From positions 1 through 58,480 of the forward strand of contig JAFWEX010000121.1 in NCBI GenBank assembly GCA_017512705.1: DNA of 58,480 nucleotides, in the 5' to 3' direction. This document shows, in pieces, positions 1 to 58,480 of this stretch; positions within the stretch are counted from its first letter, which is position 1, and every line of letters begins with the position of its first letter. This DNA comes from Paenibacillus sp. Lineage in GTDB: Bacteria > Bacillota > Bacilli > Paenibacillales > Paenibacillaceae. The translations under genes were made by a program, and so were the position numbers. The notes beneath the pieces are model-generated. The model had not been told where the DNA came from and made no database searches. It saw only the letters and a program-made list of their open reading frames with translations.

Positions 1-33
1 CTCGTGTCGGCGGTTCGATTCCGTCCCGAGCCA
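1..33 (+). tRNA. tRNA-Phe (3' part only)
   Basis: Only the T arm and the 3' acceptor strand are inside the window. The T stem pairs positions 9-13 with 21-25 around a TTCGATT loop, and the acceptor strand CCGAGCC is followed by discriminator A at 33. Together with the preceding bases this matches the 3' half of Bacillota tRNA-Phe. The anticodon lies outside the window, so the identity is inferred. The genome continues CCT, so a full CCA end is not encoded. Confidence 0.8.
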
Positions 34-44
34 CCTTTTACTTT

Positions 45-130
45 GGAGGATTAGCGAAGTGGCCAAACGCATCAGACTGTAAATCTGCTCCCGTACGGGT
101 TCGGTGGTTCGAATCCATCATCCTCCACCA
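45..130 (+). tRNA. tRNA-Tyr (GTA)
   Basis: A class II tRNA with a long variable arm. The acceptor strands GGAGGAT and ATCCTCC pair, the anticodon loop CTGTAAA at 77-83 gives anticodon GTA (79-81), and the T loop is TTCGAAT. The CCA end is encoded at 128-130, unlike in its two neighbours. Confidence 0.97.
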
Positions 131-136
131 GTTTTT

Positions 137-209
137 GAGCCATTAGCTCAGTTGGTAGAGCACCTGACTTTTAATCAGGGTGTCGAAGGTTCGAGTCCTT
201 CATGGCTCA
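137..209 (+). tRNA. tRNA-Lys (TTT)
   Basis: The acceptor strands GAGCCAT and ATGGCTC pair. The anticodon stem CCTGA/TCAGG encloses loop CTTTTAA with anticodon TTT at 170-172, and the T loop is TTCGAGT. The discriminator A at 209 is followed by TCT, so CCA must be added after transcription. It is the last gene of the tRNA cluster. Confidence 0.97.
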
Positions 210-221
210 TCTTAAATAGAG

Positions 222-257
222 AGTGATTGATCATCAATATGATCAATCACTTTTTTT
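222..257 (+). terminator. Terminator of the tRNA cluster
   Basis: An 11-base perfect stem (222-232 with 241-251) is followed by a run of seven T. It sits 12 bases after tRNA-Lys and closes the tRNA transcription unit. Confidence 0.92.
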
Positions 258-310
258 GTGCTGTAAGAAAGATGTTAGTCATAGGTTAGTCTGATGATAC
301 AGAGCGTTGC

Positions 311-1567
311 ATGACAAGATATGATAAAATGATGTTAAAAAAGCAGAGTGGTGACGTTCATTACATGAAGCTTATATCTGATCTGAAACAGAAAATTGAA
401 GGCGTTATAGGAACCACCTTGGATGAATATGAAATTACGATGTATGAGTGGATGCAGTCCGTTGAAAATTTGATAGGTTTAGACGAAAACATGCCCCAGT
501 TCTATCAAAGCAAAGATGGTGAAGAAGAACGTGGGGCTTTAACAAGTTCACGGATATCTTCCAATATTATTAGTTTACACAACGGTGAGCGTGTTTTTTT
601 CAAAGTAAGCACGAAAGAACATGAGAAAAGCGTTGTATGTTGGGGATGTGACGCTGGATCAATCACAAAGGAAACTCGTCAACTGATAGAATTATTGATC
701 CTCAGTTATGTTAAATCATCAGAGTGCGATGATCCAATGCAATATATGAACGATACGGACAAAAAACTATCGTCACTGGGGATGTGGCTTCAGGAGAAGA
801 TTAAGGCGTATAGTTCTGGCAATCCTGAACCTGAACCATTGCCTGATTCGTATACGTCAATTGCAGGATTTCAGGATAAAAAGGTTCTCTTTCTTTTGCA
901 GGGGGAGACTCCTGACTCTCAGCGTGTGGACTCGAAAGTTCTTAACAAGCTGCTGGAAAGCTATTTTGGTGAAGAGATCACATTGATTCCACTTGGAGAG
1001 CAAGAGTGGATTTTTATGGGGAACGAAGAGATTGTTACTGGCGAGGCAGATGAAGACACGGTAGAGGCACGAAAAGATTCGCTCAATGCATTTTGCCTGG
1101 GATTGTATGAACTGATTGCCAGTGAGTTCGCAGGGGTTTTCCATCTCTCCGCATCATTGCCATGTATTCCGAAGGAAGCATTAGTTCAGATGGCATTCCT
1201 TCTTCAGGAAAGTATGTATCTTGGTCGCTCCTTCCATGTTACACAGCATATCCACCTTCCGTGGAATCTTCAGTTGGAGCAGTTGGTGGCTAGCATTTCA
1301 GAGCAGCAACGGCTGCGTTTTATTCAGGATACCGGCAAGGGTACACTTATCTTTAAGGATAGTGAGACACTGGCAACACTAGAGACATTTTTTAGTTTAG
1401 ATTGTAATGTCAGTGAGACAGCCAAGCGTTTATTCATTCATCGTAATACGCTTGTGTACCGTCTAGACAAGATTAAGCAGGAGATTGGCTATGATGTCAG
1501 ACACTTCAAGAGTGCGATTGTTGTGCAACTTTTACTACTGATGTACAAAGTGACGAAAAAGGATTGA
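311..1567 (+). CDS. PucR/CdaR-type transcriptional regulator
   Basis: This is a cytoplasmic protein of 418 residues if translated from 311. The last 65 residues form the PucR C-terminal helix-turn-helix: a length-measuring segment, then SETAKRLFIHRNTLVYRLDK. The rest is a poorly conserved sensory part without membrane segments. Such proteins act as DNA-binding regulators, often of sugar or nitrogen genes; the ligand cannot be read from the sequence. No good ribosome site precedes 311. ATG codons at 321, 330, 333 and 365 are in the vicinity, and the one at 365 (in frame, protein MKLISDLKQK...) is an equally likely start. It lies 100 bases upstream of msmX in the same direction, which suggests but does not prove control of that ATPase. 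Confidence 0.85.
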   Translation: MTRYDKMMLKKQSGDVHYMKLISDLKQKIEGVIGTTLDEYEITMYEWMQSVENLIGLDENMPQFYQSKDGEEERGALTSSRISSNIISLHNGERVFFKVSTKEHEKSVVCWGCDAGSITKETRQLIELLILSYVKSSECDDPMQYMNDTDKKLSSLGMWLQEKIKAYSSGNPEPEPLPDSYTSIAGFQDKKVLFLLQGETPDSQRVDSKVLNKLLESYFGEEITLIPLGEQEWIFMGNEEIVTGEADEDTVEARKDSLNAFCLGLYELIASEFAGVFHLSASLPCIPKEALVQMAFLLQESMYLGRSFHVTQHIHLPWNLQLEQLVASISEQQRLRFIQDTGKGTLIFKDSETLATLETFFSLDCNVSETAKRLFIHRNTLVYRLDKIKQEIGYDVRHFKSAIVVQLLLLMYKVTKKD

Positions 1568-1595
1568 TATTTTTGTGCAGTTTGCGAATAGTCAG

Positions 1596-1615
1596 ATAAC
1601 CAAGTGATAGGTTAT
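1596..1615. promoter_or_regulatory. Small dyad upstream of msmX
   Basis: The inverted repeat ATAACC-N8-GGTTAT lies between the PucR-type regulator and msmX and has no T run, so it is not a terminator. It could be an operator, perhaps for the neighbouring regulator. This is inference from position only. Confidence 0.3.
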
Positions 1616-1670
1616 TATAAAACTACAAATTGTATTCGATTACAAAATGATCTCTGAGGAGGCAACAATC

Positions 1671-2795
1671 ATGGCAGGAGTACGTTTAGAGCATATTTTC
1701 AAAAAATACCCGGGTTCAGATAAAGCAACTGTAGTTGACATTAACCTGGACATTAAAGATAAAGAATTTTTGGTACTGGTAGGTCCGTCCGGTTGTGGTA
1801 AATCAACAACACTGCGTATGATCGCAGGCCTTGAGGAAATTTCTGAAGGTAAACTCTATATCGGTGACCGTGTCGTTAATGATGTTGCACCTAAAGACCG
1901 TGATATCGCGATGGTATTCCAATCCTACGCCTTGTATCCGCATATGAGCGTATATCAAAACATGGCATTTGGTTTGAAATTGCGTAAGGTTAAAAAAGAC
2001 GAGATCGACAAACGTGTACGTGAAGCAGCTAAAATCCTTGATATCGAGCATTTGCTTGAGCGTAAGCCAAAAGCATTGTCCGGTGGTCAACGTCAACGTG
2101 TCGCTTTGGGACGTGCGATTGTCCGTGATCCACAAGTCTTCTTGATGGATGAGCCGCTGTCCAACTTGGATGCGAAACTTCGTGGACAAATGCGTGCTGA
2201 AATCACTAAGTTGGCTAAACGTTTGGAAACAACCGTTATCTACGTAACGCATGACCAGATCGAAGCAATGACGATGGGTGACCGGATCGTAGTTATGAAG
2301 GATGGTATCATCCAACAAGCTGCTTCTCCTGAAGAGCTGTACAATCACCCAGCAAACCTGTTCGTAGCTGGTTTCATTGGTTCCCCAACAATGAACTTTA
2401 TCTCGGGTAAATTGGCTGAGCAAGGTGCTAACCTTCACTTTGTTGCTCCTGGTGTGGATGTTGAAATCCCACAAGGTAAAGCACAAGTGCTGAAATCCAG
2501 AGGATATGCAGGCAAAGAAGTGATCTTGGGCGTTCGTCCAGAAGATATTCACGAAGAGCCAGTATTCTTGGAAGCATCTCCGAACTCTGTATTCTCTACT
2601 CACGTAGATGTAACAGAGAACCTGGGTCATGAAATGCTCCTCTACTTGAGTGGTGTAGGTAACGATACTACAATCGCACGTGTAGACGGACGTTCCAACA
2701 CTCGTGACGGTTCTACAGTTAAAATGGCCATTGACATGAACAAAGTTCATATCTTTGACAAAGAGACTGAAGTTAACGTACTCCTTCAAGACTAA
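1671..2795 (+). CDS. msmX: Multiple-sugar ABC transporter ATPase MsmX/UgpC
   Basis: This is the ATP-hydrolysing subunit of CUT1-type sugar importers, bound to the inner face of the membrane. The 374-residue protein has Walker A GPSGCGKST at residues 38-46, Q-loop MVFQSYALYPHM, signature LSGGQRQR near 135, Walker B VFLMDEP and the switch histidine in YVTHDQ. A C-terminal MalK-type TOBE region follows. The start at 1671 is chosen because GGAGG lies 8 bases before it; an in-frame ATG at 1647 has no such site. In Bacillus one MsmX serves many sugar importers that lack their own ATPase. The importer at 19003-22530 here has none, so MsmX may energise it. Confidence 0.97.
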   Translation: MAGVRLEHIFKKYPGSDKATVVDINLDIKDKEFLVLVGPSGCGKSTTLRMIAGLEEISEGKLYIGDRVVNDVAPKDRDIAMVFQSYALYPHMSVYQNMAFGLKLRKVKKDEIDKRVREAAKILDIEHLLERKPKALSGGQRQRVALGRAIVRDPQVFLMDEPLSNLDAKLRGQMRAEITKLAKRLETTVIYVTHDQIEAMTMGDRIVVMKDGIIQQAASPEELYNHPANLFVAGFIGSPTMNFISGKLAEQGANLHFVAPGVDVEIPQGKAQVLKSRGYAGKEVILGVRPEDIHEEPVFLEASPNSVFSTHVDVTENLGHEMLLYLSGVGNDTTIARVDGRSNTRDGSTVKMAIDMNKVHIFDKETEVNVLLQD

Positions 2796-2858
2796 TATAC
2801 TGAAGATCCTCGGTATCGATGGAATCTGGCAGTAACGCTATTATATATTGTAGATCGA

Positions 2859-2891
2859 GCCCCTTCCGTTATAACTGGAAGGGGCTTTTTT
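2859..2891 (+). terminator. Terminator after msmX
   Basis: A GCCCCTTCC/GGAAGGGGC stem (2859-2867 with 2877-2885) is followed by six T. It ends the msmX transcript. Confidence 0.93.
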
Positions 2892-2960
2892 CAGAAATTT
2901 GAAAGAGATGTTAGCCTTCACTCAACCAGAGTGATATGCTACAGGTAAGAGGCTCTGTGA

Positions 2961-2989
2961 TTGCATTCAATCCAAAATTCATTTAAGAT
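2961..2989 (+). promoter_or_regulatory. Candidate sigma-A promoter of hprK
   Basis: TTGCAT (2961-2966), 17 bases, TAAGAT (2984-2989). It lies 170 bases before the hprK start, in a 270-base gap after the msmX terminator that holds no gene. The match is moderate. Confidence 0.4.
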
Positions 2990-3161
2990 TATTTGAAGGT
3001 CTGTCCTCAAGAGGGGAGCCTGTTGAAGTATACAAAATCAGCATCTCAAGGGCGAACTGGCTTGAATATGAATGCTGTTGTGAATGCGCTAATAATGGAA
3101 AGAAATGATACACAAGTGTGAGGTACATAGAGGTACAGCGAATGCTGAAAGGAAGAGACAA

Positions 3162-4100
3162 ATGGCGAAAAAAGTGAAAGTATCCGAATTGGTACAACAA
3201 TTTCAGTTGGAAGTGGTCTCTGGGTCTCAGGGATTAAAAAGATTTATTACAGTGGATGACCTGAACCGTCCTGGCCTGGAAATGGCCGGTTATTTTGAAT
3301 ACCATCCAAAAGAACGGGTGCAACTGCTGGGAAGAACAGAGCTAGCCTTTTTTGCAATGCTGCCTGAAAAAGAGCGTCGTGAACGTATGGAGCGTCTGTG
3401 TAATGAGGAGACACCTTGTATTGTTGTTACACGTGGATTGGAAGTTCCACAGGAACTGATTGATATCAGCGAGGAGCAAAATCTGGCTGTACTCCGCAGC
3501 AACATGGCAACGACTATTCTTTCCAGCCGTATTACTGGTTTCCTGGAAGGGAAGCTGGCACCCACTGCGACGATTCACGGTGTACTATGTGATGTGTATG
3601 GTGTAGGTATGCTGATCACAGGTAGCAGCGGTATTGGTAAAAGTGAAACGGCTCTTGAACTTGTAAAACGCGGTCACCGTTTGATTGCCGATGATGCGGT
3701 AGAGATCCGTCAAACATCTGATTTTCAGCTTCACGGTACTGCACCGGAGTTGATCCGTCACCTGCTTGAGATCAGAGGTGTTGGTATTATCAACGTGATG
3801 ACTTTGTTCGGAGCAGGAGCTGTACGGAATAATAAACGGATTACCTTGGTTGTACGTCTTGAAGCATGGCAGCAGGATAAGCAGTATGATCGTCTGGGAC
3901 TGGATGAAGAGACTACACGTATTATTGATACTGATGTACCTCTGGTTACAATTCCAGTTCGTCCCGGTCGAAATTTGGCTGTAATTATTGAAGTAGCTGG
4001 CATGAACTACCGTTTGAGACAGATGGGGCTGAATGCGGCACTCCAGTTCACCAACAAGCTGACAGCAACCATTTCAGAAGATATGGAAGACATGGACTAA
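3162..4100 (+). CDS. hprK: HPr kinase/phosphorylase
   Basis: HprK phosphorylates Ser46 of HPr and Crh with ATP and removes the phosphate again, the key switch of carbon catabolite control in Bacillota. The protein has 312 residues, as expected. The Walker A motif GSSGIGKSE lies near residue 153 and the HprK signature [11 protein letters not shown] near residue 200. The start at 3162 follows AAAGGAAGAG by a proper distance; the upstream extension from 3105 has no ribosome site. It heads the order hprK-lgt-ppaX-yvoF known from Bacillus. A Crh/HPr-like substrate is encoded at 34064-34333. Confidence 0.97.
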
Positions 4101-4125
4101 GAAAGGTTGCTCACAAGCCAATATA

Positions 4126-4251
4126 TAGCTCGATCGTAAACGATCATGCTATAAAGTTATTATGAAGCATGACAGATTGAAGCTTGCATGTAGCTCTTCA
4201 AACCTGAAGAGTGCTGCAGGCTCCAAGAGTCATGCTTACCGATGTGAATCG
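4126..4251 (+). other. Nested RNA hairpins between hprK and lgt
   Basis: Three hairpins fill this gap. The first (4126-4153) pairs ATAGC..GATCG with CGATC..GCTAT. The second is layered: AAGCATGA (4165-4172) pairs with TCATGCTT (4230-4237), inside it AGCTTGCA (4181-4188) with TGCAGGCT (4215-4222), and inside that CTCTTC (4194-4199) with GAAGAG (4206-4211). The third is CGAT-N4-ATCG at 4240-4251, next to the lgt ribosome site. None has a T run, so a processing or regulatory RNA element is more likely than a terminator. Confidence 0.6.
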
Positions 4252-4267
4252 ATAGGAGTGTGAATCA

Positions 4268-5302
4268 ATGGATACATTATTACTATTGAACCCGGTCGCG
4301 TTCTCTATTGGCGCTTTAAAGGTTCACTGGTATGGCCTGATCTTGGGTGCTGCTGCACTACTGGGTCTACTGCTCGTAATCCGTGAGGGAAAAAGATATA
4401 ACATTCCACAAGAAGTTTTCATGGATATGGTTCTGCTGGGTGTGCCTTCTGCAATTATTGGAGCTCGTATCTACTATGTAGCGTTTAAGTGGGAAGATTA
4501 TAAGGACAACTTCTGGGATGTATTTAAAATATGGAACGGCGGTATCGCCATATACGGCGCACTGATTGGTGCTATTATATGTGCAGTCATTTTCTTTTGT
4601 CGTAAAGGGTATAACTTCTGGCGTATGGCCGACATCTGTGCACCTGGACTAATTGTGGGACAAATGATCGGGCGCTGGGGGAACTTTGTAAACCAAGAGG
4701 CATATGGAGGTCCGGTTGAAGAGTCCTTTTTAAGAGACAAGTTGCACTTACCAGACTTTATTGTCAACCAAATGAACGTGGAAGGTGTATTCCACCATCC
4801 AGCCTTTTTGTATGAGTCAGTATGGAGTTTGGCAGGACTGATTCTGCTACTGATCCTTCGTCGTCAGAAGTTTTTGCGTTCAGGTGAATTGTTTATGTCC
4901 TATTTCATCTGGTACTCGATCGGCCGTTTCTTTATTGAAGCTGTGCGTACGGATAGTTTGGCTTTTCAGGCTCCGGAATGGGTCGCTTCATTCGTGAATG
5001 GACTGTGGTCTCCAATGACCGCACTTGGATTCGAACAGGGTTATCTGGACCCTGCGTATGGTAATGTACGAATCTCGCAATTGCTTGCCATCGGTATCAT
5101 TGTTGTTGCGGTTGTATTCATTGTGGTGAGAAGAGTGACAGGAAAAGCAGATGCACGTTACAGTGATCCGATCATCTCATCGAAAGTCACTGTTGATGAT
5201 ATCGAACATATGGGGACAGCCTCGGTTGAAGAAGTGAAAGGAACGACTACACCAAGTCCTACTCAAGAGGAATCAAAGCAAGTTGAAGATAAAAAGGAGT
5301 AA
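4268..5302 (+). CDS. lgt: Prolipoprotein diacylglyceryl transferase
   Basis: Lgt moves the diacylglyceryl group of phosphatidylglycerol to the lipobox cysteine of prolipoproteins, the first step of lipoprotein maturation in the membrane. The protein has 344 residues and about seven hydrophobic segments. The family signature GRWGNFVNQEAYGG lies near residues 135-148, and GRFFIEAVRTDSL is the second conserved stretch. The last 50 residues are a hydrophilic tail absent from shorter homologues. TAGGAGTG precedes the ATG. It is followed after 6 bases by ppaX. The sugar-binding lipoprotein at 19003 would be one of its substrates. Confidence 0.97.
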   Translation: MDTLLLLNPVAFSIGALKVHWYGLILGAAALLGLLLVIREGKRYNIPQEVFMDMVLLGVPSAIIGARIYYVAFKWEDYKDNFWDVFKIWNGGIAIYGALIGAIICAVIFFCRKGYNFWRMADICAPGLIVGQMIGRWGNFVNQEAYGGPVEESFLRDKLHLPDFIVNQMNVEGVFHHPAFLYESVWSLAGLILLLILRRQKFLRSGELFMSYFIWYSIGRFFIEAVRTDSLAFQAPEWVASFVNGLWSPMTALGFEQGYLDPAYGNVRISQLLAIGIIVVAVVFIVVRRVTGKADARYSDPIISSKVTVDDIEHMGTASVEEVKGTTTPSPTQEESKQVEDKKE

Positions 5303-5308
5303 TGCAAC

Positions 5309-5965
5309 GTGATTAACACGGTACTGTTTGATCTGGATGGAACGATTATTGATACCAATGAGCTGATTATTAAATCATTTCAACATGTGATGGAAGGTTG
5401 GGACCATACTGCCCCTTGGACAAGGGAACAGATTATCCCTCATATGGGAGGCACATTGGAGCAACAAATGCGAACCTTTTCAGGTCAGGAAGAGGTATCG
5501 GAGTATGTAAAAGGCTATCGAGCCTATAATAATATTCACCATGAAGCAATGGTCAAACCTTTTCCCCACGTAAATGAGGTGATAGAGGCTCTGGATCAGG
5601 CAGGCATTACGATGGGGGTGGTAACTACCAAAATCCGTCCATCCACCTTAAAGGTACTGGAGCGTTTTGATCTACTTAAATATATGAAGTCCATTGTGAC
5701 GGTAACCGATGTAACTCATCCTAAACCCCATGCAGAACCAGTACAAAAAGCAATGACAGAACTGGGGTCAAATCCTGCCCACACTCTGATGATAGGAGAC
5801 AGCCCTGTCGATATTCAGTCGGCGCAAAATGCGGGTGCTCTGTCTGCAGGTGTAGCCTGGTCACTTAAAGGGGAGCAGGTACTAAGCGGGTATAAGCCAG
5901 ATTACATTTTGTATGATATGAGAGATTTGCTGGACATGGTGCTTACAGGAACGAAACGTTCATGA
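5309..5965 (+). CDS. ppaX: Pyrophosphatase PpaX (HAD family)
   Basis: A cytoplasmic HAD-superfamily phosphatase of 218 residues. In Bacillus, PpaX hydrolyses the pyrophosphate released when HprK dephosphorylates HPr-Ser-P by phosphorolysis. The motif FDLDGT (Asp8 nucleophile, Asp10 acid/base), the VTTK segment and [10 protein letters not shown] (metal-binding Asp) are all present. The start is GTG with AAAAAGGAGT upstream, 6 bases after the lgt stop. The location next to hprK supports this assignment over other HAD phosphatases such as phosphoglycolate phosphatase. Confidence 0.9.
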
Positions 5966-6504
5966 GAAAAGTAACCCGTTATCCGGTAGAAAGTCAAAAT
6001 GCACTTTGGCATATCTACAAGACAGTGAGTCCGTGGAAGGGCGTTCGTAATTTTATATGGATTCAGTTGTCACGGTACTGCCCTGTTCTTCCCCTCAAGA
6101 ACTGGATTTATCGACGGATACTTGGGATGAAGGTGGGGGAACATACGGCCTTTGGCTTGATGGTGATGGTGGATGTGTTTTTTCCAGAAAAAATTAAGAT
6201 TGGTGAGAATTCAGTAATTGGTTACAATACCACGATTCTGGCTCATGAGTATCTGATTAAAGAGTACAGGCTAGGTGAAGTCATTATCGGGGACAATGTA
6301 CTCATTGGGGCCAATACAACCATCTTACCGGGCGTAACGATTGGAGACGGAGCAGTAGTGGCTGCCGGGGCTGTAGTCCATAAAGATGTCCCTGCAGGAG
6401 CGTTTGTCGGAGGTAACCCTCTGCGGGACCTGTCCCGTCCTGCAGCTTCTACAGAAGAGATCGTTCCTAAACCGGATGAATCTTCTCAGAAGCTGCACCA
6501 CTAA
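5962..6504 (+). CDS. Hexapeptide-repeat acyltransferase (YvoF-like)
   Basis: A 180-residue left-handed beta-helix protein of the LacA/DapH type. Isoleucine-rich hexapeptide repeats run from about residue 70 to 150 ([17 protein letters not shown] style turns, then [27 protein letters not shown]), with GGNPLR at the end, typical of acetyl-CoA dependent O-acetyltransferases. The substrate is unknown. The start codon overlaps the ppaX stop (ATGA), so the two are translationally coupled. In Bacillus the same gene lies between ppaX and hisZ. Confidence 0.88.
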
Positions 6505-6582
6505 GTTAGAAGAATCATTATTTGGGATATACAATGTTGCATGAAGATGAACATGAACATGATGAGATGAAGGAATGAAGGA

Positions 6583-6606
6583 AAGCTGCTGAAGGCAGCT
6601 TTTTTG
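6583..6606 (+). terminator. Terminator after the acyltransferase gene
   Basis: The stem AAGCTGC (6583-6589) pairs with GCAGCTT, followed by T residues. It separates the hprK operon from the his operon. Confidence 0.85.
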
Positions 6607-7176
6607 GTATACAGAAGTTAAAGTTCAGCAAAACGAGAAAAGCTATAAATCATGATGGGCTGTATAAAAGAGCGTTTAGGGTGGTCATGTTGACGATGAG
6701 GCAGTATTCATGTTATTATATCCCATATCCTTTAGTTTGTTAGCACTTTACCATGCGAAAGTAAAAGGGTTGTAAATGATAAGTAAGACTGCGAGACGAT
6801 TCATTATAGACGTTGACGTTATAGACGTAAAAGATAAACCTTACGCTGCAAACGTAATACCGTATTACTGAGAATTAGGGTAACTAACATAGAACGGGGA
6901 TTTGTTGTACATAAATCCTTCTGCAATAGAAGAACGATTAAATGATATAGATGATCATGTCAATACATCTTTCAAATCAATAAACATGCGAATCAATTTC
7001 ATAATACCTTCAGCAGCTTCAATCAAGGCTAGATATAGATCAAAACGATCCATTTTGTCTAAATCTAGTTACAAAACGATAATTTAATGAGTTATGAAAT
7101 TGATTAATGCAAGTCAATAAATAAATCAATTTAATTCAATTCAATTTAAACTTATGACTCGGGGTGAATTATACCA
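6607..7176. other. Long gene-free leader before hisZ
   Basis: This 570-base AT-rich stretch holds no convincing gene. It contains short direct repeats of TATAGACGT around 6805-6830 and a strongly AT-rich end with repeats of AATTCAATT before the hisZ ribosome site. I found no complete T-box and no clear promoter. A promoter for the his operon must lie here, since a terminator precedes it. Confidence 0.4.
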
Positions 7177-8370
7177 ATGACTAAACCGAAAGGCTTTGAA
7201 AAACCGATTGGCTTCCGTGACTATACACCACATGTGGTATCCAAGCTACGCATGATTGAACGCAACGTACTGGAGTGCATGGAGCGCTGGGGGTACCGTC
7301 AGATTATAACGCCAACTATTGAATACTATGACACTGTAGGTGTAGCGAGTTCTACATCGGATCGCAAACTGTTTAAATTGCTGAACAGCCGGGGAACAAC
7401 ATTGGTACTTCGTTCCGACCTAACAGCACCGATTGCGCGTGTTGTGTCATCGATGCTCAAAGATGAACCGTTGCCGCTACGTCTGTCCTACCATGCGAAC
7501 GTATTCCGTTCGATTGAAGAGGAGGCCGGACGTGAGGCCGAATTTTTCCAAACAGGTGTTGAACTTGTTGGAGATGATTCTCCTGAAGCAGATGCAGAAG
7601 TAGTCGCTCTTGCGATCGCGTCGTTACAGGCAGCGGGGGTGTCTTCTTTTAAAATAGCGATGGGTCATATGGGATTTCTGAATGGATTGTTGGAAGAAGT
7701 GATTCCGGGGCAGACCGAAGAGCAGGAGCAGTTGAAGGAAGGACTGTTGGGACGAGACTACGTAGGCTACCGCCAATCTATAGAAGCGTTACATCTGGAG
7801 CCAGAGCAGAAAGAGCGGCTTGAAGCGATTTTGCGTCTGCGGGGTGGAAAGGAAATCTGTACACATGCGAATGAGCTTAGCTCAAGTGCCGAGGCTGCAC
7901 AATCCATCGCCCATCTCTGTGCGGTGTTTGAAGTGTTAGAGGCTTATGGTGTATCCGAGCATGTATTGATCGATCTAACGATGATCGGTGACTTTTCCTA
8001 TTATACAGGTATGACGTTTGAAGGATATGCGGCAGAGCTGGGATCACCAGTGTGCAGCGGTGGGCGATATGACAATCTGCTACAGCAGTTTGGACGTGCG
8101 CTTCCGGCTACAGGTTTTGCGTTAAAAACGAACCGGATTATTGATGGTGTCCATGGCATCCGTATTGAAGAGAAGAAATCGGTACGTATTGAATATAGCC
8201 CAGAGCGCCGGGCTGAGGCACTAAACGAAGCAGCGAGATTACGCAGTTTGGGTCAGAATGTGGTCACATCCCTACTTCATGAGGAAAAGGGAGAAGCCAG
8301 TGGTCATGGGTCCGTTACGGAGCAGGATGAGCAAGTCATAATCTATGGAACCCAAAAAGGAGGAAAATAA
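7177..8370 (+). CDS. hisZ: ATP phosphoribosyltransferase regulatory subunit HisZ
   Basis: HisZ resembles the catalytic core of histidyl-tRNA synthetase but serves as the regulatory partner of the short HisG, which gives feedback control by histidine. The protein has 397 residues. The class II synthetase-like motifs [17 protein letters not shown] and the C-terminal SGGRYDNLL and FALKTNRI segments are present, while the anticodon-binding domain is short. GGGGTGA precedes the ATG. It is first in the his operon, directly before hisG. Confidence 0.95.
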
Positions 8371-8371
8371 G

Positions 8372-9022
8372 ATGGCGGATATTCTGAAGGTGGCGATGCC
8401 CAAAGGCCGCATCTATAAAAAAGCTTCCAAATTGTTTCGTGAGGCAGGCCTGGAAATTCCTGAGGACGTAGACGATACCCGCAAACTGGTCATTGAAGTG
8501 CCTGAAGCCGGGATGGAATTCATTATGGCTAAACCTGTGGATGTACCAACCTATGTAGAATATGGTGTCGCCGATATTGGTATTGTCGGAAAAGATGTAT
8601 TGCTTGAGGAAGATCGGGATGTGTATGAATTACTGAATCTGGGCATTGCCCAGTGCCGTATGTCGGTCATTGGACTACCAGACTGGCAACCGGGCATCCA
8701 GCAGAGGGTGGCAACCAAGTATCCACGAATCGCTTCCCAGTATTTTCGAGAGCGGGGGCAGCAGGTTGAGGTCATTAAACTGAATGGTTCGATTGAGCTT
8801 GCGCCTCTGATCGGTTTGGCTGATCGGATCGTCGATCTGGTAGAGACAGGGCAGACATTGCGTGAGAACGGACTAGTAGAAATGACAGAAATTCTCGACA
8901 TTACGAGCCGTTTGATTGCCAATCGGGTCAGTTACCGGATGAAAAATGCAAGGATTCAGGCGTTGTGTGATGCACTTCAATTGGTCATTCCCAGTGGAGA
9001 TGAAATTCGGGCAGGGAGCTAA
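8372..9022 (+). CDS. hisG: ATP phosphoribosyltransferase, short form
   Basis: HisG joins ATP and PRPP in the first step of histidine synthesis. The 216-residue length marks the short form that lacks its own regulatory domain and needs HisZ. Recognisable stretches are [10 protein letters not shown] at the N terminus, ADIGIVGKD and the PRPP-loop region [14 protein letters not shown]. The start at 8372 lies one base after the hisZ stop, with AAAGGAGG within the end of hisZ. The upstream in-frame ATG at 8345 would overlap hisZ and lacks a ribosome site. Confidence 0.96.
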
Positions 9023-9164
9023 CGCACATAGAGATAGATATGTAGATGAATCAATCGGAACCATTGGATAATGGTTAGATACGTAACTTCATAGATCAGT
9101 AACTCCATAGATCATAGATAGCACGCAGTATGAGGAGATAAGATACGTAAAGGAGGTCGTACGG

Positions 9165-10469
9165 ATGAAGATTGTACCAGCACGGGAATTCAACCTGAAG
9201 CGGGAAGTAGAGTATGGTACGTCGGAGCAAAATGAAAGCGTACGGCGCATCGTCGCAGACATACGCCGGGAAGGGGATGCGGCACTGCTGCGTTATACGG
9301 AGCAGCTGGACCGCACGAAGCTGACGGCTGCGCAGTTGCGCGTGCCGCAGGAGGAGCTCCAGGCGGCATATGCAGCCGTGGAGCCATCTTTTGTGGCGGC
9401 GATTCGGCAAGCCGCCGCCAACATCCGTGCGTTTCATGAGAAGCAGAAACGCAATTCATGGATGGACTGGCAGCCGGATGGCAGTCTGCTCGGCCAGGTT
9501 ATTCGGCCGCTGAAGCGAGTCGGCGTGTATGTCCCTGGGGGGAAAGCAGCGTATCCATCGTCGGTGCTGATGAATGTGATTCCGGCACAGGTTGCAGGTG
9601 TGCCGGAGATTGTGCTTGTCACACCGCCGGCGACGAACGGTGGTGAAGGCATTGACCCGTACATTCTCGTGGCTGCTGCGGAAGCAGGCGTGAACGAGAT
9701 GTACCGGGTTGGTGGCGCGCAGGCGATTGCCGCGCTGGCTTACGGCACGGAGAGCATCGCCCCGGTCGACAAGATCTGTGGGCCGGGCAATATCTACGTG
9801 GCGCTCGCGAAGCGTGAGGTGTACGGGGCGGTCGATATCGATAGTATCGCTGGGCCGAGTGAGATTGTGGTGCTCGCCGATGATACGGCGAACCCGGTGT
9901 ATGTCGCCGCGGACTTGTTGTCGCAGGCGGAGCATGACGAGATGGCATCGGCCATTCTCGTCACGAATTCGGCCGCGCTGGCGGAAGCCGTGCAGGCCGA
10001 GGTGCAGCGGCAGCTGGATGTGCTGCCGCGGCGTGATATCGCTGCTGCTTCCGTAGAGCAGTATGGCGCGATCATTGTAGTTGATTCCATCGATGAGGGA
10101 ATCAATGTGGTAAACCAGCTTGCACCAGAGCATCTGGAGATCATGGTGCAGGAGCCCATGGCTTACGCTGGCCGGATTGAAAATGCCGGTGCCATCTTCC
10201 TCGGACCGTATAGCTCCGAGCCGGTAGGCGATTACTTTGCCGGACCGAATCATATTATTCCGACAAACGGAACTGCCCGGTTCAGTTCCCCAGTGGACGT
10301 CGATGATTTTATCAAAAAATCTAGCTTGATTTATTATAGTAAGGAAGCATTGTTGCAGAATGGAGCAGCCATTATTGAATTGGCTCGTCATGAGGGGCTA
10401 GAGGGACATGCCCGTGCAATCGCTGTACGTTTAGAACAGGAAGGAAAGGTGGAAACGGACAATGGATAA
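9165..10469 (+). CDS. hisD: Histidinol dehydrogenase
   Basis: HisD carries out the last two steps of histidine synthesis, oxidising histidinol to histidine with two NAD+. The protein has 434 residues with the family segments [45 protein letters not shown], and the zinc-site region with [10 protein letters not shown] and the catalytic-loop APEHLEI. AAAGGAGG precedes the ATG, and a 142-base gap separates it from hisG. Oddly, roughly 9230-10060 is far richer in GC (62-70% in three 60-base lines counted by hand) than the gene ends and neighbours. The stop overlaps hisB by 8 bases. Confidence 0.96.
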
Positions 10470-11082
10470 CCAGAATAAGAGTGCAGAACAAGCAGCAGTT
10501 CGTCAAGCGGAGGTAGACCGCAAAACCAATGAGACCAATATTCAATTATCTTTTAACGTAGATGGCACCGGACAATCCAATATTGAAACAGATGTGCCAT
10601 TTTTGAACCATATGCTTGATTTGTTCACGAAGCATGGACAATTCGACCTGAACGTACAGGCTCGTGGGGATATCGAAATTGATGATCACCACACGGTTGA
10701 AGACATCGGTATCTGTCTCGGACAGACACTGCATCAGGCACTGGGCAACAAACGTGGCATTAAGCGCTATGCCAGCGTATTCGTACCGATGGATGAAGCT
10801 CTCGCTCAAGTCATTATTGATGTAAGTAACCGACCGCACTTTGAATATCGAGCGGAGTATCCTTCGCAACAAGTCGGCAGTTTCTCTACAGAGCTGGTGC
10901 ATGAATTTTTGTGGAAATTAGCGCTTGAAGCACGGATTACGCTCCATGTCATCGTACATTATGGTCAGAACACACACCACATGATCGAAGCAGTCTTTAA
11001 GGCGCTTGGACGTGCGCTGGATGAAGCAACGATGATTGATCCACGAGTAACAGGCGTACCTTCCACCAAAGGAGTGCTGTAG
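10462..11082 (+). CDS. hisB: Imidazoleglycerol-phosphate dehydratase
   Basis: HisB removes water from imidazole glycerol phosphate to give imidazole acetol phosphate. The monofunctional form has 206 residues here, with an N-terminal extension of about 12 polar residues. The metal-binding histidine motifs DHHTVEDIG and [18 protein letters not shown] are intact, as is [13 protein letters not shown]. The start overlaps the hisD stop by 8 bases, so translation is probably coupled. Confidence 0.96.
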
Positions 11083-11085
11083 ACG

Positions 11086-11712
11086 ATGGCGATTGCAATT
11101 GTCGATTACGGTATGGGGAACCTGCACAGCGTCGGCAAAGCGGTCGAACGTCTTGGCTATGAAGCGCTGGTAACGGGAGAACGGGAAGCTATCCTTGCTG
11201 CAGATGGTGTCATATTGCCAGGGGTTGGTGCCTTTGGTGATGCGATGGTGCATCTGCAGGAAACGGGTCTGGATGCGGTCGTAAAAGAAGCTGCAACCGG
11301 ATCAAAGCCGCTACTAGGGATCTGTCTAGGTATGCAATTGTTATTCAGCTCCAGCGAAGAGCACGGTGAGCATGAAGGACTGGACATTTTACCGGGAAAA
11401 GTTGTGCGCTTCGCACCTGGTGAACTGAAGGTTCCTCATATGGGATGGAACCGTCTGGAATTCCTCCAATCCGAAAACCCGTTATTTGCAGGGCTGGATG
11501 CAGGTCATGTCTATTTTGTACACTCCTATCATGCACTTACAGAGAATCAAGGTGATCTGCTGGCTGTTACGAATTACGGACACCCGGTTACAGCGATTGT
11601 GGGGAGAGGATCAAACTTCGGCATGCAGTTCCATCCTGAGAAGAGTGGTGAACTTGGTATGAAGCTGCTTGGCAATTTTCTGTCTTTGACCGATACGACA
11701 GGATTAGCCTAA
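11086..11712 (+). CDS. hisH: Imidazole glycerol phosphate synthase, glutaminase subunit
   Basis: HisH releases ammonia from glutamine and passes it to HisF. The protein has 208 residues. The class I amidotransferase nucleophile is in GICLGMQLLF and the catalytic His-Glu pair in QFHPEKSG. The start follows the hisB stop by 3 bases. Confidence 0.96.
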   Translation: MAIAIVDYGMGNLHSVGKAVERLGYEALVTGEREAILAADGVILPGVGAFGDAMVHLQETGLDAVVKEAATGSKPLLGICLGMQLLFSSSEEHGEHEGLDILPGKVVRFAPGELKVPHMGWNRLEFLQSENPLFAGLDAGHVYFVHSYHALTENQGDLLAVTNYGHPVTAIVGRGSNFGMQFHPEKSGELGMKLLGNFLSLTDTTGLA

Positions 11713-11848
11713 CTCTGATTCTTATTATTCCAGCTAGGTTCAAGCCTTTATTATTCATTGAACTTGAAATCAATCCGTTCTAAATATGTTCAACTTCAAC
11801 TTCAAACTATATCGAAACAAAAATGAAATCACATTCAGGAGGCATTCT

Positions 11849-12583
11849 ATGTCATCTTTTATTTTATATCCAGCGATTGATATCCGGGACGGCAAGTGTG
11901 TAAGACTGGTGCAGGGAGATTACAATCAAGAGACGGTATACAACGAAGATCCGGTTCAAGTTGCGCTTGACTGGGAGAAGCAGGGCGGTACCTATGTTCA
12001 TCTGGTAGATCTGGATGGTGCCAAAGCAGGACACCCCGTGAATGATGAGCTGATTGGGCGCATTGCGTCCGCAGTGAACGTACCTGTACAGGTAGGCGGC
12101 GGTCTTCGTACAGTAGCAGATGTGGAACGTTTGCTGGGGCTGGGCGTAAGCCGACTGATTATCGGAACAGCAGCGATTGAAGATCGTGCTTTTACAGAAG
12201 AAGTATTAGGACGTTATGGTGATAAAGTGGCCATCGGTATTGATGCGCGTAACGGATATGTTGCGACTCGTGGATGGCTTGAAACCTCCGAGGTACAGGC
12301 AGAAGTATTGGCGAAGGAACTCGCTGCTCATGGAGCGGAAACATTTATCTTTACGGATATCTCCCGTGACGGCATGATGCAGGGACCTAACGTAGAGGCG
12401 ATTGTGTCTCTTGCCAAAGCAAGCGGACGCACCGTTATTGCTTCTGGCGGTGTCAGTGTGATGGATGATCTGCTTCGTCTGAGTCGTCATACAGAGGATG
12501 GTGTTGGCGGAGCCATTGTAGGTAAAGCATTGTACACGGGCAGTATTGATCTGGCTGAAGCAGTGCGTTTGGTGAACAAGTAA
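11849..12583 (+). CDS. hisA: ProFAR isomerase
   Basis: HisA opens the ribose ring of ProFAR (an Amadori rearrangement) in the fourth step of histidine synthesis. The 244-residue TIM barrel has two half-barrel repeats, with the catalytic acid and base in PAIDIRDG and GIDARNGYVATRGW. The start at 11849 follows AGGAGG by the right distance, and the 21-codon extension from 11786 is not needed. A gap of 136 bases separates it from hisH, without a terminator. Confidence 0.96.
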   Translation: MSSFILYPAIDIRDGKCVRLVQGDYNQETVYNEDPVQVALDWEKQGGTYVHLVDLDGAKAGHPVNDELIGRIASAVNVPVQVGGGLRTVADVERLLGLGVSRLIIGTAAIEDRAFTEEVLGRYGDKVAIGIDARNGYVATRGWLETSEVQAEVLAKELAAHGAETFIFTDISRDGMMQGPNVEAIVSLAKASGRTVIASGGVSVMDDLLRLSRHTEDGVGGAIVGKALYTGSIDLAEAVRLVNK

Positions 12584-12612
12584 CGGATAATCAGTAGAGA
12601 GGAAGAGGCAGC

Positions 12613-13374
12613 ATGCTGGCAAAAAGAATCATTCCCTGTCTGGATGTAAAGGATGGCCGGGTCGTGAAAGGCGTGAACTTCGTGAATCTCCGCGATGCGG
12701 GTGATCCGGTAGAGCTGGCGGCTCTGTATGACCGCGAAGGCGCGGATGAACTCGTATTTCTCGATATCTCCGCTTCGGTGGAAGGTCGCGAAACGATGGA
12801 GGAAGTGGTAAGACAGACGGCGGGGGAGATTGCCATTCCCTTTACGGTAGGCGGCGGCATCTCCAAAGTAGAAGACATGAAGCGCATTTTGCGTGCAGGT
12901 GCAGACAAAATTGCGGTCAATACTGCGGCTGTTCTTAACCCCCAGATCATTGCCGATGGCGCACGTCGCTTTGGCTCGCAATGTATCGTAGTTGCTATTG
13001 ATGCCAAGTATAACGAGGCTTGGGGTGAGTGGGAAGTGTACACGCATGGCGGGCGGAAACCATCAGGTATCAAGGCATTGGAATGGGTCAAGCAAGCCGA
13101 GGAACTAGGCGCAGGGGAAATCTTGCTGACGAGTATGGATGCAGATGGTACCAAGGACGGTTTTGATCTGAAGCTGACTGCTGCCGTTTCAGAGTCGGTA
13201 CGTATTCCGGTCATTGCCTCAGGCGGTGCAGGCAAGGAATCTGACTTTTACGATGTATTCACTACAGGGAAAGCCGATGCAGGTCTAGCGGCAACCATTT
13301 TTCACTATAAAGAGATTGCTATACCGGCATTAAAACAACAATTAAGAGAGCAAGGGGTGGAGATCCGTGACTAA
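12613..13374 (+). CDS. hisF: Imidazole glycerol phosphate synthase, cyclase subunit
   Basis: HisF uses ammonia from HisH to form imidazole glycerol phosphate and AICAR. The 253-residue TIM barrel is a relative of HisA, with catalytic Asp in [14 protein letters not shown] and in [23 protein letters not shown] (broken here into its key parts VAIDAK and THGGRK). The phosphate-binding GGGISKVED and SGGAGKESD are intact. It overlaps hisI by 8 bases. Confidence 0.96.
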
Positions 13375-14119
13375 AGTAAGTGATGAGATCAAGGAACAGC
13401 TCTCCTTAGAGCAGGTTGTGGAGCACATCCGCTGGAACGAAGGACTGGTTCCTGCGATTGTACAGGATGTAGATACCCGTGAAGTATTAATGATGGCATA
13501 TATGAATCGTGAATCACTGAAACTGTCACTCGAATCCGGAGAAACCTGGTTCTGGTCGCGCTCGCGTCAGGAGCTGTGGCATAAAGGGAAGACATCAGGC
13601 AATGTACAACAGATTGTATCTTTGAAATACGATTGTGACGGCGATACGCTGTTGGTTGAAGTGAAACCAAAGGGGCCGGCTTGTCATACGGGTGTAGTTA
13701 CCTGTTTCCATAATGAAATTATAGGTTTACCAGCCAATGGAACAGAACAAGACATCAAAGAAGAAGCAGGAAGAACAGCAGACTCTGATACACGCTCTTC
13801 CTCTTCATCTAGCGCTGAGAGTCGCTTCGAGGTGCTGGCTGAACTCGAATCCGTCATCGCTGAGCGTGAACGCGAGCGTCCGGAAGGCGCATATACTACG
13901 TATCTGTTTGATAAAGGGGTCGATAAGATTCTCAAGAAGATCGGTGAGGAAGCCTCCGAGACGATTATTGCTGCCAAAAACAAAGACAATGATGAGCTTC
14001 GTCTTGAAATGAGCGACTTGATGTACCACCTACTCGTGCTGTTGCAAGAGCGCAAATTGCCGCTGGATGATATCATGTCTGAACTGAGTCGCCGTCACGA
14101 ACGGCCACGCCGGGATTAG
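13367..14119 (+). CDS. hisI: Bifunctional phosphoribosyl-AMP cyclohydrolase / phosphoribosyl-ATP pyrophosphatase
   Basis: A two-domain HisIE fusion of 250 residues that performs steps two and three of the pathway. The HisI domain (about 1-125) shows [16 protein letters not shown] and the metal ligands DCDGD and GPACHTG. The HisE domain (about 155-250) shows [12 protein letters not shown] and [16 protein letters not shown]. Between them lies a polar linker with a run of serines (near residues 140-152), longer than usual. It starts within the end of hisF. Confidence 0.95.
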
Positions 14120-14133
14120 GAGGCGAACGCTGA

Positions 14134-14973
14134 ATGCGTATAGACTATCACACCCATCATGAGCGCTGCGGACATGCTGTTGGGAAGCTGGAGGAATATG
14201 TACAGCGGGGGATCGAGATTGGACTGTCCCAGATTGGATTATCCGATCATATGCCCTTGCTGCATGTAGACCCTGATCAGTATTATCCGGAGATGGCTAT
14301 GTCTATGGATGAGCTGCCACGATATGTTGAGGAATGTTTTACCTTGAAGGAGCGGTATCGCGGACAGATTGAAGTGCGTGTAGGTCTTGAAGGTGATTAT
14401 ATTGAAGGCTGGGAAACAGAAATTCGTTCGATTATTGAGCGTTATCCATGGGATTACGTCATTGGATCTGTGCATTTTCTTGGCGAATGGGATATTACTG
14501 ACTTCCGGCAGACCCACCATTGGGAGGGCAAAGACGTCCTTGAAGTATATCGTCAGTATTATGATGCGGTAAGCAAAGCAGCAGGTACAGGCATGTACGA
14601 TATTATCGGACATGCAGACGTCATTAAACGTTTTGGCTATGTGCCCGCACCTGAGCAGACAGAAGAACGCTTGGCACTGGAGAATGCGGCTTTGCAAGCT
14701 ATCGCGAAAAGTGGCTGTGCGATGGAGCTGAATGCATCTGGTTTATCCAAGCCTTGTGCGGAGATGTTTCCAAGCCGGAGAATGCTGACCGAAGCGATTC
14801 GATTAGGCATTCCGCTTACGATGGGCTCCGATGCACATGATCCGATGAAACTAGGCGATGGTCTATCTGAGGCAGAGGCATTGTTACATGAACTTGGCTG
14901 TAAGGAAGTTGCTGTTTTTGAAGGCCGCCAGCGTTCGCTCATTCCTTTAAATGTAGACAATAGTAAAGTATAA
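14134..14973 (+). CDS. hisJ: Histidinol-phosphatase, PHP family
   Basis: This is a PHP-type phosphatase of 279 residues that converts histidinol phosphate to histidinol. The metal-binding motifs DYHTHHERCGHA at the N terminus, GLEGDY, IGSVHFLG, IGHADVIKRFG and the final MGSDAHDP are all present. TAGGAGG precedes the ATG and the hisI stop is 15 bases away, so it is part of the his operon and supplies the phosphatase step that monofunctional HisB lacks. A histidinol-phosphate aminotransferase (hisC) is not in this window. Confidence 0.93.
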   Translation: MRIDYHTHHERCGHAVGKLEEYVQRGIEIGLSQIGLSDHMPLLHVDPDQYYPEMAMSMDELPRYVEECFTLKERYRGQIEVRVGLEGDYIEGWETEIRSIIERYPWDYVIGSVHFLGEWDITDFRQTHHWEGKDVLEVYRQYYDAVSKAAGTGMYDIIGHADVIKRFGYVPAPEQTEERLALENAALQAIAKSGCAMELNASGLSKPCAEMFPSRRMLTEAIRLGIPLTMGSDAHDPMKLGDGLSEAEALLHELGCKEVAVFEGRQRSLIPLNVDNSKV

Positions 14974-15077
14974 TAGGGGAAGAATGAACCTTTTATACAG
15001 GTTGGATAGTCCGAATAGATGGTCCAATTTAACTATATAAAGGAATTATGATGGGGGATAACCCGTGGGAGGGCATT

Positions 15078-16025
15078 ATGCAGCATTCGTTACGTATTTT
15101 TTCCGGTTCGTCTAACCCTAAGCTTGCAGAGCAGGTCTGTGATAAGCTTGGCGTACAACTGGGCAAGATTAAGCTATCCCGGTTCAAGAGCGGAGAAATA
15201 TACGTTCATTACGAGGAAACAATCCGTAATTGTGATGTGTTTCTAGTACAGTCTTTGTCTCATCCCATTAATGAGCTGTTTGTTGAACTGCTGGTTATGA
15301 TTGATGCGGCAAAACGGGCATCTGCACGCACGGTGAATATCATTGTTCCGTATTACGGTTACGCTCGTCAAGAACGGAAGTCCGCTCCGCGTGAGCCCAT
15401 CTCGGCCAAGATGGTTGCAGATGTATTAACGACAGCTGGAGCGAGCCGAGTTGTTACAATTGATCTGCATGCAGCGGCTATTCAAGGCTTTTTCAACATA
15501 CCAGTGGACCACATGACCTCATTGGACTTGATCAGTGAGTACCTGCTCAGCAAAGGGATCAAAAATCCTGTAGTGGTTTCTCCTGATGCTGGACGAGCAT
15601 CCATGGCGGAGAAGCTGGCGAATCGTCTGGATTCTCCTTTTGCGATTATGATCAAGAAACGCCCAAGTCATAACGAATCGATCATCACGCATGTCATTGG
15701 TGACGTTGAGGGACGAACCCCAATTATTATTGAGGATCTGATCGATACAGGTACAACTATTGTGAACGTTGTTGAGAGCTTGAAAGAACGGGGTGCAGAG
15801 AACGCATATGTTTGCGCAACTCACGGTTTGTTCTCCGATGGGGCAGTAAGCAAATTAAATCATCCATCAATTACCGAAGTTGTAGTAACAGACTCTATTG
15901 CGTTGCCGGAGGATCACCCCGAATGCTTTAAAGTATTACCTGTAGCACCGATGTTATCACGAGCCATCCGCATTATTGTTGATGGTGGCTCTATGGCTAC
16001 GTTGTTTAAGGACTCAGGTATCTAA
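15078..16025 (+). CDS. prs: Ribose-phosphate pyrophosphokinase
   Basis: Prs makes PRPP from ribose 5-phosphate and ATP, the precursor for nucleotides, histidine and tryptophan. It has 315 residues from the chosen start, with SGSSNPKLAEQV, YYGYARQERKSAPREPIS (ATP site), DLHAAAIQGFF and the PRPP loop IIEDLIDTGTTIVN. The start at 15078 follows GGGAGGGC. An ATG at 15048 with AAGGA upstream would add 10 residues and cannot be ruled out. Placement behind the his operon fits, as HisG uses PRPP. A paralogue elsewhere in the genome is possible. Confidence 0.94.
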   Translation: MQHSLRIFSGSSNPKLAEQVCDKLGVQLGKIKLSRFKSGEIYVHYEETIRNCDVFLVQSLSHPINELFVELLVMIDAAKRASARTVNIIVPYYGYARQERKSAPREPISAKMVADVLTTAGASRVVTIDLHAAAIQGFFNIPVDHMTSLDLISEYLLSKGIKNPVVVSPDAGRASMAEKLANRLDSPFAIMIKKRPSHNESIITHVIGDVEGRTPIIIEDLIDTGTTIVNVVESLKERGAENAYVCATHGLFSDGAVSKLNHPSITEVVVTDSIALPEDHPECFKVLPVAPMLSRAIRIIVDGGSMATLFKDSGI

Positions 16026-16070
16026 TTTCGGCATATGATCTGGCGTGTCATAGTGAACTCTCTTCAATTG

Positions 16071-16108
16071 CCGTGTCTGAGTGCGTCCTGCTCAGCACGG
16101 TGTTTTTG
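16071..16108 (+). terminator. Terminator after prs
   Basis: The stem CCGTG..CTGAG (16071-16081) pairs with CTCAGCACGG (16091-16100), followed by a T-rich run. It closes the his-prs unit. Confidence 0.85.
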
Positions 16109-16135
16109 TTTAATCCCATGAATTCAATTCCGTGC

Positions 16136-16163
16136 TTTGCTGTTCGAGAGCTTGTGCTATAAT
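16136..16163 (+). promoter_or_regulatory. Sigma-A promoter of the YesN-type regulator
   Basis: TTTGCT (16136-16141), 16 bases, TATAAT (16158-16163), with TGC directly before the -10 (extended -10). Confidence 0.7.
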
Positions 16164-16178
16164 AACATAAAACAAGAA

Positions 16179-16194
16179 ATGATAGCGCTTTTAT
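16179..16194. promoter_or_regulatory. Candidate CcpA site (cre) in the regulator leader
   Basis: ATGATAGCGCTTTTAT matches the cre consensus WTGNAARCGNWWWCAW with two mismatches. It lies just downstream of the -10 at 16158, a position where CcpA would act as a roadblock or block promoter escape. Confidence 0.5.
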
Positions 16195-16284
16195 ATACAT
16201 AAGCGTGGAAGATTGGTTAGGGACACTAAACAGTAGAATCACGGCTAATGGACATTGGCATCGTGGAGTGAGGAGTGGGGTCTA

Positions 16285-18549
16285 TTGTCGCGCACCTGGT
16301 ATTATCGGCTACTCTTTTCGTACTTTCCTATATTTTTCTTTACAATGACCATACTCATCTTTATCGCTTTTGTTTTTATCAATGATATCTCCAGAGAGGA
16401 AACACGGAAGGCTGACCGAATCTCTTCGAGTTATCTTCTTACTACACTGGATCATACGATCCGGGATATTGAACTGGCAGTAACAGAAAAGGTGCAATAT
16501 GAACAGGCCTACAGACTGTATTTCAACCATAATAATCCGAATAATTCGGATACGGTATACACCATTGCTGAAAATTTGCGTGAAATGATTAATTCATCTT
16601 CATGGATTCATTCCATATATCTCTATGATAAGCAGCAACAGCGAGTTATAACGGTAAGCGGATCAAGGGAAGTGGATAGTTTTGGAGATAAGCCGTGGAT
16701 TGAACAGACCGTAAACGGCGCTATAGGTCAAGGCTGGCAGCCTGTTCGAGAGATTGAATGGGATGATGTGCAGAGTACTCCTGTACAAGTGTTGACTGTA
16801 AATAAAGAAATGCCCCTGCCTTTTGGTTCAGAAGGCGTATTAGTCATTAATATCAAGATGAGCAGTATCAAGCAGAGTGTCGATAGTATGGTCAATGGGA
16901 AACTCTCCTTCCTGACAATAAGCGATCAGGAGGGCAGTGTCGTATATGATGCTCATTCTGACAGGGAGAGTGCTGTCAACGGTACGATGTTGAATGAATT
17001 ACCTTTGGAACGATTAGGCTGGATTGTTACTAGCGGGATTAAGGCCGGGAATCTGTTCGGTTGGGTATCTGTTGTTTCTTATGTCTGGGTATTCATTGCC
17101 GTCTTGACGGTGATCTGCGCAATAATATATATCGTGTACGTCACTCGGCGTAACTATAAGCCAATTGAGATCATTATGAACCGGATTGAATCCCAACAGA
17201 TTCGGGCGTTTGAACAGTCAGGTGCACGTATGGATGAGATGAAGATGATTGATGGTGTACTTGAAAATCTGATTAATCACATGATGGATTATGATAAAAA
17301 AAGCCGTGAAAACATGCTCATGCAACGAAGCAAGCTGTTTAGCGCATTACTGCACGGAGAGCATGTGGATAATCCGGCTGGACAGTTATATGAAGTCTCT
17401 CCATTTGATGGTGCGCATGAATCTGCCCGTTTTATTGTGGTCGTTGGGGACATTAACCGATATGAGAAGGGGTTTCAGGAGAAATTCACCAGAGGAGAGC
17501 AAAATACACTGAAATTTGCCCTGATGAATGTACTTCAGGAGCTGTCCAGAGATACCAAAGTACAGTGCTGGACAGAATGGATCGGTGCTGATCGTATTGC
17601 TATTCTTTTCTTTTCGAAGGAAGATGGGCAACATGGCCAAGAATTATCCAAGCAGATTCGGGTTGTAGCTGAGGAATGTAAGTCCTGGGTAGAGCAGAAT
17701 CTTCGAATTTCTCTCAGCTTCGGCATTGGGCCTGTTGCTGAAGGGATTGGTGCAATTCATCAATCGTTCTCAGCTGCCGAAGCAGTGCTGCAGCGGAAGC
17801 TGTTGATGAATGGTGATGTGGGTGAAGCAGATACAAGTGAACTGCAGCATCCATTGCTGGAAACCTATACGTATTTGCAGATGATTGCTGACTTTGTCAA
17901 ACGGTTCAGAATGTCGAGCGGACAGTGGAGAGAGCAGCTCGAGGATATTTTCAAGGAGTTCGAGCGAAATAAGCTGCCAGATGATGAGATTCGTTCCCTG
18001 ATTCAGGCCATGCTTCAGATGCTCAGCAGAGAAGTCTCTATGATGTCAGAAGGTCTACAGAATGAACTGTCGGAAGGAAACATAAACCATTGGCTGAATG
18101 CGATGGAAGAAGCAGAGTCGCTAGTCGATGTAAAGGTGCTATTATTCGATAGACTTACCGACCTGTTCCGGACATACGTTGCTGTTACCGAAACAAAGAG
18201 TTACAAAGCTATGGTTAATGAAATGAAAAATTATATTGAAGAGCAGTTCACGAATCCGGATCTGTCTCTTAAACATCTGAGTGACCGCTTTGAGATCTCG
18301 GGCAAGCATGCCAGCTACCTGTTCAAGACTGAATTCAACATGAAGTTCGTGGACTTTGTGACTGACCTGAGGATGAAAGAAACGGAGAAGCTATTGCTCC
18401 ATACAGATCATTCTTTACAAGATATCGCTTTGAAAGTTGGCTATGCGAATGGGATCACTCTTGGGCGTGTATTCAAACGGGTCACGGGCATTACACCTGG
18501 AGATTTCCGCCGGATGAAAAGAGAACAAAAAGCCTCGGAAGAGTCATGA
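16285..18549 (+). CDS. Membrane-bound AraC-type regulator (YesN-like)
   Basis: A 754-residue one-protein sensor-regulator common beside Paenibacillus sugar importers. A membrane segment lies at residues 8-30, then an extracytoplasmic sensor region, a second membrane segment near 260-285, a cytoplasmic middle part, and a C-terminal AraC domain (last 100 residues, with two helix-turn-helix units, second one SLQDIALKVGYANGITLGRVFKR). It probably senses the sugar outside and switches on the importer genes that follow. The start is taken as TTG at 16285 because GAGGAGTGGGG lies just before it. A longer reading from TTG 16255 has no ribosome site. Confidence 0.9.
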   Translation: MSRTWYYRLLFSYFPIFFFTMTILIFIAFVFINDISREETRKADRISSSYLLTTLDHTIRDIELAVTEKVQYEQAYRLYFNHNNPNNSDTVYTIAENLREMINSSSWIHSIYLYDKQQQRVITVSGSREVDSFGDKPWIEQTVNGAIGQGWQPVREIEWDDVQSTPVQVLTVNKEMPLPFGSEGVLVINIKMSSIKQSVDSMVNGKLSFLTISDQEGSVVYDAHSDRESAVNGTMLNELPLERLGWIVTSGIKAGNLFGWVSVVSYVWVFIAVLTVICAIIYIVYVTRRNYKPIEIIMNRIESQQIRAFEQSGARMDEMKMIDGVLENLINHMMDYDKKSRENMLMQRSKLFSALLHGEHVDNPAGQLYEVSPFDGAHESARFIVVVGDINRYEKGFQEKFTRGEQNTLKFALMNVLQELSRDTKVQCWTEWIGADRIAILFFSKEDGQHGQELSKQIRVVAEECKSWVEQNLRISLSFGIGPVAEGIGAIHQSFSAAEAVLQRKLLMNGDVGEADTSELQHPLLETYTYLQMIADFVKRFRMSSGQWREQLEDIFKEFERNKLPDDEIRSLIQAMLQMLSREVSMMSEGLQNELSEGNINHWLNAMEEAESLVDVKVLLFDRLTDLFRTYVAVTETKSYKAMVNEMKNYIEEQFTNPDLSLKHLSDRFEISGKHASYLFKTEFNMKFVDFVTDLRMKETEKLLLHTDHSLQDIALKVGYANGITLGRVFKRVTGITPGDFRRMKREQKASEES

Positions 18550-18636
18550 GTTTATGCTTACGCGATACGCGATGATAACATTATTGAATATGTGTTACGT
18601 TACGTACATGCATAACAGAACAATAAGGTATATATT

Positions 18637-18705
18637 CAGGGTGAATTCAAGTCGTATATCCTCATAATTGAGGGGGATATCTTCTGTTGTAATTCACCCT
18701 GTTTT
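18637..18705 (+). terminator. Long hairpin after the regulator gene
   Basis: CAGGGTGAATT (18637-18647) pairs perfectly with AATTCACCCTG (18691-18701), enclosing a second small stem, then four T. It is a likely terminator with an unusually long loop region. Confidence 0.65.
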
Positions 18706-18727
18706 ATATATCTTTAAAATATCAAGA

Positions 18728-18743
18728 ATGGAAGCGCTTTAAT
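18728..18743. promoter_or_regulatory. CcpA site (cre) before the sugar-binding protein gene
   Basis: ATGGAAGCGCTTTAAT differs from the cre consensus WTGNAARCGNWWWCAW at one position. It lies 260 bases before the binding-protein start, in a 450-base gap that holds no gene. Catabolite repression of the uptake genes by CcpA with HPr-Ser-P or Crh is the likely meaning. Confidence 0.65.
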
Positions 18744-19002
18744 TTTTAAGTGACATACGAATTTAGGCAGTGTGAGAAAATGGTTTGTCATCACCTCCTA
18801 AAGGAGACGGGTTATGTGTCTGATAAAGCCTGCTGCCATGCGGTTTTATGAATTTTGGCAATCTGCGAAAATAAGACATCATACAAACCATAACTCTTAT
18901 GCCGGCCCACCCGAATTTAGTTTATTGTCAGGGCTCACATTATTATGGAATACTCGGAGCAAGCTTTAAAACATTCACGTAAAGCCAAAGGGGATGAACA
19001 GA

Positions 19003-20586
19003 ATGACAAGAAAAGCAACCAAAGGGAGTCTAAAGAAGTTGATGAGTCTGGCGCTTACAGCAGTAATGGGCGTCTCACTACTTGCGGGGTGCTCATCTGC
19101 AGAAGACAAAGCAGAAGGCGGAGCCTCTGGTGATGGAAAACGCGTCACATTAAAGGTGGAGCTTTTCGACCGTGGTAAAACACCATCTCAGTACACGATC
19201 TCGAATAACTTTATCTCTCAGATGATTCAAAAGAACTTTGGTGACCCTAACAACATTGATGTAAAGTTTGTACCTGTTCAACGTTCTGAGGAAGTTACCA
19301 AGCTGAACGTACTCATGGCAAGTGCTTCTGATGTTCCGGATATTGTCTTTGTTTATGACTCCAGCGTGTTTTACCGCTATGCACAACAGGGCGGTTTGAC
19401 AGATGTAGGTGAGCTGATTGATCAGCATGGACCGAATCTGAAGAAGTTTTTGGGCGAAGATACATTAAAGTTTGGTCAAGTGGAGGGACAACAGTTTGCT
19501 ATTCCGGGTAAACGTGCCATTACGGCCCGTTACAGTTCCTTCATTCGTCAAGATTGGTTAGATAAACTAGGATTGCCAGTGCCTCAGACAACAGATGAGT
19601 TGTATAACACACTGAAAGCATTCAAAGAAAAAGACCCTGGCAATATGGGAAGTCAAAACATTCCAATGGGTTTTGCACTTGCACCAGCTGCCTATGAGCC
19701 TTTGATCTACTCTTTCATTAAGCCAATCGCTGGAGATAAGACATATGCTCAACGTTATGAGTTGCCTCTGCATGAAGGCTTCAAAGAATCCATGCAATTC
19801 TTGAACAAGTTGTACAATGAAGGATTAATCAGTAAGGATTTCAGCTTGGATAAAGACAAGACACAACAAGGTAAAGATGTTGCGAACGGAAACATCGGGT
19901 TCTTTTCTGAGGATGTAGACTCGATTTTCTGGCCAGAAGCTTCTTATGACCTGTTGAAAAAGAACAAGCCGGATAGCAAGCTGATCCCGGTAGATGCGTA
20001 CACGAATTCGAATGTGGATGGAAAACATATCAAATCCCGTTATGGCTCTAACGGCATGTACATCATGATTCCAAAGAGCAGTGAGCGTGCAGTAGAAGCC
20101 ATTAAGTATCTGGACTGGATGGCGTCCGACAATAACCTAACAGCCATTTATAATGGTGTGGAAGGTGAAAACTATGAGCTTGTAGACGGTATTCCGGTTG
20201 TTAAAGAAGATGCTACCCAAGAAGCAAAAGATCGTCTGTTCAACGCAGGAGACACGGCGATCATTTCGAACGGTAAAAACCTTGGTGATCAAGCCATGAA
20301 TGAAAAAGCATGGATTATGGGTTTCCCTCCAGCAAACCAGGAAGTTCTGAAAAAAGCACTTGAAGTTGCAAACACAGATACGATCGGACCGATCGTCTTC
20401 AGTAAGCCGATTCAGTCAGAGATGAAATATAGTACGGCTCTGACAGACAAACTCGACGTAATCATCGTAAAAACAGCGATGGCTAAACCTGAAGAATTCG
20501 AAGCTGTATATGAGAAAGAAATTGCAGACTATATGTCTTTGGGTGGGGCTGAGCTGAAAAAAGAGCTGGAAGCAGCTGAGCAATAA
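19003..20586 (+). CDS. Extracellular sugar-binding lipoprotein of an ABC importer
   Basis: A 527-residue solute-binding protein of the large type found in Paenibacillus (LplA/YtcQ-like). The signal peptide ends in lipobox LLAGC, so the mature protein is anchored to the outer face of the membrane through a diacylglyceryl cysteine added by Lgt. The rest is two-lobed binding-protein sequence. The start at 19003 is preceded by AAGGGG at good distance; an ATG at 18994 overlaps that site. It is followed by two permeases. The ligand is probably an oligosaccharide, but its identity cannot be read from the sequence. Confidence 0.92.
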   Translation: MTRKATKGSLKKLMSLALTAVMGVSLLAGCSSAEDKAEGGASGDGKRVTLKVELFDRGKTPSQYTISNNFISQMIQKNFGDPNNIDVKFVPVQRSEEVTKLNVLMASASDVPDIVFVYDSSVFYRYAQQGGLTDVGELIDQHGPNLKKFLGEDTLKFGQVEGQQFAIPGKRAITARYSSFIRQDWLDKLGLPVPQTTDELYNTLKAFKEKDPGNMGSQNIPMGFALAPAAYEPLIYSFIKPIAGDKTYAQRYELPLHEGFKESMQFLNKLYNEGLISKDFSLDKDKTQQGKDVANGNIGFFSEDVDSIFWPEASYDLLKKNKPDSKLIPVDAYTNSNVDGKHIKSRYGSNGMYIMIPKSSERAVEAIKYLDWMASDNNLTAIYNGVEGENYELVDGIPVVKEDATQEAKDRLFNAGDTAIISNGKNLGDQAMNEKAWIMGFPPANQEVLKKALEVANTDTIGPIVFSKPIQSEMKYSTALTDKLDVIIVKTAMAKPEEFEAVYEKEIADYMSLGGAELKKELEAAEQ

Positions 20587-20628
20587 TCCAGAAATGATAC
20601 AAGAGTGAATTGAAGTATTTCGAGGGGC

Positions 20629-20656
20629 CTGTACCGCCGCTTGGGCAGCGGTACAG
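20629..20656 (+). other. Strong hairpin between binding protein and permease
   Basis: CTGTACCGC (20629-20637) pairs perfectly with GCGGTACAG (20648-20656) and no T run follows. In this position such stems usually protect the upstream mRNA, so that binding protein is made in excess over permease. Confidence 0.65.
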
Positions 20657-20685
20657 CGTTTCTTCGTTGTGAGGAGGAGAGAGAT

Positions 20686-21582
20686 ATGACCACATACTTG
20701 AAGAGATACTGGCAACTGTATGCTCTGATTTCACTGCCCCTTATCTATTTTATTATTTTTCGTTATGGACCAATGTATGGTGTGCAGATCGCTTTTAAAG
20801 ACTTTAACCTGTTCCAAGGAATTAACGGTAGTGAGTGGATCGGTTTCGATGCTTTTCGCGAGGTATTCGCAATGCCGGATTTCTATACTACACTGCGCAA
20901 CACTTTTATGCTGAATTTTCTTGATCTGATCGTTTCATTCCCTGCTCCAATCATTCTAGCTATCATGCTCTATGAAGTAAGGTTCAAATGGTTTAAGAAA
21001 GTTTCTCAGACCATTCTGTACATTCCTCACTTTATCTCGTGGGTTATCATCGGAGGGATTGTGTACCAATTGTTCGGCAACCAATCCGGTATGGTAAACG
21101 GTCTACTGGAGAGCATGGGCTTAAATCCGATTCCATTTTTGACAGAGAAGAATCCTTGGCTTGTTACCTATCTGTTCACAGGTGTGTGGCAAAGCGCTGG
21201 GTGGGGAACCATTCTATATCTGGCTGCATTAACCGGTGTGAACAAGGAATTGTTCGAGGCAGCAGAGATTGATGGCGCAACGCGGCTGAAGAGAATTTGG
21301 CATATTACACTGCCAAGTATTAAACCAACCATTGTGACATTGCTTATCCTTAATCTTGGAAATATGGTCAGCATCGGTTTTGACCGGCCTTTCGTTATTG
21401 GTAATACGGCTGTGCGTGAATATTCCGATGTACTTAGTACCTTCGTATATAGAATGGGTATACAATCCGGGCAATATACACTTGCAACGGTTGTAGGCTT
21501 ATTCCAGGCAGTTGTTGGATTGATCTTTGTCCTCGGTTCCAACTATATCTCGAAGAAAACAACGGGAGAAGGAATTCTCTGA
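20686..21582 (+). CDS. Sugar ABC importer permease (LplB type)
   Basis: An inner-membrane permease of 298 residues with six predicted membrane segments. The EAA loop that contacts the ATPase reads EAAEIDGATRLKRIWHITLP, near residue 200. It belongs to the CUT1-like LplB/UgpA group. The start at 20686 has GAGGAGG upstream; the longer reading from 20641 runs through the hairpin and is rejected. It pairs with the permease encoded at 21658. Confidence 0.93.
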   Translation: MTTYLKRYWQLYALISLPLIYFIIFRYGPMYGVQIAFKDFNLFQGINGSEWIGFDAFREVFAMPDFYTTLRNTFMLNFLDLIVSFPAPIILAIMLYEVRFKWFKKVSQTILYIPHFISWVIIGGIVYQLFGNQSGMVNGLLESMGLNPIPFLTEKNPWLVTYLFTGVWQSAGWGTILYLAALTGVNKELFEAAEIDGATRLKRIWHITLPSIKPTIVTLLILNLGNMVSIGFDRPFVIGNTAVREYSDVLSTFVYRMGIQSGQYTLATVVGLFQAVVGLIFVLGSNYISKKTTGEGIL

Positions 21583-21657
21583 TCCCGGAAAAATCGTGAA
21601 GTGCGCGCCAATAGACTTGTTGCACGTATAGATCATCAGTAAAGGAGTTGTGCGCAG

Positions 21658-22530
21658 ATGAGTGATCGCACCTCGAACCGAATTTTCGACATTGTTAATA
21701 TCACCTTTATTTCGTTGTTTGTCATATTCTGTCTTGCTCCGTTTCTGCACACTATTGCCATATCCATGAGCTCGAACCGGGCCATTACATCAGGTGAAGT
21801 AACGATCTTCCCGAAAGAGTTCACCTGGGATGCATATGGTCAAGTATTTTCAGATAGTTCCATGATTTATTCCCTAGGATTCACAACGATCCTTACGATT
21901 ATTACGACGTTGCTCTGTATGTTGTTTACCGTTGCCGCAGCATACCCATTGACGAAGAAAAAATTAAAAGGTCGCAAGCTGTTTATGTACATCATTATCA
22001 TTACGATGTTCTTCAGTGGTGGTATTATTCCTGAGTATTTGTTGATTCGTGATCTTCATTTGCTGAACTCGGTATGGGCGCTAATTCTACCCGGGTTGGT
22101 GAGTCCTTTTAACCTGATTATCCTGATCTCCTTCTTCCGTGGAATACCGGATAGCTTGGAAGAGTCTGCCGAGATTGACGGAAGCTCTCATGTGCACACA
22201 CTCTTTAAAATTATTTTGCCACTTTCTTTGCCTGTGCTTGCTACATTGTCTCTGTTTTATGCAGTCGGACGTTGGAATGGCTTCCAGGATTCACTGATGT
22301 ACATTAACGATCCGAAATTATATCCACTGCAGCTGAAGCTTTATCAGATGGTACAGAACAACATGGTGAGTGAGCTCACATTGCTAGAGGGGGCAAACCG
22401 TACAAGATTAACACCAGAGAGCCTTAAGGCAGCTACAGTTGTCTTTGCAACCGTACCAATCCTGCTCGTATACCCATGGTTGCAAAAGTATTTTGTAAGT
22501 GGCGCAATGCAAGGAGCTGTTAAAGGTTAA
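21658..22530 (+). CDS. Sugar ABC importer permease (LplC type)
   Basis: A second permease of 290 residues, of the LplC/CarB type. It has six hydrophobic segments and the EAA loop ESAEIDGSSHVHTLFKIILP near residue 175. AAAGGAG precedes the ATG. Together with the LplB-type partner it forms the membrane channel. No ATPase gene follows, so a shared one such as MsmX (1671-2795) is expected. Confidence 0.93.
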   Translation: MSDRTSNRIFDIVNITFISLFVIFCLAPFLHTIAISMSSNRAITSGEVTIFPKEFTWDAYGQVFSDSSMIYSLGFTTILTIITTLLCMLFTVAAAYPLTKKKLKGRKLFMYIIIITMFFSGGIIPEYLLIRDLHLLNSVWALILPGLVSPFNLIILISFFRGIPDSLEESAEIDGSSHVHTLFKIILPLSLPVLATLSLFYAVGRWNGFQDSLMYINDPKLYPLQLKLYQMVQNNMVSELTLLEGANRTRLTPESLKAATVVFATVPILLVYPWLQKYFVSGAMQGAVKG

Positions 22531-22585
22531 TTCGTAGTCCCCATATACGCAAACATCACAATCGGGGAAGGAGAAGAAATGTCAT

Positions 22586-23539
22586 ATGCAGGGAAAAGAC
22601 AAGGGAGAATACTCATTCTCGACATGTTGGAACATCAGGAGACAACCTGTAGGAGAAGACATGATTCGAGAGATTATAGAGCTTGGTTTTCGCCGGGTGG
22701 AACTCAACTATAACGTAACGAAGGAAATGCTCACAACGATTGAGCCGATGATCGAACGAGGAGAGATTGGGGTATCCAGTGTACACAACACATTCCCTTA
22801 TGATCCCGATCCCGATTACGGAACGGATTCTGTACTGTTAGGTTTTGAGGATGAGGTAAAGCGTAAGCGGGCTATAGATCTGCTGGTTGGATCGGCTGAA
22901 TATGCACATCGATACGGTGGGGAAGCTGTCGTGGTACATCCAGGTGAGGTGCCTTTCCCGTATGACATCAGCAAGGAGCTCGAGAAGCTGTACCGGGAGG
23001 AAGGGACAGATTCACCTCAATATCGCAGCAAATGGGCAGAGTTGATGGAACGACGTGAAGCCCTGAGTGCAGGGTATATTGAGAAGATTATCATCAGTCT
23101 GGATGAGGTGTGTAATCAGGCAGTATCCAAGGGACTTAACGTCCGTTTTGGAATTGAGACCCGTTCAAGACCTCAGCAGATCCCGACCCTTGCAGAAGCA
23201 AAGACGATCATTCAGGCTCTTAAAGGGGCACCGGTTGGTATCTGGTATGATACGGGTCATGCGATCATGATGGATCGATTGGGACTGTATGACAGTGTAG
23301 GTGAGATGCAGGGGTTGATGGATGATATCGTGGGTGTCCATATTCATGAGACGCTGGGTCTCTCCGATCACTGGTGTCCATATGTTCATAGTAAGGATAT
23401 GGACTTCTATGATGCGTACCTTCCCATGATCAGCAAAGCACAGGTAAAGGTGTATGAACTGAAGCCAGCCTGCGAGCCAGAAGCGATTCACGAAAGTCAT
23501 CAGTTGTTGACGCAGAAACTTGCACGTTTAGAAGGATAG
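22586..23539 (+). CDS. TIM-barrel sugar isomerase/epimerase-like protein
   Basis: A 317-residue protein of the xylose-isomerase-like TIM-barrel superfamily (AP endonuclease 2 fold; IolE/IolI relatives). Hallmarks are VVHPGEVPFPYD, the metal-ligand stretches FGIETRSRP, GIWYDTGHA and VGVHIHET. Such enzymes isomerise or epimerise sugars or cleave sugar-derived acids. The substrate is unknown, but the context suggests the imported sugar. The ribosome site GGAAGGAG is 13 bases from the ATG, longer than usual. An ATG at 22579 sits closer but opens a different frame of only 44 codons. Confidence 0.82.
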   Translation: MQGKDKGEYSFSTCWNIRRQPVGEDMIREIIELGFRRVELNYNVTKEMLTTIEPMIERGEIGVSSVHNTFPYDPDPDYGTDSVLLGFEDEVKRKRAIDLLVGSAEYAHRYGGEAVVVHPGEVPFPYDISKELEKLYREEGTDSPQYRSKWAELMERREALSAGYIEKIIISLDEVCNQAVSKGLNVRFGIETRSRPQQIPTLAEAKTIIQALKGAPVGIWYDTGHAIMMDRLGLYDSVGEMQGLMDDIVGVHIHETLGLSDHWCPYVHSKDMDFYDAYLPMISKAQVKVYELKPACEPEAIHESHQLLTQKLARLEG

Positions 23540-23661
23540 ATCGGAGAATGGGTCAGATCGGTTGGCTTGAGCTATTAGAGCGCACAACCTTCTGATCTTA
23601 TCTTTTGAGCGCAGGTCCATAGACAGGAATTGCAGAGCAATTGAATAGAGGGGGACTGCAG

Positions 23662-25410
23662 ATGTACAGACAGCTGGTAGAGAGCAACGACAGAGCAGCA
23701 GAACAAGGGATGAACCGACAGATGTTGGATCCGGATAATCGCTATTTCGGCGGGACGATTGATCCTTCTACAGGTGTGGCTTGGGTCAATCATACGACTG
23801 GAACGCCGACAGAAATGTGTTTCTGGGGAGCAGCTCTCTCTAATCCCGATTCTAAATACTACCGGAATGAAGCTTTGTTAGAACGACTGAGACTGGCGAG
23901 TGAATTCGTATTACGTCAGCAGCATGATGATGGCTCTATATCACCCGGCTGGACCAACTATCATTCTCCACCTGATACTGCATTTGTTGTTGTGGGGTAT
24001 TCGCAGTTGTACCAGCTTCTGAATCAGCAGGAATGGCCTCCGCTCAAGCCCGTACTAGATAATATGCGTTTGTTCCTGGAGAGAACCATCCCGGTGATGT
24101 TAACTGGAGGCTGTCATACACCAAACCACCGCTGGGTGTTGTGTGCGGCACTTGGTTTCCTCCATGAGATATTCGGCATAGAGGAGGCGGTACAGCGCGC
24201 CGAGCAGTGGCTGGCAGAAGGGATGGATATTACGCCGGATGGGGAGTGGACAGAGCGCAGCAACGGAATCTACAATGCGGTGAGTGACATCATGCTAATT
24301 CATGCAGCGCGTCTGCTGGATCGACCCGAACTGCTCGATCCTGTTCGTCAGAATCTTCGGATGATGGTGTATCTCGTGCACCCTACCGGTGAGATTGTGA
24401 CGGATTATTCTGGTCGTCAGGATCTGGGCAGTATACATGACTTGTCTTCGTATTACTTGCCCTATGCCATTCTGGCTAAATTGGATGAAGACCCCGTTTT
24501 TGCAGGGATGGCTGCATGGGCAGAAAGGGCACTAACAGATCCTGGCGTGTGTTCGGTTAATACTCTGGTTCGGTTGCTGCTGGAACCTGAGCTTCAACAG
24601 ACAAGCGGGACAACGTATGCCCTTCCCGAGCGATATGAAGTTATGCTGAATGAGCACTTTGTACGGGAGAATTATGTGAGCCAGATGGAGGATGTAGGTC
24701 ATCATGGGCAAATCTCTCACAGCCGAATGCATACGGATTTTGGTGCTCCTGTTGCCCGAATCCGTGATGGCGAGACTAGCGTGACCATTATGACAGAGGT
24801 GCCGCCATTTTTTGCACTCCGTCACGGTAAGGTGCGTCTGCTTGCCGTGCAGTTGGCTTCCTACTTCAACCCTGGATATATCCCCATGCAAAGTATGATT
24901 AAATTGTCTCAGGGTTATCGACTGACCGGGGAACAGAAGAAAGGTTATTACGGTCCTGTTTCTTCGGATGATTTACCAGCATCTGCTTCTTCGGCAATCA
25001 GTCCATGGTATCTGCTACCCCATCAGAGCCGTAAGCTTACGCATGAGCAGACTTTTCGCCTGGATGCCGAGGTACTACAGACGGAGAACGGCTGGACGAT
25101 GCATCTATCTGGAGCAGAGCCACGGGACATCATGATGCAGTTATCCTTTGTATTTGGAAGTGAAGGCGAGCTTAGCTGTGAGGATGGTATCGAAACCAGT
25201 GATGGAAGCATTATGTGGAGAGGTGGCAAGCTTCGTTACACCTGTGGAGAAGATTGGCTTGAGATGGATGGAGGCGAAATGGGACATCTGGCGGCAACAG
25301 TCCGGGAAGCTAAAATGCCGGAGAAATGCAAGGTTGTCCTTGTTAATTTTATGACACCGTTTGATAAAACAATAGAGTTAACCCTGTCTCCATCACTTGC
25401 AAAAAAATGA
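23662..25410 (+). CDS. Probable alpha/alpha-toroid carbohydrate-active enzyme
   Basis: A 582-residue cytoplasmic protein with no signal peptide. The first 330 residues are helix-rich with repeated aromatic hairpins (TNYHSPPDTAF, GGCHTPNHRW, ERSNGIYNAVSD, LSSYYLP), like the toroid of heparinase II/III-type lyases or unsaturated-glycan hydrolases. The rest is beta-rich, as in the sandwich domain of those enzymes. I do not recognise a named family. It ends the uptake operon and may break down the imported oligosaccharide. The start at 23662 follows AGAGGGGGA; a TTG at 23641 lies before that site. Confidence 0.7.
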   Translation: MYRQLVESNDRAAEQGMNRQMLDPDNRYFGGTIDPSTGVAWVNHTTGTPTEMCFWGAALSNPDSKYYRNEALLERLRLASEFVLRQQHDDGSISPGWTNYHSPPDTAFVVVGYSQLYQLLNQQEWPPLKPVLDNMRLFLERTIPVMLTGGCHTPNHRWVLCAALGFLHEIFGIEEAVQRAEQWLAEGMDITPDGEWTERSNGIYNAVSDIMLIHAARLLDRPELLDPVRQNLRMMVYLVHPTGEIVTDYSGRQDLGSIHDLSSYYLPYAILAKLDEDPVFAGMAAWAERALTDPGVCSVNTLVRLLLEPELQQTSGTTYALPERYEVMLNEHFVRENYVSQMEDVGHHGQISHSRMHTDFGAPVARIRDGETSVTIMTEVPPFFALRHGKVRLLAVQLASYFNPGYIPMQSMIKLSQGYRLTGEQKKGYYGPVSSDDLPASASSAISPWYLLPHQSRKLTHEQTFRLDAEVLQTENGWTMHLSGAEPRDIMMQLSFVFGSEGELSCEDGIETSDGSIMWRGGKLRYTCGEDWLEMDGGEMGHLAATVREAKMPEKCKVVLVNFMTPFDKTIELTLSPSLAKK

Positions 25411-25464
25411 TTGAATTTCAATCCTCTAATGGATGGAATGGGATAGTAAAGAATGTTCGATACG

Positions 25465-25508
25465 GATGGTATTTCATTCATAACCGGGATGAAATGCCAT
25501 CTTTTTTT
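25465..25508 (+). terminator. Terminator of the sugar uptake operon
   Basis: GATGGTATTTCAT (25465-25477) pairs with ATGAAATGCCATC (25489-25501) with one mismatch, then seven T. Confidence 0.9.
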
Positions 25509-25563
25509 GTATTTTTTTCATGAATGACATGAAACTACATATAGCAAAGAGAGTATAAAGATG

Positions 25564-25572
25564 TGGTATACT
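25564..25572 (+). promoter_or_regulatory. Candidate extended -10 for the TPR gene
   Basis: TGGTATACT is an extended -10 element without a clear -35. Transcription from here would begin near 25579, which argues against translation from the ATG at 25580. Confidence 0.4.
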
Positions 25573-25612
25573 GAAGAGTATGAATGAAAGCAAAGAGGAG
25601 GTGCCTTGGGAG

Positions 25613-27358
25613 ATGAAGGGCAAGCTAGTGCGGACCGAGGATCACCTTGCCAATATTATACCGATTCACTTGGATGCTTCTTTCTTTTTTGAAAGAGCTG
25701 TCCGCTCGCTGGACCGTAATCATGTCGACAAGGCATTGAAATATTTTCGTAAAGCTGTTGAATACGAGCCGGAAAATCCGGTGAATCATTGTAATATGGC
25801 GGGTATATTATCAGAGAAGGGTGACTATGAAGCTTCCAACTCCATTCTGGCTCATGTGCTGGATGTGATTGACCCGTCCATGACGGAATGTTATTTCTAT
25901 ATGGCGAACAATTATGCCAACATGGATCAATTCGAGGAAGCCGAGCGAGCACTGGTGACCTATCTGGAGGAAGACCCGCAGGGGCAGTTCATGACGGAGG
26001 CCGAAGAGATGATGGAGCTTCTGTATTATGAGCTGGATCGTCCGGCCAAATTAAATCGAATCAAGTCACGTAAAGGTGTCGTAGAGCACGATCAGGCAAG
26101 AGAATTGCTGGAAGAGGGGAAGTTTGCCCAGGCCGCAGAGCTGCTTGAAGGCATGTCACCCGATTATCCAGATTATTTCGCTGCCCGTAACAATCTGGCT
26201 CTCGCTTATTATTATATGGGACTGTTTACCAAAGCAAAAGAGACGATTGCTGAGGTGCTGGAACAGGAACCCGGCAATCTCCACGCACTCTGTAATCTGG
26301 CGATCTTTTATCAAAATGAGAACCAGACGGACCAAGTGCTGATGCTGATCAAAAAATTACGTGTGATTGTGCCATACCAGAACGAACAGGTGTACAAGTT
26401 AGCGACGACCATGGGGATTTTGGGTCAGCATGATGCAGCTTATACCCATTTTCGCCGGTTGCTGAAGAATGAAGAGACGGCTGGTGATCCGGCTCTGGCA
26501 CATTATGCAGCGGTGGCTGCGTACAACACAGAGCGTTATGATATGGCGAAGCGACTGTGGCATTACGTCAACAAGCTCGATCCCGGATCAGAAGTGGCCA
26601 GCTATTATCTAGACGATCTTGAGGAAGTGCTTCAAGGGTTACAGGAGCCGAGTAAGCTGAGTTATCATTATCATCTTCCTTTTGACGAGCAGTTCAGGCA
26701 ATGGAAGGACTATGGCAACGGCATTCCGGACGAGATGAAAAATGACCCATTGATTCGCTCCTCGTTTTTTTGGGCATTGCGGCATGGGGACCAGGCAACT
26801 AAGCTTCAGGTTATTCATGCGCTTGGCATGATTGGTGATTATGAGGTCCAGCAGGCGCTACAGTCGTTTATCGATGAGCCTGGTGAGGATCCAGACTTGG
26901 TTAAGGCGGCACAACATGTTTTAAGTGATCTGAAAATAGCTAAAGGTTATGAGCAGGAAGCAAGCGTGTCCCACCTTTTTTCTGGTGGGGATGTAGATTC
27001 CGTTCGTAATAAGGATCAAGGCTTAAATAGAGGAAATCTGTCAAGAATGGAGGCCCCACACTGGCAGGTCGTCGTAGATCGAGCGCTTCAGATGTCAGAG
27101 GCCAGATCAGAGTTGCAGCAAGAGATGGAACGAATCTGGACAGATTATGTCTCCAGAGTTCGCCCGGAGTTGTCAGGTTCCAAGCAGATCGAAGGATGGG
27201 CTGCTGGACTGGAATACTTAGCTTCCAAGAACCATAGTCGACCTGTTACGTATCAAAGTATTGCAGAACGTTATGGTATATCAGCATCCACTGTTAGCAA
27301 GTATGCCAGACAGCTCCTTGAGATCTGTAGCACAACTCCGCCGAAAGGCTACAGCTGA
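25613..27358 (+). CDS. TPR protein with C-terminal HTH (YvcD-like)
   Basis: A 581-residue cytoplasmic protein. Tetratricopeptide repeats fill roughly residues 20-330 (for example VDKALKYFRKAVEYEPENPVNHCN and the related units at FAARNNLALAYYYMGLFTKAKE, here cut to AARNNLALAYYYMG). A HEAT-like stretch near 385-430 follows, and the last 40 residues contain a helix-turn-helix SIAERYGISASTVSKYARQL. In Bacillus a TPR protein (YvcD) also lies upstream of trxB. Its function is unknown; a scaffold or regulator is likely. The start at 25613 is chosen because GAGGAGG lies between 25580 and it. Confidence 0.82.
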   Translation: MKGKLVRTEDHLANIIPIHLDASFFFERAVRSLDRNHVDKALKYFRKAVEYEPENPVNHCNMAGILSEKGDYEASNSILAHVLDVIDPSMTECYFYMANNYANMDQFEEAERALVTYLEEDPQGQFMTEAEEMMELLYYELDRPAKLNRIKSRKGVVEHDQARELLEEGKFAQAAELLEGMSPDYPDYFAARNNLALAYYYMGLFTKAKETIAEVLEQEPGNLHALCNLAIFYQNENQTDQVLMLIKKLRVIVPYQNEQVYKLATTMGILGQHDAAYTHFRRLLKNEETAGDPALAHYAAVAAYNTERYDMAKRLWHYVNKLDPGSEVASYYLDDLEEVLQGLQEPSKLSYHYHLPFDEQFRQWKDYGNGIPDEMKNDPLIRSSFFWALRHGDQATKLQVIHALGMIGDYEVQQALQSFIDEPGEDPDLVKAAQHVLSDLKIAKGYEQEASVSHLFSGGDVDSVRNKDQGLNRGNLSRMEAPHWQVVVDRALQMSEARSELQQEMERIWTDYVSRVRPELSGSKQIEGWAAGLEYLASKNHSRPVTYQSIAERYGISASTVSKYARQLLEICSTTPPKGYS

Positions 27359-27534
27359 GTCTTGTGAAACGAATTAAACATGCAAAAATGTAATGTTGTT
27401 CTGAAGTGAAGGATACATTAACCGGGAAAACGGGTAAACTTAACGAATAGGTCTAAAATGCCTGTAGGATATCATCTTGGCAGTTATTCGCGACTATTAC
27501 ACACTCTCAACCTGATGAAGGAGGCTGTATCTAT

Positions 27535-28494
27535 ATGTCTAAATACAGAACGATTGTGATCGGAACCGGACCTGCGGGTCTGACAGCAGCGATATATCTG
27601 GCTCGTGCTAATCTGAATCCACTGGTGATTGAAGGTCTTCAACCGGGTGGGCAATTGACAACGACGACAGAAGTTGAGAATTTCCCGGGTTTCCCGCAAG
27701 GTATCATGGGGCCTGAACTGATGGACAACATGCGGAAGCAAGCAGAACGTTTTGGTGCTGAATTCAAGAATGGCTGGGTGGAAGAGGTTGATTTCAGTAA
27801 ACGTCCTTTCAAAATCAACGTTGGGGGGATCGGCGAACTGGAAGCAGAATCCATCATCATCTCCACAGGGGCTTCGGCTCGTTATCTCGGTATTCCGGGA
27901 GAGCAGGAGAACGTTGGTCGTGGGGTAAGCACATGTGCAACTTGTGACGGATTTTTCTTCCGTGGCAAAAAAATTGTGGTGGTCGGCGGTGGTGACTCTG
28001 CGATGGAGGAAGCAAGCTTTTTGACTCGTTTTGCCACGGAGGTTACTTTGGTTCACCGTCGGGACGAGCTTCGTGCATCCAAGATCATGCAGGATCGTGC
28101 TCGTAGCAACGAAAAGGTGAAGTGGGCCCTGAACCGCACACCACTTGAGGTTGTACCCGAAGCATTGGGTGTCAAAGGCTTGAAGGTGCGCAACAATGAG
28201 ACGGGGCAAGAAGAGCTGATCGAGGCAGATGGTGTGTTCGTTGCCATCGGGCACACGCCAAACACCGGATTCCTTGGTAATGCCATTACGCTGGATGAGC
28301 ATGGTTATGTTGTCGTTAAACCAGGCACAACAGAAACGAATATTCCAGGCGTATTCGCATGTGGTGATGTTCAGGATACGAAGTACCGTCAGGCCATTAC
28401 AGCAGCAGGATCAGGATGTATGGCAGCGATGGATTGTGAGAAGTTCCTGGAGGGAAGCGTCGTTCATGACTGGAGCGAAACACTGGATAAGTAA
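27535..28494 (+). CDS. trxB: Thioredoxin reductase
   Basis: TrxB passes electrons from NADPH through FAD to thioredoxin. The protein has 319 residues. The FAD site GTGPAGLTAA lies at the N terminus, the redox-active pair is in CATCDG (near residue 136), the NADPH site is VVVGGGDSAMEEA, and the C-terminal FAD motif is GVFACGDVQD. AAGGAGG precedes the ATG. It lies in the conserved order with the TPR gene upstream and rapZ-yvcK-whiA downstream. The Nudix gene found between trxB and rapZ in Bacillus is missing here. Confidence 0.97.
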   Translation: MSKYRTIVIGTGPAGLTAAIYLARANLNPLVIEGLQPGGQLTTTTEVENFPGFPQGIMGPELMDNMRKQAERFGAEFKNGWVEEVDFSKRPFKINVGGIGELEAESIIISTGASARYLGIPGEQENVGRGVSTCATCDGFFFRGKKIVVVGGGDSAMEEASFLTRFATEVTLVHRRDELRASKIMQDRARSNEKVKWALNRTPLEVVPEALGVKGLKVRNNETGQEELIEADGVFVAIGHTPNTGFLGNAITLDEHGYVVVKPGTTETNIPGVFACGDVQDTKYRQAITAAGSGCMAAMDCEKFLEGSVVHDWSETLDK

Positions 28495-28563
28495 TAGGCA
28501 TGATAGCCCTATGGATTAGAATAAGTTAGTTATAAGAGACAACGGGAAGTCTCATAAATGTGA

Positions 28564-28589
28564 GAGAAGCCGGAAGGCTTCTCTTTTTT
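28564..28589 (+). terminator. Terminator after trxB
   Basis: The stem GAGAAGCC (28564-28571) pairs with GGCTTCTC (28576-28583) around GGAA, then six T. Confidence 0.95.
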
Positions 28590-28650
28590 GAAACGATGGT
28601 GGAAGTGATCTCGTATACATAAGGGGTATATTAGCTGTGAGGTGAAGAGG

Positions 28651-29691
28651 TTGGGGGAAATGATAAAAGATTGGTTGCAGAATGTGACAGTTAGGCGTTT
28701 TCTAATCCTGCTGTTGTTCTGTTTAATTTTGTTCAGTATGGGGAGTATGCTCCATATGATTCTGCTGTTATTCTTGGTGACGTACGTCATGAACAGACTG
28801 CAGCATCTTATTACTAGAGGGTTGAATCGATTTTTTCCAATCAATTACAAAGTCGTAGTCATTCTACTTTATATGATTGTGATTGCTGGGATTGTACTCG
28901 GTATATCCAAATATTCTCCTCGGATTGTAGATCAGGTTGTGCAATTGACGAATGAGATTATGAAGTTCCTCGACACAGCCGATGGTGACAATTTTGCCTC
29001 CAAGATCGCAGGATACCTACAGTCCTTCGACATTAAAAATTATACCAACGAAGCATTGAAATACATTTTCGCCTTGAGCAAATGGTTGGAATTCATTCTG
29101 TTGGTTATTATTTTGAGCCTGTTCTTCCTGTTGCAGAAGAAAGAAATCTACAAATTCACGTCTAAGTTTAAAACGAGCAAAATCGGCTGGTTCTATAATG
29201 AAGTAGCATACTTGGGCGACAAATTTGTATCTTCTTTTGGTAAAGTCATTGAAGCACAGCTGCTGATCGCCGTATTTAATACGGTACTGACCATGTTGGG
29301 ACTATGGATCTTAGGTTACCCATACCTGTTCGCACTAACCATTATGGTTTTCCTGCTCAGTTTGGTGCCAGTTGCGGGTGTGATGATCTCCCTCGTGCCA
29401 CTATGTCTGATCGGATATCAGATGGGTGGACTACAGATGGCCATCATTGTAATCGTTATGATCATCATTATTCATGCGCTGGAAACGTATTTCCTGAATC
29501 CAAAGCTGATGGCACACAAGACCAAACTGCCGATGTTCTACACTTTTATCGTGCTGATTCTGTCGCAGCATTTCCTCGGAATCTGGGGATTGATCATTGG
29601 TATTCCAATCTTTGTCTTCATGTTGGACATTCTGGATGTGAACAAGATGGAGAAGACTGACGAGCCTGTGCGAGTAGAGACGAAGCTATGA
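28651..29691 (+). CDS. AI-2E family transporter (membrane protein)
   Basis: An inner-membrane protein of about 346 residues with seven or eight hydrophobic segments and the AI-2E family pattern (paired N-terminal segments, a soluble middle near residues 90-140, and the C-terminal LVPVAGVMISLVPL and YFLNPKLMAHKTKLP stretches). Members export autoinducer-2-like molecules or act as Na+/H+ or efflux proteins; the substrate here is unknown. The start is uncertain: TTG 28651 has GAGGTG 6 bases upstream, while GTG 28642 and ATG 28660 are in the same frame. It has its own terminators on both sides, so it is a single-gene unit. Confidence 0.85.
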   Translation: MGEMIKDWLQNVTVRRFLILLLFCLILFSMGSMLHMILLLFLVTYVMNRLQHLITRGLNRFFPINYKVVVILLYMIVIAGIVLGISKYSPRIVDQVVQLTNEIMKFLDTADGDNFASKIAGYLQSFDIKNYTNEALKYIFALSKWLEFILLVIILSLFFLLQKKEIYKFTSKFKTSKIGWFYNEVAYLGDKFVSSFGKVIEAQLLIAVFNTVLTMLGLWILGYPYLFALTIMVFLLSLVPVAGVMISLVPLCLIGYQMGGLQMAIIVIVMIIIIHALETYFLNPKLMAHKTKLPMFYTFIVLILSQHFLGIWGLIIGIPIFVFMLDILDVNKMEKTDEPVRVETKL

Positions 29692-29724
29692 TCTAACCTT
29701 TCATTGAATAGTTGAAAGAGAATA

Positions 29725-29759
29725 AACGCCTCCAGTACTTTGCTGGAAGGCGTTTTTTG
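29725..29759 (+). terminator. Terminator after the AI-2E gene
   Basis: AACGCC-TCCAG (29725-29735) pairs with CTGGA-AGGCGTT (29743-29754) with one bulge, followed by a T run. Confidence 0.92.
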
Positions 29760-29929
29760 TTATACCGGCCCCTCGAGGTGGTGGGATAGTCGAACATAGT
29801 TCAATGGAACGAGCAGAAATGAAATATGATGAGTTGAGATTTCCCCTTTCTATAAGGGAAGGAATGAGCATCGCGTTTTAATAGAGTGGAAGATTAATGT
29901 ATACGCATTCAAAATATTCAAAAAAATAT

Positions 29930-29947
29930 TTGTGATACTATTCACAA
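29930..29947. promoter_or_regulatory. Rex-like operator upstream of glcK
   Basis: TTGTGATACTATTCACAA matches the 18-base Rex consensus TTGTGAA-N4-TTCACAA with one mismatch. It lies about 40 bases upstream of the -35 of the glcK promoter. Rex senses the NADH/NAD ratio. Binding here is inference from the motif. Confidence 0.45.
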
Positions 29948-29985
29948 AATAGCAGGAGCTTGGCGTGTCCTAAGGTCTTATCGTC

Positions 29986-30014
29986 TTGACCCCGGCGTAT
30001 CCTTCAATTATAGT
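29986..30014 (+). promoter_or_regulatory. Sigma-A promoter of glcK
   Basis: TTGACC (29986-29991), 17 bases, TATAGT (30009-30014). It lies about 50 bases before the glcK start. Confidence 0.75.
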
Positions 30015-30062
30015 TGGTACGTAGGACTAAACTATTTTAGATAAATAAAGGTGGCTTGCAGC

Positions 30063-31012
30063 ATGTCTGAGAAAATCTACGTTGGGGTCGATCTCGGCGG
30101 AACAGCAATCAAAGTCGGTATATGTGATGATCAAGGTCAGCTTATGCATACGTATGAAGGACCGACTGAAGTGGATCAGGGCGTTGACACTGTTATCGCC
30201 AACATCGAGAAGTATGTCCGTCATATCGTTGCTGAATCACCGTACAGTTGGGAACAGCTTGAAGGTGTTGGTGCAGGGGTTGCCGGTTTCACAAATGTAC
30301 GCGAAGGTATTATTGTTCATGCTCCTAACATTGGATTTCGGAATGTAGCCATTCGTTCGGTTCTGGAAGAACGCTTGGGCAAGCCAGTCAAAATAGATAA
30401 TGATGCAAACGTTGCTGCTCTCGGTGAAGCTTGGGCTGGGGCCGGGAAGGGTGTAGACAACTGCGTGTGCTTTACACTTGGTACAGGTGTTGGTGGAGGT
30501 CTCATCCTGAATGGTAAGATCTATCAAGGTTTCTCGGGTATGGCAGGAGAACTGGGTCACATCTGTGTTGTGCCGGATCTGGAAGCAATCAAGTGCGGCT
30601 GTGGTAAAATGGGATGTGTGGAGACGGTATCATCTGCTACGGGTATCATTCGTATGGCAAAGGATGCTGTAGAGCGTGGCGATCATACGTCGCTTGCTCT
30701 GGTAGACAAGATTGCGGCCAAGGAAGTATTCGATGCTGCTAAAGCAGGGGATGAAGTGGCACTGCGTATTGTAAACCGTGCAGCTTATTATTTAGGTAAG
30801 TCCATGGCAACCGTAGCCGCTGTACTAAATCCGGAATTGTTCATTGTTGGCGGTGGTGTATCCAAACAGGTGATTTCCTGTTTGATGAGATCCGTACCGT
30901 GTTCGCTCAATTAACGCCGGAACCATTGCAGCAAGGTGTTCAGATCTTGGAAGCTACACTGGGTAATAATGCAGGTATTGTAGGTGCAGCAGGTCTCCTC
31001 TTGCGTTCGTAA
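30063..31012 (+). pseudogene. glcK: ROK-family glucokinase, frameshifted
   Basis: The product would phosphorylate glucose with ATP. The N-terminal 268 residues are normal: phosphate loop VGVDLGGTAIKVG, catalytic IDNDANVAALGE, zinc-binding ROK motif with CGCGKMGCVE, and FIVGGGVSK. Right after this, near 30866, the frame breaks and stops at 30914. Adding one base there restores GDFLFDEIRTVFAQ and a normal C terminus ending in GAAGLLLRS at 31012, total about 316 residues. The simplest reading is loss of one G between 30866 and 30867, either a mutation or a sequence error. The normal start is 30063, after AAAGGTGG. The gap to rapZ is 54 bases. Confidence 0.88.
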
Positions 31013-31066
31013 TAACCTCGTAACACGATATTCCGACGACAACAAAATGATAAGGAGGGGACATTT

Positions 31067-31966
31067 ATGCTTGAAGGTGAAGGCTTACCAGGCACAGGCG
31101 CCACGCTCATTATCATTACAGGTATGTCCGGAGCGGGTAAAACGATAGCTGTGCAGAGCCTGGAGGATCTGGGTTTTTTCTGTGTAGATAATTTACCGCC
31201 TGTTTTGATTCCCAAATTCGCAGAGTTGATCGAACAGTCAAATGGCAAGATTGGTAAGGTAGCGCTTGTCATCGATCTGCGAGGACGTGAATTTTTTACA
31301 GCATTGTCTGAGTCTTTGAACTATATTAAAGATCATTTTACCATTCATTGCGAGATTTTATTCCTAGATGCAACGGATTCCGTACTGGTTCAGCGTTATA
31401 AGGAGAGCAGGCGTAGACATCCGCTGGCTCCGGAAGGCATGCCTCTTGATGGCATTAAGCTGGAGCGCAAAATGCTGGAAGAACTCAAAAATTCAGCAAC
31501 ACAGGTGCTGAATACCAGCACGATGAAGCCAGCGCAACTGAAGGAGCGCATTATCTCGCGTTTCTCTCACTTGGAGAGTCGCACATTGTCGGTAAATATA
31601 ACATCCTTCGGTTTCAAATATGGCATTCCGATTGATGCAGATCTTGTATTTGATGTGCGGTTCTTACCAAACCCGCATTATATTGACCATTTACGCCCGA
31701 ATACAGGGCAAAATAGTGAAGTGTATGAATATGTGATGAAATGGCCTGAAACACAGTCGTTTCTGAACAAGCTACTGGATATGCTACATTTTCTGATTCC
31801 GCAATATCGGAAGGAAGGCAAAAGCCAGGTTATTATTGGAATCGGTTGTACTGGAGGCAAGCATCGTTCGGTAGCAATATCGGAATATTTAGGCAAGATG
31901 CTAGGGAGCAGTGAGACAGAAGCTGTTACCGTAAGCCATCGTGATGCTGACCGGGACCGTCATTGA
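31067..31966 (+). CDS. rapZ: RNase adapter protein RapZ (YvcJ)
   Basis: A 299-residue nucleotide-binding protein. Walker A GMSGAGKT lies near residue 19 and the C-terminal domain holds [14 protein letters not shown]. In Enterobacteria it directs small RNA decay by RNase E; in Bacillus YvcJ binds UDP-sugars and affects competence. Its exact role here is not known. AAGGAGGGG precedes the ATG. The rapZ-yvcK-whiA order is conserved across Bacillota and Actinobacteria. Confidence 0.95.
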
Positions 31967-31979
31967 AGAGGGTGAAGGG

Positions 31980-32966
31980 ATGAAAGAGGCCGGACCACGA
32001 AGAGAACGTCCGAGGATCGTTGTAATGGGAGGCGGAACCGGACTATCTGTGATGTTACGCGGCTTAAAAGAAAAGCCGATGGATATCACAGCCATCGTTA
32101 CGGTTGCAGACGATGGTGGAAGTTCGGGTATCCTGCGCAGTGAGCTGCAAATGCCGCCTCCTGGCGACATTCGTAACGTGCTTACCGCACTAGCGGATGT
32201 TGAACCACTACTCTCTGACATGTTAAAATATCGGTTCAATACAGGCGCGGGGCTTGCAGGCCACAGTCTGGGTAATTTGATATTGGCTGCAATGACCGAT
32301 ATATCAGGCGACTTTGTTACCGCTGTGCGGGAACTTAGCCGCGTGTTTGCCGTTAGAGGTAAAGTGCTTCCAGCAGCCGGTCAGGCTGTTGTGCTGCATG
32401 CTGAGATGGAGGATGGATCAATTATAACAGGTGAATCCAAAATTCCGGAGGCAGGTGGACGTATTAAGCGTGTTTTCCTTGAACCGGATCACGTGGAGCC
32501 GTTGCCAGAAGCTGTGGAAGCTATACGTCAAGCGGACGCAATTCTAATTGGTCCAGGTAGCCTGTATACAAGCATCCTTCCCAATCTGCTAGTACCCAAG
32601 CTGGCAGAAGCTGTCGTCGAAGCAGATGCAGTCAAGATGTTTATCTGTAACGTTATGACGCAACCAGGGGAGACCGATGATTATACGGTGAGCGATCATC
32701 TTAAAGCGGTACAGGAGCATATTGGTCACCAGCTCTTTGATTACGTGATCGTGAACAATGGTGATATACCGTTACAAGTGCAAAATAAATATGCAGAAAA
32801 AGGTGCAAAACCAGTTGTGCTTGATATGAATGTGCTTAAAAGTTCAGGTTATCAGGTTGTTGCAGATACGTTGGTTTTGTTCAAAACCTATCTGCGCCAT
32901 GATGCCGACAAGCTTAGTCATCATATTTACCAGCTGGTTCAAAATTGGATGTTACGGAAGAGGTGA
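31980..32966 (+). CDS. yvcK: YvcK, UDP-sugar-binding growth factor
   Basis: A 328-residue protein of the CofD/YvcK family (gluconeogenesis factor). Segments IVVMGGGTGLSVMLRGL, VTVADDGGSSG, GHSLGNLIL, GPGSLYTSILPNLLV and the C-terminal NVMTQPGETDDY are typical. In Bacillus it binds UDP-GlcNAc and is needed for normal shape on gluconeogenic carbon sources. The start at 31980, 13 bases after rapZ, has GAGGGTGA upstream. An ATG at 31941 inside rapZ is less likely. Confidence 0.95.
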   Translation: MKEAGPRRERPRIVVMGGGTGLSVMLRGLKEKPMDITAIVTVADDGGSSGILRSELQMPPPGDIRNVLTALADVEPLLSDMLKYRFNTGAGLAGHSLGNLILAAMTDISGDFVTAVRELSRVFAVRGKVLPAAGQAVVLHAEMEDGSIITGESKIPEAGGRIKRVFLEPDHVEPLPEAVEAIRQADAILIGPGSLYTSILPNLLVPKLAEAVVEADAVKMFICNVMTQPGETDDYTVSDHLKAVQEHIGHQLFDYVIVNNGDIPLQVQNKYAEKGAKPVVLDMNVLKSSGYQVVADTLVLFKTYLRHDADKLSHHIYQLVQNWMLRKR

Positions 32967-32972
32967 AGTCCC

Positions 32973-33911
32973 ATGTCATTTGCAGCACAGACCAAAAAAG
33001 AATTAACGATGATTGAGAGCGAAACGTGCTGCGAACAGGCGGAACTTTCAGCCCTCATCCGTATGCTTGGTGCGGTGCAGTTATCGAATAAAAAAGTCAT
33101 ATTGGATATTTCGACAGAGAATGCTGCGATTGCAAGGAGGGCATACTCCCTGCTTAAGAAGCATTTTCAAGTGCATACGGAATTGTTGGTTCGCAAAAAG
33201 ATGCGGCTGAAGAAGAACAATGTATATATTGTTCGCGTTCCGTCTATGGTTCAAGAGATTCTAAAGAGTCTGAGCATCGTTTCCGAAGGTTTTTTGTTTA
33301 CACCGGGCATTAATCCAGAACTGCTGAAGAAGAACTGCTGCAAGCGAGCGTACCTACGCGGTGCATTTCTAGCAGGCGGATCAGTGAATAACCCGGAAGG
33401 TTCCTCGTATCATCTGGAAATTGCTTCAATGTATGAGGAGCATTGCCAGGCGCTGGTAGATCTAGCTAATGAGTTTCATCTTAACGCACGATGTATAGAA
33501 AGGAAAAAAGGATTCATCCTATACATTAAGGAAGGTGAGAAAATCATTGAGCTGCTTAGCATCATTGGTGCTCACCAGGCCCTGTTCAAGTTTGAAGATG
33601 TACGAATTATGAGGGATATGCGCAACTCCGTGAATCGGATCGTGAATTGTGAGACAGCTAATCTGAACAAAACAATTGGAGCGGCAGTCAGACAGATTGA
33701 CAATATCCGTTTGTTACAAAAGGAAGTGGGCTTGGAGTCGCTTCCAGATAAGTTGCGTGAGGTGGCTGAGGTACGGCTCGCCCATCCAGACATCAATCTG
33801 AAGGAAGTTGGCGAATTGCTGAAGGGTACAGTGAGCAAGTCAGGTGTGAACCATCGTCTTCGGAAAATTGATGAATTGGCTGAGAAAGTTCGTGCAGAAC
33901 GTTACAGCTAA
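32973..33911 (+). CDS. whiA: WhiA, DNA-binding protein
   Basis: A 312-residue protein with a LAGLIDADG-like N-terminal domain ([21 protein letters not shown]-like core, cut here) and a C-terminal helix-turn-helix ([20 protein letters not shown], then [15 protein letters not shown]). It controls sporulation genes in Streptomyces and affects division and chromosome segregation in Bacillus. AGAGGTG precedes the ATG, 6 bases after yvcK. Confidence 0.95.
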
Positions 33912-33942
33912 AGGGCACATTAAGAGGAAATGGACAGCTGCT

Positions 33943-33977
33943 TCCACCTTAGGAAGTATGCTTCGTTTTTTCTGCTA
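33943..33977 (+). terminator. Weak hairpin with T run after whiA
   Basis: GCTTCC and GGAAGT..GC can pair imperfectly, followed by GTTTTTTC. It is a weak terminator that may let part of the transcription read into the HPr-like gene. Confidence 0.4.
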
Positions 33978-34063
33978 GTGTCCTGCACGGGTTAATGGTA
34001 TAATGTTATATAAATATAATTGTGTATTTAATGTCTAGATTTCATAATAGGGGGTAAGTTTCT

Positions 34064-34333
34064 ATGACAAAGCACCCGGTAGTTGTCCGTTTAAAAACGG
34101 GTCTCCATGCAAGACCTGCAGCACTGTTCGTTCAAGAAGCGAATAAATACTCATCTGAAGTATTTGTAGAGAAGGACGATAAAAAAGTAAACGCTAAAAG
34201 TATCATGGGAATCATGAGCCTTGCAATTAGCACAGGTACAGAAATTCATATCAGTGCAGAAGGCGCGGATGCGGATCAGGCTGTAAACGCTTTAGTTAGT
34301 CTGGTAAGCAAAGAAGAGTTAGAGAACCAATAA
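34064..34333 (+). CDS. crh: HPr-family protein in the crh position, with His15
   Basis: An 89-residue phosphocarrier-type protein. The sequence around residues 8-30 (VRLKTG, then ARPAALFVQEAN) and KKVNAKSIMG is closer to Crh of Bacillus than to HPr, and the place behind whiA is that of crh. Yet residue 15 is histidine (TGLHARPA), the site that PTS enzyme I phosphorylates in HPr and that is glutamine in Bacillus Crh. Ser46, the HprK target, is present (AKSIMG). It may therefore act both in CcpA-mediated repression and in PTS transport. A second, standard ptsH elsewhere cannot be excluded. Confidence 0.9.
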   Translation: MTKHPVVVRLKTGLHARPAALFVQEANKYSSEVFVEKDDKKVNAKSIMGIMSLAISTGTEIHISAEGADADQAVNALVSLVSKEELENQ

Positions 34334-34363
34334 GCCTGAATAAGTTCAAATGAATGAATGCAG

Positions 34364-34388
34364 AAAAGCCCTGAAAGGGGCTTTTTTG
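34364..34388 (+). terminator. Terminator after the HPr-like gene
   Basis: AAAAGCCC pairs with GGGGCTTTT around a short loop, followed by further T residues. Confidence 0.92.
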
Positions 34389-34538
34389 CGTTTTACTCAG
34401 GTAAACTTATAATCCAAAATGTTTGTAAGCGCAATTATAATCTGTAGCAAAGGTGCAACATTATGGAATTTGTCCCGTCTGTTAAAGTATCAAATCGCTT
34501 CAAGTTTGAGAACCTAACATATGAGGAGGTTGGACGTA

Positions 34539-35294
34539 ATGGGTAAACAATGGTTAAAGCCTTTCGGTGCAGTACTGGTGGCAAGCTCTTTGCTGGCTGG
34601 AGGATCGGCCTGGGTTGCACCAGGGAACTATGCGTACGCTGCAGAAGTTCAAGGGGTACAGCAGAATGTAATTAACGTTGTAGGTAAGGGTGAGATTCAG
34701 GTCAAGCCGGATATCGCTTATCTCTCCATTGGTGTGAACAGTAAAGCAGAGACAGCAGCTTCAGCTCAAAAGGCAAATGCGGCCAAGATTCAAAAAGTCA
34801 CAAATCTGTTGAAGAACACGTGGAAGATCAGTGCAGATGATATTCAAACCAGTCAATTCTATGTTCAGCCGGACTATACTTACAGCGAGAAAGATGGACA
34901 AAAAGTCAAAGGGTACACAGCACATCATACATTGACGGTAACCTACCGAGATATGGACAAGATTGGTGATTTGCTGGACGCGGCATCACAGGAGGGTGCC
35001 AATACGATTGAAAATGTACGCTTTACGGTAGAGAATCCGGAGAAATATGAATCTGAAGTGATTGCCAAAGCAGTAGCTAATGCCGATGTAAAAGCAGGAG
35101 CGATTGCCAAAGCGGTGAAACGTGAGTTGGGCACAGTCCTTTCGGTAAGCCAATCAGATGCGAATGTACCTGTATTTTACGCGTCAGAGACAGCTAAAGC
35201 TCAAGTTATGAGTGATTCCAAAGCAAGCACACAGATTGAAGCAGGACAGGTCAAAGTGAGCACTGTTCTCAATATCACGTATGAAATGAAATAA
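34539..35294 (+). CDS. Secreted SIMPL-domain protein
   Basis: A 251-residue exported protein. The signal peptide has a hydrophobic core (AVLVASSLLAGGSAWV) and a likely cut after AYA near residue 32. The rest is a SIMPL (DUF541) domain: VVGKGEIQVKPDIAYLSIGV, the ALTVTYRDMDK-like strand and AEEGANTIENVRF-like helix. Members are periplasmic or surface proteins of unclear function, some tied to oxidative stress. The start at 34539 has GAGGAGGTTGG upstream; that site lies inside the longer reading from 34521. Confidence 0.88.
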   Translation: MGKQWLKPFGAVLVASSLLAGGSAWVAPGNYAYAAEVQGVQQNVINVVGKGEIQVKPDIAYLSIGVNSKAETAASAQKANAAKIQKVTNLLKNTWKISADDIQTSQFYVQPDYTYSEKDGQKVKGYTAHHTLTVTYRDMDKIGDLLDAASQEGANTIENVRFTVENPEKYESEVIAKAVANADVKAGAIAKAVKRELGTVLSVSQSDANVPVFYASETAKAQVMSDSKASTQIEAGQVKVSTVLNITYEMK

Positions 35295-35356
35295 GTAACA
35301 CACTACATTTTAAAATTAAACAAAAAGAATTAAAAATAGAAAAAGAATGATAAATG

Positions 35357-35391
35357 ACAAAAGTGCTGTCCGTTTGATAGTACTTTTTTTG
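35357..35391 (+). terminator. Terminator after the SIMPL gene
   Basis: AAAGTGCT pairs with AGTACTTT (one G-T pair), followed by a T run. The remaining 280 bases to the next gene hold no gene and no clear promoter. Confidence 0.8.
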
Positions 35392-35669
35392 TTTTATATA
35401 CCGTCTTTGAGGAAGCAAAGGGATACGTAGTATTTAATACTTGTAGAATGAAGGAGCCCAAATATGTCGTTTTGATATCATTGTTCGTGACAAAACGTTC
35501 ATCTTCTTATCATTCTATGGCGCGAGTTTCATCAACATTGTAACTGGGGCTGTAAACCTTTCCGGTTATGGGTTAATTATAATTAAGAGAGCAAAAGGTC
35601 TTCATAATCATTTCTGCCTACTGCCTACTGACGTAATAACCTAATGGCAATTGGAGAGGAGTTATATAC

Positions 35670-36767
35670 ATGAAATCGTGGAAAAAGTGGACAAGTGCAT
35701 TGTTAGCAACAGGAGTGATTATAGGGGGCAGCACAGCATGGGTAGATCAGTCTGCTCAAGCTGCAGCGGTATCTTCTAAGGTAATGACACCGATCGAGGT
35801 GACGTTAAAATCTGGTGGCAAAACATTAACTCAGAAAGGGTTGCTCCAAGGTGGATCAACTTGGGTATCTCTCACAGCGGTAAAAGATGTCGCAGGCGGT
35901 ACGCTTCAATATGATGCAAAAACGAAGTCATATACAGTAAAAGCCGCTAACAATGCCATGACGGTTACTGTGATGGATGGACAGACGAGCGTTTATATTA
36001 ACGGTTATTATCCTCAGGTGGAAGCCAAATTGATTCAAGGCCGTCTATACATTCCATTCTCTGCGATGAGAGATTATTTGGGTGTACAGGGCGATTGGGA
36101 TGCCAAGACGAAAACATTGACCCTGAGTAAGGTGAAGCAAAATAATGTTCAGGTGAAATCAACCAAAAACAATGTTACCGTTAAACATGCTGAAGTGAAT
36201 ATCCAATATCCTCAAGTGAGCGGACTCGCTAATAAAGAAGCAGAAGCAAAAATTAACAAAGTGCTCAAAGATGAAGTGGATACCGCTTTTGCTGCCTTCA
36301 AAAAACAAGCGTCTGAATTCGGTGGAGCCACAGCAAGCGTTCCATATGGATTCGAAACCTCGTATGTAGTGACTTATAATGAACGAGGTGTATTGGGACT
36401 CATTACTCAACGTTACGAGAACTATGCGGGAGCGCATGGCATGACGTACCGTACAGGTCACACATTTGACCTCAATACAGGCAAAGAGTTGAAACTGGAT
36501 GATGTGCTGAACAACAGCAAACCCATGCGTGAGACGATTGGCAAAAAGGTTGGAGAGCAACTGAAAGCGAATGCAGGATATTTGAACGGTTACAAAGGGC
36601 TGAACAAAGATCAGGATTACTATGTGACCCCTTCAGGTGTAGTGGTGTTCTTCCAGCTGTATGAATACACATCGTATGCTGAAGGTTTCCCTGAATTCAT
36701 ATTCGCGTATAAGGACATTTTACCTAAAGGTACCGCACCATTCAGCAATGTACTCTCAGACAAGTGA
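35670..36767 (+). CDS. Secreted protein: copper-amine-oxidase-like N domain plus DUF3298
   Basis: A 365-residue exported protein. The signal peptide ends near AQA-AAV (residue 33). Residues 40-155 form the 'copper amine oxidase N-terminal' repeat domain that is common in Paenibacillus surface proteins (GSTWVSLTAVKDVAGG, LIQGRLYIPFSAMRDYLG). Residues 170-365 match the DUF4163/DUF3298 pair known from anti-sigma factor RsiV (YENYAGAHGMTYRTGHTFDL, cut to AGAHGMTY as key). It lacks a membrane anchor for RsiV function. Binding of a cell-wall or sugar ligand is possible. GGAGAGGAG precedes the ATG. Confidence 0.85.
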   Translation: MKSWKKWTSALLATGVIIGGSTAWVDQSAQAAAVSSKVMTPIEVTLKSGGKTLTQKGLLQGGSTWVSLTAVKDVAGGTLQYDAKTKSYTVKAANNAMTVTVMDGQTSVYINGYYPQVEAKLIQGRLYIPFSAMRDYLGVQGDWDAKTKTLTLSKVKQNNVQVKSTKNNVTVKHAEVNIQYPQVSGLANKEAEAKINKVLKDEVDTAFAAFKKQASEFGGATASVPYGFETSYVVTYNERGVLGLITQRYENYAGAHGMTYRTGHTFDLNTGKELKLDDVLNNSKPMRETIGKKVGEQLKANAGYLNGYKGLNKDQDYYVTPSGVVVFFQLYEYTSYAEGFPEFIFAYKDILPKGTAPFSNVLSDK

Positions 36768-36881
36768 GTTTGTTGGGCTGAAGGATAATGAACGATCAAT
36801 AGCAGGAGAGCGCAAAGAGCAAAGGGCACAAGGCACAAGGGACACAAACAGTACTCATACCTCTTCCTCGTGAAAAAAGTA

Positions 36882-36924
36882 AACAAGAAGCCCGCGTCAA
36901 AGTATCAGGACGGGGCTTCTTGTT
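36882..36924. terminator. Bidirectional terminator between convergent genes
   Basis: AACAAGAAGCCC..GTC pairs with GAC..GGGGCTTCTTGTT. On the minus strand it is followed by TTTACTTTTTT, so it should end clpP transcription. It also lies at the end of the plus-strand gene. Confidence 0.8.
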
Positions 36925-36930
36925 GGTTCA

Positions 36931-36965
36931 GGCAATACACCCCACTACCGGGTGGTGATATTGCC
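36931..36965. other. Hairpin downstream of clpP
   Basis: GGCAATA pairs with TATTGCC, with an inner CACC/GGTG stem. There is no T run. It is one of three successive stems in the 3' region of clpP. Confidence 0.55.
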
Positions 36966-36980
36966 TGTTTACACAAATAT

Positions 36981-37026
36981 AGCGCAGGACGGGCTCACCT
37001 ATAGGAGGTGACACCCGCCCTGCGCT
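36981..37026 (-). other. Very stable hairpin directly after clpP
   Basis: AGCGCAGG.CGGG (36981-36993) pairs with CCCG.CCTGCGCT (37014-37026), with an inner CACCT/AGGTG stem. It lies 27 bases after the clpP stop on the minus strand, without a T run; an mRNA-stabilising stem is likely. Confidence 0.65.
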
Positions 37027-37052
37027 ATTCTTGCTAGCTTCCCAGGTTAGAG

Positions 37053-37649
37053 TTAGATACCTTGGGAACCTACCTTTTGAATCACTTTATCGATGATACC
37101 GTAATCAGCTGCTTCAGCAGCACTCATGAAGTAATCACGATCTGTATCTTTTTCGATGCGCTCCAGTGGTTGACCTGTGCGTTCGGAGATGATGCGATTG
37201 AGCGTATCACGCATTTTCAGAATGCGGCGTGCACGAATCTCGATATCAGATGCTTGACCTTGTGCACCACCCAGTGGCTGGTGAATCATGATCTCACTGT
37301 TAGGCAATGCAAAGCGTTTGCCTTTTGCACCTGCATTCAACAGGAAAGCACCCATCGACGCTGCCATACCTACACAGATGGTCGATACATCCGGTTTGAT
37401 AAACTGCATTGTGTCGTAGATGGCCATACCTGCGGTAATCGATCCGCCCGGGCTGTTGATGTATAAGTGAATGTCTTTCTCCGGATCTTCGGCTGCCAGG
37501 AACAACATCTGTGCCATAATGGCATTTGCCACAACGTCATTCACGTCGCTGCCAAGAAAAATGATACGATCCTTCAGCAATCTGGAATAAATATCATAGG
37601 CACGCTCACCCCGGTTGCTCTGTTCAACGACCATTGGAATATAACTCAC
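37053..37649 (-). CDS. clpP: ATP-dependent Clp protease proteolytic subunit
   Basis: ClpP forms a double ring of 14 subunits that degrades proteins fed in by ClpX, ClpC or ClpE. The protein has 198 residues with the complete catalytic triad: Ser98 (GMAASMG), His123 (IHQPLGG) and Asp172. GGAGG lies before the start on the minus strand. Its promoter overlaps a CtsR box (see 37718-37757), so it belongs to the class III heat-shock regulon. The ssrA tag encoded at 51102 ends in ...AFAA, a typical ClpXP target. Confidence 0.98.
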
Positions 37650-37717
37650 GTGAAAAACCTCCTCGGAAATGTGAATATTAAATTGGTGTTTATTTTTACT
37701 GTTACCGTATTAACCAC

Positions 37718-37746
37718 ATCATAAACAATCTCAAACAAAAAGTCAA
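37718..37746 (-). promoter_or_regulatory. Sigma-A promoter of clpP
   Basis: On the minus strand TTGACT (complement of 37741-37746), 17 bases, TATGAT (complement of 37718-37723). Confidence 0.85.
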
Positions 37747-37757
37747 AGATAGTCAAA
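37741..37757. promoter_or_regulatory. CtsR operator of clpP
   Basis: AGTCAAAGATAGTCAAA is an exact match to the CtsR heptad repeat RGTCAAANANRGTCAAA. It covers the -35 of the clpP promoter, which explains repression at low temperature and induction by heat. Confidence 0.9.
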
Positions 37758-37766
37758 CTATCTTTG

Positions 37767-37791
37767 AAAAAAAAGAAACCTTTCAGGTTTC
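37767..37791 (-). terminator. Terminator of tRNA-Arg
   Basis: On the minus strand GAAACC and GGTTTC form a stem around TGAAA and are followed by eight T. It separates tRNA-Arg from clpP. Confidence 0.88.
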
Positions 37792-37826
37792 GTTGGTTAA
37801 ATGCTTAATGAGCTGTTAAAAATCAA

Positions 37827-37901
37827 TGGCGCGCCCGCCAAGAATCGAACTTGGATCTCAGGCTTCGGAGGCCTACGTCATATCCATTGGACCACGGGCG
37901 C
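37827..37901 (-). tRNA. tRNA-Arg (CCG)
   Basis: On the minus strand the acceptor strands GCGCCCG and CGGGCGC pair, the anticodon loop CTCCGAA gives CCG (codon CGG), the T loop is TTCGATT, and the discriminator G is followed by an encoded CCA. Confidence 0.95.
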
Positions 37902-37924
37902 AAAATAATGTGACAGCATTAATG

Positions 37925-37953
37925 ATTATATCCTATCAATTAGTGAATTGCAA
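37925..37953 (-). promoter_or_regulatory. Promoter of tRNA-Arg
   Basis: On the minus strand TTGCAA, 17 bases, TATAAT: a near-ideal sigma-A promoter 24 bases before the tRNA. The following 330 bases up to the cggR promoter hold no gene that I can support. Confidence 0.85.
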
Positions 37954-38285
37954 GAAATTGCTTCGGATGAAAAAGCGGATGTTTTCTTGTTGAATAGTTT
38001 GAGGTGAGTTGGCTGCAAAGGATGATTGGAGTTATTCCGTAGACGGTTTGAATTAATCGGGAAATGATCATGCTAAAGAAGAATAATGCTTGTATTTAGG
38101 CGCATGCTATTAACTGTTTTGGACAAGCCTTGTAAACGGATCATACAGCAAGATATAGATACGATTGATCGTATTACTTCTATATAAGGTATGAAAGCCA
38201 CTGTTCATGATCTATAGTGCTCAGGTTGTGAAAATAGGCGCGTACAAATGCTCTGTAAAATGGCCGAAATATGCATTTGAAACAC

Positions 38286-38314
38286 TTGCATATCGCATTA
38301 ATTTTAGGTAGAAT
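38286..38314 (+). promoter_or_regulatory. Sigma-A promoter of the cggR-gap operon
   Basis: TTGCAT (38286-38291), 17 bases, TAGAAT (38309-38314). It lies directly upstream of the CggR operator. Confidence 0.85.
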
Positions 38315-38318
38315 AAAC

Positions 38319-38357
38319 GTGGGACTTAAAAAGTTTACCCGGGACATTTTAGGGCCA
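38319..38357. promoter_or_regulatory. CggR operator
   Basis: Two GGGAC direct repeats at 38321-38325 and 38341-38345 are 20 bases apart, the same spacing and core as in the Bacillus cggR-gapA operator. The site starts a few bases after the -10, so bound CggR would block transcription until fructose 1,6-bisphosphate accumulates. Confidence 0.8.
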
Positions 38358-38397
38358 TGTAAAAGCTTGGAGCGAGAAGCTTGCGGGAGTGGAAAGC

Positions 38398-39423
38398 ATG
38401 CGAACGATTTTAGAAGTGCAAAAGCAGCTTCTGCCCGATCTCATGGATGTGTTGAAAAAACGGTATACGATTCTGCACCAAATCATGTTATCGGATGTGA
38501 TTGGGCGGAGAACGTTAGCGAATTCCTTAGAGATGACCGAGCGGGTTCTGAGAGCTGAGACGGATCTGTTAAAGGCTCAGGGACTTATTGAAATCGACAG
38601 TGCTGGCATGAAGATCAGCGAAGCGGGTTACAATCTGCTGCAGCAGTTAGAACCTGTCGCCAAAGAGCTGTTTGGATTATCGGAGCTGGAGGAACGAATC
38701 AAGGAAGTCTACGGTCTGCAAAAGGTAGTTGTAGTTCCCGGCGATTCAGATATATCTCCTTTTGCCAAGAGGGAACTTGGAAGAGCCGGAGCGAAAGCTC
38801 TTGGCAGTATCATTCATGACAACGACGTTGTCGCCGTTACAGGTGGATCAACAACGGCCGAAGTCGCAGAACAACTCACAGCACCGACGGCGCTGAAGGG
38901 CGTCTGGTTTGTACCAGCACGAGGTGGTTTAGGAGAAAGCCTGGAAATTCAGGCCAATACAATTGCGTCCACCATGGCAAAGCGGGCAGGAGCCCAATAC
39001 AAACTCCTGCATGTACCGGATTTGCTCAGTGACCATGCCTATGAGTCGCTAATCCAGGACCCGGGTGTTCAGGAGATTCTACAACTCATCAGGCAATCAC
39101 GCATCGTCATACATGGTATTGGTGATGCTGTGGAGATGGCGAAGAGACGCAAGCTTGCACCGGAGATCATCGATGAACTTCAGGAGCAGGGGGCGGTATC
39201 GGAGTCCTTCGGTTATTACTTCAATGGTCAGGGTGAGGTGGTACATACCATGCTTACACTGGGGATGCGACTACAGGATATTGAACGGACGGACGTTGTT
39301 ATAGGTATTGCGGGCGGTAGAAGCAAGGCGGCTGCCATTCATTCCGTACTTCGTTTCGGGCAGGAAGATATTCTGATTATCGATGAGGCTGCGGCCGAAG
39401 TCATCGTTGCGGAGATGGGATGA
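38398..39423 (+). CDS. cggR: Central glycolytic genes regulator CggR
   Basis: A SorC/DeoR-family repressor of 341 residues. An N-terminal helix-turn-helix (about 30-60, with GRRTLANSLEMTERVLRAE) is followed by the sugar-phosphate-binding SorC domain (TGGSTTAEVAEQL, VPARGGLG, GIGDAVEMAKRR, GIAGGRSKAAAI). In Bacillus it represses the gapA operon and responds to fructose 1,6-bisphosphate. ATG 38398 is preceded by GGGAGTGG; GTG 38389 inside that site is less likely. It is the first gene of the glycolytic operon and controls its own promoter. Confidence 0.95.
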   Translation: MRTILEVQKQLLPDLMDVLKKRYTILHQIMLSDVIGRRTLANSLEMTERVLRAETDLLKAQGLIEIDSAGMKISEAGYNLLQQLEPVAKELFGLSELEERIKEVYGLQKVVVVPGDSDISPFAKRELGRAGAKALGSIIHDNDVVAVTGGSTTAEVAEQLTAPTALKGVWFVPARGGLGESLEIQANTIASTMAKRAGAQYKLLHVPDLLSDHAYESLIQDPGVQEILQLIRQSRIVIHGIGDAVEMAKRRKLAPEIIDELQEQGAVSESFGYYFNGQGEVVHTMLTLGMRLQDIERTDVVIGIAGGRSKAAAIHSVLRFGQEDILIIDEAAAEVIVAEMG

Positions 39424-39550
39424 TTCCTATTTCCAGAGCTGAAACAGTTTGATTTTCACATAACTCTTGTTGTCTTGACGGACTTCACCGTCTGTCTTGA
39501 ATATATAGTTTCAACAAAAAAATAAATCAAAACTTGGGAGGAACTTACTC

Positions 39551-40558
39551 ATGATTAAAGTAGGTATTAACGGTTTTGGACGTATTGGTCGTTTGGCATT
39601 CCGCCGTATTCAAAATGTAGAGGGCATTGAAGTTGTAGCAATCAATGACTTGACTGACGCTAAAATGCTGGCTCATTTGCTCAAATATGATACAACTCAA
39701 GGCCGCTTCGATGGCGATGTTGAAGTACACGACGGCTTCTTCAAAGTGAACGGCAAAGAAGTTAAAGTTATGGCTAACCGCAACCCTGAAGAACTTCCTT
39801 GGGGAGATCTGGGTGTAGATATCGTTCTGGAATGTACTGGTTTCTTCACAACTAAAGAAGCTGCTGAGAAACACTTGAAAGGTGGAGCTAAGAAAGTAGT
39901 TATCTCCGCACCAGCAACTGGCGATATGAAAACTATCGTTTACAACGTAAACCATGACATCCTTGATGGTACTGAAACTGTAATCTCCGGTGCATCTTGC
40001 ACAACAAACTGCTTGGCTCCTATGGCAAAAACGCTGCAAGACAAATTCGGAATTGTTCAAGGTTTGATGACTACAATTCACGCTTACACTGGCGACCAAA
40101 ACACGTTGGATGCTCCACACCCTAAAGGTGACTTCCGTCGTGCTCGTGCAGCAGCTGAAAACATCATTCCTAACACAACTGGTGCTGCTAAAGCAATCGG
40201 TCTGGTTATCCCTGAACTGCAAGGTAAATTGGATGGTGCAGCTCAACGCGTACCAACACCAACAGGTTCCCTGACTGAGCTGGTTACTGTTCTGGGTAAA
40301 AAAGTAACAGCTGAAGAAGTTAACGCAGCAATGAAAGAAGCTTCTGATTCACAATCTTTCGGATACACAGAAGACGAAATCGTATCTTCCGACATCGTGG
40401 GTATCACTTACGGTTCCCTGTTCGATGCAACTCAAACTAAAGTTCTGACAGTGGGCGACCAACAATTGGTTAAAACTGTAGCTTGGTATGACAACGAAAT
40501 GTCCTACACAGCTCAATTGGTTCGTACATTGGAGCACTTTGCAAAAATGATCAAGTAA
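39551..40558 (+). CDS. gapA: Glyceraldehyde-3-phosphate dehydrogenase
   Basis: The NAD-dependent glycolytic form, 335 residues. The Rossmann motif [14 protein letters not shown] is N-terminal, the catalytic cysteine is in SCTTNCLAP, and the ends [11 protein letters not shown] are canonical. TGGGAGG precedes the ATG. The 127-base gap to cggR allows mRNA processing as in Bacillus. Codon use is strongly biased, as in highly expressed genes. Residues after the NAD site (DLT in AINDLTDA) favour NAD over NADP, in line with a glycolytic GapA. Confidence 0.97.
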
Positions 40559-40573
40559 TATCTGTAATATCAT

Positions 40574-40610
40574 AGAGCGGAAACAGATTGCCATTGTTTC
40601 CGCTCTTTAT
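40574..40610 (+). terminator. Hairpin after gapA
   Basis: AGAGCGGAAACA (40574-40585) pairs with TGTTTCCGCTCT (40595-40606), followed by a short T/A run. It probably acts as a partial terminator or mRNA stabiliser, so gapA is made in excess over pgk. Confidence 0.75.
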
Positions 40611-40707
40611 ATATGGAACTTTTGCAAATTTCTCATGAACACCAGAACAGACAAGGGACTCAACCCTTGAAAGGTTCACCAAATACATGGGTGCGGAGGA
40701 AATACAG

Positions 40708-41889
40708 ATGAATAAAAAAAGTGTACGTGATATCGAATTGAATGGAAAACGGGTATTTGTCCGTGTAGATTTTAATGTGCCGCTCGAAGATGGTAAAATT
40801 ACAGACGACAAGCGTATTCGTGCAACACTGCCAACGATCAACTTCCTGATCGAAAAAGGGGCAAAAGTCATCTTGGCAAGCCACATGGGTCGTCCTAAAG
40901 GTGAAGTTGTGGAATCCATGCGTTTGACTCCTGCTGCAGAGCGTTTGTCTGAACTGCTTGGTAAAAAAGTCGTTAAAGCTGATGATTCTGTTGGCGAAAC
41001 AGTTAAAGCTCAAATCGCTGAACTGAACAATGGTGACGTATTGTTGCTTGAGAACGTTCGTTTCCACGCTGGCGAAGAGAAAAACGATCCAGAACTCGCA
41101 AAACAATTTGCTGAGCTGGCTGACGTTTTCGTTAACGACGCTTTTGGTGCGGCGCACAGAGCGCATGCTTCAACAGAAGGTATCGCTCACTTGCTTCCAG
41201 CAGTATCTGGTCTGTTGATGGAGAAAGAGCTTGATGTATTGGGTAAAGCAATCTCCAATCCTGAGCGTCCTTTCACAGCGATCATCGGTGGTTCCAAAGT
41301 AAAAGACAAAATCGATGTGATCGACAACCTGCTGAACATTGCAGACAACGTAATCATCGGTGGAGGTCTGTCCTACACGTTCATGAAAGCTCAAGGTTAC
41401 GAAGTAGGTCAATCCCTGCTGGATGAGTCCAAATTGGACGTAGCACTTGGCTTTATTGAAAAAGCGAAAAAACTAGGCAAAAACTTCTACCTGCCAGTGG
41501 ATATCGTAATCTCCGACGACTTTAGTGCGAATGCAAACACAAAAATCGTTGAAGTTGGCGACATCCCTGCAGACTGGGAAGGCATCGACATCGGTCCAAA
41601 AACACGTGAGATCTATGCTGACGTTGTTAAAAACTCCAAGCTGGTTGTATGGAACGGACCTATGGGCGTATTCGAAATCGAGCCTTTCTCTCACGGTACG
41701 CGTGCAGTAGCTGAAGCTTGCGCTACAACATCTGCATACACCGTAATTGGCGGCGGCGATTCTGCGGCTGCAGCTGAGAAATTCAAATTGGCTGACAAAA
41801 TGGACCACATCTCCACAGGTGGCGGTGCATCACTCGAGTTCATGGAAGGCAAAGTGCTTCCAGGTGTAGTTGCATTGAACGACAAGTAA
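40708..41889 (+). CDS. pgk: Phosphoglycerate kinase
   Basis: Pgk transfers the phosphate of 1,3-bisphosphoglycerate to ADP. It has 393 residues, with [42 protein letters not shown] and the C-terminal [12 protein letters not shown] and [10 protein letters not shown]. The start at 40708 follows CGGAGGAAA; the in-frame codon at 40687 lies before that site. Confidence 0.97.
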
Positions 41890-42675
<786 letters not shown>

Positions 42676-42676
42676 G

Positions 42677-44221
42677 ATGACAGCTCCAAAACCTGTAGCT
42701 CTGATCATCATGGATGGCTTCGGTCTGCGTAATACGGTGGAAGGCAACGCGGTTGCGCAAGCCAAAAAACCGAACTATGACCGCTTTATGAGCCAGTTCC
42801 CACATACAACTTTGACCGCATGCGGTGAGGCTGTAGGTTTGCCGGAAGGTCAAATGGGAAATTCCGAGGTGGGTCACCTGAATATTGGTGCCGGCCGGAT
42901 CGTATATCAGGATTTGACCCGTATCTCCAAATCGATTCGTGACGGTGAGTTCTACGACAATGAGACACTTGTCAAAGCCGTGCGCGAAGCGAAAGAGAAC
43001 GGTAAAAAACTGCATCTGTATGGTTTGTTGTCCGATGGTGGCGTACATAGTCACATCGAGCACCTGTTCGCTATGCTGGATCTAGCCAAAAAAGAAAACA
43101 TGAGCGAAGTGTATATTCATGCTTTCCTCGATGGCCGTGATGTAATGCCGGATAGCGGTAAAGACTTCATGCAGAAGTTGATTGCTAAGATCGATGAAGT
43201 CGGTGTAGGTAAAATCGCAACGGTTCAAGGCCGCTATTATGCTATGGACCGTGATAAACGCTGGGAGCGAGTGGAGAAATCCTACCGCGCCATCGTTTAT
43301 GGTGATGGACCGAAGTACACTGACCCACTCCAAGCGGTTCAAGAATCGTATGAGAAATCCGTGTTTGACGAGTTCGTTGAACCAACGGTGATCGTTCAAG
43401 CGAATGGTGAGCCGGTAGGTCTGGTAGAGAGTGGCGATTCCGTTGTCTTCCTTAACTTCCGTCCTGACCGTGCAATTCAGTTGTCGCAAGTATTCACGAA
43501 CTCCGATTTCCGCGGTTTCGATCGTGGACCGAAGTTCCCTGTGGGCTTGCACTTTGTCTGCCTGACACTATTCAGTGAGACTGTTGAAGGTTACGTGGCT
43601 TATGAGCCGAAGAACCTCGACAATACGCTGGGTGAAGTGCTGGTTCAGAACAACAAAAAACAACTGCGTATTGCAGAAACTGAGAAATACCCGCACGTAA
43701 CTTTCTTCTTCAGCGGCGGCCGTGATGTAGAGCTTCCAGGCGAGACTCGCGTGCTGATCAACTCACCTAAGGTGGCAACCTATGACCTGCAACCAGAGAT
43801 GAGTGCTTATGAAGTTGCAGATGCAGCAGTCCGCGAGATTGAAGCGGATAAACACGATGCGATTATCCTGAACTTTGCTAACCCTGATATGGTTGGACAC
43901 TCCGGCATGCTGGAACCAACAATCAAAGCGGTTGAAGTGACGGATGAGTGCATGGGTCGCGTTGTAGACGCGGTACTTGCCAAAGGCGGCGTGGTGCTGA
44001 TCACAGCGGATCATGGTAATGCGGATATGGTGTTTGATGAGCAAGGACGTCCGTTCACAGCTCATACAACAAACCCTGTTCCATTTATCGTTACAGATCC
44101 GAATGTTACGCTGCGTGAAGGCGGAATTCTGGCCGATATCGCGCCAACGATTCTTGACCTGATGCAATTGCCTAAACCGGAAGAAATGACAGGTACGTCC
44201 GTTATTGCTTCCCGTAAATAA
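42677..44221 (+). CDS. gpmI: Phosphoglycerate mutase, cofactor-independent
   Basis: A manganese-dependent mutase of 514 residues that interconverts 3- and 2-phosphoglycerate. Metal-site and nucleophile motifs are IIMDGFGLR, the serine in [41 protein letters not shown] and ITADHGNAD. The start at 42677 lies one base after the tpiA stop; the longer reading from 42614 overlaps tpiA and is rejected. In Bacillus this enzyme is pH-sensitive and important in spore germination. Confidence 0.97.
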
Positions 44222-44249
44222 GCTGCACAGCCACTATATATGAAATTGG

Positions 44250-44400
44250 GAAGTTTGGCGTTTACCCCTGAACGAAGGTAGCAGAAATGGTCTGGAGAAG
44301 CGGTAGCGTTCGCCTTTATCACATGATTCCAACTTATGAAAATAAGTTCAAAGGAATCAGGGGATAACAGCGATCGAAAGACGATTCTGCTGACGTAGTG
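44250..44400. other. Structured gpmI-eno intergenic stretch
   Basis: This gap contains a stem TGATTCC..ACTTAT paired with ATAAGT..GGAATCA (44324-44359) and GGCG/CGCC elements. Its sequence style, with AGCGTTCGCC and GATCGAAAGACGATT, looks like a dispersed intergenic repeat, but only one copy is visible in this window. Confidence 0.35.
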
Positions 44401-44449
44401 GATAAGGGGAAACACAAGGTGTCCCGATTTTAAATAAACTTAAAATTAA

Positions 44450-45751
<1,302 letters not shown>

Positions 45752-45773
45752 GCTGTGTAAACAGCTTTGCAGG

Positions 45774-45803
45774 CAAGCCGGGTAACCGGCTTGTCTTTTT
45801 TTT
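45774..45803 (+). terminator. Terminator of the glycolytic operon
   Basis: CAAGCCGG (45774-45781) and CCGGCTTG (45786-45793) form a stem around GTAA, followed by TC and a run of eight T. Confidence 0.95.
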
Positions 45804-45905
45804 AATAGTTTAAGGTAAATTTATATGGACATCAGGCATCTGTGGTGTCGTGAATAATCTCGGTAACTTTTGTATGATTAAGGAAAATAGCGTGTAGTAT
45901 AATAC

Positions 45906-45934
45906 TTGTATCCATCCCATGGCTATGCTACAAT
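45906..45934 (+). promoter_or_regulatory. Promoter of secG
   Basis: TTGTAT (45906-45911), 17 bases, TACAAT (45929-45934), 57 bases before the secG start. Confidence 0.65.
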
Positions 45935-45991
45935 TAAAGTAACTGTTTTTATGGTGAGATGCTATGCCCACATGGGTAGGAGGTGGATAGA

Positions 45992-46225
45992 ATGGAAATT
46001 GCTTTGAAATTGCTGCTTGTTGTCTTCTCGATCGGTCTAATCACTGTAGTATTGCTGCAGCACGGGAAAAGCGCTGGTTTGGCGGGTGCCATCTCCGGTG
46101 GTGCGGAACATCTTTTCGGTAAAACGAAAGCGCGTGGATTGGATCTTTTCCTGCAACGTGCAACGGTTGTACTGGGTGCAGGATTTATGATTTTGGCTAT
46201 TATTGTTACGGTGGTTTCCAAGTAA
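45992..46225 (+). CDS. secG: Protein translocase subunit SecG
   Basis: A small inner-membrane subunit of the SecYEG channel, 77 residues with two membrane segments (about 3-21 and 55-75) and the conserved turn [23 protein letters not shown] between them. ATG 45992 has TAGGAGGTGG upstream; the in-frame codon at 45983 lies within that site. The place between eno and rnr is the usual one in Bacillales. Confidence 0.96.
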
Positions 46226-46275
46226 CTCTGGATTTGAATGAAACCAAATAGCTGAAGCCAATGGCTTAACGGACA

Positions 46276-46309
46276 AACCTTCGTTTCGTGCAGAAACGGA
46301 GGTTTTTTA
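46276..46309 (+). terminator. Terminator after secG
   Basis: AACCT.CGTTTC pairs with GAAACG.AGGTT, followed by a T run. Confidence 0.9.
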
Positions 46310-46861
46310 ATAAGTATAGATGTATCCAAAGATTTCCAACGCGTTGTATTAGTGACTGTAGATATTGCTGCTTCATTTCTTTGTTTCCAATGTGCAAATC
46401 CTCTTTTCTTATTTCTTCCGACCGACCCCTTTCCTGTGCGACTATACACCTCGATGCATTGAGGTAGAACGTAGTAAGACCCTTGCCAGCACTCTATATC
46501 CTGTTGCAACCCTTCAATTGAATTGATCTGTGGTTCGGCCTGGTTCCGCCTCTGATTTATTGATATGTTGAGCTGCTGATCCAGATATCAGCATCCGTTC
46601 CGTTGCATAAAATGATTTTAGAAAGAGCAAAGTGTAACGTGCGTCATTTAGGGATGAAATAACAGGCTCTGACGGTTTTTTGGGAGGGTACGGATGGGCT
46701 GGGTTGAATTCGTGTATACTAGGGTATGAAATAGTAAGGCTGCCGGGATAGACCTCAACAACAGATCATGCTGAACAGAACCTGTATGATTTACGCACAA
46801 ATTCCGATACATAAAGAGAAGAGACCTAATTAAACTCTTACGTTTCCCGAGGTGAAAACTA
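46310..46861. other. Gene-free stretch before rnr
   Basis: These 550 bases have no supported gene on either strand. TATACT at 46715-46720 could be the -10 of the rnr promoter, but no clear -35 lies before it. The carboxylesterase gene found here in Bacillus is missing. Confidence 0.4.
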
Positions 46862-49654
46862 ATGATAACCGAACAACAATTGCTTGAATTCATGCGGGAG
46901 ACCGCTTATAAACCGATGACTTATCAGGAACTGGAACAGCACTTCCAGATTGAAGATGCTGCTGATTTCAGAGCCTTTTTGATTATGCTCAATACACTGG
47001 AGGAATCCGGTCAAATTTTGCTAACAAGTAACAATCGCTATGGTATGCCGGAACGGATGAATCTGGTACGCGGCCGCCTGCAGGCGCATGCGAAGGGATT
47101 TGCTTTTTTAATTCCTGAAGATCGAGATCACCCGGACGTTTACATCCACGCGAATGATATGAAAAGCGCAATGAATGGCGACATCGTACTTGTTAAAGTC
47201 ACATCCCAAGGGCCGTCTGGTGGACGTCTGGAGGGTGAGATTGTACGAATTGTGACGCGTGCGATCACACAAGTTGTGGGTGTTTTTCAGAGCCACGAAG
47301 TGTACGGATTTGTAATTCCGGATGATAAACGGATTAATCGTGATATTTTCATCCCGCGTACGAATTTTGCTGGTGCAGTGGATGGACAGAAGGTTGTTGC
47401 CAAGATTGTCAGCTATCCGGAAGGCCGTGCAGCGGCTGAGGGCGAAATTATTGAGATTCTGGGTCACAAAGATGAGCCGGGCATTGATATTTTATCGGTG
47501 ATTCGCAAGCATCAGCTGCCTGAAGCTTTCCCGGATGAAGTGATGGAAGAAGCAGAAAAGGCGCCGGACTCCATTACCGAAGAAGAGATTATTGATCAGG
47601 GACGCCGCGATTTGCGTGGTCTGAACATCGTTACGATTGATGGTGAGGATGCGAAAGACCTGGATGATGCGGTGAACGTGGAAAAACTGCCAAACGGTAA
47701 CTACCGTCTAGGTGTTCATATCGCCGATGTAGGGTATTACGTACGTGAGAACTCGAAGTTGGATCAAGAAGCATACAACCGTGGATGCAGTGTGTATCTG
47801 GTGGACCGGGTTATTCCGATGTTACCGCAGCGTTTGTCCAACGGCATATGTAGCTTGAATCCGCAGGTGGACCGTCTGACATTGTCCTGTGAGATGGAGT
47901 TTAATGACCAGATGAAGGTCGTGAAACACGATATTTTCACAAGTGTCATTAGGACGAAAGAGCGTATGACGTATTCTAACGTACGCAAAATTCTTGAAGG
48001 CGAAGAGCCGGAGCTGCTTGAGCGTTACAAAGATCTCGTGGATGACTTCCAATTGATGAAAGAGATTGCTTTGAAGTTACGTGCAATGCGGATGCGCCGC
48101 GGTGCTGTTGACTTTGATTTTGAAGAATCCAAAATCATTGTGGATGAGAACTGCAAACCGATCGATATCGTCAAACGTGAGCGTTCGATTGCGGAGCAAA
48201 TTATTGAGGAGTTCATGCTGGCTGCGAATGAGACGGTTGCTGAGCATTTCCACTGGCTCAAAGTGCCGTTCATCTATCGTGTGCACGAAGATCCGGATCA
48301 GGAAAAACTGCAAAATTTTCTCGCCTTCGCGGCGAATTTCGGACACCACGTCAAAGGACGCGGCAATTCCGTTCATCCACGAGCGCTTCAATCACTCTTG
48401 GAGGATATTAACGGTACCAAGGAACAAACAGTCATCAGCACGATGATGCTGCGTTCTATGAAACAGGCGAAGTATGATTCCGAAATGTCCGGTCACTTTG
48501 GTTTGGCGGCAGAGTTCTACAGTCACTTTACATCACCGATTCGTCGTTATCCCGATCTGGTCATTCACCGGGTTATTCGGGAAGTGATTGAGAACAAAGG
48601 AGCATTACCGGAGAATCGTCAGGAGTATCTGGCAAGCCGGATGGCCGATATCGCACAGCAGTCTTCAGAACGTGAGCGTGTGGCGGTGGAAGCAGAGCGC
48701 GATACAGAGAAAATGAAAAAAGCCGAGTATATGCTCGACAAGGTGGGCGAAGAGTTCGAAGGTATTATCAGTAGTGTAACGAGCTTCGGTATGTTTATTG
48801 AGCTGGAGAACACGGTGGAAGGGCTGATTCGCCTCAGCGCTTTGACAGATGACTACTACCATTTTGATGACCAGCACATGGCGTTGATTGGTGAGCGCAC
48901 CTCGAAGGTGTTCCGCATCGGTGACGAAGTGAAGATTCGCGTAGCACGTGTGAGCATGGAAGAGTATACGATTGATTTTGAGATGGTCGATATGAAACCT
49001 CGCAGAGAACGCGATGGTGGATTCGACCGTGGTGGACGCGGTGGTAAAGGCGGTCGTCCCGGAAGCGGCGGCGGACGAGGCGGAGCCAAAGGTGGCTTCG
49101 GTGGTGGCCGTGGCGGCAAAGGCGGTGCTAGTGCTGGCGGCGGCAAGCGTGAGCGTGGTGGCCGATCGGCAGAAGAGAGCGGCAGAGCTCGTGGAGGACG
49201 CGGGGGAGCAGCAAGTGCAGGTGGAGGCGCAGGGTCTTCCACTTCCAGCGGATATGCGGGTAAGGGCAGTGGCAGACCGAAAGGCGAGCATCGTGCAAGT
49301 GATGCAGGTGCTGGCGGTTCAAACAGCCGCGGTAAAGGTGCGGTAAGCTTTAGTTTTGGCTCAGGTAAGGGCGGATATAGCTCCGCACCAGATAATAGTT
49401 CCGCAGGTGACCAAGGAAGTGGCCTGAGCGGCAGCCGAGGAGAAGGAAGTTTCAAGTCCGGTAAAGGCAGCAGCGGTAAAGGTGGCAAAGGCGGAGGTAA
49501 GCGTAAGAATACGTCGCCTAGCGGTATTTTTATCGGGGAAAATGCTACACCAGGCGGGGTGCAGGAAGGCGGAGCACCACGTCGCAAACGTAAGAAAAAC
49601 AAAGGTGGCGCTGGGAATGGAACGGCGGCTTTTGTCCGGAAGAAAAAGAAGTAA
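46862..49654 (+). CDS. rnr: Ribonuclease R with a long Gly/Arg/Lys-rich tail
   Basis: A processive 3'-to-5' exonuclease that degrades structured RNA, including non-stop mRNA freed by tmRNA. The 930 residues comprise an N-terminal winged-helix region (1-65), cold-shock domains (about 70-230), the RNB catalytic domain with [12 protein letters not shown] near 265, and an S1 domain near 640-715 ([20 protein letters not shown]). From about residue 718 on, 210 residues consist of glycine, serine, arginine and lysine repeats (RGGKGG, SGKGG). Usual RNase R proteins end after a short basic tail. GAGGTGA precedes the ATG. Confidence 0.96.
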
Positions 49655-49920
49655 ACGAAAAGCAATCAAAACGCATTTGAAAAAGTACTCAGAAAGTACT
49701 TGGAAATGTAGCAATATCCGTTACCTTGGAAGCTGGTATAGATATGGTTTCAAAGGGAGCGAATCAGGTGTAATGAGAAGGGGCGGCAGAGACCGCCTCT
49801 TTCTTGATTTTAACAGCCGTCCTTGCTACAATTAAGGTCTGGCACAGGTGTTTTGGTGCGACATGGATGCTATGTTATTACAGCATAGTACGGTTGATTT
49901 TACGAAGAAGGAGTGAGGAC

Positions 49921-50403
49921 ATGGGCAAGAATGATGGGCAGAATAAAGTGCTTGCACAGAATAAAAAGGCTTCCCATGACTACTTCATTGAAGATACATA
50001 TGAAGCGGGCATGGTGCTGACTGGTACGGAGATTAAGTCTATTCGTAACGGACGTGCGAACATCGGAGATGCATTTGCTACCATTCGCAATGGTGAGATT
50101 CACATTCATAACATGCATATTAGCCCTTTTGAACAAGGGAATCGTCATAATCCGCTCGACCCGACGCGTACACGCAAGCTGTTGCTGCATAAGGCACAGA
50201 TTCATAAGCTGCTGGGTTTATCGAAGCAGGATGGATACAGTATTGTACCGTTGAAAATTTATGTGCGTAACGGATACGCGAAGTTGCTGCTGGGCCTTGG
50301 TAAAGGTAAGAAGCAGTTCGACAAACGTGAATCCGCCGCGAAGCGGGATGCTCAACGTGATATCCAACGTGCATTGCGCGAGAAGCAGAAGGTTGCGCGT
50401 TAA
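49921..50403 (+). CDS. smpB: tmRNA-binding protein SmpB
   Basis: SmpB binds the tRNA-like part of tmRNA and brings it to stalled ribosomes. The protein has 160 residues: [31 protein letters not shown]-type core ([19 protein letters not shown] in part), [12 protein letters not shown], and the basic C-terminal tail [20 protein letters not shown] 49921 has AAGGAGTGAGG upstream; the longer reading from 49804 is not supported. It is followed by a terminator and then ssrA. Confidence 0.97.
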
Positions 50404-50490
50404 GAGATTGCGGCGCTTTATACGAGCGCCAAGATATGTGGTTTGTTAGCTTATCTGCTAGGCAGTATGAGTAGTTCTGATTGGAGGAAT

Positions 50491-50531
50491 CCCCGCGACT
50501 TGCCCTAGATTGGGCGAGTGTGGGGTTTTTT
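50491..50531 (+). terminator. Terminator after smpB
   Basis: A 14-15 base stem (50491-50505 with 50512-50525, starting CCCCGC and ending GTGGGG) is followed by six T. Confidence 0.95.
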
Positions 50532-50726
50532 ATAGAAAATGCTGCGTAAGTTTGTTCAATGGTGGGTAAATTAATAAAACCAATGTCTTTTCTCTTACTT
50601 TGGAGTTTAGCACTGTGCGCGATTCAAGAACGGTTCGGTACACCCCAGTATGGCAAGGATGTTTTTTGATCATCTAGAAGTTTTATTAGAATGCTTTTTA
50701 GATGTGTTGTACACCGTTGGGTAAAC

Positions 50727-50755
50727 TTTACTTCCGATGAGTCACGCGGTATAAT
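50727..50755 (+). promoter_or_regulatory. Candidate promoter upstream of ssrA
   Basis: TTTACT (50727-50732), 17 bases, TATAAT (50750-50755). It lies 255 bases before the mature tmRNA end, so a long precursor would be made. A second TATAAT at 50860-50865 has no clear -35. A perfect 7-base hairpin at 50833-50850 lies between them. Confidence 0.55.
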
Positions 50756-50952
50756 ATGTAGACGATTGAGCTTGATGTGTAAGGCTATATCCTATCCGTA
50801 AGGTTGGATAACCTTTCATCTATTCTCAGTAGGCTGGAATACCTTCCAGCAATCTGCACTATAATGGCGATCTTGGCTGTGATATGATTATTCATGTAGC
50901 AGACAGGAATGCCGAGTATGTAAGAAACATCTTTTCACCTTGGAGGGATTAG

Positions 50953-51009
50953 ATGTGCAGCACCTTTGCTCCGTATTCACGGATTAATCCTGGAGCCCTT
51001 CTTATATGA
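50953..51009 (+). CDS. Possible 18-residue leader peptide before tmRNA
   Basis: An ATG at 50953 preceded by TGGAGGGATT opens a frame of 18 codons (MCSTFAPYSRINPGALLI) whose TGA ends at 51009, directly before the first base of mature tmRNA at 51010. A good ribosome site and this exact abutment are visible. Whether it is translated is unknown, and chance is a fair alternative. Confidence 0.25.
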   Translation: MCSTFAPYSRINPGALLI

Positions 51010-51371
51010 GGGGGCATTTATGGATTCGACGGGGATAGTTCGAGCATAGGTAGCGGGTAGTGGGGACGCGTCCGCTTCATCAACGCTAAAGCCTATTAAA
51101 CGGCAAACAACAAACAAACTACGCTTTCGCAGCCTAAGAAACTGTGTGCGTGCTTCTAACCTGCATCGCCCATGTGACAGGATTAGGGGCTAACAAGTAG
51201 TGGGATACGCTGTCACATCTCCGCCTGGGGTGTGCTGAAGAAGACAATCAGGCTGACCCAACGTATAGCCGGTTACGGGGCGATACTCGGGTGACATCAA
51301 AACTGTGACTACACCCGTAGAAGCTTATGTGTCGTTATCTTCGGACAGGGGTTCGACTCCCCTCGCCTCCA
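51010..51371 (+). ncRNA. ssrA: Transfer-messenger RNA
   Basis: The 5' end GGGGGCATTTATGGATTCGACGG-type start (first bases GGGGGC, then TGGATTCGACGG) and the 3' T arm CAGGGG-TTCGACT-CCCCT with acceptor strand GCCTCC are characteristic. The tag frame at 51102-51137 encodes (A)GKQQTNYAFAA followed by TAA, a ClpP-type degradation signal. The discriminator A at 51371 is followed by TTA, so CCA is not encoded. With SmpB (49921) and RNase R (46862) nearby, the whole trans-translation set lies together. Confidence 0.97.
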
Positions 51372-51389
51372 TTAGTAGTATTAGAAAAA

Positions 51390-51412
51390 GCACCCAAGAG
51401 GGTGCTTTTTTG
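51390..51412 (+). terminator. Terminator of tmRNA
   Basis: GCACCC (51390-51395) pairs with GGGTGC (51400-51405), extended by an A run and a matching T run. Confidence 0.93.
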
Positions 51413-51450
51413 TTTTTGGTGAGTTGAAAAAGGGGTCGCTATCTTCTTCT

Positions 51451-51741
51451 CTAAAAACATGTAAATGACACAATGCTTCTTAGATCGACTCCAGTAAACA
51501 TCCATATTCGACCGGTCCATCTAAAACCTGCAACGGATGTACGCCCTACAAAGGTTGGGAAAAACCAGAATGCGTTCCCATTTCTCAGCCAAACATAGGT
51601 GTTGCGGAATAAACAACCGGCAATAGCTCCGGGGTCGATGGCGAATGCTGTAGCAGCGGGTTGCTGTGGTGTGAATTGTGGAGGAGGAGAGGATGGTGGC
51701 TGCTGTACTCCTTGTGGTCCTTGAGGTGGCATGAATGCCAT
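51451..51741 (-). CDS. Small protein of unknown function, Pro/Gln-rich N terminus
   Basis: A 96-residue protein I do not recognise. Residues 1-30 are rich in Pro and Gln (MPPQGPQGVQQPPSSPPPQF); the rest is aromatic and compact (GCLFRNTYVWLRNGNAFWFF, RTSVAGFRWTGRIWMF). There is no signal peptide. AAGGAGTG lies 8 bases before the start on the minus strand. It follows the gene at 51784-52089 on the same strand and probably shares its transcript. Both lie between the tmRNA and its degraded copy. A spore or envelope structural protein is conceivable from the style of the sequence, but this is a guess. Confidence 0.75.
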   Translation of the reverse strand: MAFMPPQGPQGVQQPPSSPPPQFTPQQPAATAFAIDPGAIAGCLFRNTYVWLRNGNAFWFFPTFVGRTSVAGFRWTGRIWMFTGVDLRSIVSFTCF

Positions 51742-51783
51742 AAGATTTCACTCCTTAATGATAGGATTAGGCTCGGGTCAGGC

Positions 51784-52089
51784 CTATAATAATGAAATGG
51801 CGAGTAAATTGAATAGCACCAGGGGTAATACGACATCATTTTGGAAACCAGGAACAAAGCCTCGATTAGTCACAGGGCTTGGTAGTTTTAAGTATAAAAT
51901 TCCCCTTTCGCAATGGATGAGTAACCCTTCAAAAACATCGCCATCTACTGTCTCCACTCGAACAAGTGTATTAACATGGTTTTCACATATATTTGTTACA
52001 TGGTCTTGAATGGATTTTACGTTATTCATAGTGGTTGGATCCATTCGAAACAATGTTTGTTCTTGTTGCCCCTGCAGTTGCAAGTTCAT
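51784..52089 (-). CDS. Small protein of unknown function, Sm-like strand pattern
   Basis: A 101-residue protein I do not recognise. After a polar N-terminal half (MNLQLQGQQEQTLFRMDPTT, then a helix up to residue 45) comes a beta pattern VNTLVRVETVDGDVFEGLLI, similar in style to the small barrels of Sm-like or DUF2642-type proteins, and a hydrophobic C terminus (VVLPLVLFNLLAISLL). The start is chosen at 52089 because TTGGAGG lies 8 bases before it; the upstream in-frame ATG at 52128 is before that site. First gene of a two-gene minus-strand unit. Confidence 0.72.
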   Translation of the reverse strand: MNLQLQGQQEQTLFRMDPTTMNNVKSIQDHVTNICENHVNTLVRVETVDGDVFEGLLIHCERGILYLKLPSPVTNRGFVPGFQNDVVLPLVLFNLLAISLL

Positions 52090-52277
52090 GGTCATGACCT
52101 CCAATTTAGATTCGTTCATCTTCTCCATTCTATGCAGAAGCCTATAGGGGAGTGACGGTCTGCATGCGATTGATAACAGGTCTCCATTCTTTTAAACGGA
52201 ATGACCCGAAGGAGACCGAGTGAAAGAGTGAACATATATTTATAATGGCTACTTGTTCCTTAACAAACGAATTTCAG

Positions 52278-52357
52278 GCGCCATCAAAACCGTGACTACA
52301 CCCGTAGAAGCTTATGTGTCGTTATCTTCGGACAGGGGATCGTCTCCCTCGCCACCA
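52278..52357 (+). repeat. Degraded copy of the tmRNA 3' end
   Basis: Positions 52282-52357 repeat 51295-51371 with 72 of 77 positions alike, at a constant offset of 987 bases up to one deletion. The changes hit the T loop (TTCGACT to ATCGTCT) and the acceptor strand, so it is not a working tmRNA end. Direct repeats of a tmRNA 3' end are the usual mark left by site-specific integration of a mobile element. The copy is probably the displaced original end (attachment site). Confidence 0.85.
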
Positions 52358-52374
52358 TTTGGTGGCTATTTTTG
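52351..52374 (+). terminator. Hairpin with T run at the end of the tmRNA copy
   Basis: GCCACCA and TGGTGGC form a stem, followed by TATTTTTG. It overlaps the last bases of the tmRNA copy. Confidence 0.65.
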
Positions 52375-52375
52375 C

Positions 52376-52706
52376 TTGCTTGGACTCGAAGAGGATGGGT
52401 AAATTGACCAGGCACGGGCTGAACTGCAAGCTATGTTCACAACCACCGATTAAACAGTGGCATCTACAAGAGAAGGATTTCTCTATTTACGCAAAATTCT
52501 CAACGCTTCCTAACGCAGGCAATGTCTTTTTTATACATAAGTTTTAGAGTATAGATGATATAATATGCATTAATTTATCCTTTAAAATAAAAATTTAAAT
52601 AAATTTCCAAAATTTACTTCCCAAAAGAAGGAAATCATAGTAACATGATAGGAGATTAGAGAATTTATTTCTAATCTACATAACAGCAAAGGATGTGCTT
52701 TCACTA
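52376..52706. other. AT-rich gene-free stretch
   Basis: No supported gene. Base composition shifts to strongly AT-rich after 52540, unlike the core genome to the left, which suggests acquired DNA. The promoter of the following secreted-protein gene must lie here, but no clear -35/-10 pair stands out. Confidence 0.4.
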
Positions 52707-53381
52707 ATGAAAAAAACAGGTTTTGCACTATCAGCAATTTTGGCTGCATCTACTTTAGTTTCAGGTATTTCCGCAGCTAATCCAGTTGTTCAGGACGCGA
52801 CTTCTCCTGAATCAATCGTTATTGATCTCAATAATGAAGTGATTGATTGGGAAGTTGAGAAACTTTCTCCAGATGAATTTCTAGTGAGATATGCTGAACT
52901 TACTGGAAAAAGTTACATCGAAGCCCGTGCTGAATTTCCAGAAAAAGCTTCAAAAAATGCTGCACGTGCATCCGGAATAAATCATACTTACGATGCTCAA
53001 TATTCTGCAATTATAGATCTTGGTAAAGGTGTGAAGGCGAAAGCTGGAGTACTTGTGCAGGTTCATGAGGTTCAATTTGGTGGGTCGATGGGTAGAGTGT
53101 TTAAAAAAGTGTATAACGATACGGGCTACATGGCTCCTTACACTGGCGGATCGTTCTCTGTCGTTAAAAACTTCGTGCAAGGCACGTTGCAATCAGAAAC
53201 TAAATTACAAGTAAGCTATAGTGGATATGCAGAGACTGCAGTAACTAATGAAAAATCCACAGGCTTGAATTTGGGAATTGATCAGTTAATTCAAGCGGGT
53301 TGGTCTGTATCTAGTACTAGCGGGACAACCACATTCTATCGCACACATTTTGACGGAAGTGGATACGTTAGCCCTAACTAA
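52707..53381 (+). CDS. Secreted protein of unknown function
   Basis: A 224-residue protein with a clear signal peptide (MKKTGFALSAILAASTLVSG, likely cut after ISA near residue 26). A short charged segment with PDEFLVRYAELTGKSYIEAR follows, then a beta-rich C-terminal domain of 130 residues rich in Ser, Thr, Gly and Tyr. I do not recognise the family. The style resembles secreted beta-sandwich or antimicrobial-related proteins, which is a guess. The start codon is uncertain: AAAGG lies 14 bases before ATG 52707, while GTG 52695 lies closer. It is a single-gene unit in AT-rich surroundings. Confidence 0.75.
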   Translation: MKKTGFALSAILAASTLVSGISAANPVVQDATSPESIVIDLNNEVIDWEVEKLSPDEFLVRYAELTGKSYIEARAEFPEKASKNAARASGINHTYDAQYSAIIDLGKGVKAKAGVLVQVHEVQFGGSMGRVFKKVYNDTGYMAPYTGGSFSVVKNFVQGTLQSETKLQVSYSGYAETAVTNEKSTGLNLGIDQLIQAGWSVSSTSGTTTFYRTHFDGSGYVSPN

Positions 53382-53402
53382 AACATGACTTTCTCTATTT
53401 CA

Positions 53403-53450
53403 ATAGGTATACAAAAAAACACTGCTGGCAGTGTTTTTTTGTATACCTAT
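53403..53450 (+). terminator. Perfect 22-base-pair hairpin terminator
   Basis: Positions 53403-53424 and 53429-53450 are perfectly complementary around a 4-base loop, with T and A runs inside the stem. It lies 21 bases after the stop of the secreted-protein gene and could work in both directions. Confidence 0.88.
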
Positions 53451-53805
53451 ATAGTTTTATCATGATCGTGTCCAATGTTTATTTGCCTGCAAGTCAGCAG
53501 AAGCTTTACGACACAGCAATCGTTTGCTGGTTCGTACCGTTTGATAATACTAATCCTCCTTAGTTTCATCTCCATGTTAATTTCATTATCCAAACCAATT
53601 TTCAATTATTTTCTAAAATGTCTAATCGACAAAATAAAAAGCGAAGAGGGTAAGCGTTTATATACCTTACCTGATTGAACCTCGCCTGTTTATACCGTGT
53701 AGCTACTGATGCTTTTACAATACAATTTAAACTATGTGCTATACCATTTTTATATCTTTCGAAAACCCAACCAAAAAATACCTTATCCATGTTAAGATTT
53801 TTCCT
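53451..53805. other. AT-rich gene-free stretch before the ribonucleoside operon
   Basis: No supported gene on either strand. Short frames at 53475-53678 and 53602-53823 lack ribosome sites and recognisable content. Confidence 0.4.
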
Positions 53806-53851
53806 TTGACAAATACAAATCATTTTTTATATACTGTGTGTAACCGGTTAC
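53806..53851 (+). promoter_or_regulatory. Promoter-operator unit 1 of the lacI-rbsK operon
   Basis: TTGACA (53806-53811), 18 bases, TATACT (53830-53835), followed directly by the palindrome GTAACCGGTTAC (53840-53851). The palindrome has the form of a LacI-family operator. Bound repressor would cover the transcription start. Confidence 0.85.
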
Positions 53852-53883
53852 CTAAAACAACTAGAACATATCTGCAGTCTCTT

Positions 53884-53929
53884 TTGACAATAGCCGATAT
53901 AACTCCGTATACTATGTGTAACCGGTTAC
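53884..53929 (+). promoter_or_regulatory. Promoter-operator unit 2 of the lacI-rbsK operon
   Basis: TTGACA (53884-53889), 18 bases, TATACT (53908-53913), then GTAACCGGTTAC (53918-53929). Every element is displaced by exactly 78 bases from unit 1, so the unit is duplicated. Two operators would allow cooperative repression. Confidence 0.85.
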
Positions 53930-53976
53930 TGACTGTTATAACCCGGCATTATATTGTTAAAAGAGGTTATTAAAAG

Positions 53977-54945
53977 ATGACGACTATTCGTGATGTTGCG
54001 AAAGCTGCACAGGTTTCAGTGGCCACTGTTTCCCGAGTTTTGAATAATCAAGGATACGTTAGTGCACATAGCCGCGAGAAAGTTGAGCGAGCTATCCAAG
54101 AATTAAATTATACTCCGAATGCTGTAGCCCGAAGCTTATACAAAAAGAAATCAAAATCGATCGGCTTTATCATTCCGGACATATCCAATCCGTTTTTTCC
54201 GCAGTTATTCAGAGCGGTTGAGAAATATTTAATTGATCATGAATATACCGTTTTATTGTTCAATAGCGATGATCAGCTTGATCGGATTTCCAATATTATG
54301 GATTCCATGAGGACAGAATATGTAGCGGGTGCGATTATCGTTTCAGATAAGATCAAGGAAGAGCATCTGGCGAAGCTGTCGATACCTGTTGTCGCCATTG
54401 ACAGGGTAATAAGTGAACATGTTCCTTCTTTAACAGTTAACAATTATAAGAATGCCCGCGAGGCGATCCGTTATCTTGTAAGTCAAGGCTGTTCTAACAT
54501 CGCCCATGTGAGAGGGCCGAAGGGTGTCTATAATGCTGAAGAGAGGTTTCGCGGATACCGTGATGAAATAGCGGAGCAACAGCTTCCATCGCTTGTTATA
54601 TGCGGAAATTATGATTTAAAGACTTCTCTGGTGGCAACAATGGAGTTATTAGACCAGCATCCTGAGATTGATGGCATATTTGCCGGAAATGATATCATGG
54701 CGGTGGGTGTTATAAAAGCTTTAGCTAAGCTGGGGATTCAAGTTCCAGATCAAATGAAGGTGATTGGCTTTGATGGAATTGAATGGGGCACCACGATTAC
54801 GCCGGAATTGACTACAATGGAGCAGCCTATTGAACAGATTGGCACGAAGAGTGGAGAACTTTTGCTGAATCTGATCGATGGACATGTAATGGACTCACAT
54901 CATTACAGCTTTGATGCTAAGCTCGTTGTGAGGGATTCAACATAA
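53977..54945 (+). CDS. LacI-family repressor (RbsR-like)
   Basis: A 322-residue repressor. The N-terminal helix-turn-helix TIRDVAKAAQVSVATVSRVL and the hinge helix (YTPNAVARSL) are followed by a periplasmic-binding-protein-like sensor domain (IGFIIPDISNPFFPQLFRAV, GIFAGNDIMAVGVIKAL, IGFDGIEWG). It begins the operon with ribokinase, nucleoside hydrolase and permease, so ribose or a nucleoside-derived sugar is the likely inducer. It probably binds the two GTAACCGGTTAC palindromes upstream and so controls itself. AAAGAGGTT precedes the ATG. Confidence 0.92.
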   Translation: MTTIRDVAKAAQVSVATVSRVLNNQGYVSAHSREKVERAIQELNYTPNAVARSLYKKKSKSIGFIIPDISNPFFPQLFRAVEKYLIDHEYTVLLFNSDDQLDRISNIMDSMRTEYVAGAIIVSDKIKEEHLAKLSIPVVAIDRVISEHVPSLTVNNYKNAREAIRYLVSQGCSNIAHVRGPKGVYNAEERFRGYRDEIAEQQLPSLVICGNYDLKTSLVATMELLDQHPEIDGIFAGNDIMAVGVIKALAKLGIQVPDQMKVIGFDGIEWGTTITPELTTMEQPIEQIGTKSGELLLNLIDGHVMDSHHYSFDAKLVVRDST

Positions 54946-54960
54946 AGGGAGAGAAACATA

Positions 54961-55863
54961 TTGATTACAGTGATAGGGAGTTTAAACGTAGACTTAACGT
55001 CCACAGTAGAACGTTATCCCAAAATGGGTGAAACGATTATTGGAACGGACTTCCGTCAAAATTTTGGCGGTAAAGGTGCGAACCAAGCAGTAGCCGCTGC
55101 TAAGCTGGGCGGCTCTGTTCACATGATAGGCCGTGTTGGTACAGATCACTTTGGTCAGCAGTATATTTCCTATCTAAAGGAACAATCTGTTGATATTAAC
55201 AATGTGGAACCGGTTACAGATTCCGCTACAGGTATTTCATCGATCGTGGTTACAGAAGGCGATAATTTGATCATCGTAGTTCCTGGTGCGAATTACGAGC
55301 TTACTCCCGCGGATATTGATGCATGCAGAGAGCAGATCGAGCGCAGCAATGTCATTGTGCTTCAACTGGAAATTCGCATGGATACCGTTGCTAGAGTACT
55401 AGATATTGCTTCTGATAAAGGTATAACCACCATACTTAATCCTGCTCCGTATCAGGATTTTCCGTCAGACTGGTGGGAGAAGATTACGTATCTGACTCCA
55501 AATGAACATGAAGCAGAAATGCTTATGAAATCATCTGGATTTCGTGATGAATTTATGGACAAATTAATTATTACCAATGGCAAGAATGGAATTGTCTATT
55601 ACAAGAATGGACAAGAGGTATTTATTAAAGCGCCAGTTGTTCAAGCAGAGGATACGACTGGTGCAGGAGACACGTTTAACGGCGCATTGAGCTATTGTCT
55701 CGACCAAGGGTATGCATTCCATGATGCTTGTTATCATGCGACATATGCAGCGAGTCTTTCCGTGACGAAATTCGGGGCACAAGGGGGAATGCCAACACTG
55801 CAGGAGCTGAAGCAATTCATGGACAGACTACAGAGTAAATCAAATGAAGTTAATGGAGGATGA
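54961..55863 (+). CDS. rbsK: Ribokinase
   Basis: A PfkB-family kinase of 300 residues that phosphorylates ribose to ribose 5-phosphate. The N-terminal signature GGKGANQAVAAAKLGG, the substrate loop and the C-terminal anion-hole motif DTTGAGDTFNGAL with catalytic Asp are intact. The start is TTG with AAAGGGAGAG upstream, 16 bases after the repressor stop. The stop overlaps possible early starts of the nucleoside hydrolase gene. Here its ribose would come from hydrolysed nucleosides. Confidence 0.93.
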   Translation: MITVIGSLNVDLTSTVERYPKMGETIIGTDFRQNFGGKGANQAVAAAKLGGSVHMIGRVGTDHFGQQYISYLKEQSVDINNVEPVTDSATGISSIVVTEGDNLIIVVPGANYELTPADIDACREQIERSNVIVLQLEIRMDTVARVLDIASDKGITTILNPAPYQDFPSDWWEKITYLTPNEHEAEMLMKSSGFRDEFMDKLIITNGKNGIVYYKNGQEVFIKAPVVQAEDTTGAGDTFNGALSYCLDQGYAFHDACYHATYAASLSVTKFGAQGGMPTLQELKQFMDRLQSKSNEVNGG

Positions 55864-55868
55864 TGTAC

Positions 55869-56789
55869 ATGTTAAAAAGACCGATTATTATCGACACTGA
55901 CCCTGGAATTGATGATGCAGTCGCAATAGCTATCGCCTTATTTAGCGAAGAATTAGATGTAAAACTAATTACGACGATTTCGGGGAATGTCGGCATTGAT
56001 AAAGTGACTCGCAACGCTCTGAAGCTGCTTAAATATTGGAACAAGGAAGTTCCGGTAGCGATGGGTGCGTCAACGCCCTTGATCCGTCAGCCTGAGGATG
56101 CGAGCGATATCCACGGTGCTAGCGGGATGGAAGGTTTTGATTTTGAGGAGCCTACTAATGAATTGCTTCTTAAAGAGAATGCAGTTAATGCAATGTACAG
56201 AGTCATTCAAGAGAGTGAGACACCAGTTACGCTCATTCCAATCGGACCGCTTACGAATATTGCATTGCTCTTGAAGGTATACCCTGAAGTGAAGAGTAAC
56301 ATTCAAGAAATTATTCTGATGGGGGGTTCCGTTTCCCGAGGAAATAAGGGGGTTATGTCTGAATTTAATATTCATGTTGACCCAGAGGCTGCAAAAATTG
56401 TTTTTGACAGTGGACTTCCAATCGTGATGGCTGGATTAGACGTTGGATTGAAAGCGCTTGTATTGCCTGAAGACAGTGCCAAGCTCGAACATATGAACGC
56501 GACAGGAAAGATGCTTCATAGCCTATTTAAACGATATCGCGGGGGCAGCATGAAGACAGGTCTGAAAATGTATGATAGCTGCGCCATAGCTTATTTGCTG
56601 AAGCCTGATTTGTTTGAAGCGGTAGATACGTTCGTTGATGTAGAGCTAAACGGCAGCTTGACAGCTGGAACTACAGTTGTTGATTTGAAAGGGTATCTGG
56701 GCAAGCCTAGCAATGCGAAAGTATGTATTGATGTTGATCCGGAGCGATTCCGTGAATGGCTACTGGATAGCTTGAGAAAATGTAACTAA
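55869..56789 (+). CDS. Inosine/uridine-preferring nucleoside hydrolase
   Basis: A 306-residue enzyme of the IunH/RihA family that splits ribonucleosides into base and ribose. The calcium-binding signature DTDPGIDDAVAIAIAL is N-terminal, followed by GNVGIDKVTRNALKLL, ITLIPIGPLTNIALLL-like stretch, GGSVSRGNKG, EFNIHVDPEAAKIVF and the C-terminal YDSCAIAYLL. The start at 55869 is chosen because GGAGG lies 9 bases upstream; ATG 55860 and 55863 overlap rbsK. The base preference cannot be read from the sequence. Confidence 0.92.
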   Translation: MLKRPIIIDTDPGIDDAVAIAIALFSEELDVKLITTISGNVGIDKVTRNALKLLKYWNKEVPVAMGASTPLIRQPEDASDIHGASGMEGFDFEEPTNELLLKENAVNAMYRVIQESETPVTLIPIGPLTNIALLLKVYPEVKSNIQEIILMGGSVSRGNKGVMSEFNIHVDPEAAKIVFDSGLPIVMAGLDVGLKALVLPEDSAKLEHMNATGKMLHSLFKRYRGGSMKTGLKMYDSCAIAYLLKPDLFEAVDTFVDVELNGSLTAGTTVVDLKGYLGKPSNAKVCIDVDPERFREWLLDSLRKCN

Positions 56790-56824
56790 CATTTAAACAA
56801 ATGACTAGCTAAGAGGGGAACCCG

Positions 56825-58243
56825 ATGATGGATATTATTATGTACGGTGCGGCCATTGTGGCGATTTTAATAATTGTATATATGTTAATTAAACAAATGG
56901 ATATTAAGATTACATTGTTCTTTATCGGGATTGCACTCATGTTCATTGCTATTGCGATGGGTAATGGGATCAGCATCAAGGACTTTGAAAGCACGGGGGC
57001 AGTTTGGCTCGATCCTTTGCTGGCCATAGTGAACCAGTTCAAATCGACCTTAACCTCGGCAGGGTTTATCATCCTTGTCCTGGGCGGATATACTGCTTAT
57101 ATGTCTCATATTAAAGCAAATGATGTGACCGTTAATGTTATAACGAAGCCTCTTGGCAAAATTAAATCGGTATATATTCTTGTGCCTGTTGTGTTCTTGC
57201 TTGGAAATTTGTTGTCCCTGGTTATTCCTAGTGCATCAAACTTGGCAATAATTTTGCTCGCAACTCTGTTCCCTGTATTAAGAAAGACAGGAATGTCAAC
57301 TTTGTCTGCAGCAGCCATTATTGCTACATCAGCAACGATTATACCTACTCCACTGGGAGGAGATAATGTTGCAGTAGCAACTGAACTAGCCCAACATGCT
57401 GCTTTTGCGAACATGACCGTAACGGATTATGTCTTCCGCTATCACGCTTTGGTTTCCATCCCTACCCTGCTAGTAATTGCAGTGGCTCATTATTTCTGGC
57501 AGAAGCGTATGGATAAAAAGATGGGAACTGAAGCCGGGGAGCTGGAAGCAGAGTTGAAGGATATTAAGCTAGTGGAAGGCGGCAAATTGTTTACATTTGT
57601 GTATGCCTTGCTGCCAGTGCTCCCGATTCTGTTTCTAATTGCAGTGTTTATCCTCCAATCTGTATCCGATATTAAAATTGATGTTAGCGTAGAGATTGTC
57701 GCCTTATTGTCTTTCGCGATCGCTATTGTCTGTGAATTGGTTCGCCATAGAAAAACTAAAGAGGTACTGAACGGCACAGAGCATTTCTTTAAAGGAATGG
57801 GTAACGCAATGCCAATCGTGGCTCTGCTTGTGGCAGCATCTGTATTCGTTACAGGCTTGAAATCAATTGGCATGATCAAAGCTTTGGAACAAGCCATGAT
57901 AGGTATTCAAGGATCTAGCCTTGGATTTGTTCTCCCGCTCATACTCGTTGCAATGACTGCTTTAATCGTTATTCTCAGCGGCAGCGGTACTGCACTCTTC
58001 TACTCCATGGTTCCTCTAATTGTGCCTCTTGCTGCAGCTGCCGGTATTAATCCGATTGCAGTTAGCATACCAATGGGACTTGCTGGTAACCTGCTCCGGG
58101 CAGTGTCTCCAGTAGCTGCGGTTATTCTGATCGTAGCCGGATCGGTTAAGAAGAGTCCGATCGAGATTGTGAAGCGGACATCTGTACCGATGATTGTCGG
58201 TGTAGTCTTCATGTTTATTCTCTCCATGATTTTCTTCCTGTAA
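56825..58243 (+). CDS. DcuC-type permease, probably for nucleosides
   Basis: A membrane protein of 472 residues with about 12 hydrophobic segments, similar in build to the DcuC C4-dicarboxylate carrier group (PSASNLAIILLATLFPVLRK, IPTPLGGDNVAVATELA, SGSGTALFYSMVPLIVPLAAA, cut). The operon (repressor, ribokinase, nucleoside hydrolase) points to uptake of ribonucleosides rather than dicarboxylates; this is inference from context. AAGAGGGGA precedes the ATG, 35 bases after the hydrolase stop. Confidence 0.85.
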   Translation: MMDIIMYGAAIVAILIIVYMLIKQMDIKITLFFIGIALMFIAIAMGNGISIKDFESTGAVWLDPLLAIVNQFKSTLTSAGFIILVLGGYTAYMSHIKANDVTVNVITKPLGKIKSVYILVPVVFLLGNLLSLVIPSASNLAIILLATLFPVLRKTGMSTLSAAAIIATSATIIPTPLGGDNVAVATELAQHAAFANMTVTDYVFRYHALVSIPTLLVIAVAHYFWQKRMDKKMGTEAGELEAELKDIKLVEGGKLFTFVYALLPVLPILFLIAVFILQSVSDIKIDVSVEIVALLSFAIAIVCELVRHRKTKEVLNGTEHFFKGMGNAMPIVALLVAASVFVTGLKSIGMIKALEQAMIGIQGSSLGFVLPLILVAMTALIVILSGSGTALFYSMVPLIVPLAAAAGINPIAVSIPMGLAGNLLRAVSPVAAVILIVAGSVKKSPIEIVKRTSVPMIVGVVFMFILSMIFFL

Positions 58244-58304
58244 ATGAGTTCGCTGGCGAGCTGTGGTTCCTGATTTTCGCGGCTCGTCTCCATTAGAGAC
58301 AACA

Positions 58305-58337
58305 AACCATCAACCAGCGTTCTGGTTGGTGGTTTTT
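58305..58337 (+). terminator. Terminator of the ribonucleoside operon
   Basis: AACCATCAACCAG (58305-58317) pairs with CTGGTTGGTGGTT (58322-58334) around CGTT, ending in a T run. A smaller palindrome GTCTC-N5-GAGAC lies at 58286-58300. Confidence 0.92.
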
Positions 58338-58342
58338 CTGTT

Positions 58343-58480
58343 GTGCGCCCGGCATGGGCGATAACTCGGTGGTGAAAGTCCACTACAGGCTTGGCAGTAG
58401 GAACTGTTAGCGGAAGGCAAGGATGTCCGTTGCGAGGCGGAATCTGAAGGAAGCCGGAGGCAAACCCTCGGTCTGACGAA
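58343..58480 (+). mobile_element. Group II intron, 5' part (runs past the window end)
   Basis: The sequence from 58343 begins GTGCGCCCGGCATGGGCG and continues with AGTAGGAACTGTTAGCGG, GGCAAGGATGTCCGTTGCG, GGAATCTGAAGGAAGCCGG and GGCAAACCCTCGGTCTGACG, the typical domain I start of a bacterial group II intron ribozyme. The intron-encoded reverse transcriptase/maturase should lie beyond the window. It starts 8 bases behind the stem of the operon terminator, on the same strand. Confidence 0.88.

Follow-up and report, generated by a model that had tools for sequence, protein, structure and literature searches.

The window, that is, the whole 58,480-nucleotide stretch of Paenibacillus sp. DNA analysed here, contains the tmRNA gene ssrA followed by two small genes, P1 and P2, a second copy of the ssrA 3′ end and a longer insert with sugar-catabolism genes (Table 1). 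The genome to which it belongs (G000) comprises 5.17 Mb in 159 contigs and is 94.8% complete.

Table 1. Features of the window from ssrA to the contig end.
Feature	Position	Strand	Evidence
ssrA (tmRNA), working gene and probable insertion target	51010..51371	+	ARAGORN, Rfam RF00023
28-bp quasi-palindrome GGGTGACATCA-AAACTG-TGACTACACCC (11-6-11), proposed recombination site	51289..51316	+	sequence; role inferred
Intrinsic terminator behind ssrA; first part of the cassette past the ssrA end	51384..51411	+	
P1, 96 aa; N-terminus Pro/Gln-rich, C-terminal half conserved	51451..51741	-	
P2, at most 114 aa; helix and Sm-like barrel predicted	51784..52128	-	
Sigma-K-type promoter-like site (relaxed form) of the P2-P1 pair	52127..52153	-	
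Displaced second ssrA 3′ end, decayed; forms the right cassette edge	52274..52359	+	
Terminator hairpin at and behind the displaced copy	52351..52366	+	
Adjoining insert: secreted-protein ORF, LacI-type regulator, PfkB kinase, nucleoside hydrolase, DcuC-type carrier	52374..58284	+	
Other ssrA end (last bases) and zeta-cassette terminator	58284..58342	+	match to G034 ssrA end/terminator
Group II intron, 5′ part, cut by the contig end	58426..58480	+	Rfam RF02001, RF00029

The original prediction, made from the letters of this DNA, held that the last 77 bases of ssrA are repeated 987 bp downstream. We find that 51295-51371 agrees with the copy at 66 of 77 positions without gaps and at 72 of 77 when one 1-base gap is allowed, with the differences falling mainly in the T loop and the acceptor strand, as had been described. 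An ungapped comparison of 51287-51361 with 52274-52348 (spacing 987) gives 92% identity over 75 bp. The repeat is far beyond chance, since the second-best 77-mer match in the window reaches 35/77 and the copy has a BLAST E of 1.6e-27 in the whole genome. The interval contains, again as predicted, a terminator and two minus-strand ORFs, neither of which matched a Pfam or NCBIfam family. No integrase, no serine recombinase and no remnant of transfer or integration genes was found between the window's two copies, in keeping with the description of an integrated element at the ssrA 3′ end that has a two-gene cargo and no integrase between the copies. A missing CCA in ssrA had been noted as fitting a 3′ end delivered by the element; this carries no weight, because encoded CCA is absent from ssrA in all 75 genomes of the genus (75/75).

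P2 and P1 form a conserved gene pair of the Paenibacillaceae. The start of P2 probably lies further in than that of the longest reading frame, near 52089-52095, and an RBS-like GGAGG is present at 52102 in P2. Sigma-K promoters follow the consensus AC-N16/17-CATANNNTA. In 75 of the 80 P2 loci (L275-L277, L287 and L291 were left out), a sigma-K-type promoter was observed at 33 in a strict form and at 70 in a relaxed form, the corresponding frequencies in random windows being 0.3% and 1.8%; the site of the P2-P1 pair in the window has the relaxed form only. The P2 set comprised 37 sequences, with L302, L320 (which has an internal stop) and L336 left out. P2 is predicted to fold into an N-terminal helix and a five-stranded Sm barrel, an arrangement of the Sm/LSm type. 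Matches of the predicted structure include GerQ (8zra_A, 14% identity) and the Mnx complex (9bxa_E, 6% identity); however, the scores of Hfq and LSm proteins are equal or higher, so that the fold alone gives no function. By sequence profile, no PDB relative of P1 or P2 was found below E 0.1. The prediction for P2 is alike in structure to Sm-like spore proteins, and a spore setting is suggested by the sigma-K-type promoter. P2-P1 is probably an operon read by sigma-K in the mother cell to make small spore barrel proteins.

The genus survey covered up to 20 kb downstream of ssrA in G000 and 74 other genomes, 71 of the 75 regions being at least 3 kb long. Both genes lie near ssrA, with 92-100% protein identity to the window, in seven of the 75 genomes (G000, G043, G034, G035, G064, G053 and G038), and a truncated P2 was found in G010 and G011. 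The search through related ssrA regions that the original prediction had proposed thus yielded relatives without the cassette as well as larger islands beside it, and the two genes and the repeat are not shared by all related genomes, as ancestry would require, the cassette lying near ssrA in 7/75 genomes and a broken piece in two more. A quick tree of 29 genomes, calculated from the ~4.4 kb that precede ssrA (rnr, smpB), sets the carriers in three places, and a single clade of all seven is rejected (AU p 2.8e-7). Between these lineages the cassette is 92.6-96.2% identical, whereas the upstream rnr-smpB region is 79.1-84.1% identical. Fourfold sites of G000 and G035 agree at 47/50 positions in P1 and 41/43 in P2 (88/93 for the P1P2 cassette in total) but at 123/281 in rnr, and the contrast is weaker between G000 and G053 (P1 40/50, P2 38/43, rnr 175/291). 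These sequence comparisons indicate that the P1P2 cassette is horizontally transferred between species. Vertical descent, with P1P2 and the repeat old in the lineage and lost from some relatives, could account for presence alone, and P2 homologues are indeed widespread in Paenibacillaceae chromosomes, with P1 also present in 60 of the 80 fetched P2 loci; we nevertheless regard it as highly improbable, given that the identity and the fourfold sites of the cassette stand far above those of core genes, that one clade is rejected, and that the loci fetched for the distant pairs (P2 36-57%) contain no ssrA sequence. Ten further close P1P2 pairs were found outside the genus set (P2 65-83%). Three of these share a locus with ssrA sequence (P. 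taiwanensis, P. oralis and P. sp. ACRRX), with the ssrA copy directly beside P2 in P. taiwanensis and P. sp. ACRRX, and the other seven have none in the fetched locus. The simplest reading is that a resident operon would have been captured onto an ssrA cassette and then spread. The term remnant, used in the original prediction, is apt for the displaced copy, which has decayed, but not for the cassette, which is almost unchanged between distant species.

To the right of P1P2, no copy was detectable in G034, G035, G064, G053 and G038, where homology ends 40-60 bp short of the expected place of the copy; precise right ends are therefore seen in G000 and G043 only. These two genomes are of the same species and have different sequences after the right-hand copy, which points to separate insertions or later rearrangements.

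Many other cassettes are found at the same place. Long ssrA 3′ copies, defined as 69 bases or more, occur within 20 kb of ssrA in 34 of the 75 genus genomes. The commonest cassette encodes a 65-aa ORF and a zeta-like kinase (Pfam Zeta_toxin 7.5e-08) and measures ~850 bp from ssrA to its copy; its flank is common to 18 copies in the edge list, and of the close relatives G034 and G035 the first has it and the second lacks it, with a clean junction at the same point. Between long copies we also observed a Fic/Doc and MazE-like pair (G017, G002), a GIY-YIG protein with a Schlafen-type helicase (G013) and an SMC-like relative of LmuB/PtuA (G033). A full-length match to Mokosh MkoC (1,164 bits; gene 1436-4879) lies between two ssrA 3′ copies in L083 (G073), accompanied by a 192-aa ORF without a family (4891-5469). 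Longer stretches bounded by long copies contain type I RM systems (G040, and a different one in G010) or a HindVP-type RM system (G059). Cargo without a Pfam family includes proteins of 321 aa in G002 (L076 972-1937) and 500 aa in G066 (L091 16591-18093), and a cassette ORF of G022 (L099 2244-2975) has a weak HEPN match. The ORFs of G066, G002 and G022 are candidates for hitherto unknown defence genes. P1P2 is unusual among the cassettes in that its cargo is not defence-like. Terminators differ by cassette type, each type having one of its own.

The order of the cassettes also differs. In G043 the order is ssrA, type I RM, zeta, P1P2 and flank, so that P1P2 lies 7.7 kb from ssrA behind the type I RM island and the zeta-toxin cassette. 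In G000 it is ssrA, P1P2, copy and sugar-catabolism insert, followed by a zeta remnant split by a group II intron, a copy, G043's RM and G043's flank. The G000 order runs across contigs C1 and C37, which we infer to adjoin because the 5′ part of the intron ends C1 and its 3′ part lies at G000:C37:45-121, because the zeta C-terminal remnant IPAWANPV stands behind the 3′ part, and because the outer flank shares 95% identity with its G043 counterpart. The intron seems to be situated directly behind the zeta-cassette terminator (window 58284-58480, G000:C37:1-273), splitting the cassette, and the assembly breaks there. The RM parts of G043 are 96-97% identical to those of G040 and G042, and the upstream regions 80%. 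The RM and sugar inserts have another type of end, consisting of only about the last 9 bases of ssrA. Additionally, related ssrA 3′ copies occur far from ssrA in G061 (L129), G060 (L185) and G059 (L193), that of G061 adjoining a P2 fragment; perhaps these were moved by genome rearrangement.

Where the copies join ssrA was determined in positions that run backwards from the ssrA 3′ end (the 83rd-last base is -83), with a difference of one base between scripts in places. When 23 cassette groups are compared with the ssrA of the same genome, the matching fraction is 0.34 at -108 to -91, 0.48 at -90 to -84, 0.79 at -83 to -73, 0.94 in the spacer and 0.97 beyond. Of 58 copies, 13 were left out of this profile because they match at fewer than 32/43 positions to the right of the site; they include G043's P1P2 copy and the zeta copies in G056, G054 and C37. 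The 23 groups of the profile still include one zeta duplicate (G051). Thirty of 45 edge groups have their edge at -97 to -69, and six reach 103-218 bases. After four zeta duplicates and one P1P2 duplicate had been removed by hand, 11 of the 28 edges between -130 and -60 fall at -86 to -81 (binomial 8.6e-6, for an interval chosen after looking). This peak is at the outer edge of the 11-6-11 quasi-palindrome, which in the Rfam alignment falls on the last hairpin (its 3′ strand) and on the linker that leads to the 3′ strand of the long helix. Because the site is in this linker, the copy corresponds to the 3′ half of the tRNA-like domain, and by analogy integration here may be for tmRNA what integration at the anticodon loop is for tRNA genes. 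A single fixed crossover was set aside because the edges are spread, and we therefore claim only a site preference; a fixed site cannot explain all copies, since edges lie at 103-218 bases and ssrA copies in other genera extend up to full length (20 stretches, chosen mostly for long matches). Across the family, an ssrA 3′-end match was found in 195 of 197 genomes, many of them with second copies. Among the matches listed for 60 genomes picked for having at least two, second copies mostly start at about -85 to -69, which is indicative and not used as proof, since BLAST ends may stop early.

We searched the 75 regions for recombinases, using a tyrosine recombinase profile made from 24 genus sequences (a few of them the same gene) and, for large serine recombinases, two queries over 20 kb. 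Three tyrosine integrases (G015, G049, G058) and five intact large serine recombinases (G018, G044, G057, G063, G068) were found, along with several broken ones. In none of the 34 long-copy genomes does an intact tyrosine or large serine recombinase lie within 20 kb of ssrA ahead of the last long copy, and none of the eight genomes with an intact recombinase has a long copy in the 20-kb region (0/34 and 0/8, Fisher p 0.0067). A tyrosine-integrase island with a lost integrase, as originally proposed, is not supported by these regions; an integrase may have been lost early from the ssrA element. Farther out, long copies lie in G068 (54-58 kb) and G049 (47 kb). Altogether, the tyrosine and large serine scans identified no recombinase acting on the ssrA site. 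Behind the G068 prophage, the ssrA sequence is reduced to its last ~23 bases, which adjoin the prophage's other end in inverted form. Elements with a 481-aa serine recombinase seem to end near the ssrA acceptor, and the genomes with an intact recombinase lack long copies within 20 kb, so that the long-repeat cassettes look like a different class.

Large serine recombinases were considered as movers of the long repeats and set aside: judging by the ends at the G068 prophage and in G031, the 481-aa type would have its crossover close to the acceptor end, and G018, G025, G044, G055 and G057, two of whose serine recombinases are broken, have a single ssrA 3′-end match per genome. XerC, XerD and XerS, for which the tyrosine recombinases of seven genomes were clustered, were also set aside, the ssrA site being unlike dif sites. 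Two types of large serine recombinase, apparently of prophages, are encoded directly downstream of ssrA (L177, L175 and L176 from IMG/VR; G057, G068, G018, G044 and G063).

The ssrA 3′ end matched 34 phage records and 6 from plasmids, in every case over less than 80% of the query; two matching Listeria records are assembly nodes and were not used. A Moorella phage record has a serine-type integrase beside the ssrA end, a Priestia plasmid carries a host-type smpB-ssrA region, and each of two viral pattern scans gave three contigs with ssrA, identical in both. The P1P2 cassette had no match in phages. In plasmids it matched 18 Priestia/Niallia records, with 28-30% of the query covered, at P1, among the matches listed, and the zeta cassette had two plasmid matches over 54 bp.

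Taken together, the 987 bp at ~51300-52290 represent, with moderate confidence, a non-autonomous cassette that has its place within the 3′ part of ssrA and moves between species; the confidence is no higher because right-hand copies were detected in just two of the seven carriers in the genus and the scans gave no recombinase for the site. Each such cassette would contribute the final 70-95 bases of ssrA together with a terminator, cargo genes (here the captured P2-P1 operon) and a left half-site. Recombination would take place in the linker that precedes the 3′ strand of the tRNA-like domain, and its most likely agent is a trans-acting recombinase that recognises the 11-6-11 site. Insertion would give ssrA a new 3′ end and push the old one downstream, where it would decay. 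A broader proposal, which we put forward tentatively, is that ssrA of the Paenibacillaceae could be an integron-like docking site, at which integrase-less kilobase cassettes circulate, insert and reshuffle at the 11-6-11 sequence via a trans recombinase, each delivering a functional tmRNA end and a terminator. The pool of such cassettes would hold toxin-antitoxin, restriction, Mokosh-like and other defence genes and even a sporulation operon.

The absence of a recombinase with the long copies is also what integrase-free homologous recombination would predict. In that explanation, which we consider rather unlikely, circles or transforming DNA with at least ~70 bp of ssrA 3′ end recombine with ssrA through RecA; ssrA is thereby restored and a 5′-shortened copy stays behind, so that cassettes are mobile without a site-specific enzyme. 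The minimal homology length in B. subtilis is ~70 bp, and the copy lengths are near it; high-identity copies shorter than ~69 bases hardly occur, the T-arm class excepted, and the edges vary, up to 218 bases in the genus and to full length in other genera. However, arbitrary homology lengths would lead one to expect neither the excess of edges at -86 to -81 nor the half-conserved left arm at -83 to -73. Improbable in our judgement is a decayed, CIME-like element, in which an island lost its own integrase for the site and what was left of it travelled on together with islands beside it. The account of Dehalococcoides in PMC3146451 does describe tandem ssrA islands without integration genes, and pieces of serine recombinases precede a long copy in G016, G045 and G059. 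Yet in the genus stretches no long copy was accompanied by an intact integrase, elements with the 481-aa serine recombinase appear to have their ends near the acceptor, and the five genomes with single ssrA matches have such enzymes, two of them broken, and no second long copy genome-wide.

Integron cassettes are integrase-less kilobase units, often with toxin-antitoxin or defence genes, in arrays that change order. The ssrA cassettes, for which a trans recombinase is proposed, are likewise kilobase-sized and integrase-less and form arrays of changing order; they differ from integron cassettes in having their site in ssrA and in bringing an ssrA 3′ end with each unit. Dehalococcoides carries tandem ssrA inserts that are bounded by ssrA 3′ repeats and very variable between strains (McMurdie 2011, PMC3146451); as far as that account goes, its islands have a 20-bp T-loop repeat, 16 with a CcrB-like serine recombinase and 15 without integration genes. 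Measured against this description, the Paenibacillus inserts also lie downstream of ssrA and are bounded by 3′ repeats, but these are mostly 69-97 bases long from the linker and come without an intact recombinase; in the window the repeat starts ~85 bases before the end of ssrA, and the DNA between its copies encodes no serine recombinase. CIMEs are outlined in PMC5704250 as decayed ICEs or IMEs with attachment-like repeats and no integration or transfer genes, moved in cis. Within that outline, the window's cassette resembles them in its flanking att-like repeats, its lack of integration and transfer genes and its stacking with other elements, but no decay from an ICE or IME is visible and the P1P2 cassette stands alone in several genomes. 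The Islander account (2014, PMC4383910), as far as it extends, requires a tyrosine integrase in each tDNA island and treats serine integrases as not known to target tRNA genes. By those terms, a target gene and a displaced 3′ fragment mark the insert here too, but the integrase gene is absent, and ssrA cassettes would be passed by. The ssrA island is an already known kind of element, and the variant here is its long-repeat, recombinase-free, kilobase form together with its site. Among the matches listed for literature on Paenibacillus ssrA islands and tmRNA attachment sites, none was evidently on these arrays.

If the docking-site proposal is true, small cassettes lacking an integrase of their own use an essential RNA gene as their landing pad, and a share of the defence and toxin-antitoxin genes of Paenibacillus spreads via ssrA. 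It becomes a testable question which enzyme, or whether RecA, recombines the ssrA site. Inspecting the DNA between ssrA and its 3′ copies would also offer a route to the discovery of defence genes.

Two observations come from other genera of the family. G087 (L258) has two nearly full-length ssrA copies that are offset by 849 bp and ~90% alike. Adjacent pairs of serine recombinases resembling ccrAB lie near ssrA in G203 (+7784-10375), G196 (+169-3467) and G216 (+11926-14632), corresponding to L255, L262 and L263; the ssrA copies there are ~100-243 bases long, and at two of the three loci they start at sequence that shares AAACTGTG with the ssrA site.
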